Part shown: positions 1 through 64,000 of the stretch, one piece after another
How positions within the stretch are numbered: position 1 is the stretch's first letter
Layout: every line of letters begins with the position of its first letter
Source of the DNA: Flavobacterium album
GTDB taxonomy: Bacteria; Bacteroidota; Bacteroidia; Flavobacteriales; Flavobacteriaceae
Assembly: GCF_003096035.1 (NCBI RefSeq)
Contig: NZ_CP029186.1
Span: forward strand, 2,641,001-2,705,000
Direction: 5' to 3'
DNA length: 64,000 bases
Position numbers and translations under genes: made by a program
The notes under the pieces: generated by a model
What the model saw: the letters and a program-made list of their open reading frames with translations, nothing else
What the model was told of the DNA's origin: nothing
The model's database searches: none

Positions 1-2341
1 GCGTTACCGTGATGGTCTTTGACTCGCCTTTTTTCAGGAACACTTTATTGAAGCCTTTAAGCTCCTTTAAAGGGCGGTATACCGGGCTCTCCTTTTGATG
101 TACATATACCTGGCTGATCTCGGCGCCGTCATAACTGCCCGTATTCTTTATTTTGTAGGTAACGGTAACATTGGTCCCCTTACCCGAAACCTTTAAATCG
201 GAATACTCAAACTTAGTATAGGAAAGTCCGTAACCAAATGGGAATTGAGGCTTTGTACGGCTGTTGTCATAAAAACGGTAACCTACATTAAGGCCTTCGC
301 CATAGGTTACTCGTTTGTCGTTATCAGCATCATAATAGCTGTCGTAAGTCGGGTTGTCCTCCCAGCGCTTTTCAAAGCTCGCCGGCAGCTTGCCGCTTGG
401 GTTTACAGTGCCGAAAAGCAGGTCGGCAATAGCAGTACCGCCTTCCTGTCCGGGATACCAGGCATGCAGCAGGCCTTTAGTTCCCGGTAGCCACTTTTGC
501 ATAGCCACATTTCCGCCTGCATAAAGCACAACAATGGTATTTGGGTTGGCTTTGGTCACGGCTTTTATCAGGTCTTCCTGGTAGGGAGGCAGCTCAAAAG
601 AACGGTCGAAGCCTTCACCTTCACCCGACATATTGAAGCCCGCGCTCAGGATCACCACATCGGCGTTGGCAGCTGCTTTTTCAGCCGCGCTAAAGTCAAT
701 AACTTCGTTATAAACCGCAAAAGCGATCACCGCGCCTCCTGCATTTTCATAATATTCGAGGCGTACGTTGTATTCCTTACCGGCTTCAAGCGGCAGGTCA
801 ACCATTTTAAGGGTAGGCGCGTGGTCGGCCCACATATCGATCACCAGTTTTTCATCTACATACAGGCGGAAGCCGTCATCGCCGCGAACGCCAAATTTAT
901 ACGTAGCCGATTTAGCCGGGCGTACAACACCTGTAAAGCGTATGGAGAAATTATCTTCCGGGATACCCATAACATCCGGTGCTCCCGGCCAGTCATGGTT
1001 CATGCTTTTATCAGTAAAGGTTGCCACCGGCCTGCCTTCGAGGTTCTTGTTTTTAAAATACTCTGCCTTAAGGCCGTGTGTTTTAGACCCTTTTTCAGAG
1101 AAGAAGGGAGAGGATGCAATGTAGTTTTCCATCTGTGGGATGCTGTTATCTACAAAGTTTACCGTTGCCCCGGGCACAGCGGCTTTGATGCCATCCAGCA
1201 GGCTGGTACTATGAAAAGGCTCTGTATACGAGCTCCCGCCGCCTGCAATGTACCCTTTGGAATTGGGCCCAATTACCGCGATGGTTTTCACCGATTTGGA
1301 AATTGGGAGGATGTTGCCTTCGTTCTTTAGCAGCACCATGCCACCACGCGCCAGGTCCAACGCTACTTTTTCGCTTTCAGGATTTGGTTTCAGGGGCTCC
1401 GTCATCGTGTATTTTGTATCATAAAACCCAAACCGAAAAATGATCCTGAGTATGCGGCGCACTTTATCGTCTATAACCTTCTGGTCAAGCGTCCCGTTCT
1501 GTAAAGCAGGAAGGAGATTTTTACGGTTCATGAACTCACCGCTTGGCATCTCGAGGTCGAGCCCGCCTTTTGCAGCGGCAACACCATCATAGGTCGCCAC
1601 CCAGTCGGACATCAGGATACCGTCAAAACGCCAGTCGCCTTTTAAAATATCATTATTCAGGTGGCTGTTTTGCGTGGCATGCTCTCCGTTCACGAGATTG
1701 TAGCTGTTCATTACGGCGCCCACTTTTCCTTTGGTTACGGCTGCCTTAAATGCAGGAAGGTAAATTTCCTGCAGTGTGCGCTCATCCATATCGGAGCTCA
1801 CGTTGTTGCGGTCCCATTCCTGGTTATTGGCAGCAAAGTGCTTCACGGTAGCCACTACGTTTTTGCTTTGCAGCCCTTTTATATAACTAACGGCCATTTC
1901 GCCCGCCAGGTAAGGGTCTTCGCCAAGGTACTCAAAGTTACGCCCGTTCATTGGCGCACGGTAAATGTTTACCCCCGGCGCAAGCAATATGTGCACGCCG
2001 CGCTCGCGGGAGTCATTGCCAAGCGCTTCACCCAAACGGAAACTCAGGTTGGCATCCCATGTTGCGGCTGTCAGTACAGAAGCAGGGTAGGCGGTGGTCT
2101 TGCCGTAATTGCGAGTACCGACTGGGCCGTCGGTCATTTTTATCTCAGGAAGCCCAAGACGTTCTATACCGCGGATATAAAAGCCATTATAGCCTCCTAT
2201 GTAATCAATTTTTTCTTCAGTTGTCATTTGGGAAAGCAGGTCTTCAACACGCTTCTCAACCTGGGCTTTAGGATCTTTGTACACCTGGGCATTCGCCGAA
2301 AGGCTCGCAGCCATCGCTGCAAAAATAATGTAGTAACGCAT
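1..2341 (-). CDS. Glycoside hydrolase family 3 beta-glycosidase with PA14 domain (3' end outside window)
   Basis: Read on the minus strand from ATG at 2341; the frame stays open to the window edge, so the C-terminus is missing. A signal peptide (MRYYIIFAAMAASLSANA) is followed by the GH3 barrel: a KMTDGP-like segment near residue 65, KHF near 167 and LMSDW near 244, whose Asp is the family's catalytic nucleophile. A PA14 carbohydrate-binding domain (about 425-555) interrupts the alpha/beta sandwich domain, as in many Bacteroidetes beta-glucosidases and beta-xylosidases. The visible end lies in the fibronectin-III-like C-terminal domain. Probably a periplasmic or surface exo-acting glycosidase; the sugar specificity cannot be read. 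Upstream lies a decayed copy of its own 5' end (2881-2990). Confidence 0.93.
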   Translation of the reverse strand, partial: MRYYIIFAAMAASLSANAQVYKDPKAQVEKRVEDLLSQMTTEEKIDYIGGYNGFYIRGIERLGLPEIKMTDGPVGTRNYGKTTAYPASVLTAATWDANLSFRLGEALGNDSRERGVHILLAPGVNIYRAPMNGRNFEYLGEDPYLAGEMAVSYIKGLQSKNVVATVKHFAANNQEWDRNNVSSDMDERTLQEIYLPAFKAAVTKGKVGAVMNSYNLVNGEHATQNSHLNNDILKGDWRFDGILMSDWVATYDGVAAAKGGLDLEMPSGEFMNRKNLLPALQNGTLDQKVIDDKVRRILRIIFRFGFYDTKYTMTEPLKPNPESEKVALDLARGGMVLLKNEGNILPISKSVKTIAVIGPNSKGYIAGGGSSYTEPFHSTSLLDGIKAAVPGATVNFVDNSIPQMENYIASSPFFSEKGSKTHGLKAEYFKNKNLEGRPVATFTDKSMNHDWPGAPDVMGIPEDNFSIRFTGVVRPAKSATYKFGVRGDDGFRLYVDEKLVIDMWADHAPTLKMVDLPLEAGKEYNVRLEYYENAGGAVIAFAVYNEVIDFSAAEKAAANADVVILSAGFNMSGEGEGFDRSFELPPYQEDLIKAVTKANPNTIVVLYAGGNVAMQKWLPGTKGLLHAWYPGQEGGTAIADLLFGTVNPSGKLPASFEKRWEDNPTYDSYYDADNDKRVTYGEGLNVGYRFYDNSRTKPQFPFGYGLSYTKFEYSDLKVSGKGTNVTVTYKIKNTGSYDGAEISQVYVHQKESPVYRPLKELKGFNKVFLKKGESKTITVT

Positions 2342-2395
2342 AAAATAGATGTTTGTTGGTTGTATCAGGCAGGCATATGTTCACCTTTATTTCAA

Positions 2396-2875
2396 TCAAA
2401 TGTTTTTCAACAGGGCCTCATAATGCTTAAAAGCAGGACTATACACAGCATTGAATTTTTCTTTCTGTGCTGCATTCAGGATCTGGAAGCCATAATCGTC
2501 TGCAAATTTTACTTTAATATTGTTGGATGCTGTGTTTATTACCACAATGCGTAAAGGTAGCTTCAGGCTGTCTATATTCTGCCAGCCATGCAAAGTGGCA
2601 TCCTCGTTTTTGCCGGAGTAGGCGATAATGCCATCCGCAACATTATCAATTATCCTGAAATTATGTCCGGCCAATACGTCTTTAATTTTTGAAAGGGAAG
2701 CAGTATCAAGTGGCCTTTGTATCTCAAACTCATAATTTGCCTTCCCGTCTTTTAATGCCTGTATATTGTTTTTTGATTTCTGAAGCTGCCTCCTGGACTT
2801 ACCCCTTGCGATAAATATGAGTATTATTATCGCAATTACAATTACTACGATTATATAAATAAATATTGTCTTCAT
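2396..2875 (-). CDS. Hypothetical membrane-anchored protein, 159 aa
   Basis: Begins with one strongly hydrophobic helix (residues 4-23) followed by a basic stretch (RGKSRRQLQKSK), so the protein is probably anchored by its N-terminus in the inner membrane. The remaining roughly 125 residues form a soluble domain of mixed alpha/beta character with no motif I recognise. It lies 54 bases upstream of the GH3 gene on the same strand, between the intact GH3 start and the decayed GH3-like fragment. Function unknown. Confidence 0.7.
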   Translation of the reverse strand: MKTIFIYIIVVIVIAIIILIFIARGKSRRQLQKSKNNIQALKDGKANYEFEIQRPLDTASLSKIKDVLAGHNFRIIDNVADGIIAYSGKNEDATLHGWQNIDSLKLPLRIVVINTASNNIKVKFADDYGFQILNAAQKEKFNAVYSPAFKHYEALLKNI

Positions 2876-2880
2876 GGCTT

Positions 2881-2990
2881 TTAAATTTTTATGGAGTGTT
2901 TGATTGTGATGTGTTTATAAATTTGGGATTTCGCCGAAAGGAACGCAGCCGGTGCCGCAATAATGTGGTACTTCATAGAATGTATGTTTG
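2881..2990 (-). pseudogene. Decayed duplicate of the GH3 gene 5' end
   Basis: The minus strand from ATG at 2976 encodes MKYHIIAAPAAFLSAKSQIY and soon stops. This matches the GH3 signal peptide (MRYYIIFAAMAASLSANAQVY), and the DNA similarity extends into the untranslated leader: both copies read gatgtttgtt or tatgtttgtt about 10 bases upstream of the ATG. It looks like a remnant of a duplicated gene start, or of a second GH3 gene mostly lost, with the 159-residue membrane gene between the two copies. Confidence 0.55.
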
Positions 2991-3188
2991 TTTATTTGGA
3001 AGGGTAAAAATAAGGATTTTTTAAGGGATCGCAGGCCGTATATGTGTCAAAAAAATCCATCAAAAACCTTACAAATGGTTATCGTTGCTATCGAAACATA
3101 TTCAGGATCAACCTGTATAGGCGTTTCATGCCTTTAAAATTTCTGACAAAAGAAATCATACTGCACCCCAAATTTTATACTTTTGGAC

Positions 3189-3815
3189 ATGCGAAGATAT
3201 ATTCTGTTAATTACCTTACTGGTGTTGCTTTCATGCAGCGATAAATCTGTTAGCGAGACAACTATTGTGGGCATCATCCCTTACAAAGGCATTAGTGATG
3301 AGAAGATTGCCATGTTGCGGGAAGCCATAACAGAATATTATGGCATCGAAACAAAATTATTGCCTGAAAAAGAATTACCCAAAGAGGCGTTCATCGCTAT
3401 AAAGTCTCCCCGTTACAGAGCTGACAGCCTTATTGCCATACAGCAACGCAATATGCCCGAAGGTATGGATTATATATTGGGCCTGACAGAAAGTGATATA
3501 TCCGTAACTAAAAAAGAAAAGGACGGAAGCATCAAAAAACCGGAATGGAAATATAACGACTTTGGCATTATGGGACTGGCGTACTGTCCCGGCAAAAGCT
3601 GTATCGTTTCCGGCTTTCGCTTAAAGCATAAGGATAAGGAAGTACATTTCGGGCGTTTCAGGAAAGTGGTTATACACGAACTCGGCCATAATTTTGGCCT
3701 GCCACATTGCCCTAACAAAAAATGCGTGATGACCGATGCGGTGGAAAAGATCGCGACTATCGATAATGCACGGCCTGAATTGTGTGAGGATTGTAAAAAG
3801 AAACTGGATATATAA
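3189..3815 (+). CDS. Archaemetzincin-family zinc metalloprotease, lipoprotein
   Basis: The signature HExxHxxGxxHC-x4-CxM-x17-CxxC is complete: HELGHNFGLPHC, then CVM and CEDC with exactly 17 residues between. This is the archaemetzincin pattern, in which three His (or the third His and nearby Cys) bind catalytic zinc and four Cys form a structural zinc site. An N-terminal lipoprotein signal ends in LVLLSC, so the enzyme is probably tethered in the periplasm or outer membrane. I chose ATG 3189; an upstream TTG at 3183 in frame is less likely. Converges with the maleate isomerase gene across a large inverted repeat. Substrate unknown. Confidence 0.88.
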   Translation: MRRYILLITLLVLLSCSDKSVSETTIVGIIPYKGISDEKIAMLREAITEYYGIETKLLPEKELPKEAFIAIKSPRYRADSLIAIQQRNMPEGMDYILGLTESDISVTKKEKDGSIKKPEWKYNDFGIMGLAYCPGKSCIVSGFRLKHKDKEVHFGRFRKVVIHELGHNFGLPHCPNKKCVMTDAVEKIATIDNARPELCEDCKKKLDI

Positions 3816-3816
3816 A

Positions 3817-3895
3817 ACCACAAAGGGCATTAAGTTTTTCGATTAGAATCACAGCGTTGTGACCCTTGTGAAAAAGACTTAGTGCCCTTTGTGGT
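3817..3895. repeat. Imperfect inverted repeat between convergent genes
   Basis: The left arm at 3817-3840 (accacaaagggcattaag...) pairs with the right arm at 3870-3895 (...cttagtgccctttgtggt) with few mismatches and a loop of about 30 bases. It fills the space between the archaemetzincin stop and the maleate isomerase stop, so it can act as a bidirectional terminator. Its form resembles the other palindromic intergenic elements in this window. Confidence 0.75.
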
Positions 3896-3902
3896 AAAAA
3901 AA

Positions 3903-4655
3903 TTAATATTTCCCGCTCAACAGCGCACCGCCCATAGGTACTTTTGTGTCAAGCCCCAATTTCTTAAGCATTTCATACGTAGTGCAAACTGCCGCCGAAG
4001 TTACGGGTATCCCAATCTCTTTTTCAATAGCATCTATAGCTTCCAGCGATGGCATCTGCACGCAGGCCGAAACCACCAATACGTCAGCACCTTCAAGGTT
4101 CAGCCGTTTATAAATATCCAAAAGGTTCATTGGGTCCTGTGCGGCAACTTCAAGATTATCCGCGATCTCAAGTGCTATCGAATCCACTACCTCAAATCCC
4201 TGGTGCTCGATATAATCTACAACAAGCTGTGTCAAAGGCTTCATATAAGGTGTAATCACAGCGACTTTTTTTGCACCAAGCACTTTCAACCCATTAATCA
4301 GCGCACCCGCACTGGTAACAATAGGAGTAGGGGAGTCGTTCTTTACGGTTTCCTCGTGCAGGTTCGTCTCTGATACGCAGTGGTAGCCGCGCCCCATACT
4401 CATAATGGCCACAAGACAGGCATACCCCATCACGTCAACACGCGCATCACTGAGTTCCTGTGCGCATTTAAGGCTTTGGGCATCCATGGCCTCAAGTTCC
4501 TCCTTGGTCACTTTCTTCATGCGCATACGGCTGGAGTGGAAGGTAAAGCGCTCCGGGGAAATTGTCTCGCGCGAACGCAGCAGTGCCGGTATCTCCGTTT
4601 CCATGGTTATGTTTGAGCTTGGCACAATCTGGCCTATACGATAAGTCTTTTTCAT
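3903..4655 (-). CDS. Maleate cis-trans isomerase (Asp/Glu racemase superfamily)
   Basis: A 250-residue protein with the maleate isomerase/arylmalonate decarboxylase fold. Two Cys in the expected settings, C80 (GYACLVAI) and C198 (VVSACVQMP), are 118 residues apart, the same spacing as the catalytic Cys76/Cys194 pair of Nocardia farcinica maleate isomerase. The N-terminal VPSSN motif also fits substrate binding. The enzyme would convert maleate to fumarate without a thiol cofactor. It is the last gene of the aromatic degradation cluster and would feed its C4 product into the TCA cycle. A role on maleylpyruvate instead of maleate is possible but less favoured by the sequence. Confidence 0.85.
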   Translation of the reverse strand: MKKTYRIGQIVPSSNITMETEIPALLRSRETISPERFTFHSSRMRMKKVTKEELEAMDAQSLKCAQELSDARVDVMGYACLVAIMSMGRGYHCVSETNLHEETVKNDSPTPIVTSAGALINGLKVLGAKKVAVITPYMKPLTQLVVDYIEHQGFEVVDSIALEIADNLEVAAQDPMNLLDIYKRLNLEGADVLVVSACVQMPSLEAIDAIEKEIGIPVTSAAVCTTYEMLKKLGLDTKVPMGGALLSGKY

Positions 4656-4689
4656 GTCTTAAAATTCCAATTTTAATAAATTCCAAGCT

Positions 4690-4753
4690 CCAAATCCCAA
4701 ATAACAAACTCGGTCACCGTCCTGATGTTTGGAATTTGTTATTTGCTATTTGG
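4690..4753. repeat. Palindromic intergenic element
   Basis: Arms at 4690-4708 and 4735-4753 pair at 17 of 19 positions (ccaaatcccaaataacaaa). It sits between the FAH hydrolase stop and the maleate isomerase start, so inside the transcript it would form a stem-loop. Confidence 0.6.
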
Positions 4754-4766
4754 TGCTTTTTAATAA

Positions 4767-5687
4767 TTATTTTACTTCTTCCGAATCAACTATTGTGTTC
4801 CTTAACGTCCCAATCCCCTCTACAGTTGCTTCCACCACATCGCCCGGCCACATCCATTCCTGTGGGTTTCGGCCTGCGCCAACGCCTGCAGGGGTTCCGG
4901 TTGCAATGATATCACCTGCTTCCAGTGTGAATACTATGCTCAGGTCATGTATCAGTTCCTCAATATTAAAGAGCATGTATTTCGTATTCGAATTCTGCTT
5001 CTCTACGCCATTCACTTTTAGCGAAAGGTTTAGGTTGTGTGGGTCGGCTATCTCATCACGGGTAACAAGCATCGGACCCATTGGTGCAAAAGTATCCTGC
5101 CCTTTAGACACGATCCATTGCCCGGCACGGCGGCAGTCACGTGCACTAATGTCATTAATGACCGTATAGCCATACACGTAGTCCATAGCATTTTCCTTTT
5201 TGATGTTCTTACCATGTTTGCTAATTATTACTGCCAGTTCCACTTCCCAATCCAACTGCTGCGTAATCTTTTGGTTATGTATAATATCGGTGTCGGTACC
5301 TGTCACTGCCGTTGGCGGCTTCGAAAAGATAACCGGCTGTTGGGGCAACTCTTTAGAGGTATCCAGTGTCCTGGCCGACTCCGCTACGTGCTCGGTATAG
5401 TTCAGCCCAATGCCAAAGATATTCTTACGGGGCTTGGGTATTGGTGCCAGAAGCGTGGCATTCGCCAAAGGTATCGAGCAGTCCAGTAATTCTTCTTTTG
5501 TAGCCGTATTCATCAAATGGACGGCGTGATTGATGCCTTCAATGCCAAGGTCGATAAAGTCCAGCATATTATCCGGCAGGTGGCTGCTTTTTATTTCGCC
5601 AAGCTTGTGCGCATCAATAATCATATTTTCTTCCACAAATCCGAGGCTTGCCGGCGCATGGTTTATTCGGTAGGTAACTAATTTCAT
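4767..5687 (-). CDS. Fumarylacetoacetate hydrolase family protein (acylpyruvate hydrolase)
   Basis: 306 residues, the usual length for the FAH C-terminal family. Metal-binding acidic residues are seen in LDWEVELAVI (E148, E150) and VINDISARD (D180), and the GTPAGVG loop is present near the C-terminus. Family members hydrolyse C-C bonds of beta-diketo acids such as fumarylpyruvate or maleylpyruvate. Directly downstream of the gentisate-type dioxygenase, it most likely splits the ring-cleavage product into pyruvate and a C4 acid or amide (maleate, fumarate or maleamate). A 174-base gap containing a perfect palindrome separates it from the dioxygenase gene. Confidence 0.88.
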   Translation of the reverse strand: MKLVTYRINHAPASLGFVEENMIIDAHKLGEIKSSHLPDNMLDFIDLGIEGINHAVHLMNTATKEELLDCSIPLANATLLAPIPKPRKNIFGIGLNYTEHVAESARTLDTSKELPQQPVIFSKPPTAVTGTDTDIIHNQKITQQLDWEVELAVIISKHGKNIKKENAMDYVYGYTVINDISARDCRRAGQWIVSKGQDTFAPMGPMLVTRDEIADPHNLNLSLKVNGVEKQNSNTKYMLFNIEELIHDLSIVFTLEAGDIIATGTPAGVGAGRNPQEWMWPGDVVEATVEGIGTLRNTIVDSEEVK

Positions 5688-5736
5688 TTATTTTGGTTGT
5701 TTGTCTATTCCTGGTTATTCTATATTACGTTTCATG

Positions 5737-5800
5737 GTAGAGACGCAGTGCCTGCGTCTCGCGATTTGCATTATGTCAGACGCAGGCACTGCGTCTCTAC
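5737..5800. repeat. Perfect 23-bp inverted repeat
   Basis: Arms at 5737-5759 (gtagagacgcagtgcctgcg...) and 5778-5800 are exact reverse complements with an 18-base loop. Located between two genes of the aromatic cluster, it is a REP-like palindromic element; in RNA it gives a very stable hairpin that could limit read-through or protect the upstream message. Confidence 0.85.
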
Positions 5801-5861
5801 AGTTATTTTCAGAAGGATATTTACGTTCCAACAGGCAACCCTGAACCCTGAACTCCAAACC

Positions 5862-6962
5862 CTAAACGGCCTGCTTTCCCTCCGGATGCGCCATTTCCTG
5901 ATACAATCCCAACGATGTTATCACTGGCAGGTCATTAAACGAGAACAGGCACGCATCTTCCGTTTCACTCAGGTTTACATGCTCATGGTAGGCCCACGAC
6001 GGTACGCAGAAAATATCCCGCTCCTTCCAGTCCAGGCGTTTTCCTGCAATGATAGAGTAGCCGTGGCCCTTCGCACATTGGTACACGAACGAGCCTGTAT
6101 GCCTGTGTGCCAGCGTATGCTCACTTGGTCGTAGCAATTGTATCGAAGCCCCCATGGTCTGCATCACGTGGCCGCCTGTTTGCGGATTGGTATAATGCAT
6201 AAGGATGCCATCATACGGCGAACCTTCATTCACCTTTGCAGCCTCCAAAAGCGCAGGATATACCTGCTTCCACGAATATTTAAAAAGGGGAGAGTAGGGC
6301 TTGTCCCAACCGTTATCCGCAGGCACGAGTCCCACGCCGCTATAGGTCAGGGGTGAATGATTTACCGGAGATGTCAATGGCTGCTTGCCGTCAAAAACCG
6401 CATAGTCATTGGCCTCTAAGGCGTTCACTAACGGAATATCCAGCCCGTCCTGCCAAATGCACGTTTTGCCTCCTTCTTCTACACCGTGCTCATGCCAAGT
6501 GCTATTGGGTGTAATCACAAAATCGTTGACTTCCAGCATTATCTTGTTACCGTCAACCACAGTATAGCCGCCTTCACCTTCCATGATAAAGCGCAGCGCC
6601 GAAGCCCTGTGCCGGTGCGCCGAAGTGCTTTCGCCAGGACGCGTTACCTGTATGCCTGTGTACAGCCAACCCACAGCAGCGCTCACATCGCGACGCTTGT
6701 CGTTCACAAGGTACACCACACGTCGGCCTGCCTGCTCGGGCGTAACCAGTTCCGATGATTTCAAAACCAGTTCCCGAAGCTGTTCATATTTCCATAGCAT
6801 CGGCACCGAAGAGGTACGCGGCTCCCACGGCTCTATGTCATTGGCAACCGTCCAAAGCGCGCCCGCACCAAGGGTCTCCAGTTCTTTATAATAGGCCTCC
6901 AGTTCCGGGGTGTCCTGCACCCGTGCACGGCCTAAAACACTATCGTCATGTTTTGTTTCCAT
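5862..6962 (-). CDS. Gentisate 1,2-dioxygenase-like bicupin ring-cleavage dioxygenase
   Basis: 366 residues with two cupin domains. The N-terminal cupin has the metal set H117, H119 (SAHRHRA) and H157 (WHEHG); the C-terminal cupin repeats it (AHRHTG, H286/H288, and YHEHV). Gentisate and 1-hydroxy-2-naphthoate dioxygenases of this family use Fe(II) and O2 to cleave the ring between the carboxyl carbon and the neighbouring substituted carbon. With the CoA ligase, 5-hydroxylase and thioesterase upstream, the substrate should be gentisate (from salicylate) or 5-hydroxyanthranilate (from anthranilate); the sequence alone does not decide. Conservation of both metal sites is unusual, since gentisate dioxygenases often keep only the first. 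Confidence 0.88.
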   Translation of the reverse strand: METKHDDSVLGRARVQDTPELEAYYKELETLGAGALWTVANDIEPWEPRTSSVPMLWKYEQLRELVLKSSELVTPEQAGRRVVYLVNDKRRDVSAAVGWLYTGIQVTRPGESTSAHRHRASALRFIMEGEGGYTVVDGNKIMLEVNDFVITPNSTWHEHGVEEGGKTCIWQDGLDIPLVNALEANDYAVFDGKQPLTSPVNHSPLTYSGVGLVPADNGWDKPYSPLFKYSWKQVYPALLEAAKVNEGSPYDGILMHYTNPQTGGHVMQTMGASIQLLRPSEHTLAHRHTGSFVYQCAKGHGYSIIAGKRLDWKERDIFCVPSWAYHEHVNLSETEDACLFSFNDLPVITSLGLYQEMAHPEGKQAV

Positions 6963-7040
6963 ACTAAATCAATTAGTTGAAGTTGTTTTTTTATTTGAAG
7001 CGGAATGGCCAGTCTCTTATCAGCCATCCATGTTCCTGCC

Positions 7041-7103
7041 TTCCGCTGTATCCCCGCAGAAAAAGCGGGGGATGCCGCTTCAGTCAGGGCTATCGGCCAT
7101 CCA
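7041..7103. repeat. Dispersed repeat, copy 1 (second copy at 60467-60529)
   Basis: About 63 bases including ccccgcagaaaaagcgggg and cagggctatcggccat; nearly the same sequence occurs at 60467-60529 upstream of the rRNA operon. It contains an internal stem (tccccgc/gcgggg). It ends next to the stop codon of the nitrilase gene. Confidence 0.85.
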
Positions 7104-7105
7104 TT

Positions 7106-8086
7106 TTATTTTTGGCCGCTTTCATCGCCGTCCGTAAACGTAATATTCTTCCTCGGCGCGGTATTCACACGCAGGTCGAATATATCAAACCGGTTATAAT
7201 GCCCCAGTATATCGTGCATCTGCTTGGGCTGTATGCATTTCGACAGGTCAATGTCCGCATATACGATTCCTTCCTCATCAATCAGCGGCTCACCAATCAC
7301 AGCGCCGTTCGGCCCGATAACCCCGGAAAATGCACTGTTTTTGCGCGTCAGTAATTCCTCGGCATTTGGCACATCTTCCTTCATAATGTCGATAATCTCC
7401 TTTGTGATAGTAGAGCAGGAGACAATGGTAAAAAGCTTTCCTTCAAACGAATGCGCTGCCGCACGAATCTTTATTGCCTCTGCCATATTGTAATCTGGTG
7501 GGGCAACAGGCAATGAGATGTAGTTGGCAATATGTATCAGCTCTCCCTGTGTCAACAGTGTAAAGCGCGCCAGCGTGTTGGTGTTTTCGCCACAGGCCAA
7601 TGTCCCGATGGGGCCTATTTCTGTATTATACACTTTCAATGACGACCCGTCGCCGCCCGTCCACGTCAGCTTTTCCGCCCAAGTTGGCACCAGCTTTCTG
7701 TGCTTTCCAACAAGGTTCCCATTATTGTCTATAATAAGGTTGGTGTTGTACAGTTCCCCAAAGCTCTGCCCGCGCTCATTCACACCGATCACTACATGGC
7801 AGTTGTGCTCTTTCGCCGCTTGGCATATCCTGTCTACTTCCGGTCCCGGAACCGTAATGGAATTTACATACAGTTTCTCGTACCACTTACTGCCCTGCAC
7901 CGGTGTCATGATCCAGTTCCAGTACGGATATCCGGCTACGAACACCTCAGGGAACGCCACAAGTGATGCTCCATTTCCGGCAGCCTCAGCAATTATGGAA
8001 ATGGCTTTATCCACCGTAGCATCTACATCCAGAAAAACAGGGGATGCCTGCACGGCTGCAGCCTTGAATTTTGGTAAGTCCAACAT
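7106..8086 (-). CDS. Carbon-nitrogen hydrolase (nitrilase/amidase superfamily)
   Basis: 326 residues, nitrilase length. The Glu-Lys-Cys triad is visible: E47 (FPEVFVAGYPYW), K131 (KHRKLVPTW) and C165 (TLACGENTN). The CGENTN setting is that of aliphatic nitrilases and related enzymes, which hydrolyse nitriles, or in some members amides, to acids and ammonia. It lies inside the aromatic operon between the thioesterase and the dioxygenase. Two roles fit: releasing ammonia from an amide intermediate (maleamate or maleamylpyruvate) if the substrate is anthranilate, or making the aromatic acid from a nitrile. The first is my inference from gene context. Confidence 0.85.
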   Translation of the reverse strand: MLDLPKFKAAAVQASPVFLDVDATVDKAISIIAEAAGNGASLVAFPEVFVAGYPYWNWIMTPVQGSKWYEKLYVNSITVPGPEVDRICQAAKEHNCHVVIGVNERGQSFGELYNTNLIIDNNGNLVGKHRKLVPTWAEKLTWTGGDGSSLKVYNTEIGPIGTLACGENTNTLARFTLLTQGELIHIANYISLPVAPPDYNMAEAIKIRAAAHSFEGKLFTIVSCSTITKEIIDIMKEDVPNAEELLTRKNSAFSGVIGPNGAVIGEPLIDEEGIVYADIDLSKCIQPKQMHDILGHYNRFDIFDLRVNTAPRKNITFTDGDESGQK

Positions 8087-8090
8087 TTTA

Positions 8091-8118
8091 ATTACGAATT
8101 ATAAATTACGAATTACGG
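8091..8118. repeat. Short AT-rich repeat shared with the rRNA spacer
   Basis: attacgaattataaattacg followed by aattacgg lies between nitrilase and thioesterase genes; almost the same string is at 63122-63150 between tRNA-Ile and tRNA-Ala. A dispersed, self-complementary intergenic element. Confidence 0.6.
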
Positions 8119-8172
8119 CCTGTCAGGTCCGTAAAAGTCTATTATCTCAAATCTATTATCTTTTTGTCTCGC

Positions 8173-8610
8173 TTAAAACCTCATATCCGGAATCAAATAT
8201 TCCTCGAGCTTTGCCCGCATCTCTTCCGGGAACGGACTTGATTTTATCTCGTCGCGGCCTTCGCCGAATTCCACCCGTACAAGCGATACTTCTCCTTCAA
8301 GGCAAATTGAGCCATCTTCATGCTCAAACTTAAAGCCACAGGTCATTGAAGACGAGCCCAGTTTTTTTACCCAGAAGTATTTTGTTAATATATCACCCAA
8401 CCGGGCAGCTTTCTTAAACTGTATCTTTAAATCCACTGTGGGAATTCCTCCCGTTTTATGGATATTTTTGAACGGCATGTTTAACGCCTCGCTGTAAAAA
8501 TCCTCTACTATATTATTGAGCATCTCCAGAAATCGCGGGTAGAATACTATCCCCGCAAAATCTACGTGCTGGAAACGAACGGTCTCTTTTTTTATAAATG
8601 TTTTTTCCAT
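8173..8610 (-). CDS. Acyl-CoA thioesterase, 4-hydroxybenzoyl-CoA thioesterase (hotdog) family
   Basis: 145 residues. The N-terminal segment HVDFAGIVFYPRFLEMLN matches the 4HBT hotdog family, with the Asp of the [HD]xD.AG pattern as the likely catalytic residue. It would free the hydroxylated aromatic acid from CoA so that the cupin dioxygenase can use it. Start and stop are coupled to the CoA ligase: the ligase TGA overlaps the thioesterase ATG by one base. Confidence 0.85.
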   Translation of the reverse strand: MEKTFIKKETVRFQHVDFAGIVFYPRFLEMLNNIVEDFYSEALNMPFKNIHKTGGIPTVDLKIQFKKAARLGDILTKYFWVKKLGSSSMTCGFKFEHEDGSICLEGEVSLVRVEFGEGRDEIKSSPFPEEMRAKLEEYLIPDMRF

Positions 8611-10226
8611 CAGGCTTGTACTGTATTTTTCAATTTAAATCGTTGTATTTTTCCAGTCTCCGTTTTCGGCAGCGCATCCATATATCGAATTTCCCTTGGA
8701 TATTTATACGGTGCTGCAATGTTCTTGAACCAGTCCTGTATTTGCTTCGTCAGCTCGTCCGAGGCTTTTTCTTTGTCTTTCAAAACCAAGTAGGCACATA
8801 CCAGCATTCCGCGGTTCTCGTCCGGCAGGCCGACTACAGCGCACTCAATAATGTCATCGTGTGTAAGCAATACGCTTTCTACCTCGATGGCGGCGATGTT
8901 ATACCCCGAAGAGATGATCATATCATCCCCGCGTGCCACGAACCAGAAATAGCCGTCCTCATCCTTACGGAAAATATCGCCGGTAATGTTCCAGCCGTTC
9001 TCTACATATTCTTTTTGCTTGTCAGGGCTGTTCAGGTACTTGCAACCGGTTATACCACGTACGGCTAACCTTCCGGGGGTGCCGTCTGTTATTTCGTTGC
9101 CTTTGTTATCTACGATCCTCGCTTCATAACCGCGTATGGGCAGCCCGGTTGCACCTTTGCGCATATTTTCCTCATTCGACGATATAAAGATATGGAGTAT
9201 TTCGGTTGACCCGATGCCGTCGATAATCTTTAATCCCGTTGCTTCATACCATTCTTCCCAAACTTTTACGGGCAATGTCTCCCCGGCCGACACACATTTT
9301 CGCAGCGAAGAAATATCAAAGTCTTTTACTTTGGTAGTCAACACCCGCCATGCCGTTGGTGCAGTAAAGCAGATGGTTACCTTGTGTTCCGCAATAGCTT
9401 TTAGTAGCAGGTCGGGCGACGGTTTTTCTATCAAAAAAGTCGATGCTCCATAATAGAATGGGAATAGCACTAATCCACCCAAACCGAAGGTAAATCCAAG
9501 CGGCGGGCTTCCGGTAAAGATATCATCCGGTGTAGGCTGTAATGAATATTTAGGGAAAGCCTCGCAAATAAGCAATATGTCCTTATGATAGTGCGAGGTC
9601 ATTTTTGGCTTGCCGGTCGTGCCGGAGGTAAAGCCTATAATCGATAATGAATCGGCTTTTGTAGGATGGTTTCCGAAGGTCTTCGGCTTGTTGCCCATCA
9701 GCGTTTCCAGTTTCGAAACATGCTGTCCCGAACCGTCAAACGTAACGATATGCTTCAGGAACGGAGAACTGACGGCGAGCATAGCCTCTTCTAATGTAAA
9801 ATCACAAAACGCATGCGATATCTCAGCGCATTCCACCATTACGCTTAGTTCTTTTTCACGAAGCAACGGCATGGTAGCTACCACAATGCCGCCCGCTTTC
9901 AGTATCCCGAACCAGCAGGCCACATACATCGGGTTGTTCGCAGAGCGTATCATTACACGATTACCCGGTACAAAATCAAGGTTATCTTTAAGCACATGCG
10001 CTATCTGGTTGGCTTTTTCATAAAGTTCATGAAAGGTCCAGCTGCCCTCAAAAGTGCGTATGGCTATCCTGTCGCCATTGCCTTCGGCAATATGCCTGTC
10101 CAGCAATCGCTCCACGCAGTTCAGGTCTTCCGGGAACTCAAAATCCGGATGGTCAGTAAAGCATTCCGCCTGTAATGAAGGGTGGGGGAGATGGTCGTGT
10201 GCAAAATTATCTTCGTAATGTCTCAT
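8610..10226 (-). CDS. 2-aminobenzoate/benzoate-type CoA ligase
   Basis: 538-residue ANL-superfamily enzyme. The phosphate-binding loop GFTSGTTGKPK is near residue 200, the A5 motif is IIDGIGSTE, the hinge region FVARGDDMI, and the C-terminal catalytic Lys lies in PKTETGKIQR. The subfamily is that of benzoate and 2-aminobenzoate CoA ligases, which use ATP to form the aryl-CoA. It supplies the substrate of the fused monooxygenase encoded just upstream. Whether it prefers anthranilate, salicylate or benzoate needs assay. Confidence 0.87.
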   Translation of the reverse strand: MRHYEDNFAHDHLPHPSLQAECFTDHPDFEFPEDLNCVERLLDRHIAEGNGDRIAIRTFEGSWTFHELYEKANQIAHVLKDNLDFVPGNRVMIRSANNPMYVACWFGILKAGGIVVATMPLLREKELSVMVECAEISHAFCDFTLEEAMLAVSSPFLKHIVTFDGSGQHVSKLETLMGNKPKTFGNHPTKADSLSIIGFTSGTTGKPKMTSHYHKDILLICEAFPKYSLQPTPDDIFTGSPPLGFTFGLGGLVLFPFYYGASTFLIEKPSPDLLLKAIAEHKVTICFTAPTAWRVLTTKVKDFDISSLRKCVSAGETLPVKVWEEWYEATGLKIIDGIGSTEILHIFISSNEENMRKGATGLPIRGYEARIVDNKGNEITDGTPGRLAVRGITGCKYLNSPDKQKEYVENGWNITGDIFRKDEDGYFWFVARGDDMIISSGYNIAAIEVESVLLTHDDIIECAVVGLPDENRGMLVCAYLVLKDKEKASDELTKQIQDWFKNIAAPYKYPREIRYMDALPKTETGKIQRFKLKNTVQA

Positions 10227-10299
10227 TGCTAAAATGTCGTCTTTATCATGATTCCGAAATTATGCGATACAATGTCACTTCGGACGCAAATGGAACCAT

Positions 10300-10353
10300 A
10301 AACAATGTAAATGCCACATTTCGACTGCGCTCAATATGACATTTACATTGTTT
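10300..10353. repeat. Palindromic element with 14-bp perfect arms
   Basis: Arms aaacaatgtaaatg (10300-10313) and its exact complement (10340-10353) flank ttcgactgcgctcaatatga. It lies in the 151-base gap between the monooxygenase/oxidoreductase and ligase genes and looks like a REP-type element. Confidence 0.8.
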
Positions 10354-10377
10354 ATTTAGAATATTTACGTTCATGTA

Positions 10378-12690
10378 TTACTTCTTATGTGTCAACGGTT
10401 TCAATGCTCTTTTCATACCTTCCACAGCTTTTCGCTCTCCGCCTTTATACGGATAAAAATGAGATGCAGCCGACATATATTGCTTCGGTATGCCTACTGA
10501 ATCCAGGTCGTTCGCCTTGTACTGTTCATACGCCTGAGCGGTACGCACAAAATACGGGTCGAGCAGCAATGTTTTGCCTAATGCCACTAGGTCGGCGCGG
10601 CCATTTAACAGAATCGTATTGATCTGGTCAATGTCCTGGATGTAGCCCGCGGTGATCGTTGGAACGTGGACAGTATTACGCACCATATCGCTGAACGGTG
10701 TCTGCCACATCCTGCCTACTGCCGGTTTCTGGTAATCAACAGTCAATCCGGTTGAGACGTTAATAATATCTGCTCCGGCCTTTTTAAACGCTTCAGCAAT
10801 TGCGAGCACATCGCCTTCATCAATACCGCCTTCTGCCCAATCGGATGCCGAAATACGTACGCTTATGGGTTTCTCGGGAGGGAATACCTCACGCATGGCT
10901 TTAAATACCCTTATTGGGAATTTAAGCCTGTTGGTTATGCTTCCGCCAAATTCATCTTGTCTTGTATTTGTCAGAGGCGAAAGGAACGATGCGAGCAAAA
11001 AGCCGTGATGCGCCTGTAGTTCTATCATATCGAAGCCCGCTTCATTCGCGTTCTTTGCCGCATTGGCAAACTCCTCCGTAATAATGTCCATATCTTCTGT
11101 GGTCATTTCATTCGGAACGGCCATCGCATCATTATAGGCTATGGGCGAAGCTGAAAGCAGTCCCCAGGTATCATCCAATGGTTCGTTATGCCCTTCCCAA
11201 GGAAATCTCACGGCCCCTTTTCGTCCGGAATGGCCAATCTGTACCGCTATTTTAGCAACGCTGTTTTTATGGATAAAACCAGTAACCCTTTTCCATGCAG
11301 CAACTTGTTCATCAGACCATATTCCCGGGCATCCCAAAGTTATCCTTCCGGTCGGTGAAATGGCAGTGGCTTCAGTTATTATGAGGCCTACACCACCTGT
11401 AGCCCTCGCACCGTAGTGCATCAGGTGCCAGTCGGAAACGAGTCCATCCGTTGCCGAGTATTGTTCCATCGGGCTCATCACGATGCGATTATCCAGCACC
11501 ATAGAGCGTAAGGAGAATGGCGTAAATGCAGCAGGGGTATCGGGTTTGTTATCGGCTAAGTTCGCATTGAATTCAGCCAGTACTTTTTGTGTAAACGATT
11601 TGTCACGCAACCCAAGGTTTTCAAACGTGACCTTCTTGGAGCGCGTCATTACGCTAAAGGCAAATTGCATGAACGGGTGCTGAATGTGGCGGTCCATATC
11701 CTCAAACCATTGCAGCGACACATTGGCCGCATGCTGTATCATTTCCACGCGGTTGCGGCGCAGCTTCTCATAATTCTCAAAAACAGCAGGCACATTATCG
11801 CCGTGTTTTATGACCGAATCGGCCAGGGCAATAGCACACTCCATAGCCAGCTTGGTTCCCGACCCAATAGAATAGTGGGCCGTAGCCTTGGAATCACCCA
11901 GCAGCACTATATTGTCGTGGCTCCATTTTTTGTTGGTAATAACAGGAAACTGCCTCCAGTGCGAGCGGTTGGATATTAGCCCATGTCCCTCAAGCTCTTC
12001 TGCAAACAGCTCTTGAAGCTTATTGATCGTGTTTTCTTCATCTGTAACGCTGAACCCCGCTTTTTGCCAGGTTTCATCCGTGGTTTCAAATATCCAGGTG
12101 CTCATGCCTTCCTCATATTGGTAGGTGTGGGCTACGAAAGTGCCATAAGGCGTTGTCCTGAAAAAATAAGTAAATGCATCCAGCGGTCGGGTAGAGCCCA
12201 TCCACACGAAACGGTTGCTTTTCAGTTCGATATCGGTACCGAAATCGGAAACGAATTTCTCACGTATGCCGCTGTTGATACCATCTGCCGCCACAATGAT
12301 GTCCGAGTCGGCAAATTGGGTCATATCATCTACATTAGCCTCAAAATGAAGGTTAACGCCTTCTTCCCGGCAGCGTTGCTGAAGCAGTTGCAGCAACGTT
12401 TTTCGGGAGCATCCGCAAAAGCCGTTACCGGTAATGCGCACCTTCTCACCATCGCGGGCTACATCAAGTTCGTCCCAGTAAGCGAATTTCGTGCGGATCA
12501 GGTCATACGACTGCGGGTCACGCGTAAGGAACTCGCTCAGTGTCTCATCAGAGAACACCACGCCAAAACCAAAGGAATCATCGGCACGGTTGCGTTCGTA
12601 AACATTTATGGTATAATCAGGCCTTGCTTTTTTAAGCAGGATGGAAAAATACAATCCGCCCGGGCCGCCGCCTATTACTGTTATTTTCAT
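10378..12690 (-). CDS. Bifunctional salicylyl-CoA 5-hydroxylase / 2-aminobenzoyl-CoA monooxygenase fused to Old Yellow Enzyme
   Basis: 770 residues, two enzymes in one chain. Residues 1 to about 375 are a class A flavin monooxygenase: VIGGGPGGLYFS for FAD binding, GFGVVFSDETL, and LLGDSKATAHYSIGSG as the second FAD motif. From about 385 on is an NADH:flavin oxidoreductase of the Old Yellow Enzyme family (IVMSPMEQYSA, AVQIGHSGRKG, LQAHHGFLLASFLSP). The length and order match the 2-aminobenzoyl-CoA monooxygenase/reductase of Azoarcus and proteins named bifunctional salicylyl-CoA 5-hydroxylase/oxidoreductase. It would hydroxylate the aryl-CoA para to the ortho substituent. The role of the reductase half here is unclear, because reducing the ring would conflict with dioxygenase cleavage. 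Its start overlaps the flavin reductase stop by 4 bases. Confidence 0.88.
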   Translation of the reverse strand: MKITVIGGGPGGLYFSILLKKARPDYTINVYERNRADDSFGFGVVFSDETLSEFLTRDPQSYDLIRTKFAYWDELDVARDGEKVRITGNGFCGCSRKTLLQLLQQRCREEGVNLHFEANVDDMTQFADSDIIVAADGINSGIREKFVSDFGTDIELKSNRFVWMGSTRPLDAFTYFFRTTPYGTFVAHTYQYEEGMSTWIFETTDETWQKAGFSVTDEENTINKLQELFAEELEGHGLISNRSHWRQFPVITNKKWSHDNIVLLGDSKATAHYSIGSGTKLAMECAIALADSVIKHGDNVPAVFENYEKLRRNRVEMIQHAANVSLQWFEDMDRHIQHPFMQFAFSVMTRSKKVTFENLGLRDKSFTQKVLAEFNANLADNKPDTPAAFTPFSLRSMVLDNRIVMSPMEQYSATDGLVSDWHLMHYGARATGGVGLIITEATAISPTGRITLGCPGIWSDEQVAAWKRVTGFIHKNSVAKIAVQIGHSGRKGAVRFPWEGHNEPLDDTWGLLSASPIAYNDAMAVPNEMTTEDMDIITEEFANAAKNANEAGFDMIELQAHHGFLLASFLSPLTNTRQDEFGGSITNRLKFPIRVFKAMREVFPPEKPISVRISASDWAEGGIDEGDVLAIAEAFKKAGADIINVSTGLTVDYQKPAVGRMWQTPFSDMVRNTVHVPTITAGYIQDIDQINTILLNGRADLVALGKTLLLDPYFVRTAQAYEQYKANDLDSVGIPKQYMSAASHFYPYKGGERKAVEGMKRALKPLTHKK

Positions 12691-13304
12691 GGTTTTATAA
12701 AAGGTCTTTTAATGGAGAAAACCTCGCCAATTTTAGCATAATTTGAACCTTCGAGGCGGGCAATAGGCTTATAGGTTTCCCTGTTGATCTTAAAATCGTC
12801 CAACAGCACGCTTTCGTCCACATGGAACATTACGATACGGCCTATCATTATCGTTGCGCCGCCATCCTTATGGCTTTCAAGGCTGTAATGATGCACGAGC
12901 TCGCATTCGAAATGGATAGGGCTTTCGGCTACCCTTGGCGCTTTTACCAAAACAGAAGGTATTGCGGTCAATCCTGCATATTCAAACTCATTGCTATCAG
13001 GCGGCAAGTTTATGGAGGAGTTATTCATTGCTTCCACCAGTTCCTCTGTAGCCATATTTACCACGAACTGTTTTGTGGCTAATACATTGTTTAATGTGTC
13101 TTTATTGATATTCCCGCTGCGTACGGTAGAGAACATCACATGGGGCGGGTCTTCGCCTACAGCATTAAAAAACGAGAAGGGAGCGAGATTAGGGATGCCA
13201 TCTTCGCTTATAGTGGATATCCATCCGATAGGGCGCGGAATTACAGACCCCGTAAGGATCTTATATATGTCTTTCTGGCTGGTGTGCGCCGGATCGATCT
13301 GCAT
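12687..13304 (-). CDS. Flavin reductase-like domain protein (FMN-binding split barrel)
   Basis: 205 residues. PRPIGWIST and APFSFFNAVGEDPP are typical of the DIM6/NTAB flavin reductase family, which bind FMN in a split barrel. It is the first gene of the aromatic cluster and is coupled by a 4-base overlap to the fused monooxygenase, so it probably supplies reduced flavin or reduces a flavin-linked intermediate. No regulator gene adjoins the cluster start. Confidence 0.85.
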   Translation of the reverse strand: MQIDPAHTSQKDIYKILTGSVIPRPIGWISTISEDGIPNLAPFSFFNAVGEDPPHVMFSTVRSGNINKDTLNNVLATKQFVVNMATEELVEAMNNSSINLPPDSNEFEYAGLTAIPSVLVKAPRVAESPIHFECELVHHYSLESHKDGGATIMIGRIVMFHVDESVLLDDFKINRETYKPIARLEGSNYAKIGEVFSIKRPFIKP

Positions 13305-13930
13305 GGCTGTGTTTGTTTAGTTCCCACAAATAAAAGAAAAATTATGAATTTATTTTTAATGATTTTTGTGATATATTCAGCAATTACAGGAAATTTTAAT
13401 TATGGTGACAAAAAAGTACCAACTTTTATGGAAATTGTGTTTTTTAATTTGATAGCAGTCGAAGTATTATGATGTAATGACCAACTAAATGGTAAGTAAA
13501 ACACAGCTGGCTTAAAATGAAAAAGACCCGTGGGTGGAAGCCCCTGGGTCTTTAATACTGCTAGTCCATAACATGACTTGTAGTAAGTTGCAAATATAAT
13601 GTATACTTCTTTGGCAGCCTAATAAAAAGTAAGTGATGCAGAAATTTTTTTTGATATCATAGTTAGGGTGCTGATATACAATTGTTTTTTTAATGAAAAC
13701 TAAAGTATATTAAATTGTTATGAAGTATTGATGAGTGGCAGTTTTTAAGGGGATTTGTGTCTAATCTTATAAGATTAAAACCGTAAAAAGCAGATTTTCA
13801 ATTTTTTAATGACTACCTTTACAACATAGTAACCCGATTTACTGAAAGCTTCTTTTTTATCAATTTTCTTTAAGCACTAAAGAGACTTTTTAAGAACCAA
13901 CTTTTCACAAAGTCATAAAGAAAGTCACTT
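13305..13930. other. Intergenic region, 626 bases
   Basis: AT-rich space between the start of the aromatic operon (minus) and a response regulator (plus), so it should hold both promoters, though I cannot place them with confidence. A hairpin with 8-bp arms (aaagaccc 13522-13529, gggtcttt 13546-13553) is present; read on the minus strand it is followed by TTTTTC. A 42-codon open frame from ATG 13344 to 13472 would encode a hydrophobic peptide but has no supporting signal. Confidence 0.5.
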
Positions 13931-14413
13931 ATGTATTCGAAGAATGTTTTTTTATCCGATGACGATCTTGACGATGTTGAGTTTTTCCAGATCGCTCTTT
14001 CCGAAATATGCGGGCAATGCACGCTTACAGTTTCTTACGATGGCGCAGAACTCCTTGACCAGCTTGTTGTGTGTACCGATGACAGTAACCCCGATATTAT
14101 TTTCCTTGATGTAAATATGCCTAAGGTTAACGGCCTCGAAGCCCTTGAGGCAATCAGGGAAACACCGCGTTTTCGGGAAGTGCCCGTAGTGGTGTATTCC
14201 ACATCGTCAAGCGACCATTTTATCAGTGATGCCCACCGTCTTGGAGCCAATTACTACTTTGTAAAGCCATCGACCATTAACGCGCTGCGCGAGCAAATAA
14301 GCATGTTTTTGTCTTTCGACTGGAAAAAATATGTTTTCCCAACTGACAGGTCAAAATTTTTATTGGGAAGTAATGATGGCTTTACATCAAATCAATCTAG
14401 TATTCTCCGCTAA
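13931..14413 (+). CDS. Single-domain response regulator
   Basis: 160 residues, essentially one receiver domain. Acidic pocket at D10-D12 (LSDDDLDD), phosphoacceptor D60 (IIFLDVNMP), switch residue near S90 (VVYST) and conserved K112 (FVKPS). No output domain, only a roughly 35-residue tail. Similar stand-alone receivers work with phytochrome-type or hybrid kinases in Bacteroidetes. No partner kinase is adjacent; the nearest are at 28599-33421. Confidence 0.9.
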   Translation: MYSKNVFLSDDDLDDVEFFQIALSEICGQCTLTVSYDGAELLDQLVVCTDDSNPDIIFLDVNMPKVNGLEALEAIRETPRFREVPVVVYSTSSSDHFISDAHRLGANYYFVKPSTINALREQISMFLSFDWKKYVFPTDRSKFLLGSNDGFTSNQSSILR

Positions 14414-14430
14414 CCGCTTGAATATCGAAA

Positions 14431-14735
14431 TCAATTACGGATAATCTTAATTGCCCATGCAAAATAATTCCATATTCTTCGTGTTAGTTCATAGATTATA
14501 ACAGTCACCAAAAAAGCAAACAGGATATCAATTGCCAATGCGGTATAGCTTGTATTTTCTACAGTCCCTGAGCATTTTCGGGAAATACCTGTTTATAAAA
14601 TGTTATTGGAAAACCTTTAGTTAGGCTGCCATCCGTAGGAAGGCCGTTAATTTCGGATTGTTGGCAAATGATATAAAATACGCAGGCTGATAACAATAAT
14701 AGAAGGATCGTTCTTTTTACATATACTTTTTTCAT
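14431..14735 (-). pseudogene. Two-helix membrane protein gene with an apparent one-base frameshift
   Basis: From ATG 14735 the frame encodes 58 residues with an N-terminal hydrophobic helix (RTILLLLLSACVFYIICQQ) and stops at 14559. In the -1 frame the coding continues at once from the GAAAATGC run near 14571: CSGTVENTSYTALAIDILFAF, then VTVIIYELTRRIWNYF, ending at TGA 14431. Adding one base at the AAAA run restores a protein of about 101 residues with a second transmembrane helix. Either the gene is inactivated or the base call is wrong. It starts 5 bases after the pentapeptide protein gene and was probably co-transcribed with it. Confidence 0.65.
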
Positions 14736-14740
14736 AAATG

Positions 14741-15316
14741 TTAATCAATCACGACAATCTCATATTTCTCTAGTAATCCTTTAAGGCCGGCCTGCGAAAA
14801 TCGTGCTTTTTTGAGTTTGTTCCGTTCCGGATCTATTGAGAAATTGTAGCTGGTGGTGAAATCGGCTTTATTGGCGATGGCATCGATGAAAACACTTTTG
14901 TGCAGGTTGCAGTTGTCAAATTGCACCTCGGTGAGGTCGGTATTCATAAAGTCAACTGCAATAAGGCTGCAATCGGTAAAAGTGGTGCCTTTAATTTTAA
15001 GTGTGTAAAATTTGGCATAATCAAGTGTACAATCCCTGAATTCTATATCAAACAGCAGCGGGTCGACCATAGAAAAATTCACATTTTTAAAGTCACAGCG
15101 TGTAAATAGCGCTCCCCTGAAAGCAACATAATTGATTTTCGCCTCATTGAAACTGCAATCGGTAAAAGTGCAGTCGATAAAACCCACACCGGTAAAATTA
15201 CAGTCGGCGAAGTCGCAATCGGTAAAGTTGCAGCGCTCAAAATCCTTGTACATGATCTCTTCGGGCTGGTAAACGGTGCCGTTTATTTCGCGGCCTACAA
15301 TGTAATTTTCTGTCAT
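14741..15316 (-). CDS. Pentapeptide repeat protein, 191 aa
   Basis: Start chosen at ATG 15316 (MTENYIVGRE); a longer frame upstream to 15484 lacks repeats and crosses intergenic sequence. From about residue 25 to 160 nearly every fifth position is Phe, Leu or Val in a Cys/Asp/Asn-rich pattern (RCNFTDCDFADCNFTG), the A(D/N)LxX-type right-handed beta-helix. The C-terminal segment (KKARFSQAGLKGLLEKYEI) probably caps the helix. Some such proteins (Qnr, MfpA) mimic DNA and protect gyrase; I see nothing that assigns this activity here. Function unknown. Confidence 0.85.
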   Translation of the reverse strand: MTENYIVGREINGTVYQPEEIMYKDFERCNFTDCDFADCNFTGVGFIDCTFTDCSFNEAKINYVAFRGALFTRCDFKNVNFSMVDPLLFDIEFRDCTLDYAKFYTLKIKGTTFTDCSLIAVDFMNTDLTEVQFDNCNLHKSVFIDAIANKADFTTSYNFSIDPERNKLKKARFSQAGLKGLLEKYEIVVID

Positions 15317-15575
15317 GGGGTAAAAGTAAATATTATTGGAACGCGGATGACGCGGATTTTGGCAGATTGATACGGATTTTACATTTACCTTTAGATCGAT
15401 GTACAAAACCAACTTCCCTTTAGCCCCGACAGTAGCGGCATCCTGCTGAGGTACGAAGCAGATAAAGCTGATGGCGGGACGCACGATGGCAAAAAGCGGT
15501 AGATGGCTGCTATAAATAGTTTTCAGTCGCAGTCACAGTTTTCAGCCCATTAAATAATAAGTTTGAGTGAGCGGG

Positions 15576-15620
15576 TTCTGGCTCCCCTCTCCTTGGGAGA
15601 GGGGTCGGGGGAGAGGACTT
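15576..15620. repeat. G/C-rich hairpin element (second copy near 60607)
   Basis: cccctctcc (15584-15592) pairs with ggagagggg (15596-15604). The surrounding words (ctggctcccctctccttggg) recur at 60607-60630. It lies upstream of uvrD and is an intergenic repeat, not a gene. Confidence 0.7.
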
Positions 15621-15674
15621 TTTCATACGCTTTTAAGTCTATAAATCTCACCTAAAATCCTTATTTTTGTGCCT

Positions 15675-18020
15675 ATGAAAATGGATATCCACAAGTATAT
15701 AAGCCAGTTGAATGAAGCCCAGCAGGCGCCGACATTGCAGAAGGATGGGCCGATGATCGTGATAGCAGGTGCGGGGTCGGGAAAGACACGTGTACTCACC
15801 ATCCGCATTGCGTACCTTATGAGCCAGGGCGTTGATGCGTTCAACATACTCGCACTTACCTTCACCAACAAGGCAGCCAAGGAAATGAAGAAGCGTATCT
15901 CGGATATCGTAGGTGCATCCGAAGCGAAGAACCTTTGGATGGGGACATTCCACTCGATATTTGCAAAGATATTGCGCTTTGAGGCCGACAAGCTCGGTTT
16001 TCCCTCGAACTTTACCATATACGACACGCAGGACAGTGTGCGCCTAATCAGCGCCATCATCAAAGAGAAGCAGCTGGATAAGGATGTGTACAAACCCAAG
16101 CAGGTACTGGGGCGCATTTCATCCTATAAAAACAGCCTCATCACGGTAAAGGCCTATTTCAATAACCCTGAATTGCAGGAAGCCGACGCCATGTCTAAAA
16201 AGCCGCGCCTTGGGGAAATTTATGAAGAATATGTGAACCGCTGCTTTAAGTCGGGCGCAATGGACTTTGACGACCTTTTGCTGCGTACGAATGAGCTGCT
16301 AAGCCGTTTCCCTGATGTGCTGATGAAGTACCAGGACCGTTTCCGCTATATACTGGTGGATGAGTACCAGGATACCAACCATTCGCAGTACCTTATCGTA
16401 AGGGCGCTTTCGGACAGGTTCCAGAACATCTGCGTGGTCGGTGACGATGCGCAGAGTATCTATGCTTTCCGTGGAGCGAACATCAACAACATTCTGAACT
16501 TCCAGAAGGATTATGACAATGTGCAGATGTACCGACTGGAACAGAATTACCGTTCCAGCAAAAATATAGTCGAGGCAGCCAACGCCATTATCGACAAGAA
16601 CAAGACCAAGCTGGACAAAGTGGTTTGGACAGCCAATGACGAAGGCCACAAGATAAAAGTGCACCGCAGCCTTACCGATGGTGAGGAAGGCCGTTTTGTG
16701 GCCAGCACCATTTTTGAGGAAAAAATGCGCAACCAACTGAAGAACGGCCAGTTTGCTATATTATACCGTACCAATGCCCAGTCGCGTGCGATGGAGGATG
16801 CCTTGCGCAAGCGCGATATCCCTTACCGCATTTATGGTGGGCTGTCGTTTTACCAAAGGAAAGAGATCAAGGACGTGCTGGCCTACCTGAGGCTCGTTAT
16901 CAACCCGAAGGATGAGGAAGCGCTTATCCGCGTTATCAACTACCCGGCACGCGGTATTGGCGACAGCACCGTTGAAAAGCTTACTGTAGCTGCCAACCAT
17001 TATAAGCGCTCGATATTTGAGGTGATGGAGAACATCGACAAGATCGACCTGAAGCTCAACGGCGGCACAAAGGCGAAACTACAGGATTTTGTCACGATGA
17101 TAAAGAGTTTCCAGATCATCAATGAGAACCAGGATGCTTTTTACCTTGCCGAGCACGTTGCCAAAAAAACAGGGCTAATTCAGGAACTGAAGAAAGACGC
17201 TACACCCGAAGGCATAGCCCGTATAGAGAATATCGAAGAACTTTTGAACGGTATCCGCGACTTCATTGAAGGGCAGCGGGAAGTGGACGGAGCCCGGGGA
17301 GCGCTATCGGAATTTCTAGAGGACGTGGCTTTGGCTACCGACCTTGATAAAGATACCGGTGATGACGACCGTGTGGCGCTGATGACCATTCACCTTGCGA
17401 AAGGCCTTGAGTTCCCGTATGTGTTTATTGTAGGTATGGAAGAGGACCTGTTTCCAAGTGCTATGAGCATGAATACCCGCAGCGAACTGGAGGAGGAGCG
17501 GAGGCTGTTTTATGTAGCGCTTACCCGCGCTGAGCACCAGGCCTATCTGACCTATGCACAATCGCGTTACCGCTGGGGCAAACTGGTAGATAGCGAACCG
17601 TCACGATTTATAGAAGAGATAACCGATAATTTCCTGGAATACCTTACGCCGACAGAAAATAATTACCGCTATAAGCCGATGATCGATGCCGATATTTTTG
17701 GTGATGTAGACAAGTCAAAGCTAAGGCAGGTAAAACCGACCAACACGCCGCCACCGGCATGGGTTACATCCAACGACCCCAAGCCGGATATGAACGTACG
17801 CCGCCTTAAGCCACTTGAAGGCCGTGCACCGGTAAGCACTACGCCAATGCCCGACAGCAAGCTGGTTCCGGGCAATATCGTAATGCACGAACGTTTCGGG
17901 AAAGGCGAGGTGCTAAACCTCGAAGGTGTCGGTGCCGATAAAAAAGCCGAGATACGTTTTGAAGTAGGGGGGATAAAGAAGCTATTGTTACGGTTCGCGA
18001 AACTGGATATTATAAGTTAG
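15675..18020 (+). CDS. uvrD: UvrD/PcrA family ATP-dependent DNA helicase
   Basis: 781 residues from ATG 15675; a GTG at 15669 is in frame but less likely. All superfamily 1A motifs are present: I AGAGSGKTR (residues 31-39), Ia TFTNKAAKEM, II VDEYQDTN, III GDDAQSIYAFRGA, V MTIHLAKGLEFP, VI RLFYVALTRA. A C-terminal Tudor-like segment (GNIVMHERFGKGEVLNLEG) is typical of PcrA/UvrD and in PcrA binds RNA polymerase. A 3'-5' helicase for nucleotide excision repair, mismatch repair and clearing replication blocks. Followed by a bidirectional terminator. Confidence 0.96.
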   Translation: MKMDIHKYISQLNEAQQAPTLQKDGPMIVIAGAGSGKTRVLTIRIAYLMSQGVDAFNILALTFTNKAAKEMKKRISDIVGASEAKNLWMGTFHSIFAKILRFEADKLGFPSNFTIYDTQDSVRLISAIIKEKQLDKDVYKPKQVLGRISSYKNSLITVKAYFNNPELQEADAMSKKPRLGEIYEEYVNRCFKSGAMDFDDLLLRTNELLSRFPDVLMKYQDRFRYILVDEYQDTNHSQYLIVRALSDRFQNICVVGDDAQSIYAFRGANINNILNFQKDYDNVQMYRLEQNYRSSKNIVEAANAIIDKNKTKLDKVVWTANDEGHKIKVHRSLTDGEEGRFVASTIFEEKMRNQLKNGQFAILYRTNAQSRAMEDALRKRDIPYRIYGGLSFYQRKEIKDVLAYLRLVINPKDEEALIRVINYPARGIGDSTVEKLTVAANHYKRSIFEVMENIDKIDLKLNGGTKAKLQDFVTMIKSFQIINENQDAFYLAEHVAKKTGLIQELKKDATPEGIARIENIEELLNGIRDFIEGQREVDGARGALSEFLEDVALATDLDKDTGDDDRVALMTIHLAKGLEFPYVFIVGMEEDLFPSAMSMNTRSELEEERRLFYVALTRAEHQAYLTYAQSRYRWGKLVDSEPSRFIEEITDNFLEYLTPTENNYRYKPMIDADIFGDVDKSKLRQVKPTNTPPPAWVTSNDPKPDMNVRRLKPLEGRAPVSTTPMPDSKLVPGNIVMHERFGKGEVLNLEGVGADKKAEIRFEVGGIKKLLLRFAKLDIIS

Positions 18021-18030
18021 TACTAAATAA

Positions 18031-18056
18031 AAACGGAAGCCATCAAGCTTCCGTTT
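18031..18056. terminator. Bidirectional intrinsic terminator
   Basis: Stem aaacggaagc/gcttccgttt (18031-18040 and 18047-18056) with a 6-base loop between the convergent uvrD and the secreted-protein gene; A and T runs flank it on both sides. Confidence 0.85.
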
Positions 18057-18058
18057 TA

Positions 18059-18517
18059 TTATTTCAGTGGCTTGAAACGCTCGCCGAGAATGATAGCATA
18101 GCCCTGATCGTAGGCTACTACCGCCTGCATCCTGTCGTAGCGCCCTTTTTTATCTCCTTTCCAGCCGCTCTCCCCGTTATCGCCATACAGCACGATCAGG
18201 ATAACCATGTAGTTGCCGTTTACGCCTGTAGTTTTCTCGATATTCCCTTTGGCATCGGTTTGTACCCAAAACTCAGTAGGATAGGCAGGCACGTCATGGG
18301 GTTGGAATTTACCCTGGCCTTCACGCTTCACATCAACAATTGGCGCTTTTGTTTTTTCGTACTGATAGAATCCAAGCAATTCGTCGGGAATGGCTTTCGT
18401 TCCGTAAAACGTAGCTCCGTCGATAACAAATTGTTTTACATCTTTAGTCTGGGCCGGTGCGCTGATTGTTGCAACAGTAAAAAGCAACAATGCAGCTAAA
18501 GCTTTGAAAGTTTTCAT
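18059..18517 (-). CDS. Secreted hypothetical protein, 152 aa
   Basis: Clear signal peptide (MKTFKALAALLLFTVATISAPAQ). The mature part is about 130 residues with no motif I recognise; repeated aromatic/Gly segments suggest a small beta-rich periplasmic or secreted protein. No lipobox and no T9SS tail. Stands alone between the uvrD terminator and the RidA-like gene. Function unknown. Confidence 0.75.
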   Translation of the reverse strand: MKTFKALAALLLFTVATISAPAQTKDVKQFVIDGATFYGTKAIPDELLGFYQYEKTKAPIVDVKREGQGKFQPHDVPAYPTEFWVQTDAKGNIEKTTGVNGNYMVILIVLYGDNGESGWKGDKKGRYDRMQAVVAYDQGYAIILGERFKPLK

Positions 18518-18589
18518 GGTGTTTGATTTACATATAGCGCCAAATCTAATTGTAAATCATGTGGAATGCAATACCTATAAATGGGTAAT

Positions 18590-18991
18590 TTATTCCCCTA
18601 CAAAAGCTATTGCCTCAACTTCCAGCAGAAAATCGGGATTGCCCATTCCGGCCACAAACAATGCCGTTATAATTGGAGGATTTTCGTTGCTTCCTAAATA
18701 TTTTTGGGAGGCCTCAAAACCTTTCCGCACGTCTTGTCCCTGTGTGATATAAATATTCATTTTGATGACATCCTTAAAGGTTGCCCCGGCCGCGGCCAGC
18801 GCTTTTTCAATGTTGAGCATTACCTGCTCGGTCTGCGCGGCGATATCGCCTTTGCCTATTATTTCACCTTTTTCGTTAACGGAGTTCTGGCCGCCAATAT
18901 ATATCGTTTTCCCATTTCCGGAAGTGGTTACTACCTGCGAGAAGGCAGGGCTTTTCATCATAGTGTCAGGATTTAAAAATTGTACAGGCAT
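18590..18991 (-). CDS. RidA/YjgF family protein, probably not a canonical imine deaminase
   Basis: 133 residues covering the whole Rid fold (IYIGGQNSVNEKG, EQVMLNIEKALAAAGAT, DVIKMNIYIT, LEVEAIAFV). Archetypal RidA hydrolyses reactive imines from PLP enzymes using an Arg in the PARS[CA]VEV segment. Here that segment reads PPIITALFV, so the Arg is absent. This places the protein in another Rid subgroup whose role is not known. Single gene. Confidence 0.85.
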   Translation of the reverse strand: MPVQFLNPDTMMKSPAFSQVVTTSGNGKTIYIGGQNSVNEKGEIIGKGDIAAQTEQVMLNIEKALAAAGATFKDVIKMNIYITQGQDVRKGFEASQKYLGSNENPPIITALFVAGMGNPDFLLEVEAIAFVGE

Positions 18992-19119
18992 AGCGAATTA
19001 TTTTAATAACACCTAATTTACCGAACAATAGCCCAATGGCGATGATGTTTATATTCTCTTTAACATTACAATTCATACAGTTTAGCTAACTTTAAGCCGC
19101 AAACCTGAAACAAACGACT

Positions 19120-19740
19120 ATGGCCCAGTTCATAAAGATATACCCCGAAAATCCTAACGAGAAAGAGATAGCCAAAGTGGTTAAGATATTGCGTGACGGT
19201 GGGATCATTATTTATCCGACCGATACCGTTTATGGCCTTGGCTGCGATATTACCAACAGCAAGGCGCTGGAACGCATAGCCAAGATAAAAGGCATTAAGC
19301 TGGAAAAGGCCAATTTCTCATTCATATGCAGCGACCTGAGCAACCTTTCGGACTATGTAAAGCAGATCGATACCGCCACCTTCAAGATACTGAAGCGCTC
19401 ATTGCCGGGGCCTTATACTTTTATCCTTCCGGGCAACAATAACCTTCCTAAAGAGTTCAAGAAAAAGAATACGGTAGGTATCCGTGTGCCTGATAATAAT
19501 ATTGCGCTTGAGATCGTGCGCCAACTAGGCAACCCTGTTATTTCAACTTCCATACGCGATGAGGATGAGGTATTGGAATACTCCACCGATCCTGAGCTCA
19601 TCTTCGAGAAATGGCAAAACCTGGTAGATGCTGTTATCGATGGAGGCTATGGTGATAATGTAGCTTCAACGATTATCGACCTTTCCGGTGCAGAGCCGGT
19701 TGTGGTAAGGGAAGGAAAAGGAGATCCTGACATTTTTTAA
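19120..19740 (+). CDS. tsaC: L-threonylcarbamoyladenylate synthase (TsaC/Sua5 family)
   Basis: 206 residues of the YrdC/Sua5 fold, with KxR-type and nucleotide-binding segments (IIYPTDTVYGLGCDI, KANFSFICSDLSNLS, GPYTFILPG, VGIRVPDN, ISTSI). Makes threonylcarbamoyl-AMP from Thr, bicarbonate and ATP for the t6A37 modification of ANN-decoding tRNAs. Its partner TsaE is encoded at 56184-56591. Lacks the Sua5 C-terminal domain, so it is the short TsaC form. Stop lies 12 bases from the convergent lipoprotein gene. Confidence 0.93.
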   Translation: MAQFIKIYPENPNEKEIAKVVKILRDGGIIIYPTDTVYGLGCDITNSKALERIAKIKGIKLEKANFSFICSDLSNLSDYVKQIDTATFKILKRSLPGPYTFILPGNNNLPKEFKKKNTVGIRVPDNNIALEIVRQLGNPVISTSIRDEDEVLEYSTDPELIFEKWQNLVDAVIDGGYGDNVASTIIDLSGAEPVVVREGKGDPDIF

Positions 19741-19751
19741 AACAAGGGTGA

Positions 19752-20831
19752 CTATTCCCCATTTGTTGTAGGGGGCGTGTAACCATCCTCTTCAGTCCAC
19801 GGTGTATCAGCCTTTATTTTGATTTTTATATACCGGTAGTTGTACTTTTTAATATCCCTGGCATTATCAGACCTGTAGCTTTCGGCAGTAATGGATGGCA
19901 CCACTGCGGTATAAAAGCAATTATCGCTACCCCAAAATCCTTTCCCCATTGGAGACCAGTTACCAAATTCCTTATAGGTGCCGTGTGAGCCTTTTTCCTT
20001 CCATTTATAAGCGTGTATTATTGTAGGCGAATCGCTGTATAACTGACCCATATCCATCACATAGTCGAGATTTGCAGAAAATACGGGTGCATTGCTAAAG
20101 GTTGCTATTTCCTCACCTGTAGTTTTATCAATCAGGAAATAAGTGTATTCCTCACAGGCTTCGCAGACATAGAGCAGGAGGTAAGCATGGAGCGCTTTGT
20201 ATTCGCCTGCATATATATAAGTATTGGGCATACCTCCATCGCCTTTGCCATCCCTGAATTCTTTTCCTGCAATGGTAATTGTGCTGTCCTTTTTCGTAAT
20301 AGCATTATTTATTTCAAAATACTCTACTGAAGTTTTTTTCATTTTATTGAATTCCTTTTCAGTAATCAGGTTAACTTCAACATCGGGATAATCATCCGGA
20401 TTGAAAAGATAATCGGATGTAAACTCTCCGGCTTCACCACAATTCTCTCCGGAAATATAATTTTCCGTGCCATATTGCTTTTCACGAAAGGGTGCATTCA
20501 AGTCGGCATTATCCAGTGGGATGTCCAATTCGGTACCTACAGCTTTTTTTTGTATGTAAAACAGGGTTTCCCTTTGCGCGTCATCAGCGACAAGAAACAG
20601 GCTGTCGGCCTCATCCAAAATATACACTTTGCTTTTTTCACGATAGCAAAATCTGGCATCCTGCCTATCCATTCCAAATGCCTTCGTACCATTTTGCGGA
20701 ATTACATAGCCTTCACGCAGGATCTTCTTCCCCATTATTTGAAATTTTGGTGCTTGTGGAGTATATGATGCTCCTGGCGATGAGCAGGCGGCAAAGAACA
20801 ATACAAGTAAAGCAAAGGGTATAGTTTTCAT
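19752..20831 (-). CDS. Hypothetical lipoprotein, 359 aa
   Basis: Lipoprotein signal MKTIPFALLVLFFAACSSP with Cys16 as the likely lipidated residue. The N-terminal third resembles DKNYY-type repeats (ILREGYVIPQNGTKAFGMDRQDARFCY), listing values; a CEACEEY pair of Cys sits in the middle. No enzyme motif recognised. Probably anchored in the outer membrane. Monocistronic, divergent from the coiled-coil gene at 21058. Confidence 0.75.
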   Translation of the reverse strand: MKTIPFALLVLFFAACSSPGASYTPQAPKFQIMGKKILREGYVIPQNGTKAFGMDRQDARFCYREKSKVYILDEADSLFLVADDAQRETLFYIQKKAVGTELDIPLDNADLNAPFREKQYGTENYISGENCGEAGEFTSDYLFNPDDYPDVEVNLITEKEFNKMKKTSVEYFEINNAITKKDSTITIAGKEFRDGKGDGGMPNTYIYAGEYKALHAYLLLYVCEACEEYTYFLIDKTTGEEIATFSNAPVFSANLDYVMDMGQLYSDSPTIIHAYKWKEKGSHGTYKEFGNWSPMGKGFWGSDNCFYTAVVPSITAESYRSDNARDIKKYNYRYIKIKIKADTPWTEEDGYTPPTTNGE

Positions 20832-21057
20832 GTAATCGGTTAACGGTTTTTATATCAGATTTTACTTGTACTGGCTACTCAAAACCTGTGCCTTTATTTC
20901 GGTAGAAGATTGACAATTATGTAACAGCTTTAAGATCAAATGATAATTAGCGTATACTCTATTTTTAAAGGCGTAAAGTTAACACAATAATAATGATCAG
21001 TACATGTATAAGTCCGTATTAGTCATGAGATTGCGTCCTGTAAACCAATAACGATAA

Positions 21058-21387
21058 ATGGGACTGTTCGACAAAAAAGAAAAAAGCCTTAAGCAGGAAT
21101 TTACTAAAAAAAATGTACGCCTTAATAAAGAAGCCGTAAAAGAAATTGAAGAGCTCTACGACGATCTTAAATCAGGGTATGAAGGGATTGAAGCTGTAGT
21201 TGCTGAGTTCAAAAAACTCTCGGTCGAACTGGAACAAAGGCTGCAGGATGGCGACCGCGAAAAAATGCAGGACCTGTCTAAAAAAGTAGTAAAGATAGAC
21301 AAGCTGGTGAGGGATGCGGTACGTGATGTGCGCGATGTGCTTAGGAACCAGAAGAAGCGGGTTAAGGAAGCTGCCGGCGAAATATAA
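21058..21387 (+). CDS. Small coiled-coil protein, 109 aa
   Basis: Highly charged and almost entirely helical, with heptad spacing from about residue 20 to 105 (EIEELYDDLKSGYEGIEAVV...). No signal peptide, so cytoplasmic. No family recognised. Ends 1 base before a strong terminator. Confidence 0.7.
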   Translation: MGLFDKKEKSLKQEFTKKNVRLNKEAVKEIEELYDDLKSGYEGIEAVVAEFKKLSVELEQRLQDGDREKMQDLSKKVVKIDKLVRDAVRDVRDVLRNQKKRVKEAAGEI

Positions 21388-21388
21388 A

Positions 21389-21420
21389 AAATCCCCATTG
21401 CGTTGCTGCAATGGGGATTT
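21389..21420. terminator. Bidirectional intrinsic terminator
   Basis: 13-bp perfect stem aaatccccattgc/gcaatggggattt (21389-21401, 21408-21420) with a 6-base loop and T/A runs on both sides, between the convergent coiled-coil and adhesin genes. Confidence 0.9.
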
Positions 21421-21440
21421 CTTTTTTGGAAAGAAAAAAA

Positions 21441-24400
21441 CTATTGTTGCCTGTTTACGTAAACCCATCCGGTCCTGCTTTGTCCCGGGCGCTCAATTAC
21501 ATAAAAGTAGGTTCCGGTAGGCAGCTCATCGCCGTTATCGGTTTGTCCGTACCATTGGTTCGTATAGTCGTTCTTACTATATACTTCTTCGCCATACCTG
21601 TTAAAGATAGAAAGCTTTTTCGCACCCATACCGGAGATATCAAAGTTGTCATTCTTGTTATCCGCATTTGGCGAAATACCCCTCGGTATGTCACAGAAAG
21701 TACCATCTACAGTGAAAGTATAGTCTGTGGAACAGCCACCCGGTGTGGTAACTGTCAGCGTAAAGTCGATAGGGTAGAGCTCAGGGGTAATAGAATTGCT
21801 GTCGGCATATTCTGTAGCATCAAACTTAGTGCCGGTGCCTACCTGTGCGCCATTAGCATCTGTCCATACAAATGTAGCAGTGCTTTCGTCAGCTCCTGTC
21901 ACCGAAGCGTTCAGCATGTAGCTGTTTTCAAAGCCGCCGCCTTCACAACCCTGGCTGCCTGTAATCGCGATATTGTTCACAGGAGCATTAAGGGTTACCG
22001 TAGCGTCCGGCGATTTACAGCCGCCATCGCTCATAACACTTATTGTATAGTTACCCGGATCAAGGCCTGCAAATGTTGTAGCCGACTGGTAATTGGTACC
22101 GTCAATGCTATAGCTGTATTGCGATCCCAGCGGGCCTGCTATAGTTATAGCTCCCATTCCTGTAGCACAGTCCGGCTGCGTAAGTGTGGTAGTAGCTGCA
22201 ACCGGTGTTTCAGGTATTGCATTAACGGTCACTGTAGCAGTAGAGGTACATCCGCTGATGTTTTTAACAGTGATAGTATAATCGCCGGGAGCAAGGTTGA
22301 TGAAACCGGTTCCGCTCTGGAAATTGGTACCATCTATGCTGTAGCTGAATCCTGAACCTGTTGGCCCAGTTACATCAATCCTTCCTACATTATTGAAACA
22401 GGTAGGTTGGGTAACATCGGTTGTAGCTACAGCAGGTATCGGTGAGCTGTCGATATTAATGAACCCTGTAGTCGAAGTACAACCTCCCGCATTCATTACT
22501 GTTACGATATAAGCGCCTCCTGCAAGTCCTGCAAATGTAGTACTGCTTTGGAAGTTAGTACCATCAATACTATAGGTGAACCCTGTACCTGTTGGTGTGT
22601 TTACAACGATTGTTCCCGTAGGTACTGCACAGGTTGGCTGCGTAGGTGTAGTTGTTGCAACTGCAGGCACAGTAGGGACAGGGTTGATCGTAATCGTTGC
22701 TACCGACTGGCATCCTGCATTATCAGTTGTTAGGGTATACGTGCCGGGAGCAAGGTTAGCAAATGTAGTTGTAGCCTGGAAGTTAACCCCGTCAATACTA
22801 TAGGTAAATCCGGCTCCTGTTGGTGCAGTAACCTCGATAGTTCCTGTAGTTATACCTGTACAGTTAGGCTGTGTTACCATTGTTGTTGCCACTGCCGGTG
22901 CGCCCGGTGCTGCATTAATGGTTACGGCTGATGATACAGAAGTACATCCGCCTGAAGTTTGCGTTGTGATCGTGTAGCTCCCGGGTGCAAGGTTAGCGAA
23001 TGTCGTTGATGTCTGGAAGTTCGTTCCGTCAATGCTGTAGCTAAATCCTGCTCCTGTTGGAGAATCAACAACGATAGTTCCTGTCGGCATACTACATGTA
23101 GGCTGCGTAACTGTAGTTGCTGCAGCAGCAATTCCTGTAGGGACAGCATCGATAGTAACCGAAGCTGTAGAAGTACATCCGTCTGTATTTTGTGTTGTAA
23201 CAGTATAGTTGCCCGGTGCAAGTCCTGCAAATGTTGTTGAAGACTGGAAGGTAGTGCCATCTATACTATAAGTAAATGCGCCTGTTGGAGCAGTAACCTC
23301 AATTGTTCCTGTAGGCGTTGTACACGTTGGTTGTGTCAGCGTTGTAGTAGCAACTGCAGGTCCTGCCGGAACCGCATTGATCGTTACTGAAGCTGTAGAA
23401 GTACATCCGCCTGCGTTTTGTGTAGTAACAGTATAGGTACCAGGGGCAAGGTTAGCGAATGTAGTTGTATTCTGGAAGTTTGTACCGTCGATGCTGTAAG
23501 TAAACGCACCAAGAGGAGCAGTAACTTCAATTGTTCCTGTAGGTGTGGCACAGGTTGGCTGTGTCAGTGTTGTTACAGCAGCAGACGGTGCACCCGGTAC
23601 AGTATTAATTGTTATAGTCGCTGTAGCAGATGTACATCCTGCGCCGTTTTTAGTAGTAACAGTATAGTTACCCGGAGCAACGTTAGCAAACACAGGAGAA
23701 GCCTGGAAGGTTGTACCGTCTATACTGTAGGTAAGGTCGCCTCCTGTTGGGAATGTTACTTCAATGCTTCCGCTTGTTGTACAGTCAGGCTGTGTTACTG
23801 TGGTTGTAGCCACAGCGGGAGCTGTAGGAGCAGCATTTATGGTTATAGCTGCCGTAACCGAAGTACATCCTCCGGTAGCCTGCGTTGTTATAGTGTAAGT
23901 ACCTGGTGCAAGGTTAGAGAATGTATTGGAAGACTGGAAAGTCGTGCCATCAATACTATAGGTAAATCCTGCCGGTGTGTCCACAACGATGCTTCCTGTG
24001 GCAGTGGTACAAGTTGGCTGAGTCACTGTAGTTGTAGCTACACCGGGTACAACAGGCACTGCATTTATAGTTATTGTAGGTGTAACTGAGTTACATCCTG
24101 CGCTGTTTTGCGTGGTAACAGTATAATTGCCGGGAGCAAGGTTGGCAAATACAGGTGATGCCTGGAATGTCGTGCCATCAATGCTATAGGTATATTCCCC
24201 TGCCGGAGTTGTTGGGTTTGTAACAGTTATGGTTCCGGTAGCAGTAGTACAAGTTGGCTGTGCTACTGTTGTGGTTGCCACAGCCGGTGAAGTTGGCGCT
24301 GGGTTAATGGTGATTGTTGCCGTTACTGATGTACATCCTAATGCAGTCATGCTCGTGATCGTGTAGTTGCCCGGTGTAAGCCCACTGAACACGCCTCCTG

Positions 24401-26327
24401 ACTGGAAAGTACTTCCGTCAAGGCTATAGGTAAGTGTAGGATCTGCAGAAGTGTCAACCGTTATAGTACCGGTAGCTGTGGTACATGTAGGCTGTGTTAC
24501 TATAAATGTAGCAACTGCCGGTGCAAGCGGTGCAGGGACAATTGTAAACGGCACTAAGGAAACACAGTTAGCCGATGATTTGATTGTAAGTGTATAACTT
24601 CCGGGAGCGATACCGTTGAAGGCAAGCCCGGGCTGGAAGTTCACGCCGTCTATACTATAGGTAAGGCCGTCTCCTACTGATGGCATGATAAGCAGCCCGC
24701 CTGTAGGAATGGCACAGGTAGGTGCTACAGGTATAACCACCGCAAGAGGCAGCGGAGAAACTGTTAGCTGCACTGCGTTACTTATAAGTGTACATCCGGC
24801 TGAGGTAGCTACACAGTAGAACTGCGCACCGTTAAATTCAAGCGGAGTGTCAATCACTGTAAGCTGTACGGTATTCGCGCCTAAAAAATTGTCGCCATCG
24901 GTTATATTTACCCAGTTACCTGAGGCATTAAGCATTTTCCACTGGTAAGTAAATGTAGATGCGGCGCTTAGGGTAACGGTATATTGCACGTTGTCGCCTT
25001 CGCATACCGCAGCGCTCAGTGGCTGTGCCGAAATATGGTCAGATGAAGAAGAAGTTATATTGTGTATGCCCAGATTAGAGCAGTCCTCGGTGTCAGAAAT
25101 TGCCCAGTCGGCAGCATTATATGTTGCGCTTGGTACTTGTGCATTAGCATTCCTTATCATTGAAAAGCCAACGTTTGACGGAGTGTTAACAACATCGATG
25201 ACTACAGTGTTTTTTACAAGCTCAAGTTTATCGCTATCGTTAAATCCGCTTGGCAGTAAATTGATCGGTGTACCTGTAAGTCCGCAAACCGAAGTAGCGG
25301 TGCGCACTATGTTTATACCTCCAGGTGCAAGCATGCCCGTAAGGTTTAGTGTAAAAGTAGCAGGGCCGTTTATTGTTCCGTGGCGTACAATGCTGTATAA
25401 CGAAAGGTCTATAGTAGCATTGGTGCCATTATATAATTCTATGGCACCGCCTTCACCCGCTTCGGCATCATATATTTCAGAAATGAAAAGATCGTTAGGG
25501 CCAACAAATGCGGGGCAGTTTGATGATATCATGGTAAAGGTACCGGATGTGCCTGTACATGCATTTGTAGTTACCGTTACTGCACCTGTTGGAGCGCCAT
25601 CTGCAACTATGGCTTTAATTTGTGTATCTGTTACTACGGTAAAGCCTGACGCTTCAACACCGCCGAATTTAACTGATGTTGTACCGGCGCTAAAGCCGCT
25701 CCCTGTTATTGTTACAAGAGTATTCGACGGACCCGATGCCGGCGAGAATGAAGAGATAACCGGTGCTGTACAGCCGGCATTCACGTTCCCGTTGAGCGTA
25801 AAGTCGTCCAGCCTGAAAGTTCCGCTGCCCGTTGCGCCGCTTAATGACAGCATAACCGTTACATTACCCGTAAGGCCATTCACAGGATTGGCTACTGTAG
25901 TAGTAGGTATTGCTGCGCCTGTAGTAGGTACGTTACCGTTTCCTACGTTGACACCGTTTATAGTCATTGTCCAGTTTTGGGCGCCGGTATTGCTGCGCCT
26001 CCTCCAAAAGCTGAAGGATGTGATATCGAGCGTTTTTCCCGCGGCAACGTTAAATGTCAGGGTAATGGTAGGCGATCCGCCACTGTCATTAAGAGCGATT
26101 GCCTCTCCTGTTGCGCCTCCAAGGTTTGTCCATGCGCCGGTGCTGTTTGACCATGACGAACCCGAAAGGTCTGGGTTTAATGTAGTAGGCGCTACAGTGT
26201 AGGGATGCGTGGTAATATTGGTTGTACCAAAATTGTGCATGTAAACCTGCGCGTAGCTTCCGGGCTTGATCACAAATAAGAATGTGAGTAGTAAAATAAG
26301 CCTGAAATGGGTAATTTTTCTTTCCAT
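21441..26327 (-). CDS. SprB-repeat gliding/adhesin-like protein with T9SS type B sorting domain
   Basis: 1628 residues from ATG 26327; a TTG further upstream is in frame but follows no signal. Order of parts: signal peptide (ILLLTFLFVIKPGSYAQ); an N-terminal beta domain; an IPT/TIG domain (APVISSFSPASGPSNTLVTI); a lamin-tail-like domain (DLFISEIYDAEAGEGGAIEL); an Ig-like domain; twelve tandem SprB-type repeats of about 77 residues (residues roughly 525-1447), each with a YSIDGtxFQ core, NLAPGxYT and GCTS; then the gliding-motility-type C-terminal domain (GISPNADNKNDNFDI ... GTYFYVIERPG). This tail is the type B signal for the type IX secretion system. Surface-exposed adhesin, by analogy with SprB of Flavobacterium johnsoniae. 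Confidence 0.93.
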   Translation of the reverse strand: MERKITHFRLILLLTFLFVIKPGSYAQVYMHNFGTTNITTHPYTVAPTTLNPDLSGSSWSNSTGAWTNLGGATGEAIALNDSGGSPTITLTFNVAAGKTLDITSFSFWRRRSNTGAQNWTMTINGVNVGNGNVPTTGAAIPTTTVANPVNGLTGNVTVMLSLSGATGSGTFRLDDFTLNGNVNAGCTAPVISSFSPASGPSNTLVTITGSGFSAGTTSVKFGGVEASGFTVVTDTQIKAIVADGAPTGAVTVTTNACTGTSGTFTMISSNCPAFVGPNDLFISEIYDAEAGEGGAIELYNGTNATIDLSLYSIVRHGTINGPATFTLNLTGMLAPGGINIVRTATSVCGLTGTPINLLPSGFNDSDKLELVKNTVVIDVVNTPSNVGFSMIRNANAQVPSATYNAADWAISDTEDCSNLGIHNITSSSSDHISAQPLSAAVCEGDNVQYTVTLSAASTFTYQWKMLNASGNWVNITDGDNFLGANTVQLTVIDTPLEFNGAQFYCVATSAGCTLISNAVQLTVSPLPLAVVIPVAPTCAIPTGGLLIMPSVGDGLTYSIDGVNFQPGLAFNGIAPGSYTLTIKSSANCVSLVPFTIVPAPLAPAVATFIVTQPTCTTATGTITVDTSADPTLTYSLDGSTFQSGGVFSGLTPGNYTITSMTALGCTSVTATITINPAPTSPAVATTTVAQPTCTTATGTITVTNPTTPAGEYTYSIDGTTFQASPVFANLAPGNYTVTTQNSAGCNSVTPTITINAVPVVPGVATTTVTQPTCTTATGSIVVDTPAGFTYSIDGTTFQSSNTFSNLAPGTYTITTQATGGCTSVTAAITINAAPTAPAVATTTVTQPDCTTSGSIEVTFPTGGDLTYSIDGTTFQASPVFANVAPGNYTVTTKNGAGCTSATATITINTVPGAPSAAVTTLTQPTCATPTGTIEVTAPLGAFTYSIDGTNFQNTTTFANLAPGTYTVTTQNAGGCTSTASVTINAVPAGPAVATTTLTQPTCTTPTGTIEVTAPTGAFTYSIDGTTFQSSTTFAGLAPGNYTVTTQNTDGCTSTASVTIDAVPTGIAAAATTVTQPTCSMPTGTIVVDSPTGAGFSYSIDGTNFQTSTTFANLAPGSYTITTQTSGGCTSVSSAVTINAAPGAPAVATTMVTQPNCTGITTGTIEVTAPTGAGFTYSIDGVNFQATTTFANLAPGTYTLTTDNAGCQSVATITINPVPTVPAVATTTPTQPTCAVPTGTIVVNTPTGTGFTYSIDGTNFQSSTTFAGLAGGAYIVTVMNAGGCTSTTGFINIDSSPIPAVATTDVTQPTCFNNVGRIDVTGPTGSGFSYSIDGTNFQSGTGFINLAPGDYTITVKNISGCTSTATVTVNAIPETPVAATTTLTQPDCATGMGAITIAGPLGSQYSYSIDGTNYQSATTFAGLDPGNYTISVMSDGGCKSPDATVTLNAPVNNIAITGSQGCEGGGFENSYMLNASVTGADESTATFVWTDANGAQVGTGTKFDATEYADSNSITPELYPIDFTLTVTTPGGCSTDYTFTVDGTFCDIPRGISPNADNKNDNFDISGMGAKKLSIFNRYGEEVYSKNDYTNQWYGQTDNGDELPTGTYFYVIERPGQSRTGWVYVNRQQ
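21990..24770. repeat. Tandem array of twelve units of about 230 bp inside the adhesin gene
   Basis: Twelve copies of the YSIDG/YSLDG coding unit in direct order, with several neighbouring units nearly identical over long stretches (for instance around 23250 and 23480). The units are coding and in frame throughout. The array is prone to unequal recombination and to assembly collapse. Confidence 0.9.
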
Positions 26328-26464
26328 AATTGTTTCTTTTAGCAAAGGGATTCTGTACAAAATTAATTACTTAACAAGCCAACTGTTTCGTCATTAAGTA
26401 ACATTTATTAAAAGATTAACCTGCATTTAAGAGTTATCGTTGCGCTCGTTATTATGCAGGCATA

Positions 26465-26497
26465 AAAAAAATAGCCCGTAAAAGTAGGCTATTTTTT
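26465..26497 (-). terminator. Intrinsic terminator after the beta-propeller gene
   Basis: 11-bp stem (aaaaaatagcc, 26465-26475, with 26487-26497) with a 10-12 base loop and a T run on the minus strand, 140 bases past the stop of the 519-residue protein gene and upstream of the adhesin gene. Confidence 0.75.
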
Positions 26498-26636
26498 ATT
26501 AAAATTGCGGCAACAATCCGATAATTATAACATAACATTCGGGTTTTGTTATATAAGTTGCTCATATTGAGAGCGGATCAATCAAGGCTCAAAGGTGTCA
26601 GATAAAAAAAACCAACCAGGTATTGCAATCTGCCGC

Positions 26637-28196
26637 TTAATTTTTTATGAATTTCACTGACTGCAAGCCTTCAGCTTTTATAAAATATGTGCCCACCGGA
26701 AGTTGTTGCACCGCGATAGGGGAATTTACACCGGTTTCAAAGGCGGTTACTGTTTGTCCCAGCATATTTATAATGTTGCCCTGTACTTTTCCGTCAATCC
26801 CCGAAAGGTAGATATTATCCTTCGCAGGATTTGGATACACTATAACTTTTTCCTTTGCGTCGAAATCACCGGTGCCCGTAGTGGTATTGCTTATTTTAGC
26901 AAGGTAAGGATAGGTATCAAAAGGGCCTGCTTCGTGTTCAAGCGTATCAAAAAACGCTGTATTATTGGCCATTCCCGCAATATATATGTTGCCATTGGCG
27001 TCCGCGGAAATACCATCTGCACGGTTATATCCGTTCCCCCCTGTAGTCTTTGCCATGAGTACAACACCATCAGGGCTGTATTTCAGCACAAGCGCCTGGT
27101 TGCCCATAAGCGGTGTTTCGGTAGCTATGCCATTGCCCCAGTTAATATTTCCTCCAGTCTGCCCGGTAAAATAGATATTACCGTCGTTATCCAGCCGGAG
27201 AAAATTCCTGTTGCCCGGTATTGCTTTGCCTTCTCCCGGAACTTCACGCACCCATTCATAATCCCCTGCTGCATTGAGCCTGGCTAAAAAGAAATCTTCA
27301 AAACCATTGCCATCAGGGCCTTCGGCAGCGATACCTTCAAAAGCATAAGGCCCGAAAAGATCAGAGCTGTAATATATTTCATAAGGTGTGCGTGCTACTA
27401 CCTGCGCAGAAGTGCACGTAATATTTTCAGTGTATTGCATCCATTGGTATACGCCCTGCGGTGAATATTTTACCACATAAGTATTGTACGCAAACGGGGA
27501 GGGCATTTGGACACCGGCAAAAGTCGCCATATTGTCGGCGCAGGCACCGGCTGCATAAATGTTGCCATCGCTGTCAACACTTACTGATGTTACCCTGTTC
27601 ACGTGCTGCTGTACGATACTCTGCACCTTCGTGCCATCCGGAGAATATTTATCGATATACGATGTACCGTAATTGTCGTAGCCAATGTAAATATTATCCT
27701 GCGCATCAATATGCAGCGCCCTTAATTCGCTGGTCCATGTAAATTCTTCTTCCGAGATAATCAGCTTGTGCCAGAGCAGGTTACCTTGCGCGTTGAATTT
27801 TGCCAGGACAAAATGGTCGCCCTGCTCCACCGTGCTTATAGTGAGGCCATCAATGGTAATCGTCCCGACATACCCAAGCTCCATAATTATATTTCCCTGC
27901 GAATCGGCTGCCAGGTTATGGTTGCAGGCTTTACCACCGATTTCTTTTGAGAAAAGCAGCTGGCCGTTACTGTCATATTTATTATAATAAAGGTTGCCCA
28001 TTAGGTCGTTATAAGCATAGGGCTGGCTTTTAAATCCTGTAAAATATACATTGCCGGATGGGTCATTGGCTACAGAATAGCCTACCATGCCGGGGTTCAG
28101 GTCTAATTCGATCGCCGGGGTTTCCAGCCATTGGAATGTTTGCGACTGGGCCGCCATAGTGGTAAGGAGCAATGCGGAGTAAAATATCTTTTTCAT
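26637..28196 (-). CDS. Secreted SBBP-type beta-propeller protein with T9SS type A sorting domain
   Basis: 519 residues from ATG 28196. Signal peptide MKKIFYSALLLTTMAAQSQ. Repeated D-x-x-G-N-I-Y-x-x-G units (DSDGNIYAAG, DNDGNIYFTG, DANGNIYIAG) mark an SBBP/NHL-like beta-propeller. The C-terminal 70 residues are the type A sorting domain: VIVYPNPAKDNIYLSG, LGQTV, LPVGTYFIKAEG, KFIKN. The product is exported by the type IX system and probably anchored to or released from the cell surface. Upstream of the adhesin gene on the same strand but separated by a terminator. Function beyond secretion unknown. Confidence 0.9.
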   Translation of the reverse strand: MKKIFYSALLLTTMAAQSQTFQWLETPAIELDLNPGMVGYSVANDPSGNVYFTGFKSQPYAYNDLMGNLYYNKYDSNGQLLFSKEIGGKACNHNLAADSQGNIIMELGYVGTITIDGLTISTVEQGDHFVLAKFNAQGNLLWHKLIISEEEFTWTSELRALHIDAQDNIYIGYDNYGTSYIDKYSPDGTKVQSIVQQHVNRVTSVSVDSDGNIYAAGACADNMATFAGVQMPSPFAYNTYVVKYSPQGVYQWMQYTENITCTSAQVVARTPYEIYYSSDLFGPYAFEGIAAEGPDGNGFEDFFLARLNAAGDYEWVREVPGEGKAIPGNRNFLRLDNDGNIYFTGQTGGNINWGNGIATETPLMGNQALVLKYSPDGVVLMAKTTGGNGYNRADGISADANGNIYIAGMANNTAFFDTLEHEAGPFDTYPYLAKISNTTTGTGDFDAKEKVIVYPNPAKDNIYLSGIDGKVQGNIINMLGQTVTAFETGVNSPIAVQQLPVGTYFIKAEGLQSVKFIKN

Positions 28197-28598
28197 GATG
28201 ATTTTTTTACCAAAAATAGGAATGGTATACAACCTGCCATGATAAAAAAATTATTTTCTGAATATCACTTAGAATTTGTGATATCCAATTGAGAATTCGG
28301 AATATAGTTTTGTGAGTAAAATTTTATGGAATCGTTATTTACAAATTGTGCCAATTTATAATGGCCTTTACTTTTTAAATAAGATTCCCTACAATCTTAC
28401 AGGTTTGAGGTGATAATTGTTTTTTGGCCTTTATTAAATATGCATTAAATGAATTAACAACTCTTTAACATTACTTTTTATACTTTTGGAAGTAGGCCGC
28501 AATGTTACGGCCTGTTTTTTTGTTGCGCTTCCCTTTACAATTTAAACACTTGTAGGCAAAGGCTTTACAGTTTTACCATAGCCGTGCCCTAATAAAAT
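28197..28598. other. Divergent intergenic region, 402 bases
   Basis: AT-rich, between the propeller gene (minus) and the kinase cluster (plus). It holds a TACTTTTG element (28481-28488) matching the Bacteroidetes -7 consensus, though no good TTG lies 19-21 bases upstream, followed at once by a terminator-like hairpin (28494-28521). A weaker inverted repeat (atatcac/gtgatat) is near 28263-28285. Confidence 0.55.
28494..28521 (+). terminator. Terminator-like hairpin in the 5' leader of the kinase cluster
   Basis: Stem aggccg (28494-28499) with cggcct (28508-28513), 8-base loop, then G and seven T. It lies only 6 bases past the putative -7 element and 78 bases before the first start codon, so it is either an attenuator or a leader-stabilising hairpin. 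Confidence 0.55.
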
Positions 28599-29804
28599 AT
28601 GATACTAATCGTTGATGACATAAGGGCAAATATTGTCGCTTTGCAAAAGATACTGGAACTCCATAAACTTCCGGCCGATACTGCAGAGTCTGGTGAAGAG
28701 GCATTGCGAAAAATCCTGAAAACGGATTACTCCCTTATAATAATGGACGTACAGATGCCCGGTATGGATGGCTTTGAGGTGGTAGAAATCCTTGCGGGAA
28801 GCAACCGGACCAAAGACATACCTGTGATATTCCTTTCGGCCGTGAACAAGCAGAAGAAATTCATATCGAGAGGCTATGAAACGGGGGGCGTAGATTATGT
28901 TACAAAACCGGTAGACCCCGACCTGCTAATCCTCAAAGTAAAAACTTTCCTGAAGCTGTACGAACAAAAGAAAGAGCTCAGGGATATCCGTGATTTGTTA
29001 TTTAAGGAAATCGAGATACGTAAGGAGGCCCAGGAAAACCTTGAAGTAAAAGTAGCGGAGCGCACGAAAGAGCTGGTATCTAAAAATGAGGAACTGGAAA
29101 TGCGCAACCACGAGTTGCAGCAGTTTTCATGGGTCGTATCACATGACCTTAAAGAACCCATTCGCAAAATAGAGCTCTTCATCAAGATCATTAAAGAAAA
29201 ATATCTGAAGGAAGACGCCACGGCATTTGATTATGTAAACCGTACGATAAAATCGGCAGCAAGGATGTCGGCCCTTATTACCGACCTGCTTGATTATTCA
29301 AGACTATCTTCCAATGTTGCCTCAGTTAAAACAGACCTTAATCTGGTTATCAGCGAGGTGGTGTCTGACTTTGATTATATGATCGAAATGAAGGAAGCTA
29401 TAGTCAAAGTTGGCGACATGCCTGCTATACATTGCGTAGGCAGCCAAATGCGCCAGGTGTTCCAGAACCTGGTGAGCAATTCGCTGAAATTCTCTAAAAA
29501 GGATGTGCCGCCTGTAATTGAAATAGATGCCGAACTGGTGCTGGAGAAAGAATTTGATAGCCCGGCATCGGCCGACGGGCAGTTTTGCAGGATTACCGTA
29601 AAAGATAACGGTATCGGGTTTGACGAAAGGTTCCTGGATAAAATATTCATTATTTTCCAAAGCCTCAACGATCGAAGCGTTTATGAAGGAACAGGCATAG
29701 GGCTGGCTATCGCAAAAAAAATAGTAGAAAAACATAATGGCATTATTACCGCAAAAAGCGAGCTACATAAAGGCTCCTGCTTTATCATGGTGCTGCCGGT
29801 ATAA
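28599..29804 (+). CDS. Histidine kinase with N-terminal receiver domain
   Basis: 401 residues. Receiver domain (1-120) with D5/D6, phosphoacceptor D50 (LIIMDVQMPGMDG) and K103 (VTKP); coiled-coil linker (about 125-175); HisKA with H182 (VVSHDLKEPIRK); HATPase with N box QNLVSNSLKFS, G1 VKDNGIGFD and G2 GTGIGLAIAKK. No transmembrane segment, so cytoplasmic. The REC-first layout suggests it receives phosphate from the neighbouring hybrid kinase, or is gated by it. First gene of a cluster with a hybrid kinase, response regulator, CheR and CheB. Confidence 0.92.
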   Translation: MILIVDDIRANIVALQKILELHKLPADTAESGEEALRKILKTDYSLIIMDVQMPGMDGFEVVEILAGSNRTKDIPVIFLSAVNKQKKFISRGYETGGVDYVTKPVDPDLLILKVKTFLKLYEQKKELRDIRDLLFKEIEIRKEAQENLEVKVAERTKELVSKNEELEMRNHELQQFSWVVSHDLKEPIRKIELFIKIIKEKYLKEDATAFDYVNRTIKSAARMSALITDLLDYSRLSSNVASVKTDLNLVISEVVSDFDYMIEMKEAIVKVGDMPAIHCVGSQMRQVFQNLVSNSLKFSKKDVPPVIEIDAELVLEKEFDSPASADGQFCRITVKDNGIGFDERFLDKIFIIFQSLNDRSVYEGTGIGLAIAKKIVEKHNGIITAKSELHKGSCFIMVLPV

Positions 29805-29830
29805 AAATAATAACACGTTATCACAATAGT

Positions 29831-32800
29831 ATGCAGGGTAAATTTAGGAGGAATTTATTAATAAGCTCGGGTATTTCGATGCTGATACTTGTAGTCAGCT
29901 CGACTGCTTCGTTCCTGAGTATCAGGAACCTTTTGGACAGTACACAATGGGTAAACCATACGCAGGATGTTATTTACAACCTTAACGAGTGCACATCGGT
30001 AATGGTAGATGCGCAGGCAGGAATGCGGGGCTACCTTGTTACAGGCAACGACAGCATGCTGGACCAGTACCGGACTGCCGAAGAACGTGCGGACGGGTAT
30101 CTGGAAAAGCTTGCTTTACTTACAACAGACAACGAAGCGCAACAGGAAAGCCTGAAAGAGCTCGAACCCGTGATTAATGAGCTTTTCAGTTACATGAAGG
30201 TGAGGATATTTGAAAAGGAAAGGGGCCAGCAAACCCTTAGCACCGACCTTGATACCGGTAAAAGGCTTATGGCGAACATACGCAAAATTACCAAGCGCAT
30301 GGAAAATCGCGAGCAGGAATTGCTGAAAGAACGGACCTCTACATCAGAGAAATATGGAATGTACAGCCAGGTACTGATAATTGTGGCAGCATTGCTCGCA
30401 CTTTGCATAAGCATGGTATTTTTTGTAAGGATACTTAGGGATTATAACCAAAGGCTGGAGCTACAGCTGCAGCTTGAAAAAAGTGACAGGGAGACTGCCG
30501 AAAGGATAAGGGTAATAAGCGGCGTGGCAGCGGAGATATCGTCAGGAAACTATACCATAAGGGTAGACGATACGGAAAGCGATGCATTGGGCAGTGTGGG
30601 CGGATCGCTGAACAATATGGCAAAAGCGCTTGACAAATCGTTCAAAACGCTGTCGGATAAGGAATGGCTGCAATCGGGTATTGCAGACCTGAATAAAGTA
30701 ATGATAGGGGAAAAGAGTCCCGAGCAACTCATAAAAGATGTCATAGAATATATTGCAGCTTATACCAACAGCAGTGCCGGCATAATCTACCTTCCGGAAG
30801 GGGAAACCCTTTATCCCGCAGGAGGCTACAGCTACATACCGGGCAGGGACAGGCAACGGATAAAACTTGGCGAAGGCTTGCTGGGCCAGGCGGCTGCTAC
30901 AGGAAAACTACTTGAAATGAAAGGCCTCTCATCCGAAAATATAAGCATCTCTTATGCACTTGGGGAAGTGAAGCCTGCGCATATTGTAGCGTTCCCATTG
31001 ATAGATGACAAGCTTACTGGTGTTGCAGAGCTGGTATCCGTAAGGGAATATTCAGCACGCGAACTGGAATTTTTGACTTCCGCGGCCCACAATATCGCAA
31101 TTGCCATAACAACAGCACAGAGCAGGAAACGCGTTCAGGAGCTACTTGAAGAGACCGAGGCACAATCTGAAGAGCTGAGAGTGCAGCACAGTGAGCTGGA
31201 AAGCATGAATGCCGAACTGGAAACACAGACCGAAAAGCTTCAGGCATCCGAAGAAGAGCTCCGCGTACAGCAGGAAGAACTACAGCAGACCAACGAAGAG
31301 CTGGCCGAACGCAGCGTATTGCTGGAAGAGCGCAATATGGAAATCCAGAAAAAATCGGAAGACCTGGAGCTGACAACACGCTACAAATCGGAGTTTTTGG
31401 CAAATATGTCACATGAGCTAAGGACACCGCTCAACTCTATATTGTTATTAAGCCGGCTGCTGTCGGAAAATAATGATAAGAACATGAACGATGAGCAGGT
31501 AGAGTTTGCCAAGGTGATACAGAGCTCCGGTACCGGATTGCTGGGGCTTATCGATGAGATACTGGACCTTTCGAAAATAGAGGCGGGTAAAATGGACCTG
31601 GAATTCATGGACATCGCTACCCAGGAGGTAACCGGTAACCTGAAAGACCTCTTTACCGAAGTAGCAAAACAAAAAGGCATTGAGTTTAAGATAGTGGATT
31701 CCGAAGCGCCGTTGGTAATAAAAACCGACAAAATGAGGCTGGAGCAGATATTGAAAAATCTTATTTCGAATGCCATCAAATTTACATCAAAAGGGTCGGT
31801 TACCCTTGAGATCAAAAAACAGGATAACAACGATAAAGTAGTTTGCTTTACTGTTAAAGATACCGGAATAGGCATACCACCCGAAAAACAGCCGCTTATT
31901 TTTGAGGCATTCCAGCAGGCAGACGGCTCCACCAAACGCAAGTATGGCGGCACAGGGCTTGGGCTATCGATCAGCAGGGAGCTTGCCAAATTGCTTAAGG
32001 GAGAAATTGCACTGAAAAGCGCTGTAAACGAAGGCAGCGAGTTTACATTGAGTATTCCTGTAATAGGCGCATCGCAAATTCAGGCTGGCGGCGTAAGCGA
32101 AAATTCAATTAAAGATACCGAAGAAGCCGGAGAAGGCGAGGCTGAAAAAGAGAAAGCCGCAGAACTGGAGCTGAAGACCAAATTTATCAGCCCAGTGATT
32201 CCCGAAGATGTACCGGATGACAGGGATGACATCGGTCAAAATAACAAGGTAATACTCATCGTGGAAGATGATGTGAATTTTGCAAAATCGCTGTTGGAAT
32301 TTACCCGCAAGCGCGGTTATAAAGGCGTAATATCTGTTCGTGGCGACCAGGCGCTGAACATGGCGATAATTTACAGGCCGGTAGGGGTGCTGCTCGACAT
32401 ACAGCTGCCGATAAAAAGCGGCTGGGAAGTAATGGAAGACCTCAAGGGCAATTCGCAGACAAGGCACATACCCGTACATATCATGTCGTCGCACAAAATG
32501 AAGCAGGAAAGCCTGCTCAAAGGCGCTGTGAACTTTCTAGACAAGCCCGTGGCTTTCGAGCAAATGCCGGAAATCTTCAAAAGGATAGAGCATATCATCA
32601 ACCGGGAGTCGCAGAAAGTGCTCATTATAGAGGATAACCCCAAACATGCCAAGGCGCTCGCTTATTTCCTGGAGACGTTCAATATCAATTCGGAAATAAA
32701 AAGCGAGATCGTGGATGGGGTGGATACGCTTAAGAACACTCCTGTGGAATGCGTGATACTGGATATGGGTATACCCGACAGGCAGGCTTATGAAATACTG

Positions 32801-33421
32801 GAGAACATCAAAAAGAACCCAGGGCTTGAAAACCTTCCGGTGATCGTGTTTACGGGTAAGAGCCTTTCGCTGAAAGAAGAGCTTAAGATCAAGAAGTATG
32901 CTGATTCTATCGTTGTAAAGACGGCCCATTCCTACCAAAGGATGCTGGATGAGGTGTCGTTGTTCCTTCATTTGGTAGAAGAAAATAAAAAGACCGAGGG
33001 AACGGCAGGCCATAAAAAGCTGAATTTACTGAACAATATCCTTAGCGATAAGACCGTGCTTGTGGTTGACGACGATGTTCGCAACATCTATTCGCTTACC
33101 AAAGCGCTGGAAGCAGTTAAGATGAAAGTAATAACTGCCATTGATGGTAAGGAAGCGCTTAAAATGCTTGAGCGCCACCCGGAAACAGATGTTGTACTGC
33201 TTGATATGATGATGCCGAATATGGACGGTTATGAGACTGCAGCCCGCATAAGAGAAAACAGAAGCCTGAAAAATCTGCCGGTAATAGCGGTTACGGCAAA
33301 AGCAATGACCGGCGACAGGGAAAAATGTATAAATGCCGGCGCTTCGGATTATATAACCAAGCCGGTAGATGTTGACCAGTTAATGTCGCTTCTACGGGTG
33401 TGGTTGTATGATAAACAATAA
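29831..33421 (+). CDS. Hybrid histidine kinase: CHASE3, HAMP, GAF, HisKA, HATPase and three receivers
   Basis: 1196 residues. Transmembrane helices at about 9-31 and 182-203 flank a CHASE3-like periplasmic domain (DAQAGMRGYLVTGN). Then a HAMP-like segment, a GAF domain (about 285-430), a long coiled coil (430-515), HisKA (FLANMSHELRTPLN, His near 528), HATPase (LKNLISNAIKFTS, KDTGIGIP, GGTGLGLSIS) and three receivers beginning near 806, 929 and 1074, with phosphoacceptors in VLLDIQLP, VILDMGIPD and VLLDMMMP. The second receiver lacks the usual KP pair (VVKTA). This architecture is common in Bacteroidetes next to CheB/CheR genes. Seven bases separate it from the next response regulator. Confidence 0.93.
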   Translation: MQGKFRRNLLISSGISMLILVVSSTASFLSIRNLLDSTQWVNHTQDVIYNLNECTSVMVDAQAGMRGYLVTGNDSMLDQYRTAEERADGYLEKLALLTTDNEAQQESLKELEPVINELFSYMKVRIFEKERGQQTLSTDLDTGKRLMANIRKITKRMENREQELLKERTSTSEKYGMYSQVLIIVAALLALCISMVFFVRILRDYNQRLELQLQLEKSDRETAERIRVISGVAAEISSGNYTIRVDDTESDALGSVGGSLNNMAKALDKSFKTLSDKEWLQSGIADLNKVMIGEKSPEQLIKDVIEYIAAYTNSSAGIIYLPEGETLYPAGGYSYIPGRDRQRIKLGEGLLGQAAATGKLLEMKGLSSENISISYALGEVKPAHIVAFPLIDDKLTGVAELVSVREYSARELEFLTSAAHNIAIAITTAQSRKRVQELLEETEAQSEELRVQHSELESMNAELETQTEKLQASEEELRVQQEELQQTNEELAERSVLLEERNMEIQKKSEDLELTTRYKSEFLANMSHELRTPLNSILLLSRLLSENNDKNMNDEQVEFAKVIQSSGTGLLGLIDEILDLSKIEAGKMDLEFMDIATQEVTGNLKDLFTEVAKQKGIEFKIVDSEAPLVIKTDKMRLEQILKNLISNAIKFTSKGSVTLEIKKQDNNDKVVCFTVKDTGIGIPPEKQPLIFEAFQQADGSTKRKYGGTGLGLSISRELAKLLKGEIALKSAVNEGSEFTLSIPVIGASQIQAGGVSENSIKDTEEAGEGEAEKEKAAELELKTKFISPVIPEDVPDDRDDIGQNNKVILIVEDDVNFAKSLLEFTRKRGYKGVISVRGDQALNMAIIYRPVGVLLDIQLPIKSGWEVMEDLKGNSQTRHIPVHIMSSHKMKQESLLKGAVNFLDKPVAFEQMPEIFKRIEHIINRESQKVLIIEDNPKHAKALAYFLETFNINSEIKSEIVDGVDTLKNTPVECVILDMGIPDRQAYEILENIKKNPGLENLPVIVFTGKSLSLKEELKIKKYADSIVVKTAHSYQRMLDEVSLFLHLVEENKKTEGTAGHKKLNLLNNILSDKTVLVVDDDVRNIYSLTKALEAVKMKVITAIDGKEALKMLERHPETDVVLLDMMMPNMDGYETAARIRENRSLKNLPVIAVTAKAMTGDREKCINAGASDYITKPVDVDQLMSLLRVWLYDKQ

Positions 33422-33427
33422 AAATGT

Positions 33428-33787
33428 ATGAAGAGAATCCTGATAATAGATGACGACGCAAGGAATATTTTTGCCCTGAGCGCTACATTACGCTCAAAAT
33501 CGTTCGATTGCGTGTCCTGTAACAGCGCCCCTGATGCCCTGAAACTTCTGGAAGGCAATACCCCGGTAGATGCGATACTAATAGATATGATGATGCCAGA
33601 TATGGACGGTTATGAAGCTATACCTTTAATTAAGGACATACCGCACAGGCAGGGCACGCCCGTTATATCGGTTACCGCACAGGCCATGGTGGGAGACAGG
33701 GAGAAGTGCCTTCGGGCAGGCGCTGATGATTATATTTCGAAACCGATTGATGTTGATAAATTGCTGCGGGTTTTAAGCACTATATAA
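33428..33787 (+). CDS. Single-domain response regulator
   Basis: 119 residues, one receiver domain: acidic pocket D8-D10 (IIDDDAR), phosphoacceptor D53 (LIDMMMPDMDG), Thr in SVTAQ and Lys in ISKPID. Closely similar to the third receiver of the preceding hybrid kinase, so probably a copy of it and a likely phosphate shuttle. Separated by 6 bases from that gene and from cheR. Confidence 0.92.
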   Translation: MKRILIIDDDARNIFALSATLRSKSFDCVSCNSAPDALKLLEGNTPVDAILIDMMMPDMDGYEAIPLIKDIPHRQGTPVISVTAQAMVGDREKCLRAGADDYISKPIDVDKLLRVLSTI

Positions 33788-33793
33788 AGCATT

Positions 33794-34603
33794 ATGGTAA
33801 ATGACAGGGAGTTAGAGGTGCTGATCAATGAGATCTACGAATACTATGGCTATGACTTTAGCGGGTATTCGCTTGCCTCGTTCAAAAGGCGTATTGACAG
33901 GCTTTACAATCTGGACAAGTTTGGGAATTTTGCCGAGTTCTTGTCTAAAGTCCGCACTGATACTGCTTATTTTAAACGGATGGTGGAGGAAATTACCGTA
34001 AATGTTACAGAGATGTTCCGCGACCCGCTGTTTTATAAAGTACTGCGCACAGAACTAATACCTGTACTGGCTACGAAGCCGTTTATACGGATATGGCATG
34101 CCGGATGCTCTACGGGTGAGGAAGTCTATTCGATGGCGATCATGCTCAAAGAAGCCGGGGTGCTGCATAAATCATTGCTCTATGCTACCGACCTGAACCC
34201 TACAGTGCTCGATACTGCCAAAATAGGGGTTTTCAATTTGCGAATGATGAAGCAGTATTCCGAAAACTACATAGCATCGGGCGGCAAAAAAGACTTTTCC
34301 GACTATTATACGGCACAATACGGCCTGGCGAAGTTCGGTGGAGACCTTACGGAGAAAATGGTGTTCTCGCAGCATAATCTGGTGTCAGATAGGTCGTTCA
34401 ATGAATTCGACCTGATAATGTGCCGCAATGTGATGATCTATTTTGATAAGGACTTGCAGGACAGGGCACTTGCCTTATTTGACGAAAGCCTTTCAAAGCT
34501 GGGATACCTGGCGCTTGGTACCAAGGAAACCATCAAATTCTCCGACCTGAAAAAAAACTACGAACAGGTAGACAAAGAAAAGATATGGAAGAAGATAAAA
34601 TAA
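33794..34603 (+). CDS. cheR: CheR-type protein-glutamate O-methyltransferase
   Basis: 269 residues. All-alpha N-terminal CheR domain (to about 70), then the SAM-binding domain with IWHAGCSTGEEVYSMAI, LYATDLNP and FDLIMCRNVMIYFD. Methylates glutamates, in classical systems on chemoreceptors. There is no chemoreceptor or CheA in the cluster; CheR here is paired with a hybrid kinase and CheB, an arrangement seen in many Bacteroidetes and whose target is not known. The end overlaps cheB by 19 bases. Confidence 0.92.
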   Translation: MVNDRELEVLINEIYEYYGYDFSGYSLASFKRRIDRLYNLDKFGNFAEFLSKVRTDTAYFKRMVEEITVNVTEMFRDPLFYKVLRTELIPVLATKPFIRIWHAGCSTGEEVYSMAIMLKEAGVLHKSLLYATDLNPTVLDTAKIGVFNLRMMKQYSENYIASGGKKDFSDYYTAQYGLAKFGGDLTEKMVFSQHNLVSDRSFNEFDLIMCRNVMIYFDKDLQDRALALFDESLSKLGYLALGTKETIKFSDLKKNYEQVDKEKIWKKIK

Positions 34604-35172
34604 TTTCAGGATGCAGGGTTCTCATCATCGGTGGTTCGGCCGGTAGCCTTGACGCACTACTGAAAATACTGCCTCATCTTACTGCAATCCCTTCTTTTTC
34701 GCTGGTTATTGTATTGCACCGCAGGAGCGGGGAGGACACTACGCTCGAAGAGCTTATCGCCGTGAAAACTTCCATACCCGTAACCGAAGTAGAGGACAAG
34801 ATACCATTATTACCGGGATGTATCTATATAGCGCCTTCAGACTATCACCTGCTTTTCGAAAATAACGGGACACTATCGCTGGATATTTCCGAAAAAATAA
34901 ATTACAGCAGGCCGAGCATTGACGTTGCATTTGAATCGGCTGCCGATATTTACGGCCCAAAGCTAACTGCTATACTGCTTTCCGGCGCCAATGCCGACGG
35001 TACACAAGGGCTTATTGCCGTAAAGAATGCTGGCGGTACCATCGTCGTACAAGACCCCGAAACCGCAGAAATGCCCTTTATGCCCCGCAATGCAATTGAA
35101 AATATGACGCCCGATCATATTTTAAACGTGGAAGAAATGATAGGGTTTATAGGAGGAGGGATTGGTTTGTGA
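34585..35172 (+). CDS. cheB: CheB-type protein-glutamate methylesterase, catalytic domain only
   Basis: 195 residues corresponding to the CheB catalytic domain with its Ser-His-Asp triad: S18 (IIGGSAGSLDAL), H45 (IVLHRRSG) and D138 (LLSGANADGTQG). The receiver domain of classical CheB is missing, so activity must be controlled by another protein, perhaps the response regulator encoded two genes upstream. Overlaps cheR by 19 bases, showing coupled translation. Confidence 0.92.
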   Translation: MEEDKIISGCRVLIIGGSAGSLDALLKILPHLTAIPSFSLVIVLHRRSGEDTTLEELIAVKTSIPVTEVEDKIPLLPGCIYIAPSDYHLLFENNGTLSLDISEKINYSRPSIDVAFESAADIYGPKLTAILLSGANADGTQGLIAVKNAGGTIVVQDPETAEMPFMPRNAIENMTPDHILNVEEMIGFIGGGIGL

Positions 35173-35192
35173 AACTGTTTACTAATATAAAA

Positions 35193-35696
35193 ATGAAAAC
35201 AATATTAAGTCTATTGCTATTTGCGCAAGTTGCAGTTTCATGCGCGCAATCGAAGAAAGAAAATCCAATTACACACGCTGACAAGACGGCAAATACATTT
35301 CCTTTACAAACAGGTCCGTTAAATGACTTTGAAGGTGTTTTTACAGATGCTCAAAAGAAAGATTTAAGTGAACGATTAGACAATTTTAAGGAGACTACCG
35401 ATAAGGAAATATTTGTTGTTTCAGTAGAGACGTATTTTCCAAAAGATGATTTTCAGGAATTCACGGTAAACCTGGCAAATGATTGGAAAAAAAACGGTGC
35501 AAACAATACTGTCTTTATTGTCTTTAGTAAAGAAAATAGAAAGATTGCACTATCTATATACCCGGGTACCACAAATTTAAAGGACAAAGATGCGCAGGAT
35601 GTAATTTCAGAAATAGTAATTCCGGAGTTTAAAAAAGGAAATTATTACGAGGCCATAAAACAAGGTATTACTGCGTTAATTTCCAAGTGGAAATAA
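35193..35696 (+). CDS. TPM-domain lipoprotein
   Basis: 167 residues from ATG 35193; an in-frame GTG at 35169 overlaps the cheB stop, but the signal sequence begins best at the ATG (MKTILSLLLFAQVAVSC, lipobox AVSC). The mature part is a TPM domain (LNDFEGVFTDAQKKDLSERL ... EIFVVSVETYFP ... LANDWKKNGANNTVFIVFSKENRKIAL), found in Psb32/YgcG proteins, some with phosphatase-like activity. Role unknown; the base composition is more AT-rich than the kinase genes upstream. Confidence 0.82.
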   Translation: MKTILSLLLFAQVAVSCAQSKKENPITHADKTANTFPLQTGPLNDFEGVFTDAQKKDLSERLDNFKETTDKEIFVVSVETYFPKDDFQEFTVNLANDWKKNGANNTVFIVFSKENRKIALSIYPGTTNLKDKDAQDVISEIVIPEFKKGNYYEAIKQGITALISKWK

Positions 35697-35814
35697 TCAT
35701 TGCATAGTTTTAAACAAAGATATATTTAAGGGCTATATAAATAGTTTGTGATATAATGCATATTTAGTAATAACCATAGTACTTGTTACGACTTTTGTTA
35801 TTTCCTAAATAAAA

Positions 35815-35845
35815 AAACCTTTAAATAATTGATATTTAAAGGTTT
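35815..35845 (-). terminator. Terminator of tRNA-Ser
   Basis: 12-bp perfect stem aaacctttaaat/atttaaaggttt with a 7-base loop, followed on the minus strand by seven T, 11 bases past the tRNA 3' end. Confidence 0.85.
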
Positions 35846-35855
35846 AAAATTTCAG

Positions 35856-35940
35856 CGGAGAAAGAGGGATTCGAACCCCCGGACCTGTTACAGTCAACAG
35901 TTTTCAAGACTGCCGCAATCGACCACTCTGCCATTTCTCC
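35856..35940 (-). tRNA. tRNA-Ser(UGA)
   Basis: Class II tRNA on the minus strand: acceptor GGAGAAA/TTTCTCC, discriminator G, anticodon loop CTTGAAA giving UGA, a long variable arm and the GGTTCGAATCC T-arm. CCA is not encoded. A matching promoter lies upstream and a terminator downstream. Confidence 0.95.
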
Positions 35941-35973
35941 AGTATGTCGCAAATCATTTCCTCATTGCGGTTG

Positions 35974-36003
35974 CAAATATAATAACCTTTTCCGGTTTTC
36001 CAA
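35974..36003 (-). promoter_or_regulatory. Promoter of tRNA-Ser
   Basis: On the minus strand TTG (36001-36003), 19 bases, then TATATTTG (35974-35981): an exact match to the Bacteroidetes primary sigma consensus TTG-N19-TAnnTTTG, 33 bases upstream of the tRNA. Confidence 0.85.
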
Positions 36004-36086
36004 ACACATTTGCAGTAAAAAACACAATTTATTTAGCTCGGCTTTTTAAGCATTTCATTGCGTGAATATTAAGAAAAGTAAAATAA

Positions 36087-37231
36087 TTAAAATTCTACAT
36101 ATTCGGTGATCTCAAGGCCGTAACCGATCATTCCAACACGCTTTGTCTGGCCCGAGTTGGTCAGCAGGCGGATCTTGCAGATATCAATGTCATGCAATAT
36201 CTGTGCACCGATGCCAAAATCCCTTTCGTCCATTTTTATCTGGGGGCTTTGCAAAGGCCCTGCGGCTGCAATTCTTTCAGCTCCTTGATCCTCGTGAGCA
36301 GCTCGGAAGGGGAGATCTCTTGGTTGATGAACAAAATAGCGCCTCTGCCTTCTTCATTGATGCGTCTGAACATATTGTCGAGCTTCCTGTCGGCATCATT
36401 GGTAAGCGTGCCCAGGATGTCGTTATTCACCTGCGTAGAGTTTATTCTTGTCAGTACCGGTTCTCCTATATTCCAGCTGCCTTTTGTAAGGGCGATATGT
36501 ACCTGCTTGTTCGTGGTTTGAACGTAAGCCCTCAGCCTGAAGGTACCAAAACGGGTTTCCATCTCGAAATCTTCTTTCTTCTGGATAAGGCTGTCGTGCT
36601 GCATCCTGTAGGCTACCAGGTCTTCTATCGAAACCAGCTTCAGGTCGAATCTCTTAGCTACCTCATACAGTTCAGGAAGCCGTGCCATGCTGCCGTCCTC
36701 ATTCATGATTTCACAAATAACGCCTGCAGGCTTAAAGCCTGCCAGCCTTGCGAAATCTATCGCGGCTTCGGTATGGCCTGTACGCCTTAATACACCACCT
36801 TCTTTGGCTATCAGTGGGAATATATGCCCGGGCCTTGCAAGGTCTGCCGGTTTTAGGTTCGGGTCCATCAGCGCCTCTACAGTCTTTGCCCTGTCATGTG
36901 CCGAGATACCTGTAGTAACACCATTCCCCAGAAGGTCTACTGAAACGGTGAATGCGGTTTGCATAGAATCGGTATTTCGGGTTACCATTACATGGAGGTC
37001 GAGTTCTTTACAGCGTTTTTCGGTTAGGGGAGTGCATATAAGGCCCCGGCCATGGGTAGCCATAAAGTTGATCATCTCGGGGGTGACTTTATCAGCAGCG
37101 GCAAGAAAATCGCCTTCATTTTCCCTGTCTTCATCATCCACCACAATAATTACTTTGCCTTGGCGGATATCTTCAATAGCTTCTTCTATGGTATTGAGCT
37201 GTATGCGTTCTTCAACTTGCATGTTAAGCAT
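36087..37231 (-). pseudogene. ribB: ribBA (DHBP synthase with degenerate GTP cyclohydrolase II domain), apparent frameshift near the 3' end
   Basis: Residues 1-205 are 3,4-dihydroxy-2-butanone 4-phosphate synthase (VVDDEDRENEGDF, THGRGLICTPL, GVTTGISAHDRAKT, RPGHIFPL, RRTGHTEA), which supplies the C4 unit of riboflavin. The C-terminal RibA-like domain lacks the three zinc Cys of GTP cyclohydrolase II: the SECLTGD..CDCG region reads NSTQVNNDILGTLTNDADRK, so it cannot be a working cyclohydrolase. The open frame stops at 36236 after GLCKAPR, yet the other frame continues as QIKMDERDFGIGAQILHDID to ITEYVEF and TAA at 36087, the normal flavobacterial RibBA ending. One missing C in the run at 36242-36246 explains it. 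The synthase half is intact. Overlaps the LptF/G gene by 8 bases. Confidence 0.85.
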
Positions 37232-38699
37232 CTTTTGGTTTTATTTTGAATACTTTATTGAATACTTTTTGCAGCGGCACTATCAATGGATCCCAGTTGA
37301 TGGTCACATTCATGTCATTCGTTGCCCTGTAGGTAAGGAATATAGCCAGTGGGCTTAATACAAAAGCCGACATCCAGGAGCCAAGGTAAGGAGGGATAGC
37401 ATTCTCCTGTGCCAGTTTTTTGCCGAAAGTATTGATAAAGTGGAATGTTATAAAAATGAGCACCGCAAAAACGATAGGTAAGCCAAGGCCGCCCTTGCGG
37501 ATAATAGCCCCGAGAGGTGCTCCAATGAAAAACATGAGCAGGCAGGCGTAAGCAATTACAAATTTATCGTAAAAAGCCAGCCAGTGGTTGTTTATGACCT
37601 TTAGCCTTTCAAATAGGCCTACTTTGCCCGAAGTGATAGTGCTTTCGGCGCTGGTGACGCTGTTGGTCGCGATCTCGAGTACTTTTCCCTTATCTTCTTT
37701 TGATGTTATGATCTCAATCAGTTTTGCAGGGATGCTGTCTTTTTTTACCGGTTTTAATGTATCCTTTCCGGGAAGGTTCAGCAATTGTCTTGGCGCCGTC
37801 AAAACAATGGCGGACCTTTGGGCAGCGTTCAGCGCTATGTTTTTGGCTTCTTTATTGTAATTGCCCTGCAGTGAGTCCAGCGTATAATTAAGCTCACTCA
37901 GGTTAAGCATGTTGTTGGTTTGCGCTATCTGCTCCTCATCGGTGCTGGCGTTGTTGAGCATGCTCAGGTCGATGTTCATTATCTGCTTCGTGAAGCTGCT
38001 TTTTGCAAATGGCTGCTTTTTGCGTTCAACCGGGTTTTTACTCGGTACATCTTCGTAATAATAGCCGTCATAAAGCTCAAGCTGCAACAGGTTCGAGGAT
38101 TCGCTGCTTTTTAAAAGTCCTTTTTTAGAGCGTATTATGGTCGCGTTGGAATTTCCTGGAATCCGCTTATGGATAGTAACGCCAGTAAGTTTCTCACCAT
38201 TTTCACCGGATTTTCTATCAACTTTGATGTTATAAGCTCCTATTGAGTTGAACTGGCCTTCCACGATCGCCATTGCCGGTTTCCGCTTAATGATGTTGGC
38301 CCGCAGGTTAATGAATTTGTATTCCGCCTTAGGGATTATATCGTTCGCAAAGAAAAATGCCACAATGCTGAGCCCGAAAATAAATATCATAAGGCTCCTC
38401 ATGGCCCTGCTCAGGGATATGCCCGCCGATTTCATAGCAGCAAATTCATAATTTTCGGCAAAATCCCCGAAAGTCATGATCGAAGCCAGCAATATGGAAA
38501 GCGGCAGTACTAACGGCACCACCTTAGGAGCGTAGAATATCAGGAATTTCGCGATCACGCCCGCATCCAGGTCCTTACCGGCAAGCTCTGCTATAAACAG
38601 CCATATTGCCTGCAAAATAAAGATGAAGAACAGGATAACGAATACCGACGCGAACGTCTTTATAAAAGAGATAAGGATGTAACGGTCTAGAATTTTCAC
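37224..38699 (-). CDS. LptF/LptG family LPS export permease
   Basis: 491 residues. Transmembrane helices cluster at the N-terminus (about 10-115: SFIKTFASVFVILFFIFIL, PLVLPLSILLASIMTFG) and the C-terminus (about 375-465), with a large periplasmic beta-jellyroll domain between, longer than in proteobacteria. This is the YjgP/YjgQ permease that extracts lipopolysaccharide from the inner membrane with LptB. It sits between lolA and ribBA, an order I know from other Flavobacteriia. LptF and LptG cannot be told apart by eye. Confidence 0.9.
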   Translation of the reverse strand: MKILDRYILISFIKTFASVFVILFFIFILQAIWLFIAELAGKDLDAGVIAKFLIFYAPKVVPLVLPLSILLASIMTFGDFAENYEFAAMKSAGISLSRAMRSLMIFIFGLSIVAFFFANDIIPKAEYKFINLRANIIKRKPAMAIVEGQFNSIGAYNIKVDRKSGENGEKLTGVTIHKRIPGNSNATIIRSKKGLLKSSESSNLLQLELYDGYYYEDVPSKNPVERKKQPFAKSSFTKQIMNIDLSMLNNASTDEEQIAQTNNMLNLSELNYTLDSLQGNYNKEAKNIALNAAQRSAIVLTAPRQLLNLPGKDTLKPVKKDSIPAKLIEIITSKEDKGKVLEIATNSVTSAESTITSGKVGLFERLKVINNHWLAFYDKFVIAYACLLMFFIGAPLGAIIRKGGLGLPIVFAVLIFITFHFINTFGKKLAQENAIPPYLGSWMSAFVLSPLAIFLTYRATNDMNVTINWDPLIVPLQKVFNKVFKIKPKDA

Positions 38700-38705
38700 C
38701 GGAAA

Positions 38706-39356
38706 TTAATCTAATCTATTAATGTAATAATTAGGATATTTACTTTCGGTAAAGGTAAAGTGATTTTTTGACAAAGGCTGGTTTGTTTTGAAAGAATTTA
38801 TGGTTATTACCATTTTAGTCCCATCCTTTTCGGTCCTGATGTAATTAAAAATGTGTTTTGTCTGCGTATCAACCCCTATCAGGATTTCCTTTGTGGGATC
38901 TTTTGCATTCAGCGGGTTTAGCTTTATGTACTGTATTTTCCTTCCTTTGATCTTTTGCAGGATATCCCATGAGTACTTGTACCCCGAATTGAAAAAGGTA
39001 AGCATCTTCGAAGGTGTCAGCTCATCCGACTTTTGGTCGTCATATTTGGAAATGGTTATTTCCTCATCCTCAGGGACAATGTTGTATACTTTCTTCCCGT
39101 CAAATATACGCGTCATACCCATAAAATTAAGCACATACTGGTTGCCTTTCTGTACAACGGTGCCTTTGCTTTCCTGGTTCAGGTTTTGTTTCGGATTGCT
39201 TACGGAATATTTAAAGTCTATTGTGATATTCTCATAACTTTTTACTTTCGCGCTCACCTGGTCGAGGAGCGCTTTTGCCTTTGCGGCATCCTGCGCTTTT
39301 GCCGGGAGGCTTAGGGCTATGATAAAAAGTGTAATGATCCTGATAATCCTTTGCAT
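38706..39356 (-). CDS. lolA: Outer-membrane lipoprotein carrier LolA
   Basis: 216 residues from ATG 39356, which overlaps the ftsK stop region; the longer frame from 39422 runs inside ftsK and is unlikely. Signal peptide MQRIIRIITLFIIALSLPAKAQ. The LolA domain follows (DQVSAKVKSYENITIDFKYS ... GMTRIFDGKKVYNIVPEDEEI ... FTFTESKYPNYYI). A periplasmic chaperone carrying lipoproteins to the outer membrane; with LptF/G next door it forms an envelope-biogenesis block. Confidence 0.9.
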   Translation of the reverse strand: MQRIIRIITLFIIALSLPAKAQDAAKAKALLDQVSAKVKSYENITIDFKYSVSNPKQNLNQESKGTVVQKGNQYVLNFMGMTRIFDGKKVYNIVPEDEEITISKYDDQKSDELTPSKMLTFFNSGYKYSWDILQKIKGRKIQYIKLNPLNAKDPTKEILIGVDTQTKHIFNYIRTEKDGTKMVITINSFKTNQPLSKNHFTFTESKYPNYYINRLD

Positions 39357-39357
39357 G

Positions 39358-41871
39358 CTAAAAGTCGTTTTCTTCATTTTTGAAAAATTGCTCAAGGGAA
39401 ACAAGATCGGGGATAAGTACATTACGGGCTTTACTGCCTTCGAACGGGCCTACTATACCGGCTGCTTCCAGCTGGTCTATTAGCCTTCCAGCGCGGTTAT
39501 AGCCCAGTTTTAGTTTTCGCTGAAGCAATGATGCCGAGCCTTGCTGGGCGGTAACGATCACTTCTGCAGCTTCCCTGAACATTGAATCTCTTTCGGAGAT
39601 ATCTATATCAAGATTAATGCCACTTTCTTCTCCAAAATATTCCGGAAGCAGGTAGGCATCGGGATACCCTTTCTGCGAACCGATGAATTCAGTGATCTTT
39701 TCCACTTCCGGCGTATCCACAAATGCACACTGCACACGCACCAGGTCATTGCCCTGTGTATAAAGCATGTCCCCGCGGCCTATAAGCTGGTCGGCGCCCT
39801 GGCTGTCGAGGATGGTACGCGAATCGATCTTAGACGTTACACGGAAAGCAATCCTCGCAGGGAAGTTGGCTTTGATGATACCGGTAATAACGTTTACCGA
39901 TGGCCTCTGTGTAGCAATGATAAGGTGGATACCGATAGCCCTTGCCAGCTGTGCCAATCGGGCGATAGGTGTCTCCACTTCTTTGCCGGCCGTCATGATA
40001 AGGTCGGCAAATTCATCTACTACCAAAACAATGTAAGGCAGGAACTTATGCCCATTCTCGGGGTTCAGCCTCCTTTGACGGAATTTCTCATTATATTCTT
40101 TAATGTTCCTTACCGATGCATCCTTAAGCAGGTTGTAGCGGTTGTCCATTTCGATACAAAGGGAGTTGAGCGTATTGATAACCTTCGTGTTGTCGGTAAT
40201 GATGGCATCGCCGCCATCGGGCAGTTTTGCGAGGTAATGCCTTTCTATTTTATTAAAAAGTGTAAGCTCTACCTTTTTAGGGTCTACCAAAACGAATTTT
40301 ACCTCTGCCGGGTGCTTTTTATAAAGGAGCGAGGTGAGGACGGCATTCAATCCAACCGATTTACCCTGTCCGGTAGCTCCCGCCATCAGCATGTGCGGCA
40401 TCTTGGCAAGGTCGGCCACAAACGTTTCATTGGATATGGTTTTTCCCAAAGCAATAGGAAGCTCCATTTCCGCTGTCTGGAATTTTGGCGAGCCAATAAC
40501 GCTTTTCATAGAAACAGTCGAAGGGTTCTTATTAGGAACCTCTATACCTATCGTACCTTTTCCTGGGATAGGCGCAATGATACGGATGCCCAGAGCCGAA
40601 AGCGAAAGGGCAATGTCGTCTTCAAGGTTTTTGATCTTCGAAATACGGATGCCCGCTTCCGGTACAATCTCGTATAGCGTAACCGTCGGGCCTACAGTAG
40701 CTTTTATCTGTGCAATGTCGATTTTGTAATTGCGCAGCGTTTCTACAATCCTGTTCTTGTTCTCTTCCAGTTCTTCCTGGTTAATGGTAATGCCGCCCGA
40801 AGAATAGTCTTTTAATAATTCTATCGATGGGAACTGGTAATTTGACAGCTCAAGGGTAGGGTCGAATTCACCAAAATCCTTCACAAGCTTTGCAGCCAGG
40901 TTTTCTTCAACTACATCTTCCTCTGCAAATTTCTCAATTACAAAGCTGTCATCATCCGTCTCGATGATCTCATGTGCAGGGGGGGTATATTCAACCGGCT
41001 TTGGTTTTATCGCGGGTTCAAGGTTTATTTCTGACGAATGCTCTATAGTTGGTTTTAAAGCTTCACGGTTGATCTCGAATTGCGAAGGCGGCGGGGTTGG
41101 AGTAACCGTGCGTACTATCATTTCGGGCTCCTCCTCGTCTTCTTCGTTTTCTTCATGGTATGTTGTCGCAGAAGTATCCGTTACCGAATAAGGCATCGGT
41201 GCAGGCGTAGGAATATTGGCAGCATCTGGCGTGTGTTGCGGCTCCGGTGTTGTTTCGAGTTCTTCCTCAATCTCTTTTCGCCTTTTTTCGAAAAACAGCT
41301 TAATGGCATCCGGCGACATTTTTACCCTGAATATTAGGAAAACGAACAGCCCGAAAATAAGCAGCAGCAACGTGCCCGTACTTGCCAGGTAGTCCTGCAT
41401 GAAAAGGTTCATTTCATATCCTATGACACCGCCAAGCTCCGGCAGGTAAGCATTGAAGAACCCGAAAAGGATCGAAACGATCACAACAAGGTACAGGTCC
41501 CAAAATAATGTTTTTTTGAGCTTTTTTACAGGCAGGTCCAATACGAGGTAAGCGCCTGTTAAAAAGAAAAAGCGTATCAGTATAAAGGAAGCGACACCAA
41601 AGCCGTGATACAGGAACAGGTCGGCTAAAAAAGCCCCGAGTTTCCCAAGCCAGTTGTGCACGGTTTCATTGCGATTGCTAAAAGCCGACAGCTCGCTTTG
41701 GTCGTAGTCCCAATAGAGGAAATAAGAAATGAAAGAAAGGAGCAAGGCCACCGAGAACAGGAAAAACAAAACGCCGAGCAATACCTTATGCTGGCGCGAT
41801 AAGCCCCATTTTTTCTTTTCTGATGCCGGTTTGTCTGCTGTGCCTGTGGTTTCTTTTTTGCCCTTTGCCAT
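39358..41871 (-). CDS. ftsK: FtsK/SpoIIIE DNA translocase
   Basis: 837 residues. Four to five N-terminal transmembrane helices (about 25-190), an acidic/proline linker (to about 340), alpha domain, motor domain with Walker A GATGQGKSVGLN near 495 and Walker B YIVLVVDEFADL, and the C-terminal winged-helix gamma domain (LLQRKLKLGYNRAGRLIDQLE) that reads KOPS-like sequences. It pumps DNA through the septum and supports chromosome-dimer resolution. Ends 2 bases before lolA starts. Confidence 0.95.
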   Translation of the reverse strand: MAKGKKETTGTADKPASEKKKWGLSRQHKVLLGVLFFLFSVALLLSFISYFLYWDYDQSELSAFSNRNETVHNWLGKLGAFLADLFLYHGFGVASFILIRFFFLTGAYLVLDLPVKKLKKTLFWDLYLVVIVSILFGFFNAYLPELGGVIGYEMNLFMQDYLASTGTLLLLIFGLFVFLIFRVKMSPDAIKLFFEKRRKEIEEELETTPEPQHTPDAANIPTPAPMPYSVTDTSATTYHEENEEDEEEPEMIVRTVTPTPPPSQFEINREALKPTIEHSSEINLEPAIKPKPVEYTPPAHEIIETDDDSFVIEKFAEEDVVEENLAAKLVKDFGEFDPTLELSNYQFPSIELLKDYSSGGITINQEELEENKNRIVETLRNYKIDIAQIKATVGPTVTLYEIVPEAGIRISKIKNLEDDIALSLSALGIRIIAPIPGKGTIGIEVPNKNPSTVSMKSVIGSPKFQTAEMELPIALGKTISNETFVADLAKMPHMLMAGATGQGKSVGLNAVLTSLLYKKHPAEVKFVLVDPKKVELTLFNKIERHYLAKLPDGGDAIITDNTKVINTLNSLCIEMDNRYNLLKDASVRNIKEYNEKFRQRRLNPENGHKFLPYIVLVVDEFADLIMTAGKEVETPIARLAQLARAIGIHLIIATQRPSVNVITGIIKANFPARIAFRVTSKIDSRTILDSQGADQLIGRGDMLYTQGNDLVRVQCAFVDTPEVEKITEFIGSQKGYPDAYLLPEYFGEESGINLDIDISERDSMFREAAEVIVTAQQGSASLLQRKLKLGYNRAGRLIDQLEAAGIVGPFEGSKARNVLIPDLVSLEQFFKNEENDF

Positions 41872-41906
41872 TTAAATTTTTCTTGACTGTAAAAATATCA
41901 ATAAAT

Positions 41907-42281
41907 TTAAAAAAGCAATACTACTTTGGGATAATAAATTATTATACCGACAACCATAGCTGCCAGGGCTGCAAAGCATACAGCCCCGGAAGCAATATCT
42001 TTTATAAATCCGATCTTTTCATGGAAATCGGGATGTATGAAATCGCAGATCTTCTCCACGGCAGTATTAGCGCCTTCAATGGCAAGCACGAGGCCTATGG
42101 CAAAAGTCTGCAGCATCCATTCTGTTGCCGAGATCTTAAAATAAAACCCTGCAACAGTTATGATGATAGCTATAAAGAATTGCACCATAATGCTATGCTC
42201 GCTCGTCACGAGCCTGTAGGCCCCCTTTACAGAATAGCCAACGCTTTTCAGCCTGCCTTTTACAAATCTGTTGTCTTTCAT
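41907..42281 (-). CDS. dgkA: Diacylglycerol/undecaprenol kinase family protein
   Basis: 124 residues, three transmembrane helices, with the DgkA signature EGANTAVEKICDFIHPDFHEKIGFIKDIASGAV (written in parts: catalytic Glu in AIEGANTAVE, then KDIASGAV). Such short kinases recycle diacylglycerol or phosphorylate undecaprenol. Its ATG directly abuts the tpx stop, so the two are translated together. Confidence 0.9.
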   Translation of the reverse strand: MKDNRFVKGRLKSVGYSVKGAYRLVTSEHSIMVQFFIAIIITVAGFYFKISATEWMLQTFAIGLVLAIEGANTAVEKICDFIHPDFHEKIGFIKDIASGAVCFAALAAMVVGIIIYYPKVVLLF

Positions 42282-42782
42282 TTAGTTGAGTGCTGCAAGG
42301 GCTTTATCATAATCCGGCTCGTCTTTAATGTCCGGCACCTGTTCCGTATACGTAATATTACCTTCTTCATCAAGCACTATTACCGATCTTGAATGCAGCC
42401 CTTCAAGCGGACCCGAAGTTATGGTAAGCCCATACGTTGTACCAAAGCTGCCGTCCTTAAAATCCGATAATGTTATTACATTACTAAGGCCTTCAGCGCC
42501 GCAAAAACGGTTAAGGGCAAATGGTAAGTCGCGCGATATGCAAAGCACTTTCGTATTTTCAAGGTTGCCTGCCTGTTCATTAAATTTCCTTACTGATGTT
42601 GCGCATGTACCGGTATCAATACTCGGGAAAATGTTTAAAACAAGCCTGCTGCCTTTAAAGTCTTCTAATGATGCTTTAGACAGGTCGCCTTTTATAAGAG
42701 TGAAGCCAGGAGCTTTAGTGCCTTTTGCAGGCAGTTCGCCGATAGTTGTGATGGGGTTTCCACCCAGTGTAATATTAGCCAT
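42282..42782 (-). CDS. tpx: Thiol peroxidase (Tpx)
   Basis: 166 residues from ATG 42782; the open frame upstream to 42884 runs through a palindromic element and is not coding. Peroxidatic C60 in [13 protein letters not shown] and resolving C94 (NRFCGAEG) match the C61/C95 pair of E. coli Tpx. Reduces hydroperoxides using thioredoxin. First gene of the tpx-dgkA-ftsK-lolA-lptFG-ribBA chain. Confidence 0.94.
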
Positions 42783-42836
42783 TTGTGTTCTTTTAGAAAC
42801 ACAAAAGTAAGGATTTATAAATGGAAAACAATAATG

Positions 42837-42955
42837 GTTTTTGCCACGAATTACACGAATTCCCCAAATTATTCCTAAAGTCATTTAATAGCAGATGCAT
42901 TTCTTTATGGGTTATTATTGGAATTTGTGTAATTCGTGTAATTCGTGGCAAAAAC
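42837..42955. repeat. Perfect 25-bp inverted repeat
   Basis: Arms at 42837-42861 (gtttttgccacgaattacac...) and 42931-42955 are exact complements with a 69-base loop. It fills the gap between the HMA-MauE gene and tpx. The word pattern (cgtgtaattcgtggcaaa) is typical of palindromic elements dispersed in Flavobacterium genomes. Confidence 0.85.
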
Positions 42956-42960
42956 GAAAT

Positions 42961-43710
42961 TTAAAGGTACATCACCAGCATGCCCACACTCATAGCGATC
43001 ATCAGGCCGTCCTCAATAATGGTAACAGTACTCATCGGCAGGTTGAACACGGCCCCAAGGCAGGCGCACTGTATCTTCTTTTTATTGAGCACACTTTGCA
43101 GTACACCAATAAGGCTTACCGACATAACCACTGCCGTAACGGAATTGGTAATCACAGGTTCAACGTTTAAGGCAAAAGCAAGCCCAAGCGCCAGTTCGAT
43201 AAAAGCGTAGATGTAGCCCCACGTTTTAAACTTCATAGCAACCACATCATACATCGCGTAGCTTTCGGCAAATCCCTTCAGGTCAAGCATTTTGAAAAAG
43301 GAAAATGTAAGGAAGAACCCTGCCATAAAAACACGCATGAATATCATTGTGTTGAAAGTATCGCCCGTTGAAGCAGTAATTAAAGAAATTACGCTTATGT
43401 AGCCAAATATCAACAGTATAGGTTTATAAGTTACAACCCAGCTTTTCTTTTCTTCAGCCTGCCCGCCAAAAATATTTACAGGCGGCTTGTGGGTAGGCTC
43501 CTGTTCAGATAACTGGTACTTCGGATAGTCTTTCAAAGCTTCCCGGAGTTGGGCTGTAGGGATGTGGTTCTCCATCGAAATATCGGCAGTGCCATTTTCA
43601 AGGTTGATAGCCACATCGGTCACTCCCGGCACTTTTTTAAGCAGGAAGCTCACTTTGGCGGAACAGCCATCACACGTCATTCCGGAAATATTATAGGTAT
43701 GTTGCATCAT
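42961..43710 (-). CDS. Heavy-metal-associated domain fused to MauE/DoxX-like membrane protein
   Basis: 249 residues from ATG 43710. Residues 1-68 are an HMA domain with the metal-binding GMTCDGCS motif (C13, C16). A linker follows, then about five transmembrane helices of the MauE/DoxX type (YKPILLIFGYISVISLITA, FMAGFFLTFSFFKML ...), including a CAC motif (KIQCACLGAVF) before the last helix. MauE relatives act in redox or metal cofactor maturation. With the HMA-AraC regulator just upstream, this looks like a metal (perhaps copper) handling protein. Substrate unknown. Confidence 0.85.
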   Translation of the reverse strand: MMQHTYNISGMTCDGCSAKVSFLLKKVPGVTDVAINLENGTADISMENHIPTAQLREALKDYPKYQLSEQEPTHKPPVNIFGGQAEEKKSWVVTYKPILLIFGYISVISLITASTGDTFNTMIFMRVFMAGFFLTFSFFKMLDLKGFAESYAMYDVVAMKFKTWGYIYAFIELALGLAFALNVEPVITNSVTAVVMSVSLIGVLQSVLNKKKIQCACLGAVFNLPMSTVTIIEDGLMIAMSVGMLVMYL

Positions 43711-43973
43711 TAGTGGATTTAAATTGATAATACAAAGTTCCGTATTATCTATCAAAACCGCTTATGCAATCTTTGAAAATAGCTATGACTTTTACAGTTT
43801 CTTTAGATTTTAATTTCACGCAAAGCCGCGGAAGACGCAAAGCCCGATCCTGCTTAGATTGCGAAGTAATCACTTTATGCCTTCAAATATAGATGCTTTA
43901 ATATCAGTACCTTATCGACTTTTGGTCTTTCCATGAAATTCAAAGGCGCAAAAGTTTCAAATACTTTCAGTAT

Positions 43974-44534
43974 TTACAGTTCGTCAATCTTTTTGCGCTT
44001 GTTTTCTTTTATTGTTTTATAAAAAGTAGGAGTGAGGCCTGTCACTTTCTTAAACTGCCCCGAAAGATACGCCGCGCTGCTGTAACCCAAAGCATCGGCA
44101 ATTTCTGCCAGCGAAAGCTCATCATATACCAACAGTTCTTTTACTTTTTCAATACGCTGGCTGATGTAGTATTTCTCAATGGTAGTGCCTTCAACCTCAG
44201 AGAAAAGGTTGCTCAGGTAAGTATAATCATAATGCAGCTTATCGGCCAGCCAGTTGGAAAGATTGGTGTTCAGCGTTTCATCAGAATGGTGGACAAGGTA
44301 AACAATTTCGTTTTTTACCTGCTCGATGATCCTGCCTTTACGGTCGTTTATTAGCTCAAAACCCAATGCCTGCAATGATTTATCTACATGCTGTAGCTCT
44401 TCGGGCGTGAGGTCGTTCTTTATTTCCGCTTCGCCCAATTCAACAGCCAATACATTGATACCGGCTTTTTCAAGTTCGGCCCGCACTGCGGTAATGCAGC
44501 GGGGGCACACCATGTTCTTAATATACAGTTGCAT
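43974..44534 (-). CDS. AraC-family regulator with N-terminal metal-binding (HMA-like) domain
   Basis: 186 residues. The N-terminal 70 residues have a ferredoxin-like HMA pattern with CPRC (C10, C13 in YIKNMVCPRCI); the C-terminal half is an AraC DNA-binding domain with two helix-turn-helices (LSLAEIADALGYSSAAYLSGQFKKVTGLTP). It is likely that metal binding to CxxC changes DNA binding. Target genes probably include the HMA-MauE gene 218 bases downstream. The start overlaps the esterase stop. Confidence 0.87.
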   Translation of the reverse strand: MQLYIKNMVCPRCITAVRAELEKAGINVLAVELGEAEIKNDLTPEELQHVDKSLQALGFELINDRKGRIIEQVKNEIVYLVHHSDETLNTNLSNWLADKLHYDYTYLSNLFSEVEGTTIEKYYISQRIEKVKELLVYDELSLAEIADALGYSSAAYLSGQFKKVTGLTPTFYKTIKENKRKKIDEL

Positions 44535-45358
44535 TAGTTATGCGAATTTATCCAACCGGTCAATGCGTCATACGCCTGTTTCTCGGTAACGGGATCATTC
44601 AACCCGGCATCGTGGTCTTTGCCTTTCATGGTGATCAGCTTCGATTCGATCTTCTTTATCTGCAGAAGTCCATAAAGGAATTTTGAATTGGAATACGGCA
44701 CGAGCTTGTCGCTATCGCCGTGTATCAGCAGCGTTGGAATAGCCTTTATGTGGGCATACGGGCTTACATCGGTAAATTTTTTATCCTGCATCAATGAGTC
44801 CGTGTACTTTGCATCTGCCAAAAGTTCCACGTTTTTTGTGAGCTGTGTTTTTTCCAGGTACTCCAGTGTGCCTTTGTCATCAAAACGTGTAGGCGGGCAT
44901 ATCGCATTAATTGATTTTACATTGCGTGAAGTTGTATATCCATACAGCAATGCCAGATGTGCACCGGCGCTTATCCCGGCCATGTGTACCTGTTTTGTGT
45001 TGTAGTTGTATTTCGGGCCTTCCTTCTGTATGTAAGCAACGGCATTGTCTACATCTTCAAGAAGCTGTTTGCAGTGCACGGTTTCGCTTACATAACGGTA
45101 ATCGATATTGGCCACCACAAACCCGCGGTCACGCAGGTCTTTGGCGCGTTTGTCGGTATACTCTTTGCCGCCCATCATCCAGGCGCCGCCATGTATCATG
45201 ATAACCACAGGTGTAGTTGCAGTTATATTTTTAGGAAGAAAAAGATCGAGTGTCTGCTGTTTGTCAGTGCCGTAAGCAAGATTTATAAAGTCCTGCTGGG
45301 CAGGGCAGTTTATGGTAAAGGCGATAAAAGCTATAGTGCTGAGTAAAATGTTTTTCAT
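44534..45358 (-). CDS. Secreted alpha/beta hydrolase (esterase/lipase family)
   Basis: 274 residues with a signal peptide (MKNILLSTIAFIAFTINCPAQ). BD-FAE/HSL-type fold: oxyanion motif MIHGGAWM, nucleophile elbow GISAGAH, Asp in IHGDSDKLVP and His in KGKDHDAG. Probably a periplasmic carboxylesterase acting on small acylated molecules; the substrate cannot be inferred. Its stop overlaps the start of the AraC regulator, so the two are in one transcript. Confidence 0.87.
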   Translation of the reverse strand: MKNILLSTIAFIAFTINCPAQQDFINLAYGTDKQQTLDLFLPKNITATTPVVIMIHGGAWMMGGKEYTDKRAKDLRDRGFVVANIDYRYVSETVHCKQLLEDVDNAVAYIQKEGPKYNYNTKQVHMAGISAGAHLALLYGYTTSRNVKSINAICPPTRFDDKGTLEYLEKTQLTKNVELLADAKYTDSLMQDKKFTDVSPYAHIKAIPTLLIHGDSDKLVPYSNSKFLYGLLQIKKIESKLITMKGKDHDAGLNDPVTEKQAYDALTGWINSHN

Positions 45359-45423
45359 AAAGGCTCTAAGTTAACAAAAGGACTAAATTAGTTTAATTCG
45401 CGTAATTGACAGTAAGGAAGGCA

Positions 45424-45456
45424 ACAAAAAAAACGCCCCCGTTTCCGGAGGCGTTC
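45424..45456 (-). terminator. Terminator of the peroxiredoxin/thioredoxin group
   Basis: Stem aacgcccccg/cggaggcgtt (one mismatch) with a 4-base loop, followed on the minus strand by eight T. Confidence 0.85.
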
Positions 45457-45478
45457 CTGTTAACCTGATTATGAAAAA

Positions 45479-45739
45479 CTATTCTTTATCTATCGCGCCA
45501 AGAACCCGCATCATAAAACTGTTCAGTGCGTCCTTTTTGGTCATGCCGCCTTTTATCATTTTATTTACCTCGAGTGCCCCATACATATTGGAGATAATCT
45601 CCCCAATAACATCCAGTTCTTCATCTTTCAGCGAAGGCACTTCGGTAAGCGCTTCAAGCACTTCCAGAGTTTCTGTAATATAGTCCTGGTCGTTATCTTC
45701 GATAAACTGGTTAAGGTGCTTAATTACTGGTAACTTCAT
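45479..45739 (-). CDS. Small acidic protein linked to thioredoxin (flavobacterial conserved family), 86 aa
   Basis: 86 residues, acidic and helical (MKLPVIKHLNQFIEDNDQDY...). Overlaps the thioredoxin gene by 20 bases and is followed by a terminator, so it is the last gene of the peroxiredoxin-thioredoxin transcript. I recall small proteins of this kind at the same place in other Flavobacteriia; no function is assigned. Confidence 0.8.
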   Translation of the reverse strand: MKLPVIKHLNQFIEDNDQDYITETLEVLEALTEVPSLKDEELDVIGEIISNMYGALEVNKMIKGGMTKKDALNSFMMRVLGAIDKE

Positions 45740-46034
45740 TGACTAAGTCGGTTAAGATTTCTACTTTATTCGTCTGAACCTGGTTTACCAGCTTGCCGTT
45801 CCTGAAGGTGGCAAAGGTAGGCAGGTTGTCAACTTTAGCAAGTTTCCTGGATTCAGGGAAATTTTCAGCATCAGCGATCACAAAAGTTACATTTTCATTT
45901 TCCGAAGCCATTTTTTTGAATTTAGGCTTCATGATGCGGCAATTGCCACACCACCCGGCTGAATATTGTACCACTACCACCGGTTCACCGGCAACAATCT
46001 CTGCTAAATTATCAACTTCTAGTTCCTGTAACAT
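45720..46034 (-). CDS. Thioredoxin family protein
   Basis: 104 residues with the thioredoxin fold. Active site WCGNC (C29, C32) instead of the canonical WCGPC, and cis-Pro in NLPTFATF. Probably reduces the 2-Cys peroxiredoxin encoded 21 bases upstream. Confidence 0.92.
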   Translation of the reverse strand: MLQELEVDNLAEIVAGEPVVVVQYSAGWCGNCRIMKPKFKKMASENENVTFVIADAENFPESRKLAKVDNLPTFATFRNGKLVNQVQTNKVEILTDLVNEVTSN

Positions 46035-46055
46035 GGTAAGGTGTGTTTTAAATTA

Positions 46056-46694
46056 TTAGTTCGAAGCCAGGTAAGAAGCAACGCCTTTACGGTCGGCAGT
46101 CATGGCCTCTTTTCCTTCTTCCCAGTTAGCCGGGCAAACTTCACCTTTGGTCTGAACGTGGGTGTAAGCGTCAATCAGCCTAAGGTATTCGGCTACGTTA
46201 CGGCCAAGCGGCATATCGTTTACGCTTTCGTGGAATATTTTTCCTGTCTCATCTACAAGGTAAGTAGCCCTGTAAGTAACGTTCGATCCTGTAAGAATTA
46301 CAGAGTCGGTCTCTTCGCTGTATTCTGTAGACTCGATATCAAGGATGCCAAGGATGTTAGAAAGGTTCCTGTTGGTGTCAGCAAGGATAGGGTAGGTAAC
46401 ACCTTCTATACCTCCATTGTCTTTTGGAGTGTTAAGCCACGCAAAATGCACTTCTTTAGTATCGCAAGAAGCGCCTATAACCATGGTATTTCTTTTTTCA
46501 AACTCTCCCAGGGCAGCCTGGAACGCGTGAAGCTCTGTAGGGCAAACAAAGGTGAAGTCTTTAGGGTACCAGAACAGCAACACTTTTTTGTTATTGTTTA
46601 CAGCCTCTTCATAAATATTTATACTCAGGTTGTCACCCATTTCAGAGATGGCATCGACAGCAATGTTTGGGAATTTTTTTCCTACTAATGACAT
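46056..46694 (-). CDS. 2-Cys peroxiredoxin (AhpC/Prx1 type)
   Basis: 212 residues. Peroxidatic C51 in DFTFVCPTE and resolving Cys in GEVCPANW near the C-terminus define a typical 2-Cys peroxiredoxin. Reduces hydrogen and organic peroxides; electrons probably come from the thioredoxin in the same transcript, as no AhpF is nearby. Confidence 0.95.
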   Translation of the reverse strand: MSLVGKKFPNIAVDAISEMGDNLSINIYEEAVNNNKKVLLFWYPKDFTFVCPTELHAFQAALGEFEKRNTMVIGASCDTKEVHFAWLNTPKDNGGIEGVTYPILADTNRNLSNILGILDIESTEYSEETDSVILTGSNVTYRATYLVDETGKIFHESVNDMPLGRNVAEYLRLIDAYTHVQTKGEVCPANWEEGKEAMTADRKGVASYLASN

Positions 46695-46929
46695 AGTGTG
46701 TTATTTATTTGATGAATGATTAATTTTCTATTGCAAATATACCAGTAATAGGTTTTAACTATCGTAAATACCAATTGTTATTGCTTATGCTTGTATAGAA
46801 AATTCCTATTTATATTTTAATTAAGAAAATTTTAACAAATAACCAAATCTTGGTAAAATTTTTTTCAATTAAGTTTTTATATTTGTTATTGCTGCAAATA
46901 GCAGGCATTTTGAATTTTAAATAAAAACA

Positions 46930-48885
46930 ATGGGGTTAAACAGCTTATTTCGTAAAAAGAACGTACAGGACATATTAAGGCAGGTTGAGAGTAATGAACA
47001 TGGACACGATTCTTTAGGCAGGCACCTTACCGTTAAGGATTTAGCAGCTTTTGGCATCGCAGCAATCATCGGAGCTGGTATTTTCAGTACGATTGGTAAA
47101 GCCAGCGCCGATGGGGGCCCTGCAGTTATCTTCCTGTTTCTATTTACGGCTGTTGCCTGTGGCTTTGCTGCCTTTGCCTATGCCGAATTCGCCTCTATGG
47201 TGCCGGTATCGGGAAGCGCCTACACGTATTCTTACGTTGCTTTTGGCGAGATCGTTGCCTGGATAATAGGCTGGGCGCTCATAATGGAATACGCCATTGG
47301 GAATATTACTGTCGCTATATCCTGGAGTGATTATTTTACGGGGCTTCTCGATGGAATAGTCACAACCCTTAATACAAGATACGACTGGCATCTGGGCACT
47401 TTGGCCGACTGGGTGCAGATGGATTACCTTACCGCATCGAACGGGTTTGATAATGCCACCGCACTTATGCAGGGCGGAAAGAGCTTTGCCAACCTTGATG
47501 CCGGATTACAGCAGGCTTACAACGCATGGACAACCGCACCTACTATAGGCTCGTTCCATTTTGTGGCTGACCTTCCCGCTTTGTTTATCATTATCATCAT
47601 TACAGCCCTTGTATACAGGGGTATGAAGGAATCACGGAATGCCAGCAACCTCATGGTGGTTATAAAGCTTTGTATCATCCTGCTGGTTATTGCCGTAGGG
47701 GTATTTTATGTAGATACGGCCAATTGGGACCCGTTTGCACCCAATGGAGCAGCAGGGGTGCTCAAAGGTGTATCGGCAGTATTCTTTGCCTATATAGGAT
47801 TTGATGCGATATCTACTACTGCCGAAGAATGCAAGAACCCGCAGCGCGACCTGCCCAAAGGAATGATGTGGGCTATTGTCATTTGTACGATATTATATGT
47901 GATAATCGCCCTGGTATTAACGGGCATGGTTCGCTATAACGAACTTAATGTTGGCGATCCGCTGGCGTTTGTATTTCAAAAGCTCGACCTGAAATGGATG
48001 AGCGGCATCATAGCCGTGAGTGCCGTTGTTGCCATGGCAAGCGTCCTGCTGGTGTTCCAGATGGGGCAGCCGCGTATCTGGATGAGCATGAGCCGCGATG
48101 GGCTGCTGCCAAAACGCTATTCCCGCGTGCACCCGAAATTCAAGACTCCATCATATGCTACTATTGTGACCGGTTTCGTAGTTGCCGTTCCTGCTTTGTT
48201 CCTGAACCTGACCATGGTTACCGACCTTTGCAGTATCGGGACATTGTTCGCTTTCGTACTGGTATGTGCCGGTGTGCTTGTTTTGCAAAACCGCCCCGAT
48301 GTTCCAAGGGGGAAGTTCAAAACACCTTATGTCAATGCTAAATTCATCATGCCGGTAGCGCTTATTGCCGGGGTTATATTTTCGTTTACTTATAATAAAG
48401 AAACCACCATGGCTTTCCTGAATAATGAAAAAGAGATCAATACCCCGGCGACAATTGTAACATCTTTATCCAAAGAACAAACTACAGAGGTGTACAACTC
48501 GCTGCTGGCGCGCGATGTGGCGACCGGAAGCCAGGACCTTGAGCAGATACTCGGAACCTATGAAAAAGATGAGGCGGCCTACAAAAAGCTTGTGGATGAA
48601 CTGCCTATTGCTGAAGAGTTGAAATATGAAAGCGGCTTCGACCTGTTTAAGCATAAGATACCGATGTATATTTTTCTTATAACATTGGTATTGCTGGCAA
48701 TATGGGCCTTCCGTAAAAACCTCTCGCTGATACCTTTGCTTGGCCTTATCTGCTGCCTTTACATGATGGCACAGCTTAGTGTGTGGAACTGGATTTACTT
48801 TACGGCATGGCTGCTGATAGGGCTTTCTATTTACTTTGGCTTTAGCCGGAAAAATAGCAAGCTTAATCAGGTGAAGGTGATTTAG
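46930..48885 (+). CDS. APC superfamily amino-acid permease
   Basis: 651 residues. The N-terminal half shows the APC signature (GAGIFSTIGKASADGGPAV, FAYAEFASMVPVSGSAYTY), and about 12 helices follow, close to the cationic amino-acid transporter type. Two loops are longer than usual: one of about 65 residues near 140-215 and a soluble insert of about 90 residues near 500-590 (KEINTPATIVTSLSKEQTTE...) before the last helices. Imports amino acids by proton or cation symport; substrate not clear. A GyrI-like gene follows after 14 bases. Confidence 0.9.
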   Translation: MGLNSLFRKKNVQDILRQVESNEHGHDSLGRHLTVKDLAAFGIAAIIGAGIFSTIGKASADGGPAVIFLFLFTAVACGFAAFAYAEFASMVPVSGSAYTYSYVAFGEIVAWIIGWALIMEYAIGNITVAISWSDYFTGLLDGIVTTLNTRYDWHLGTLADWVQMDYLTASNGFDNATALMQGGKSFANLDAGLQQAYNAWTTAPTIGSFHFVADLPALFIIIIITALVYRGMKESRNASNLMVVIKLCIILLVIAVGVFYVDTANWDPFAPNGAAGVLKGVSAVFFAYIGFDAISTTAEECKNPQRDLPKGMMWAIVICTILYVIIALVLTGMVRYNELNVGDPLAFVFQKLDLKWMSGIIAVSAVVAMASVLLVFQMGQPRIWMSMSRDGLLPKRYSRVHPKFKTPSYATIVTGFVVAVPALFLNLTMVTDLCSIGTLFAFVLVCAGVLVLQNRPDVPRGKFKTPYVNAKFIMPVALIAGVIFSFTYNKETTMAFLNNEKEINTPATIVTSLSKEQTTEVYNSLLARDVATGSQDLEQILGTYEKDEAAYKKLVDELPIAEELKYESGFDLFKHKIPMYIFLITLVLLAIWAFRKNLSLIPLLGLICCLYMMAQLSVWNWIYFTAWLLIGLSIYFGFSRKNSKLNQVKVI

Positions 48886-48899
48886 CCGGAGTCATAATT

Positions 48900-49373
48900 A
48901 TGATACCCGAAATAAGGAACGTGTCCCCAAAAAAACTCATTGGCAAACGGCTTGCCATGTCCTTTGCCAAAAACACTACATTCCAGCTTTGGAACGGCTT
49001 TATGCCACGCAGGAAGGAAATTACCAATGCTGTCGGTACCGACAGGTATTCTTTACAGGTTTATAACGAAGGTTTCTACAGGAATTTTGATCCTGAGGCA
49101 ACATTTGAAAAATGGGCTGCAGTTGAAGTAATGGATTTTGATGCTGTTCCTGAGGGCATGGATACACTTATTTTACCGGAAGGGCAATATGCCGTTTTCA
49201 ATTATAAAGGCACTGCCGAAGATGCCCCGGAAACGTATAAATACATTTTCATGGAATGGCTGCCAGCTTCAGGATATGTATTGGATAATCGCCCACACTT
49301 TGAGATATTAGGCGACAAATACAAACACGGTGATCCGGAATCTGAGGAGGAGATATGGATACCTGTTAAGTAA
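48900..49373 (+). CDS. GyrI-like / AraC effector-binding domain protein
   Basis: 157 residues, a stand-alone GyrI-like small-molecule binding domain (KKLIGKRLAMSFAKN ... LPEGQYAVFNYKGTAEDAPETYKYIFMEWLPASGY ... HFEILGDKYKHGDPESEEEIWIPV). The domain is the ligand-binding part of SoxS/Rob-type regulators; alone it may bind or hydrolyse small hydrophobic compounds. Probably co-transcribed with the permease. Confidence 0.87.
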   Translation: MIPEIRNVSPKKLIGKRLAMSFAKNTTFQLWNGFMPRRKEITNAVGTDRYSLQVYNEGFYRNFDPEATFEKWAAVEVMDFDAVPEGMDTLILPEGQYAVFNYKGTAEDAPETYKYIFMEWLPASGYVLDNRPHFEILGDKYKHGDPESEEEIWIPVK

Positions 49374-49390
49374 GTTATGAGTCACAGTTT

Positions 49391-49445
49391 GCAGTTTTCA
49401 GTTTTACACAGAGACTGAAAACTGCGACCTGCCTTTGCCGGCAGG
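49391..49445. repeat. Tandem palindromes
   Basis: Two stems: gcagttttcagt (49391-49402)/actgaaaactgc (49414-49425) and cctgcc (49428-49433)/ggcagg (49440-49445). They lie between the convergent GyrI-like and antiporter genes and may terminate both. Confidence 0.7.
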
Positions 49446-49456
49446 CAGGCTGAAAA

Positions 49457-51328
49457 CTATTCTTCCTCCGCTTCCTTTCGTAAATCGGCGCTTTGCCAGG
49501 CATGGTCATTAGCGCCAAGCTGGGCATACAGGTCGTTTTTAAGCAGTTGTTCCTGCATTTCTATTTCTTCCAAAGCCGTCATCAGGAAAGCTTTCTTATC
49601 GTGCCGTTTTTCAGCCAGGCGGAATATGGCCTGCTCATCATACTTTATAAAGCGCTGGCCCTGCCGTGTTGCTGTATACCGCCGGTGCCCAAGCTCTACT
49701 AGTGCATCAACGCCAAGGTGTACGGCGCTGTACATATTTTCCCTGTAAAAGTCGTTCACGCCCATATCCACAAGCTCGAAAGCATCGCTGCGGTTACGGG
49801 CACGTGCGAGGACTTTCAGGTTTGGGAAATGCTTTTTGATCATCTCTACCACCTGTAAGTTTACCCTCGGGTTATCTATAGCGGCTATAAAAAGTTTTGC
49901 GTTCTCGCAGCCGGCCGCCTTCAAAAGCTCCAGCCTTGAGGCATCGCCATAATATACCTTGAAGCCCATTTTCCTCAGCGAATCCACACGGTCGCTGTCC
50001 ATGTCAAGCACCGTTGCCGGAATGCCGTTGGTCTTCAGCAGGCGGCCAATAGTGCTCCCGAAGTTGCCGAACCCGGCAATAATGACATCGTTTTTCTCAT
50101 CAATGGAGTCGTAATTATTTTTAGGCTGTTTTTCTTTTACGCCAAAGAAAGGGTCGATCCATTTTTCGTTGATGATCAGTAAGAACGGTGTACCTATCAT
50201 GCTCAGTGCGATCACGGCCATCATTTGGTTGGCAAGCTCGGTAGCCATCAGGTTAAGCTGTGTTGCAAAAGCAAGTATCACGAAACCAAATTCCCCTGCT
50301 TGGCTAAGGGCAAAGGCGAACAATATATTTTGGTCGGAGCTTTTTTTGTATATCTTCCCGACCGCTAAAAGCACAAAGAATTTGATGATGTTGAAAATCG
50401 TGCAGAAAATAATGATAAACGCAGGGTCGGCCATTATCAAATGAAAATTGATAGACGCACCCACGCCTATGAAGAACAACCCTAAAAGCAATCCTTTAAA
50501 AGGTGCGATATCGCCTTCAAGCTCATGGCGAAACTCGCTGTTAGCCAATACCAGGCCGGCCATGAATGCACCAAGCGCGGGGCTGAGGCCAACCAGCTGC
50601 ATCATGTAGGAAACTCCCATAACAAGGAGCAATGCAGATGCCGTGAATAGTTCCTGCAGCCGTGTACGTGCCACAATATGGAGTAATGGTATGATGATAA
50701 GGCGCCCTCCCACGTACACCATCCCGATGGTACCTAATACTATTGGGGCCTGGAGCCATCCTAAATGGGAGATCAGGGATTGTCCTGCTTCCTTATTTTC
50801 TACAGCGCCATCGGCAAGCAGCGGCAGCACGGCCATAATGGGGATAACTGCGATGTCCTGGAATAGCAATATTGCAAAGGACGAACGCCCCATTGAGGTC
50901 TTGGTGAGGCCCTTTTCTTTCATGGTTTGCATTACGATTGCTGTTGACGAAAGTGTCAATGCCAATGATATCGCCAATGTAGCCTGCCACTCCCATCGCA
51001 GTACGAACGAACAGGCGATGAACAATACTGCTGTCGTGCCCAGCACCTGCAGCGTGCCCATCCCAATAATGATACGCCGCATACGCCAGAATTTATGCGG
51101 GTCGAGTTCCAGCCCGATAAGGAACAGCATCATTACTACGCCAAACTCGGCAAAATGCATAATGTCCTGTCCTTCCTGCCCGATAAGCCCCAGTACATAA
51201 GGGCCAATAATGATCCCTGCAAAAAGATACCCCAGTATCGAGCTCAATCCAAGTTTTTTGGCTATTGGCACACATAATACTGCCGAAGCAAGGTAAATAA
51301 GTGCCTGAAAGAAAAATCCGTCTGCCAT
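49457..51328 (-). CDS. Monovalent cation:proton antiporter-2 (KefB/KefC-like)
   Basis: 623 residues. Twelve to thirteen transmembrane helices (to about 385) of the CPA2 family with GLELDPHKFW and LSSTAIVMQTM, then a TrkA-N (RCK) domain with the NAD-binding loop IAGFGNFGSTIG and DMDSDRVDSLRKMGFKVYYGDA. Exchanges K+ or Na+ for protons under redox or electrophile control. The gene for a KefG-like quinone reductase ends 3 bases upstream, as in known Kef pairs. Flavobacteria use bacillithiol, so gating by a glutathione adduct, as in E. coli, is unlikely here. Confidence 0.92.
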   Translation of the reverse strand: MADGFFFQALIYLASAVLCVPIAKKLGLSSILGYLFAGIIIGPYVLGLIGQEGQDIMHFAEFGVVMMLFLIGLELDPHKFWRMRRIIIGMGTLQVLGTTAVLFIACSFVLRWEWQATLAISLALTLSSTAIVMQTMKEKGLTKTSMGRSSFAILLFQDIAVIPIMAVLPLLADGAVENKEAGQSLISHLGWLQAPIVLGTIGMVYVGGRLIIIPLLHIVARTRLQELFTASALLLVMGVSYMMQLVGLSPALGAFMAGLVLANSEFRHELEGDIAPFKGLLLGLFFIGVGASINFHLIMADPAFIIIFCTIFNIIKFFVLLAVGKIYKKSSDQNILFAFALSQAGEFGFVILAFATQLNLMATELANQMMAVIALSMIGTPFLLIINEKWIDPFFGVKEKQPKNNYDSIDEKNDVIIAGFGNFGSTIGRLLKTNGIPATVLDMDSDRVDSLRKMGFKVYYGDASRLELLKAAGCENAKLFIAAIDNPRVNLQVVEMIKKHFPNLKVLARARNRSDAFELVDMGVNDFYRENMYSAVHLGVDALVELGHRRYTATRQGQRFIKYDEQAIFRLAEKRHDKKAFLMTALEEIEMQEQLLKNDLYAQLGANDHAWQSADLRKEAEEE

Positions 51329-51330
51329 AA

Positions 51331-51933
51331 TTACCCGTTTTTAGTTTTAAACCAATCATTAAAATAATGGAATTCCGCCAACTCTTCAGGATTGATGGGA
51401 TTATTTACAAGATAGTCCAGCACCTGTGCGTAAAGTTTCCCGTTCTTTTCGTACCCTTCTTCTGTCATCGAGTGGGTGCCGTGCACCACAAAAGGAGGGA
51501 GGTAATGCATGTTGCATACTTTCGCCGTTTGGCAAAAGGGCTCCAGCAGCTGTTGTATCGTAAAGCGGTCGCGTCCGGTAGCCGAATAATTTTCCTTGCG
51601 CCCGCCGGTGGTTATTGTTTGCAGCAATAGTTTGCCTTTAAGCGCAAACCCTTCCTTACCGTAGGCCCATCCGTGTTCCAGCACAATGTCTATCCATTGC
51701 TTCAACAGTGGCGGGCAGCTGTACCAGTACATGGGATGGTGCCAGATAATAATATTGTGATTGTACAGCAATTCCTGTTCCCGCTTCATGTCAATATCAA
51801 AATCGGGATATTCCTGGTACAGGTCGTGGAAGGTGATGTTCGGAGAGTCAGGGATATTCCGGGTCAGCACACTATTCGCGTTCGATTTCTCAAACAGCGG
51901 ATGCGCGAAAAGTATGAGGATTTTGTTGGACAT
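51331..51933 (-). CDS. NAD(P)H dehydrogenase (quinone), KefG/KefF-like
   Basis: 200-residue flavodoxin-like fold enzyme (LILFAHPLFEKSNANSVL, HHPMYWYSCPPLLKQWIDIVLEHGWAYG split over the flavin-binding loops, LLQTITTGG). KefF and KefG are ancillary subunits of Kef channels and reduce quinones and electrophiles. The 2-base gap to the antiporter gene supports a complex. Confidence 0.9.
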   Translation of the reverse strand: MSNKILILFAHPLFEKSNANSVLTRNIPDSPNITFHDLYQEYPDFDIDMKREQELLYNHNIIIWHHPMYWYSCPPLLKQWIDIVLEHGWAYGKEGFALKGKLLLQTITTGGRKENYSATGRDRFTIQQLLEPFCQTAKVCNMHYLPPFVVHGTHSMTEEGYEKNGKLYAQVLDYLVNNPINPEELAEFHYFNDWFKTKNG

Positions 51934-52068
51934 AAAAAAACCTGTTTATATTTTCCGTTCCTGCAATATAACGAATTTAGCCTTGTAAAGGTTAACTTGT
52001 TAAGCAGGTTCGTAAAATTTAAACAGGAATTAACAATTGGGAGGACTAGAGGTCTACCTGATATTTAT

Positions 52069-53427
52069 TTAATTACAGTGGCCATTTTGAATATCTGTAA
52101 CTGTTATTGGGTTTAGATTATATTGAATACCAAAACTTATCTGCCTTCCTGGTTCGGTAAGTGAACTGATTGCGCAAAAATCCTGAAGTGACGCGTTATT
52201 GTAAATATTAATAGAACCCCACTCTGTTGAAGATGTTGGTACAGGACTAAAATTCTCAAGTCCGTGCAGGGATGTAAGTGAATCGTTATAGCCTATGTAA
52301 ATCTTGCGGTTGTAGTTGTTAGGTGTGTAAGGAGAATTTGCAGAAAAGTCTGTAAGTCCCGAGAGATGCTCAATTGTAACTAATGTACTATTATCATTAA
52401 TTTCAAGATAGTTGATTGATTGCACATTTTGTAGCCCCTCAAGAGAAACGATATTATTGTTATGTTTAATTTCTATGGCATCGATTTGTATAATTCCTTC
52501 AAGTCCCTCCAATGATACTAATGCATCGCTATTTATAACTTTAAGGAAACGCATATTGCCTGAGACATTTAACGCCTGAATTGAAGTAAGGGCAGGGCAA
52601 TCAATGATTGATATGCCGTATTCTACAGTATTAACATTTCCCAATCCTTGAAGAGATGTGAGGCTTGTATTACCTTCAAGTGTAATCGTTCCTACTGAAA
52701 CAGAGCCTTCTAAACCTTGCAGTGATATAAGGGACGTACAATTTTTTAGTTCAATATTTGTAATATTTGGTCCGTTGCCAATTCCCTGAAATGATGTTAG
52801 TGAGCTATTACCATTAATACTGATGCTAAGCGACTCAACATTTGCCAGAGGTGCCAGAGAACTTATTAGAGGACATTGTAAGATCGATAGCTCCAGGTTA
52901 TCGATATTTTCTAATCCTTCCAGACTTTCCAAAGATGCATTTTCGTTAAGACCTAACATTACAGTTCCCGTGAGTTTTTCAAGGCCATTTAAATTTTTCA
53001 GGGCATAGTTATTTAATATAACAAAATCATGATATTCTCCTGTAAGCCCTTCCAGGTTTCGTAAACCCATTAAATCCTGAATACCTCCATTAGCTATAAT
53101 ATAAATCGATTCAGCATGCCTTATATTATGTAGCCCTTCAAGACTCCTAAGCTGGCCATTGCCGTAAATGTTTAATTCACCGCTAATTTCTGTCAGGCCT
53201 CTTAATCCTGAAAGGTCAGTGATATTGGTTTCTACAAACCTATTTCCTATTGTTAAATCACCAATTACAGAGCCATAATTAGATGCGGCAAAAGCATCAA
53301 CATCAGCCTGAGTTTCAAGAACCATAGTCCCCGATGCAAGTTTGGGAGTATTGTTATTATCATCGTTACTGCATGACAGCTGTAAAGCTGCAAAGAACAA
53401 AAGGCAAAGGAGTGTAATTTTTTTCAT
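52069..53427 (-). CDS. Leucine-rich-repeat-like surface lipoprotein
   Basis: 452 residues. Lipoprotein signal MKKITLLCLLFFAALQLSC followed by SNDDN, close to the acidic export signal that sends flavobacterial lipoproteins to the cell surface. The rest is about 15 irregular repeats of 22-25 residues with the pattern SLEGLxNIxxLxxLxIxNN, resembling receptor L-domain/BspA-like leucine-rich repeats. Probably a beta-solenoid for binding. AT-rich compared with neighbours. Monocistronic. Confidence 0.83.
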   Translation of the reverse strand: MKKITLLCLLFFAALQLSCSNDDNNNTPKLASGTMVLETQADVDAFAASNYGSVIGDLTIGNRFVETNITDLSGLRGLTEISGELNIYGNGQLRSLEGLHNIRHAESIYIIANGGIQDLMGLRNLEGLTGEYHDFVILNNYALKNLNGLEKLTGTVMLGLNENASLESLEGLENIDNLELSILQCPLISSLAPLANVESLSISINGNSSLTSFQGIGNGPNITNIELKNCTSLISLQGLEGSVSVGTITLEGNTSLTSLQGLGNVNTVEYGISIIDCPALTSIQALNVSGNMRFLKVINSDALVSLEGLEGIIQIDAIEIKHNNNIVSLEGLQNVQSINYLEINDNSTLVTIEHLSGLTDFSANSPYTPNNYNRKIYIGYNDSLTSLHGLENFSPVPTSSTEWGSINIYNNASLQDFCAISSLTEPGRQISFGIQYNLNPITVTDIQNGHCN

Positions 53428-53460
53428 AGCTGATTTTTTAAAGGGTTGTAATGATGAATA

Positions 53461-54813
53461 TTATGGCTGAATTCCCAAATAATTTGAAGGCGTTATCAGC
53501 ATCAGTTCTTCTTTTATATTATTACTAACGTTAAGGCCGTTAATAAAATTGTGTATCGCATTCTTATCAATGACAGTATTAGTCCGCGTAAGGTCTTTCA
53601 GCGCTTCATAAGGATTTGGGTATCCTTCGCGGCGCAGTATGGTTTGTATTGCTTCGGCAACTACGGCCCAATTTTTTTCGAGGTCTTCGGCAAATTTGTC
53701 GGCATTCAGTAGCAGTTTGTTAAGGCCTTTCAATGTGGCTTCGAAAGAAATGATAGTATGCCCCATCGGAACGCCAATATTTCGTAGTACCGTACTGTCG
53801 GTAAGGTCACGCTGTAATCTTGATAACGGCAGCTTGGCAGAAAGGTGCTCGAAAATAGCATTGGCTATCCCCAGGTTGCCTTCCGAGTTCTCAAAGTCGA
53901 TAGGGTTTACTTTATGCGGCATGGCCGAAGAGCCTATTTCGCCTGCTTTTATTTTCTGCTTAAAATAATCCATCGACACATAGGTCCAGATATCCCTGTC
54001 CAGGTCGATGATGATTGTATTGATGCGTTTCAGTGCATCGAAGAAGGCCGCAAAATGGTCGTAATGCTCTATCTGTGTGGTAGGAAACGAGTGTTTCAGC
54101 CCTAATGTACCTTCCACAAAATCATTGCCAAACTGTTTCCAGTCGCTTTTTGGATAGGCCACAAAATGCGCATTGAAATTGCCTGTCGCACCACCAAATT
54201 TAGCAGCGAACGGTATATTGAACAGTAATCGTAATTGCTCTTCCAAACGCTCTACAAACACACCAATCTCTTTCCCCAGGCGGGTAGGGGAAGCAGGTTG
54301 TCCGTGTGTGCGCGCCAGCATAGGTACATTAGCCCACTCTACGCTCAGCTCTTTTAATTTGGCAATAACAGCAATTAGCCCCGGCATATAAACATCTTCA
54401 AAGGCTTCTTTTGTAGATAGCGGGATGGCGGTATTGTTAATATCCTGAGAGGTAAGCCCAAAATGGATAAATTCTTTAAAAGCCTCAAGACCCAATTGGT
54501 CAAAAGCTTTTTTGATAAAATATTCCACGGCTTTTACATCGTGGTTAGTAGTCTTTTCGATCTCTTTTATATGCCGGGCATCATCTGATCTAAAATTCCT
54601 GTAAATGTCCCGCAACGGTTCAAAGGTGTTTTTATCTACGCCGGTAAGTTGCGGCAGTGGCAGTTCGCAAAGCGCGATAAAATATTCAATCTCGACAAGG
54701 ACACGGTAGCGTATCAGCGCCTCTTCAGAAAAATAACGGGATAAGGATACGGTTTTGCCACGGTACCTCCCATCAATAGGGGATATGGCATTCAGTTCGG
54801 ATAATTGCTGCAT
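53461..54813 (-). CDS. purB: Adenylosuccinate lyase
   Basis: 450 residues with the fumarase/aspartase superfamily signature GSSAMPHKVNPIDFEN near 288, catalytic region RTHGQPASPTRLGKE and TTNHDVKAVEYF. Splits fumarate from SAICAR and adenylosuccinate in purine synthesis. The Ser of the GSS loop is the general acid/base in this family. Confidence 0.96.
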   Translation of the reverse strand: MQQLSELNAISPIDGRYRGKTVSLSRYFSEEALIRYRVLVEIEYFIALCELPLPQLTGVDKNTFEPLRDIYRNFRSDDARHIKEIEKTTNHDVKAVEYFIKKAFDQLGLEAFKEFIHFGLTSQDINNTAIPLSTKEAFEDVYMPGLIAVIAKLKELSVEWANVPMLARTHGQPASPTRLGKEIGVFVERLEEQLRLLFNIPFAAKFGGATGNFNAHFVAYPKSDWKQFGNDFVEGTLGLKHSFPTTQIEHYDHFAAFFDALKRINTIIIDLDRDIWTYVSMDYFKQKIKAGEIGSSAMPHKVNPIDFENSEGNLGIANAIFEHLSAKLPLSRLQRDLTDSTVLRNIGVPMGHTIISFEATLKGLNKLLLNADKFAEDLEKNWAVVAEAIQTILRREGYPNPYEALKDLTRTNTVIDKNAIHNFINGLNVSNNIKEELMLITPSNYLGIQP

Positions 54814-54936
54814 TGTAGTTGTGTTGTATTGGAATTAACCGCAAATATAGGTTTTTGAAGGCAAATTTAAAAGCTATAAATCATGCCATTTACGCAACAC
54901 GAAAAAACTGACAGCAATATCTGCGAAATATTTTGC

Positions 54937-56130
54937 TTAAAAAACGATTAGGTTAATATCCCTGTAGGATAAAGAGAACCAGTCGGCAACAGAGCGGTTT
55001 GTCAGCAGGCCGTGATAGTAATAAATACCATTCTTTAACCCCGCATTGCAGCGTATCGCGCTTTCTATGCCGCCATCGTCAGCCATTTGCAAAAGGAAAG
55101 GGCTTATGATATTACTAATAGACATTGAAGCCGTTTTTGAATAGCGTGACGGGATGTTAGGTACACAGTAATGGATAACATTATTCTTTACAAAAGTCGG
55201 CTTCTCGTGTGTAGTCACTTCCGATGTTTCAAAGCAGCCTCCTGTGTCGATACATACATCAATGATCACAGCGCCTTTTTTCATGTGCTCTACCATTGTT
55301 TCGCTCACGATAATTGGCGTACGGTTTTTTCCCTTCATCGCACCAATAGCCACGTCGCAGCGCATCAGGGCTTTAAGGAGTGATTTTTCCTGTATGGTAG
55401 ATGTGAAGATACGCTGGTTGAGCGCGTTTTGCAAGCGGCGTAATTTGGTGATTGAATTATCAAAAACCTTTACGCTTGCCCCAAGGCCTAAGGCAGTTTT
55501 TGCGGCAAATTCAGCTACTGTGCCCGCCCCGATGATAACGATCTCTGTAGGTGGCACCCCCGTGATATTACCCAACAACAATCCTTTGCCGATCTTTTGG
55601 TTGATCATTAATTCAGCAGCTATCAGTACCGATGCCGTTCCCGCTATTTCGCTAAGCGACTTTACGGCAGGATAGGAACCATCCTCATCTTTTATGAATT
55701 CAAAAGCAAGTGCGGTAATTTTTTTGGAGGCCAGCGCCTCAAAATATTCTTTTCGCTGTGTCTTTAATTGTATGGCCGAAATAATAAGCGTTTCGGGGTT
55801 CATCATTTCGATTTCCGAAACAGTAGGCGGCTCCACTTTCAATATCACCGGGCACCCGAAAACCTTTTTAGGATCCTGTGTTATTTCCGCACCGGCATTA
55901 CTATATTCCCTGTCGCTATAGCTGGAGCTAAGTCCCGCGCCTGCCTCGATCATTACGCGGTGTCCATGGGCAGTAAGCGAATTCACGGCGTCGGGTGTAA
56001 GGCAAATCCTTCGTTCCTGGTAGGATGTTTCTTTAGGGATACCAATAAAGAGCTCGCTCTTTTGCCGGGCCACTTCAAGTTTCTCTTCCTGCGGAAGCAG
56101 CTGCTGCTTTGTAAAAGGTGTTAAGGACAT
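54937..56130 (-). CDS. ald: Alanine dehydrogenase
   Basis: 397 residues. AlaDH/PNT N-terminal domain (IGIPKETSYQERRICLTPDAV), Rossmann motif VIIGAGTVAEFAAKTALGLGASVKVFD and the C-terminal VPNIPSRYSKTAS. Interconverts alanine and pyruvate with NAD and ammonia. A 33-residue N-terminal extension precedes the family start. The order porX-tsaE-ald on one strand, with short gaps, is one I know from related genomes. Confidence 0.92.
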   Translation of the reverse strand: MSLTPFTKQQLLPQEEKLEVARQKSELFIGIPKETSYQERRICLTPDAVNSLTAHGHRVMIEAGAGLSSSYSDREYSNAGAEITQDPKKVFGCPVILKVEPPTVSEIEMMNPETLIISAIQLKTQRKEYFEALASKKITALAFEFIKDEDGSYPAVKSLSEIAGTASVLIAAELMINQKIGKGLLLGNITGVPPTEIVIIGAGTVAEFAAKTALGLGASVKVFDNSITKLRRLQNALNQRIFTSTIQEKSLLKALMRCDVAIGAMKGKNRTPIIVSETMVEHMKKGAVIIDVCIDTGGCFETSEVTTHEKPTFVKNNVIHYCVPNIPSRYSKTASMSISNIISPFLLQMADDGGIESAIRCNAGLKNGIYYYHGLLTNRSVADWFSLSYRDINLIVF

Positions 56131-56183
56131 GGATTGTAGCGGATATTTGGCTCTAATTTACAAAAAAAATTAAACGAAAGTAA

Positions 56184-56591
56184 CTATTTTACGGTGAGCT
56201 GCCTTTTGCCGTCGGGCAGCATTTTCATGGTAATGGCAGTATGGTCTATGGGTATGAGGTTTGGCGTTTTCTCCGGCCATTCGATAAAGCACAGGTTGCC
56301 CGAATAAAAATATTCATCAATACCCATGTCATACGCTTCCGATTCGCTGTTAAGGCGGTACAGGTCAAAGTGGTACAATATCCTGCCATCCTCGGTCTCA
56401 TATTCGTTAACTAGCGAAAAGGTTGGGCTTGATGTCATGTCCTTCACGCCCAGTTGCCCTGCCAGTGCCTTGATGAATGTTGTTTTCCCCACACCCATAC
56501 CCGCGTGGAACGTTATGATGCTTTTGATGTTCTGTGCCAATACCTGCTTTGCGGCACTGTCTATTTCCTCAAGGGAAAAAGTGATTTCCAT
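56184..56591 (-). CDS. tsaE: tRNA threonylcarbamoyladenosine biosynthesis ATPase TsaE
   Basis: 135 residues with P-loop GMGVGKTTFIKAL (about 30-42), switch TSSPTFSLVNEYE and the C-terminal FIEWPEK motif. Acts with TsaB and TsaD to place t6A on tRNA; TsaC is encoded at 19120-19740. The gene starts 14 bases after porX ends. Confidence 0.94.
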   Translation of the reverse strand: MEITFSLEEIDSAAKQVLAQNIKSIITFHAGMGVGKTTFIKALAGQLGVKDMTSSPTFSLVNEYETEDGRILYHFDLYRLNSESEAYDMGIDEYFYSGNLCFIEWPEKTPNLIPIDHTAITMKMLPDGKRQLTVK

Positions 56592-56605
56592 ATAATTGTA
56601 AACGA

Positions 56606-58159
56606 TTATTTAGGGTTGAACACAAGGAACGGGATGATCATTTCCTCCAGGGAGATACCACCATGCTGGTAAGTATTCCTGTAATAGCTCACATAATGGT
56701 TGTAATTATTTACATAAGCAAGAAAATGGTCATTTTTAGCAAATATGTAGGAGCTGCTCATGTTAATGGCAGGCAGCTGTATACGCTTCGGATCCCTTAC
56801 GGCATATACATCGCGGTCTTCATAAGTAAGGCTGCGGCCCGTTTTGTAGCGCAGGTTGAGGCTGGTATTCTTGTCGCCGATAACCTTGCTCGGGTTTTTT
56901 ACATTAATGGTACCATGATCAGTAGTTAGTATTAGCCTGAAGCCCATCTGCTGTGCCTGCTGTATCATTTCAAGCAATGGTGAGTTGCGGAACCAGCTCA
57001 GGGTGAGTGAGCGGTAGGCCTTGTCGTTACTGGCAAGTTCTTTTACCACATCCATTTCGGTCTTGGCGTGCGAGAGCATATCTACAAAGTTGTAAACTAT
57101 CGTAGTCAGGTCGTTGTCTTTAAGCCCCTTAAAGTTATCCACCAGCTTTTGCCCGTCGCGGAAATTGGTGATCTTATAGTATTCCTGTTTCAGGTTCTGT
57201 AGGCCAAGGCGCTTTAGCTGCTCAGTAAGGAACTCGCCTTCATAGAGGTTTTTTCCGCCTTCGTCAACATCGTTTTTCCAGTACTGCGGGAATTTTTTCT
57301 CCATTTCCAACGGCGTAAGGCCTGAGAAAATAGCGTTACGGGCATATTGCGTTGCCGTAGGGAGTATAGCGTAATAAGCAGCCTCTTTTTCCAGTTTATA
57401 ATGGTTAGATACCACATTTTCAAAAGCTTTCCACTGGTCATAGCGCAGGTTGTCGATAACTACAAACAGTATCGGCTGCTTCTTTTGTATCTCGGGCACA
57501 ACAAGCTCACGAAACACGTTGTGCGAAAGCACCGGTTTGTCGGCTTTTGGCTCATACCAGTCCTCATAATTCTTTTCAATGAATTTACCGAACTGCGAGT
57601 TGGCTTCTACTTTTTGCGATTCCAGTATTTCCACCATAGCCTGGTCTTCTATATTCTCAAGTTCAAGTTCCCAATATATGAGTCGCTTGTACATTTCAAT
57701 CCAGTCTTCCCAGGAGTTTACCATGCCCATATCCATGGATATTTTACGGAATTCCTTTTGGTAATCCAATGTTGTTTTAGACGATACAAGGCGCGAATTG
57801 TCGAGGTTCTTCTTAAGCGAAAGCAATATCTGGTTCGGGTTAACCGGCTTAATGAGGTAGTCGGCAATCTTAGAGCCGATAGCATCTTCCATGATGTACT
57901 CTTCCTCACTTTTCGTGATCATGATCACCGGCACCGACGATTTTTTTTCTTTAATTATCGAAAGCGTTTCCAACCCGCTAAGGCCTGGCATATTTTCGTC
58001 AAGGAACACAACATCAAAGTTTTCCTTGTCAAAAAGTTCAATAGCATCCTGCCCGTTGTTAGCCGTAGTTACCTTGTAGTTTTTCTTTTCAAGGAAAAGG
58101 ATGTGGGGCTTAAGCATGTCTATTTCATCATCCACCCAAAGTATCTTAATCTCATTCAT
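56606..58159 (-). CDS. porX: PorX-type response regulator with PglZ/alkaline phosphatase-like domain
   Basis: 517 residues. Receiver domain with D10/D11 and phosphoacceptor D54 (VVFLDENMPGLSG), then a helical linker and a PglZ domain of the alkaline phosphatase fold (FVVIDNLRYDQWK, NFVDMLSHAKTEMD, LTTDHGTINVKNP). PorX with kinase PorY controls type IX secretion in Porphyromonas, and its PglZ domain hydrolyses oligonucleotides. Here it fits with two T9SS cargo genes in the same window. No PorY adjoins. Confidence 0.93.
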   Translation of the reverse strand: MNEIKILWVDDEIDMLKPHILFLEKKNYKVTTANNGQDAIELFDKENFDVVFLDENMPGLSGLETLSIIKEKKSSVPVIMITKSEEEYIMEDAIGSKIADYLIKPVNPNQILLSLKKNLDNSRLVSSKTTLDYQKEFRKISMDMGMVNSWEDWIEMYKRLIYWELELENIEDQAMVEILESQKVEANSQFGKFIEKNYEDWYEPKADKPVLSHNVFRELVVPEIQKKQPILFVVIDNLRYDQWKAFENVVSNHYKLEKEAAYYAILPTATQYARNAIFSGLTPLEMEKKFPQYWKNDVDEGGKNLYEGEFLTEQLKRLGLQNLKQEYYKITNFRDGQKLVDNFKGLKDNDLTTIVYNFVDMLSHAKTEMDVVKELASNDKAYRSLTLSWFRNSPLLEMIQQAQQMGFRLILTTDHGTINVKNPSKVIGDKNTSLNLRYKTGRSLTYEDRDVYAVRDPKRIQLPAINMSSSYIFAKNDHFLAYVNNYNHYVSYYRNTYQHGGISLEEMIIPFLVFNPK

Positions 58160-58302
58160 TTTATGAGTATTTTTCGTTCGTAAATTGATCCTGCAAGTTA
58201 GAGTTATTTAACGATTTTCTTCCTAATTATTTTATAAAAGTAGATGTTTATTTTTTGCTTTACGATGGTAGCAATGAATCGTCAGGCATTATACAGATTC
58301 CC

Positions 58303-58333
58303 GACCTGCAAGGTTTTCAAAACCTTGTAGGTC
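58303..58333. repeat. Palindromic REP-like element
   Basis: gacctgcaaggtttt (58303-58317) pairs with 58319-58333 around a single central base, one mismatch. A related shorter copy (aaggttttgaaaacct) lies at about 58361-58376. Located between the divergent porX and bshB1 genes. Confidence 0.8.
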
Positions 58334-58441
58334 TGGATGCATACTGAATAACTCTACCTTTAAGGTTTTGAAAACCTCGAAGAAAGGCTAAGATGGAACC
58401 ACTAAACTTTCGTAAATTTGCACCAACATTCAGGAAAACAC

Positions 58442-59158
58442 ATGAAATTAGATATACTCGTTTTTGGCGCACATCCGGATGATGTGGAGCTTAGCTGCGG
58501 CGCAACCATTGCAAAAGAGATCTCACTCGGTAAAAAAGTTGGGATCGTCGATCTTACCCGTGGCGAGCTTGGTACCCGTGGATCTGCGGAGATAAGGGAT
58601 GAAGAAGCCGCAGAAGCTGCAAAGATACTTGGGGTGGATATTAGGGAAAACCTGCGTTTTCGCGACGGCTTTTTTATAAACGATGAAGCACACCAGCTGG
58701 AGATCATAAAAATGATACGCAAATACCGGCCGGAGATCGTGATCTGCAACGCGGTGGATGACCGCCATATCGATCACGGAAGGGGAAGCAAGCTGGTTTC
58801 AGACGCCTGCTTTTTATCAGGGCTAAGAAGGATAGAAACCCAACTGGATGGGACAGGGCAGGAGGCGTGGAGACCCAGGCTTGTATACCATTATATACAA
58901 TGGAAAAACCTGGTGCCGGATTTTGTAGTTGATGTTACGGGTTTTATGGATGTAAAGGTACAATCGCTGATGGCTTACAAATCGCAATTTTACGACCCGT
59001 GGAGCAATGAACCGGTAACGCCTATAGCCACAAAAAACTTTAAGGACAGTATTCTTTACCGCGCAGCCGACCTTGGAAGGCTTATTAATTCCGAATATGC
59101 CGAAGGTTTTACAGTGGAAAGGTATTTGGCAGTGAACAGCTTAGGAGATTTGATATAA
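58442..59158 (+). CDS. bshB1: Bacillithiol biosynthesis deacetylase BshB1
   Basis: 238 residues from ATG 58442; the frame upstream lacks homology. LmbE-type zinc deacetylase: AHPDDVELSCGATI near the N-terminus and DRHIDHGRG for metal binding. Removes acetate from GlcNAc-malate to give GlcN-malate, the second step of bacillithiol synthesis. Indicates that the cell uses bacillithiol and not glutathione as its main low-molecular-weight thiol. Confidence 0.92.
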   Translation: MKLDILVFGAHPDDVELSCGATIAKEISLGKKVGIVDLTRGELGTRGSAEIRDEEAAEAAKILGVDIRENLRFRDGFFINDEAHQLEIIKMIRKYRPEIVICNAVDDRHIDHGRGSKLVSDACFLSGLRRIETQLDGTGQEAWRPRLVYHYIQWKNLVPDFVVDVTGFMDVKVQSLMAYKSQFYDPWSNEPVTPIATKNFKDSILYRAADLGRLINSEYAEGFTVERYLAVNSLGDLI

Positions 59159-59175
59159 AAAAGATAAATTTTTCC

Positions 59176-59205
59176 TTGCAGGAACGGCGAAATGCCTTAT
59201 ATTTG
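59176..59205 (+). promoter_or_regulatory. Promoter of tRNA-His
   Basis: TTG (59176-59178), 19 bases, TATATTTG (59198-59205), followed by CACTCGC: exact Bacteroidetes consensus, 17 bases before the tRNA. Confidence 0.88.
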
Positions 59206-59221
59206 CACTCGCAAAACAAAT

Positions 59222-59296
59222 GGTGATTGTAGCTCAGTTGGTTAGAGCGTTGGATTGTGGTTCCAAAGGTCGCGGGTTCGAGCCCCGTCTTTCACC
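59222..59296 (+). tRNA. tRNA-His(GUG)
   Basis: Anticodon loop TTGTGGT gives GUG; the G-1 opposite C73 expected of tRNA-His is encoded. T-arm GGTTCGAGCCCC. In the acceptor stem the pairs 5-68 and 6-67 are both T opposite T, so the stem has two mismatches. CCA is not encoded. Confidence 0.93.
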
Positions 59297-59306
59297 CTTC
59301 TTTTAG

Positions 59307-59334
59307 GCCCCGGAAATTAACCGGGGCTTTTTTT
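59307..59334 (+). terminator. Terminator of tRNA-His
   Basis: Stem gccccgg/ccggggc (59307-59313, 59321-59327) with a 7-base loop and a run of T. Confidence 0.9.
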
Positions 59335-59395
59335 ATGGCATATCTTAAAATCTTAAATTTATTGGTATATTTATCCTGTTTAACGGATAGCATTT

Positions 59396-59680
59396 ATGGA
59401 AATCGATTATAAAGATCTTGAAGACAGGTTCGACTGCGCCTGTAAAGATGTTGTGACTAATTTATCGCAGATATATAAGTCGGATTACGAATCACAGGGA
59501 CCGGAGAAATTGCTCACTTTTTTTGAACTCATACAAAATGAATTTGATAATGTGAAATTGTCATTTATTCGCGAAAATAGAATTAGTTCAGATCAAAAGG
59601 CATTGCAATCTATATTCAATATTGCAAAAACATATGCTAAAAGATGCCTGGATGATTACGGGAAAATATCTGCAAATTAG
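59396..59680 (+). CDS. Small hypothetical protein, paralogue A, 94 aa
   Basis: 94 residues, predicted helical, cytoplasmic. Shares a plan with the 92-residue protein at 60093: start [ME]xxDYKxLExxxxxACxDV, a central Fxx.xQxEFxxxxxSF, and the ending KxYAKxCxxDxxKI. I do not recognise the family. Between tRNA-His and the rRNA operon. Confidence 0.7.
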   Translation: MEIDYKDLEDRFDCACKDVVTNLSQIYKSDYESQGPEKLLTFFELIQNEFDNVKLSFIRENRISSDQKALQSIFNIAKTYAKRCLDDYGKISAN

Positions 59681-60092
59681 TTTCCTGTACAAGATGACTT
59701 TTTAAAATCATATTTAATATCAGGAAAGTTTAATTATCTATTAATTTATAATATATTTGATGCAAAATTGGCGGGAAAGTTTTTGAACTGCTTTATTTTT
59801 GGGGGCATTTATAGGCGCTAGTTTAATATAAAAGCCGGTACCGCCAGTTTTTACAATCTTCATATATGTGTGTGCAAATAATTATACCGAAATATCCATA
59901 ATTATTACATTTAATTATTTTTAAAATCCTTTCCATTTTAGAAATGCATGTTGAAATACCCATTTTTAACTAGGGGCAAGATACTTTTCTAACGGAACGA
60001 AAAATTTTATTAATTTTAAGTTAAATATCATAACTTCATCGAAAATCCATTTATTTATTTTGCGCTCAGAATTTTTCAATTAAATACTACTA
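59681..60092. other. AT-rich intergenic region, 412 bases
   Basis: No gene seen in either strand beyond a roughly 40-codon minus-strand frame without support. It separates the two paralogous small genes and is among the most AT-rich stretches of the window. Confidence 0.5.
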
Positions 60093-60371
60093 ATGAGTTT
60101 CGATTATAAAGAATTAGAAGAGCAATTAGCAATTGCATGTAATGATGTACATCAGGATTTTCTCAGGAGATTCAATAGTGATATTTATATATCTGCAGGG
60201 GGCGCCAGACTTGAAATTTTTATAAACGATCTTCAAAAAGAATTTGAAGGTGCCGCTATGTCTTTCCTTAAAAAATACAATCTCGAAAAAGACACCGAAG
60301 CAAAGAAAAGGATTCTTACCATTACTAAGCTGTATGCAAAAAAATGCATTGAGGATTTCAGTAAGATATAG
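60093..60371 (+). CDS. Small hypothetical protein, paralogue B, 92 aa
   Basis: 92 residues (MSFDYKELEEQLAIACNDVH ... TKLYAKKCIEDFSKI), the second member of the pair described at 59396. The two proteins share the DYK.LE start, an AC.DV motif, an EF....SF core and a YAK.C..D..KI end, so they derive from a tandem duplication. Function unknown. Confidence 0.7.
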   Translation: MSFDYKELEEQLAIACNDVHQDFLRRFNSDIYISAGGARLEIFINDLQKEFEGAAMSFLKKYNLEKDTEAKKRILTITKLYAKKCIEDFSKI

Positions 60372-60466
60372 CCTCATATAAACAGGGTCGATTTACGCTA
60401 CATATTTTTACATATATATACTAGGAGCGAAATGTCCTTTCATTTCCAGCTATCCCTTTTCCCGCT

Positions 60467-60529
60467 ATCCGCTCTATCCCCGCCGAAAAAGGCGGGGGAT
60501 GCCGCTGCTATCAGGGCTATCGGCCATCT
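60467..60529. repeat. Dispersed repeat, copy 2 (copy 1 at 7041-7103)
   Basis: tccccgccgaaaaaggcggg with flanking sequence through cagggctatcggccatct; aligned to copy 1 over about 63 bases with few differences. Confidence 0.85.
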
Positions 60530-60604
60530 GTCTGTATATTTGTGATGTTTCTTATGTGTATCACAATACTATATTATTATATAGTATGTCGGTTGGGTAG
60601 GCAC

Positions 60605-60670
60605 GTCCTGGCTCCCCCCTCCTTGGGAGATAGCTTGTCCCGATTGATCGGGAGGCCGGGGGTGAGGCAT
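60605..60670. repeat. G/C-rich palindromic element (related to 15576-15620)
   Basis: cctggctcccccctccttgg followed by an internal palindrome tcccgattgatcggga and ggccgggggtgagg; same family as the element upstream of uvrD. Part of the long stretch before the rRNA promoters that holds no gene. Confidence 0.7.
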
Positions 60671-60870
60671 GATCAGGCCACTTTTGCGCGGCAAAAACCT
60701 CTGTGTCCTCTATTCGATATTATAGATAAAAACTCTCGTGCTACTCTGTGCTTGCTCTGTGAAACTCTGAGGTACAAAAAAATCCAAAAAAACTTTCTGT
60801 GTCAAAAACCACGTTAACAAAGAGTTAAGGAAAAGCGAAGAAAAAAGATAAAAAAAAGGCGTTGAAAAGT

Positions 60871-60900
60871 TTGGAAAAGCGGAATAAGTGCCTACTTTTG
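60871..60900 (+). promoter_or_regulatory. rRNA promoter P1
   Basis: TTG (60871-60873), 19 bases, TACTTTTG (60893-60900), followed by CATCCGC. Exact Bacteroidetes promoter consensus. Confidence 0.8.
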
Positions 60901-60917
60901 CATCCGCATTCAAGGCA

Positions 60918-61019
60918 ATGTTCTTAGACAGACTGAAACGCAAACGGCCCTTTAAAGACGGGCGCTTTACTATACTAAGTAGGGTGGCGGTCAAAAAAGG
61001 GAAGCTTAAAAAAAAGTAA
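60918..61019 (+). CDS. Possible 33-residue basic leader peptide between rRNA promoters
   Basis: ATG 60918 to TAA 61019 encodes MFLDRLKRKRPFKDGRF followed by TILSRVAVKKGKLKKK: 33 residues, about 14 basic. It starts some 10 bases after the expected start site of promoter P1. It may be a real small protein, a leader peptide or chance. No homologue recognised. Confidence 0.3.
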   Translation: MFLDRLKRKRPFKDGRFTILSRVAVKKGKLKKK

Positions 61020-61027
61020 AAAAAGAT

Positions 61028-61059
61028 TTGGATTGTAAAGGGAAAAGAAATTATCTTTG
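61028..61059 (+). promoter_or_regulatory. rRNA promoter P2
   Basis: TTG (61028-61030), 21 bases, TATCTTTG (61052-61059), then CCCTCC. Fits the consensus with the longer spacing. Confidence 0.65.
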
Positions 61060-61157
61060 CCCTCCCTAACCGAAAGGAAAAGGAAGCAAGTTCACTTCAA
61101 AAAAAATACTGAAAAATAAGCTTTAGAAAATAAATTAAAAAAAGTTTTCAAAAACGC

Positions 61158-61187
61158 TTGCGGGTTTAAAAAGAAGTTGTACTTTTG
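61158..61187 (+). promoter_or_regulatory. rRNA promoter P3
   Basis: TTG (61158-61160), 19 bases, TACTTTTG (61180-61187), then CACCCGC. Exact consensus and the closest promoter to 16S, about 165 bases upstream. Confidence 0.85.
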
Positions 61188-61250
61188 CACCCGCTAACAC
61201 AGAGAGCCGCTACGGCGAACGAGGTTAGCGAGAAATAAGAAGAATGATAC

Positions 61251-61266
61251 GTTCATAGACATATTG
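61251..61266 (+). promoter_or_regulatory. boxA-like antitermination element before 16S
   Basis: gttcatagacatattg in the 16S leader; repeated with one change at 63377-63392 before 23S. Resembles E. coli boxA (TGCTCTTTAACA) in position and sequence. Confidence 0.6.
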
Positions 61267-61352
61267 GATTGACAGCATAAGAGAGAGTAAGAAGCTCTTA
61301 GCGAATTATTGAAAAAGACCTGAATTAAGATCGTAAAAATATAAAAACATAC

Positions 61353-62866
<1,514 letters not shown>

Positions 62867-62954
62867 CTAGAGACACGGTCTCAGGTCTTCAATAGTAAGT
62901 AAAGAGATACTTACTCTCGCTGTTAGTTCAAAAAATACAAGAAGAAGAGAGCTG

Positions 62955-63035
62955 AAAAGGTTTAAAGTTTCAGGTTTAAGGTTTCAAGTTGCCATGCAGC
63001 ATGGAAATCTGAAATCTGAAATCAACAATCTGAAA
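62955..63035. repeat. Repetitive insert in the 16S-tRNA-Ile spacer
   Basis: Short direct repeats (ggtttaaagtttcaggttta, aatctgaaatctgaaatc) around catgcagcatg. Similar low-complexity palindromes sit at other intergenic sites in this window. Confidence 0.5.
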
Positions 63036-63041
63036 TAAAAT

Positions 63042-63115
63042 AGTCTCGTAGCTCAGCTGGTTAGAGTACTACACTGATAATGTAGGGGTCGGCAGTTCGA
63101 GTCTGCCCGGGACTA
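63042..63115 (+). tRNA. tRNA-Ile(GAU)
   Basis: Anticodon stem CTACA/TGTAG with loop CTGATAA gives GAU; T-arm GGCAGTTCGAGTCTGCC; discriminator A. Standard place in the rRNA spacer. Confidence 0.97.
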
Positions 63116-63121
63116 CAAACA

Positions 63122-63239
63122 ATTACGAATTTGTAAATTACGAATTACGGATTGAAAGCGCTTCGACTTGAAAAAAAAGGAAATTCTGGAAGTTATGGGT
63201 AATGGATTATCATAATTCATAATTCGTCATTCGTAATTC
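63122..63239. repeat. Inverted AT-rich repeat between tRNA-Ile and tRNA-Ala
   Basis: Left part 63122-63150 (attacgaatttgtaaattac...) is largely complementary to 63211-63239 (cataattcataattcgtcat...). Related to 8091-8118. Confidence 0.6.
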
Positions 63240-63248
63240 AAAAAGAAT

Positions 63249-63322
63249 GGGGGATTAGCTCAGCTGGCTAGAGCGCCTGCCTTGCACGCAGGAGGTCATC
63301 GGTTCGACTCCGATATTCTCCA
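63249..63322 (+). tRNA. tRNA-Ala(UGC)
   Basis: Acceptor GGGGGAT/ATTCTCC, anticodon loop CTTGCAC gives UGC, T-arm ATCGGTTCGACTCCGAT, discriminator A. Confidence 0.97.
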
Positions 63323-63376
63323 CAACGGCTAAAAGTCGGTCGCAGATAAGTAATTGTCTGTGTCGACACGCCACAA

Positions 63377-63392
63377 GTTCATTGACATATTG
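63377..63392 (+). promoter_or_regulatory. boxA-like element before 23S
   Basis: gttcattgacatattg, identical to the 16S leader copy except one base. The paired position before 16S and 23S matches the E. coli arrangement of boxA. Confidence 0.6.
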
Positions 63393-63525
63393 AGATAAAA
63401 TTCAAAAAGTAGAAAAATATAGAAAGCACAGTAATCCGGTTTAGGGTTACGGGTTGTGGGTTCGGGGTTTAACCCGGAACTTAAAAACCCGGAACACTGA
63501 ACTGTGATAAAAGTACAATAAGCAA

Positions 63526-64000
63526 AATAAGGGCGTATGGGGGATGCCTGTGGCTCTCAGAGGCGAAGAAGGACGTGATAAGCTGCGAAAAGCTGCGGGG
63601 ATTGGCACACACGAGTTGATCCGCAGATATCCGAATGGGGCAACCCACTATGTTGAAGACATAGTACCCGATAGGGGGCAAACCCGCTGAACTGAAACAT
63701 CTAAGTAGGCGGAGGAGAAGAAAACAAAAGTGATTCCGTAAGTAGTGGCGAGCGAACGCGGATTAGCCCAAACCAGTGATGTTACGGCATACCTGGGGTT
63801 GTAGGACCACGATATTCTATGCAAAGTGAATTAGAACCATCTGGAAAGTTGGACCAAAGAGGGTGATAGTCCCGTATAAGCAAGCGATGTAATAGATAGT
63901 GGTATCCTGAGTAGGGCGGGGCACGTGAAACCCTGTCTGAATCTGGCGGGACCATCCGCTAAGGCTAAATACTCCTGAGAGACCGATAGTGAACCAGTAC
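63526..64000 (+). rRNA. rrl: 23S ribosomal RNA (5' part, runs off the window)
   Basis: Begins around aataagggcgtatgggggat and continues with the conserved ctctcagaggcgaagaagga and gtagtggcgagcgaacgcgg. Only the first 475 bases are in the window; the 5' end is an estimate. Confidence 0.95.

Follow-up and report, generated by a model that had tools for sequence, protein, structure and literature searches.

The window, a 64,000-nucleotide stretch of the Flavobacterium album genome, contains eight intact open reading frames (ORFs) between positions 3903 and 13304, all on the minus strand (Table 1). The encoded families are an Asp/Glu racemase-type maleate isomerase, an FAA hydrolase (FAH), a bicupin dioxygenase, a C-N hydrolase (nitrilase), a 4HBT thioesterase, an AMP-binding ligase, a fusion of an FAD monooxygenase to an OYE-type FMN reductase and a flavin-reductase-like protein, which bears out the eight same-strand genes described in the initial annotation. 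The intergenic gaps, in coordinate order, are 111, 174, 143, 86, -1, 151 and -4 bases.

Table 1. Genes and repeat of the locus, with window positions
Feature	Position	Strand	Nearest structure, family or location
Maleate cis-trans isomerase (maleate to fumarate)	3903..4655	-	best PDB match 4fq7
FAA-hydrolase-family C-C hydrolase (proposed maleamylpyruvate to maleamate + pyruvate)	4767..5687	-	PF01557, E 1.5e-71
Perfect 23-nt inverted repeat	5737..5800	none	FAH-dioxygenase gap
Bicupin ring-cleaving dioxygenase (proposed 5-hydroxyanthranilate 1,2-dioxygenase)	5862..6962	-	nearest structure 3bu7
Nitrilase-superfamily amidohydrolase, CGENTN subfamily (proposed maleamate or maleamylpyruvate amidase, NH3 release)	7106..8086	-	PF00795, E 2.6e-43
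4HBT thioesterase (proposed 5-hydroxyanthraniloyl-CoA hydrolase)	8173..8610	-	PF13279, E 1.3e-12
Aryl-CoA ligase (proposed anthranilate-CoA ligase)	8610..10226	-	nearest PDB 4wv3
FAD aryl-CoA monooxygenase fused to OYE-type reductase (proposed anthraniloyl-CoA 5-hydroxylase)	10378..12690	-	NF006101, OYE residues
Flavin-reductase-like protein	12687..13304	-	PF01613, E 4.6e-25

Conservation was read in the closest 80 of 217 relatives from a scan of genome contigs, Paenimyroides and Myroides being among the relatives. In 68 of the 80 relatives all eight genes were present, complete or in part, in the order of the window, and this is the set that the annotation had proposed looking for in other Bacteroidetes. 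The remaining sets were truncated by the end of the stretch (11/80) or lacked the upstream five genes (1/80). Since order and strand were identical in 80/80 for whichever genes were present, and 68 carry all eight, the genes form a real operon and not a chance arrangement. Median identity was 85% for the isomerase, 84% for the dioxygenase, 80% for the nitrilase homologue and 63-74% for the other five; the nitrilase homologue is conserved nearly as much as the dioxygenase and isomerase. Beyond the genus Flavobacterium the nitrilase homologue was found in 6 of 395 Bacteroidota genomes (1 of 170 genera). The inverted repeat also occurs elsewhere in the genome and is not specific to the operon. 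A promoter and terminator scan gave a signal no better than shuffled sequence.

Predicted enzymes and the proposed route

The operon probably encodes a complete aerobic catabolism of anthranilate that proceeds by ring cleavage to an amide. We place the probability of this reading at about 0.7; gene content, conservation and linkage are observed, and every substrate is predicted. Anthranilate, a waste product of tryptophan, would be supplied by the kynurenine pathway and activated by the ligase to anthraniloyl-CoA. The monooxygenase, with reduced flavin or NADH, would form 5-hydroxyanthraniloyl-CoA, from which the thioesterase would release 5-hydroxyanthranilate. Cleavage between C1 and C2 by the dioxygenase, beside the carbon bearing the NH2 group, would give a carboxamide, maleamylpyruvate, which the FAH hydrolase would split into pyruvate and maleamate. 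The CGENTN nitrilase homologue would hydrolyse the amide of maleamate, or already that of maleamylpyruvate, to release ammonia and maleate, and the isomerase would convert maleate to fumarate. Genes for tryptophan dioxygenase (TDO) and kynureninase are present elsewhere in the same genome. The presence of kynureninase is weak evidence because it is nearly universal in the genus (144/150 genomes; 66/66 nitrilase-positive and 78/84 nitrilase-negative, p 0.035). TDO was found in 138/150 genomes (64/66 nitrilase-positive) and HAAO in 130/150, and the kynurenine genes were rejected as a test of the anthranilate route as too common to discriminate.

The best PDB match of the ligase is the anthranilate-CoA ligase 4wv3 (E 2.4e-88), followed by a benzoate-CoA ligase (3.2e-69). 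The fused enzyme scores 986 bits against NF006101 (salicylyl-CoA 5-hydroxylase/oxidoreductase), under the cut-off of 1078, whereas its Caballeronia homologue passes with 1333 bits. Its OYE active-site residues are Q559, H562 and F564. Where OYE has its first active-site His, every row read carries Gln; this is uninformative here because Caballeronia, Cupriavidus and Novosphingobium share it, and the substitution was rejected as a sign of lost reduction, being common to the whole fused family.

The pairing of this fusion with an aryl-CoA ligase is a feature of the 2-aminobenzoyl-CoA pathway, which raises the question of whether the product is dearomatised, as in the Azoarcus-type enzyme, with the dioxygenase part serving another substrate. 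The OYE half and its active-site stretch are retained in all 69 relatives' proteins of at least 700 residues, and the known enzyme makes that product when NADH is not limiting, according to the available part of PMC3534580. We nevertheless consider this highly improbable: the eight genes include no beta-oxidation gene but do include a thioesterase and a ring-cleaving dioxygenase, and Novosphingobium, Cupriavidus and Caballeronia likewise pair the fused enzyme with a dioxygenase of this clade. The annotation had left the reductase half without a step, and in the proposed aromatic route the OYE half indeed has none.

The catalytic residues of the nitrilase superfamily are present in the C-N hydrolase as Glu47, Lys131 and Cys165. 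Its CGENTN motif is found in 78/78 relatives' ORFs, and CGE stands at the catalytic Cys in the best 120 of 7,048 database matches, the window included. In branch-1 nitrilases Trp follows the catalytic Cys; here the residue is Gly. Against TIGR04048, the Nit6803 family nitrilases, the protein scores 247 bits (cut-off 502.6). PF00795 is the sole family of amide-type hydrolases that the eight genes encode, and none shows the isochorismatase-family fold of the maleamate amidohydrolase NicF. The structures nearest to the protein do bear the name nitrilase, and it could act on a nitrile supplying the pathway, or the substrate could be another ring-aminated aryl acid, such as a substituted anthranilate. 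We give such variants a very slight chance, as a nitrile- or aldoxime-forming gene is absent among the eight and Gly replaces the Trp of 8uxu and 3wuy (CWE), though 6zby has Ala (CAE).

No NCBIfam model for the FAA-family hydrolase scored over its cut-off, and we infer maleamylpyruvate as its substrate. The isomerase matches best the maleate isomerase 4fq7 (E 1.7e-103), presumably from Pseudomonas putida S16. Its C80 and C198 align with the Cys residues of chain 4fq7, in agreement with the correct Cys pair noted earlier, and the pair motif is present in 77/77 relatives' ORFs. Chain 4fq5 departs from 4fq7 at the second Cys.

The dioxygenase clade and its gene neighbourhoods

The closest structure to the dioxygenase is GDOsp from Ruegeria pomeroyi (3bu7, E 2.6e-162), which is about 64% identical, shares the nit, FAH and isomerase neighbours and has the same three metal ligands (His116/118/157 aligned to His119/121/160). 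The residue before the active-site Asp is Gln171. Gln was found at this position in 80/80 flavobacterial ORFs, in 15/15 other-phylum or window rows and in the best 120 of 3,793 database matches to the Caballeronia dioxygenase. The equivalent residue is Leu in 9/9 control loci and E. coli GDO 2d40, and Ile in structure 4fag; Leu/Ile as a mark of the compared gentisate and salicylate enzymes was defined in this analysis and is not a published standard. The dioxygenases with Gln make up a clade apart from the compared enzymes. The TIGR02272 (gentisate 1,2-dioxygenase) score of 289.5 bits, below the cut-off of 442, is a weak test and was dropped as a discriminator, as all 14 control genomes also fall below, including C. 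glutamicum, which we take to encode a gentisate dioxygenase.

GDOsp itself belongs to the Gln clade, yet is deposited as a gentisate 1,2-dioxygenase and its publication reportedly gives gentisate as substrate, in contrast to the 5-hydroxyanthranilate proposed for the window enzyme. This is the main evidence against the 5-hydroxyanthranilate reading, although GDOsp may be misnamed. It would fit a route in which 5-hydroxyanthranilate loses its amino group, perhaps through the nitrilase homologue, and the resulting gentisate is cleaved to maleylpyruvate, which the FAH hydrolase would split into maleate and pyruvate. Enzymes of the nitrilase superfamily attack nitriles and amides by Cys thioester chemistry; we know of no aryl amine hydrolysis among them, which counts against such a route. 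For Nocardia opaca and for an Alcaligenes, gentisate is reported as an intermediate in the available text of PMC4539516 and PMC6221969. Considering also that the compared gentisate enzymes differ from the clade beside the active-site Asp, we regard deamination to gentisate as unlikely.

Outside Bacteroidota we read 14 of 17 plasmid records with a dioxygenase at 60-80% identity (H32, H33 and H47 were left out), together with nine ordinary gentisate-dioxygenase loci as controls, from the 13 matches listed of 190 records below 60% identity. As 3/14 and several controls are unannotated, these were read from ORF lists and from tblastn searches that used the eight window proteins as queries (E 1e-8); more distant C-N hydrolases would escape. 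The nit-dioxygenase-FAH-isomerase core was found in 8/14, in Alphaproteobacteria, Betaproteobacteria and an actinomycete. A different C-N hydrolase (CWEN) lies inside the 25-kb stretch in 4/14, and in 2/14 (Cupriavidus and Sulfitobacter alexandrii) none was detected within 12 kb, though the dioxygenase and FAH are present. A C-N hydrolase thus lies near the dioxygenase in 12/14 clade loci versus 1/9 controls (Fisher p 0.0007; rows not independent); in that one control the nitrilase homologue is in another gene cluster on the opposite strand, and the other eight lack it. Control L116 has an amidase-family gene, of a different family, about 9 kb from its dioxygenase, so amide hydrolysis can also be encoded close to a gentisate enzyme. 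Indolepyruvate-oxidoreductase genes occur in five of the six annotated core loci (Ruegeria, Caballeronia, Shinella, Sulfitobacter and Sagittula); Leisingera has the core and lacks these genes in its stretch, which, like the two loci with no detected C-N hydrolase, speaks against the proposed route. The Shinella isomerase gene is immediately followed by one for an isatin hydrolase (E 9.8e-100). The iad auxin loci, which end at anthranilate, include such oxidoreductase genes (PMC9613470, in the part available).

These neighbours also bear on a salicylate route (the sdg route) in which salicylyl-CoA and gentisyl-CoA would lead to gentisate and the nitrilase homologue would have an unrelated role. 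The NCBIfam name of the fused family and the resemblance of the dioxygenase to gentisate enzymes would suit it, but we find it very unlikely given the near-core conservation of the nitrilase homologue, the frequency of C-N hydrolases at clade loci, the isatin and indolepyruvate neighbours, the anthranilate enzyme as nearest solved structure of the ligase and the fused enzyme's score below the NF006101 cut-off, which the Caballeronia enzyme passes. Alcaligenes aquatilis QD168, with a reported SdgC homologue, grew on anthranilate but failed to grow on salicylate, although it also carries andA genes (PMC6460240, in the portion available, where SdgC is named). The anthranilate pathway suggested by the annotation is the best reading, favoured by the isatin-hydrolase and indolepyruvate-oxidoreductase linkage, the 4wv3 match, the constant nitrilase homologue and the Gln signature, its substrates and products being predicted.

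Whether the CGENTN amidohydrolase, WQD-type dioxygenase, FAH hydrolase and maleate isomerase make up a general, cross-phylum lower pathway for 5-hydroxyanthranilate, with GDOsp in reality a carboxamide-forming 5-hydroxyanthranilate 1,2-dioxygenase, we consider an even bet. Feeding routes would then be specific to the organism. Flavobacteria would feed it from anthranilate via ligase, hydroxylase and thioesterase; in Caballeronia the indolepyruvate-type oxidoreductase would take isatinate directly to anthraniloyl-CoA, ahead of the hydroxylase. In the 25-kb stretches of Ruegeria, Sulfitobacter, Sagittula and one Shinella replicon tblastn gave no hydroxylase match; the indolepyruvate-type oxidoreductase and a thioesterase are there, with distant acyl-CoA ligases in three of the four. 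This group could be fed from 5-hydroxyindoles, for example serotonin products, or may have the hydroxylase elsewhere in the genome or use the distant ligases. Among the matches listed, no serotonin paper addressed this pathway by title.

Comparison with known systems

The annotation knew of no pathway already characterised that has precisely these genes, and nothing among the open-access matches listed contradicts it. If the anthranilate reading is true, the operon offers candidate genes for every step of a type of route whose first proposal dates from 1968, the dioxygenase clade annotated as gentisate enzymes, including the crystallised GDOsp, would be renamed, and the degradation of indole and auxin by some soil and marine bacteria would be given a lower part.

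The nicotinate/nicotine lower pathway (NicX, NicD, NicF and maleate isomerase), which derives maleamate from a pyridine ring, likewise ends in maleamate hydrolysis and a maleate isomerase, to which ours is close through 4fq7; its amidase is isochorismatase-type, whereas here it would be the nitrilase homologue. The sdg salicylate route of Streptomyces sp. WA46 follows the same logic of CoA activation, 5-hydroxylation (by an unfused hydroxylase), thioester cleavage and gentisate-type cleavage but, unlike this operon, involves no nitrogen and no amidohydrolase.

The 2-aminobenzoyl-CoA pathway of Azoarcus evansii and Arthrobacter sp. Rue61a shares the anthranilate CoA ligase and fused monooxygenase/OYE reductase, and 5-hydroxyanthraniloyl-CoA is reported there when NADH is short (PMC3534580, PMC4539516, in the parts available). 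Its dearomatised product enters beta-oxidation, whereas the next enzymes here are a thioesterase, a ring-cleaving dioxygenase, an FAH hydrolase, an amidohydrolase and a maleate isomerase. According to the available text of PMC3534580, 5-hydroxyanthranilate did not support growth of Rue61a, a strain with the CoA pathway, which may count against the proposed route. Of the four known routes for anthranilate in a 2018 review, one is of gentisate type, its enzyme and gene not known (PMC6221969, as far as available). The Nocardia opaca route (Cain 1968; PMC4539516, in part) shares the 5-hydroxyanthranilate intermediate and goes on to gentisate; the chemistry proposed here differs from that earlier proposal in that the nitrogen of the ring would be lost as an amide instead of by deamination.

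Conservation of the eight-gene operon

The window derives from a complete chromosome of 3.98 Mb, and the intergenic gaps within the operon range from -4 to 174 bases. In order of transcription the genes encode a flavin-reductase-like protein, a FAD monooxygenase fused to an OYE-type reductase, an aryl-CoA ligase, a 4HBT thioesterase, a nitrilase homologue, a bicupin dioxygenase, an FAA hydrolase (FAH) and a maleate isomerase. All eight are intact minus-strand ORFs, and the gene list of the initial annotation was borne out in every part that was checked.

Features of the window around the operon
Position	Strand	Feature	Observation
3183-3815		M54-type (archaemetzincin-like) peptidase	convergent neighbour of the operon
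3817-3895		23-nt inverted repeat	91% complementary; between peptidase and operon
3903-13304	minus	operon	eight intact ORFs
5737-5800		perfect 23-nt inverted repeat	FAH-dioxygenase gap; half-site occurs five times in the genome, including three complete dyads
12687-13304	minus	flavin-reductase-like protein	first gene of the operon
21441-26360		ORF of 1639 residues	many similar repeats; by its appearance a large repetitive surface protein

A search across genome contigs with the dioxygenase as query identified 217 relatives, the best 80 of which were compared. Their titles place them in Flavobacterium, in its family or in broader groups of Bacteroidota, with two exceptions titled Bifidobacterium breve (L027 and L087); these two carry the operon with a dioxygenase 84-87% identical to that of a Flavobacterium, and are probably mislabelled or contaminated metagenome bins. 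The order and strand of the genes present were identical in all 80, and 68 contain all eight genes, at least partly. Eleven of the remaining 12 are cut off where the stretch or contig ends, and one, L035, lacks the upstream five genes within 10 kb. The eight genes are one unit. Median identity, calculated over the 69-80 loci with each gene, was 85% for the isomerase, 84% for the dioxygenase, 80% for the nitrilase homologue, 74% for the ligase, 71% for the monooxygenase, 69% for FAH, 67% for the flavin reductase and 63% for the thioesterase; the nitrilase homologue is thus nearly as tightly held as the two best-kept enzymes. Extra genes interrupt the operon in some relatives, the commonest, downstream of the ligase in 30/80, encoding a glutamate-synthase-like FMN protein (PF01645 by Pfam in the one copy scanned, L047:6765-8345), which is absent from the window operon. 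In five relatives the nitrilase gene is followed by an ORF resembling a REP-type Y1 transposase. Across the phylum Bacteroidota the nitrilase homologue was present in 6 of 395 genomes, all Flavobacterium, and within that genus in 66 of 150.

Enzyme assignments and the predicted route

The best solved relative of the ligase is an anthranilate-CoA ligase (300 bits), followed by a benzoate-CoA ligase (237 bits), and the fused monooxygenase scores under the cut-off for salicylyl-CoA hydroxylase. The isomerase closely matches maleate isomerase structures, with both cysteines present. The nitrilase homologue retains the Glu-Lys-Cys residues and carries CGENTN in place of the CWE seen in two of the three structures nearest to it.

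The route predicted from these genes, as the initial annotation proposed, is most likely the conversion of anthranilate through anthraniloyl-CoA and 5-hydroxyanthraniloyl-CoA to 5-hydroxyanthranilate, which would be cleaved to maleamylpyruvate. Gentisate-type cleavage between C1 and C2 makes C2 a carboxyl group; with an amino group on C2, the chemistry of the family suggests that the same cleavage would yield a carboxamide instead. FAH would then release pyruvate and leave maleamate, from which the amidohydrolase would produce maleate and ammonia, and the isomerase would complete the route to fumarate. Amide hydrolysis may come either before or after the FAH step. This is the best explanation of the gene set. 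The OYE half of the fused enzyme has no step in it; the Azoarcus enzyme is reported to reduce the ring unless NADH is limiting (PMC3534580). Homologues of the flavin-reductase-like protein, with 33-40% identity, lie near the dioxygenase in three loci (L096, L097 and L098) with no monooxygenase match in those stretches, and the protein may therefore have a role other than flavin supply.

The closest structure to the window dioxygenase is GDOsp (PDB 3bu7), crystallised from Ruegeria pomeroyi as a gentisate 1,2-dioxygenase. In a tree of 30 rows, 21 core-type dioxygenases separate from nine ordinary gentisate dioxygenases on a branch of full support, in a tree with several long control branches, of which the program warns. 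Core-type enzymes have Gln (171 in the window enzyme, 174 in GDOsp) directly before the conserved Asp, as found in 80/80 flavobacterial ORFs, 15/15 other-phylum or window rows and the best 120 of 3,793 database matches to the Caballeronia enzyme. The nine controls and the E. coli gentisate dioxygenase have Leu at this position, and structure 4fag, deposited as a gentisate dioxygenase and which we take to be a form of salicylate dioxygenase, has Ile. The conserved Asp is described as an active-site residue (PMC4019311). The gentisate model TIGR02272 is not a clean test, since none of the control genomes reaches its cut-off. In the C-terminal cupin of the window enzyme a second HxH...H motif is kept (H286, H288 and H326), as also noted for GDOsp (PMC4019311), unlike in the aligned E. 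coli gentisate dioxygenase, which lacks it. Public records label several Burkholderiales members of the core-type clade 'NADPH dehydrogenase', though they are cupins of ~375 residues.

The core outside Bacteroidota

Among plasmids, all records in which the nitrilase matched at 60% identity or more (9/9) also had a dioxygenase match of at least 60% within ~1.5 kb. We examined 14 of the 17 plasmid dioxygenase records at 60-80% identity. Eight contain the complete core, in which a CGENTN nitrilase homologue is grouped with dioxygenase, FAH and isomerase: Ruegeria pomeroyi, whose core dioxygenase is GDOsp, with identity along the whole sequence, Sulfitobacter THAF37, Sagittula, Leisingera, two Shinella replicons, Caballeronia and the actinomycete Embleya. 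In four others, dioxygenase and FAH are accompanied by another type of C-N hydrolase, with a CWEN motif, and the stretch gave no match to the isomerase; this hydrolase gene adjoins the dioxygenase divergently in two Novosphingobium, follows FAH in Aminobacter and lies ~6 kb downstream in Tistrella. No C-N hydrolase was found in the IS-rich stretch examined from Cupriavidus or in that from Sulfitobacter alexandrii (2/14).

Among the nine control loci, with dioxygenases 36-43% identical, a nitrilase homologue occurs in one, Sagittula P11, where it belongs to a nitrogen-starvation cluster on the opposite strand. In a further control, L116, a gene of the amidase family lies ~9 kb from the dioxygenase. 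A C-N hydrolase is therefore near 12/14 core-type versus 1/9 control loci (Fisher p 0.0007, with related records not independent). CGENTN-type homologues from Polaromonas (L100, 55%) and the haloarchaeon Salinigranum (L101, 51%) have no dioxygenase match in their stretches, and one of the two genes sits beside a branched-chain-type ABC transporter; the subfamily may therefore have a further function.

Gene context and comparison with known pathways

Indolepyruvate-oxidoreductase genes and a thioesterase both adjoin the core in five of six annotated core loci (Ruegeria, Caballeronia, one Shinella replicon, Sulfitobacter and Sagittula), and the annotated stretch of Leisingera has no such pair beside the core. 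Immediately downstream of the isomerase in Shinella lies a gene whose product matches structures of isatin hydrolase (E 9.8e-100). Cyclase-family genes lie near the core in Caballeronia, Sulfitobacter and Sagittula, and against NCBIfam models the Caballeronia gene gave no more than a weak match to arylformamidase. Genes for oxidoreductases of the indolepyruvate type are also reported in auxin loci (iadA/iadB), whose route starts at indole-3-acetate and reaches anthranilate by way of isatin and isatinate (PMC9613470). Because isatinate is a 2-oxo acid, an indolepyruvate-type oxidoreductase could turn it directly into anthraniloyl-CoA, which would explain why the Caballeronia stretch has the fused monooxygenase and no ligase. 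These neighbours favour a substrate of the anthranilate type, which carries nitrogen, over salicylate.

Against the amide-forming route stands GDOsp, which belongs to the core and is reportedly a gentisate enzyme. 5-Hydroxyanthranilate might also be deaminated to gentisate before ring cleavage, which fits early reports of gentisate as an anthranilate intermediate in Nocardia and Alcaligenes (PMC4539516, PMC6221969). For the preferred, amide-forming cleavage, the matches listed from the open-access literature gave no description of the pathway, although subscription journals are mostly absent there, so this is not proof. The sole match listed for maleamylpyruvate or 5-hydroxyanthranilate dioxygenase by name concerns 5-hydroxyanthraniloyl-CoA. 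The individual enzyme families are already known; as far as can be told, the gene combination, the amide-forming cleavage and the role of the amidohydrolase would be new.
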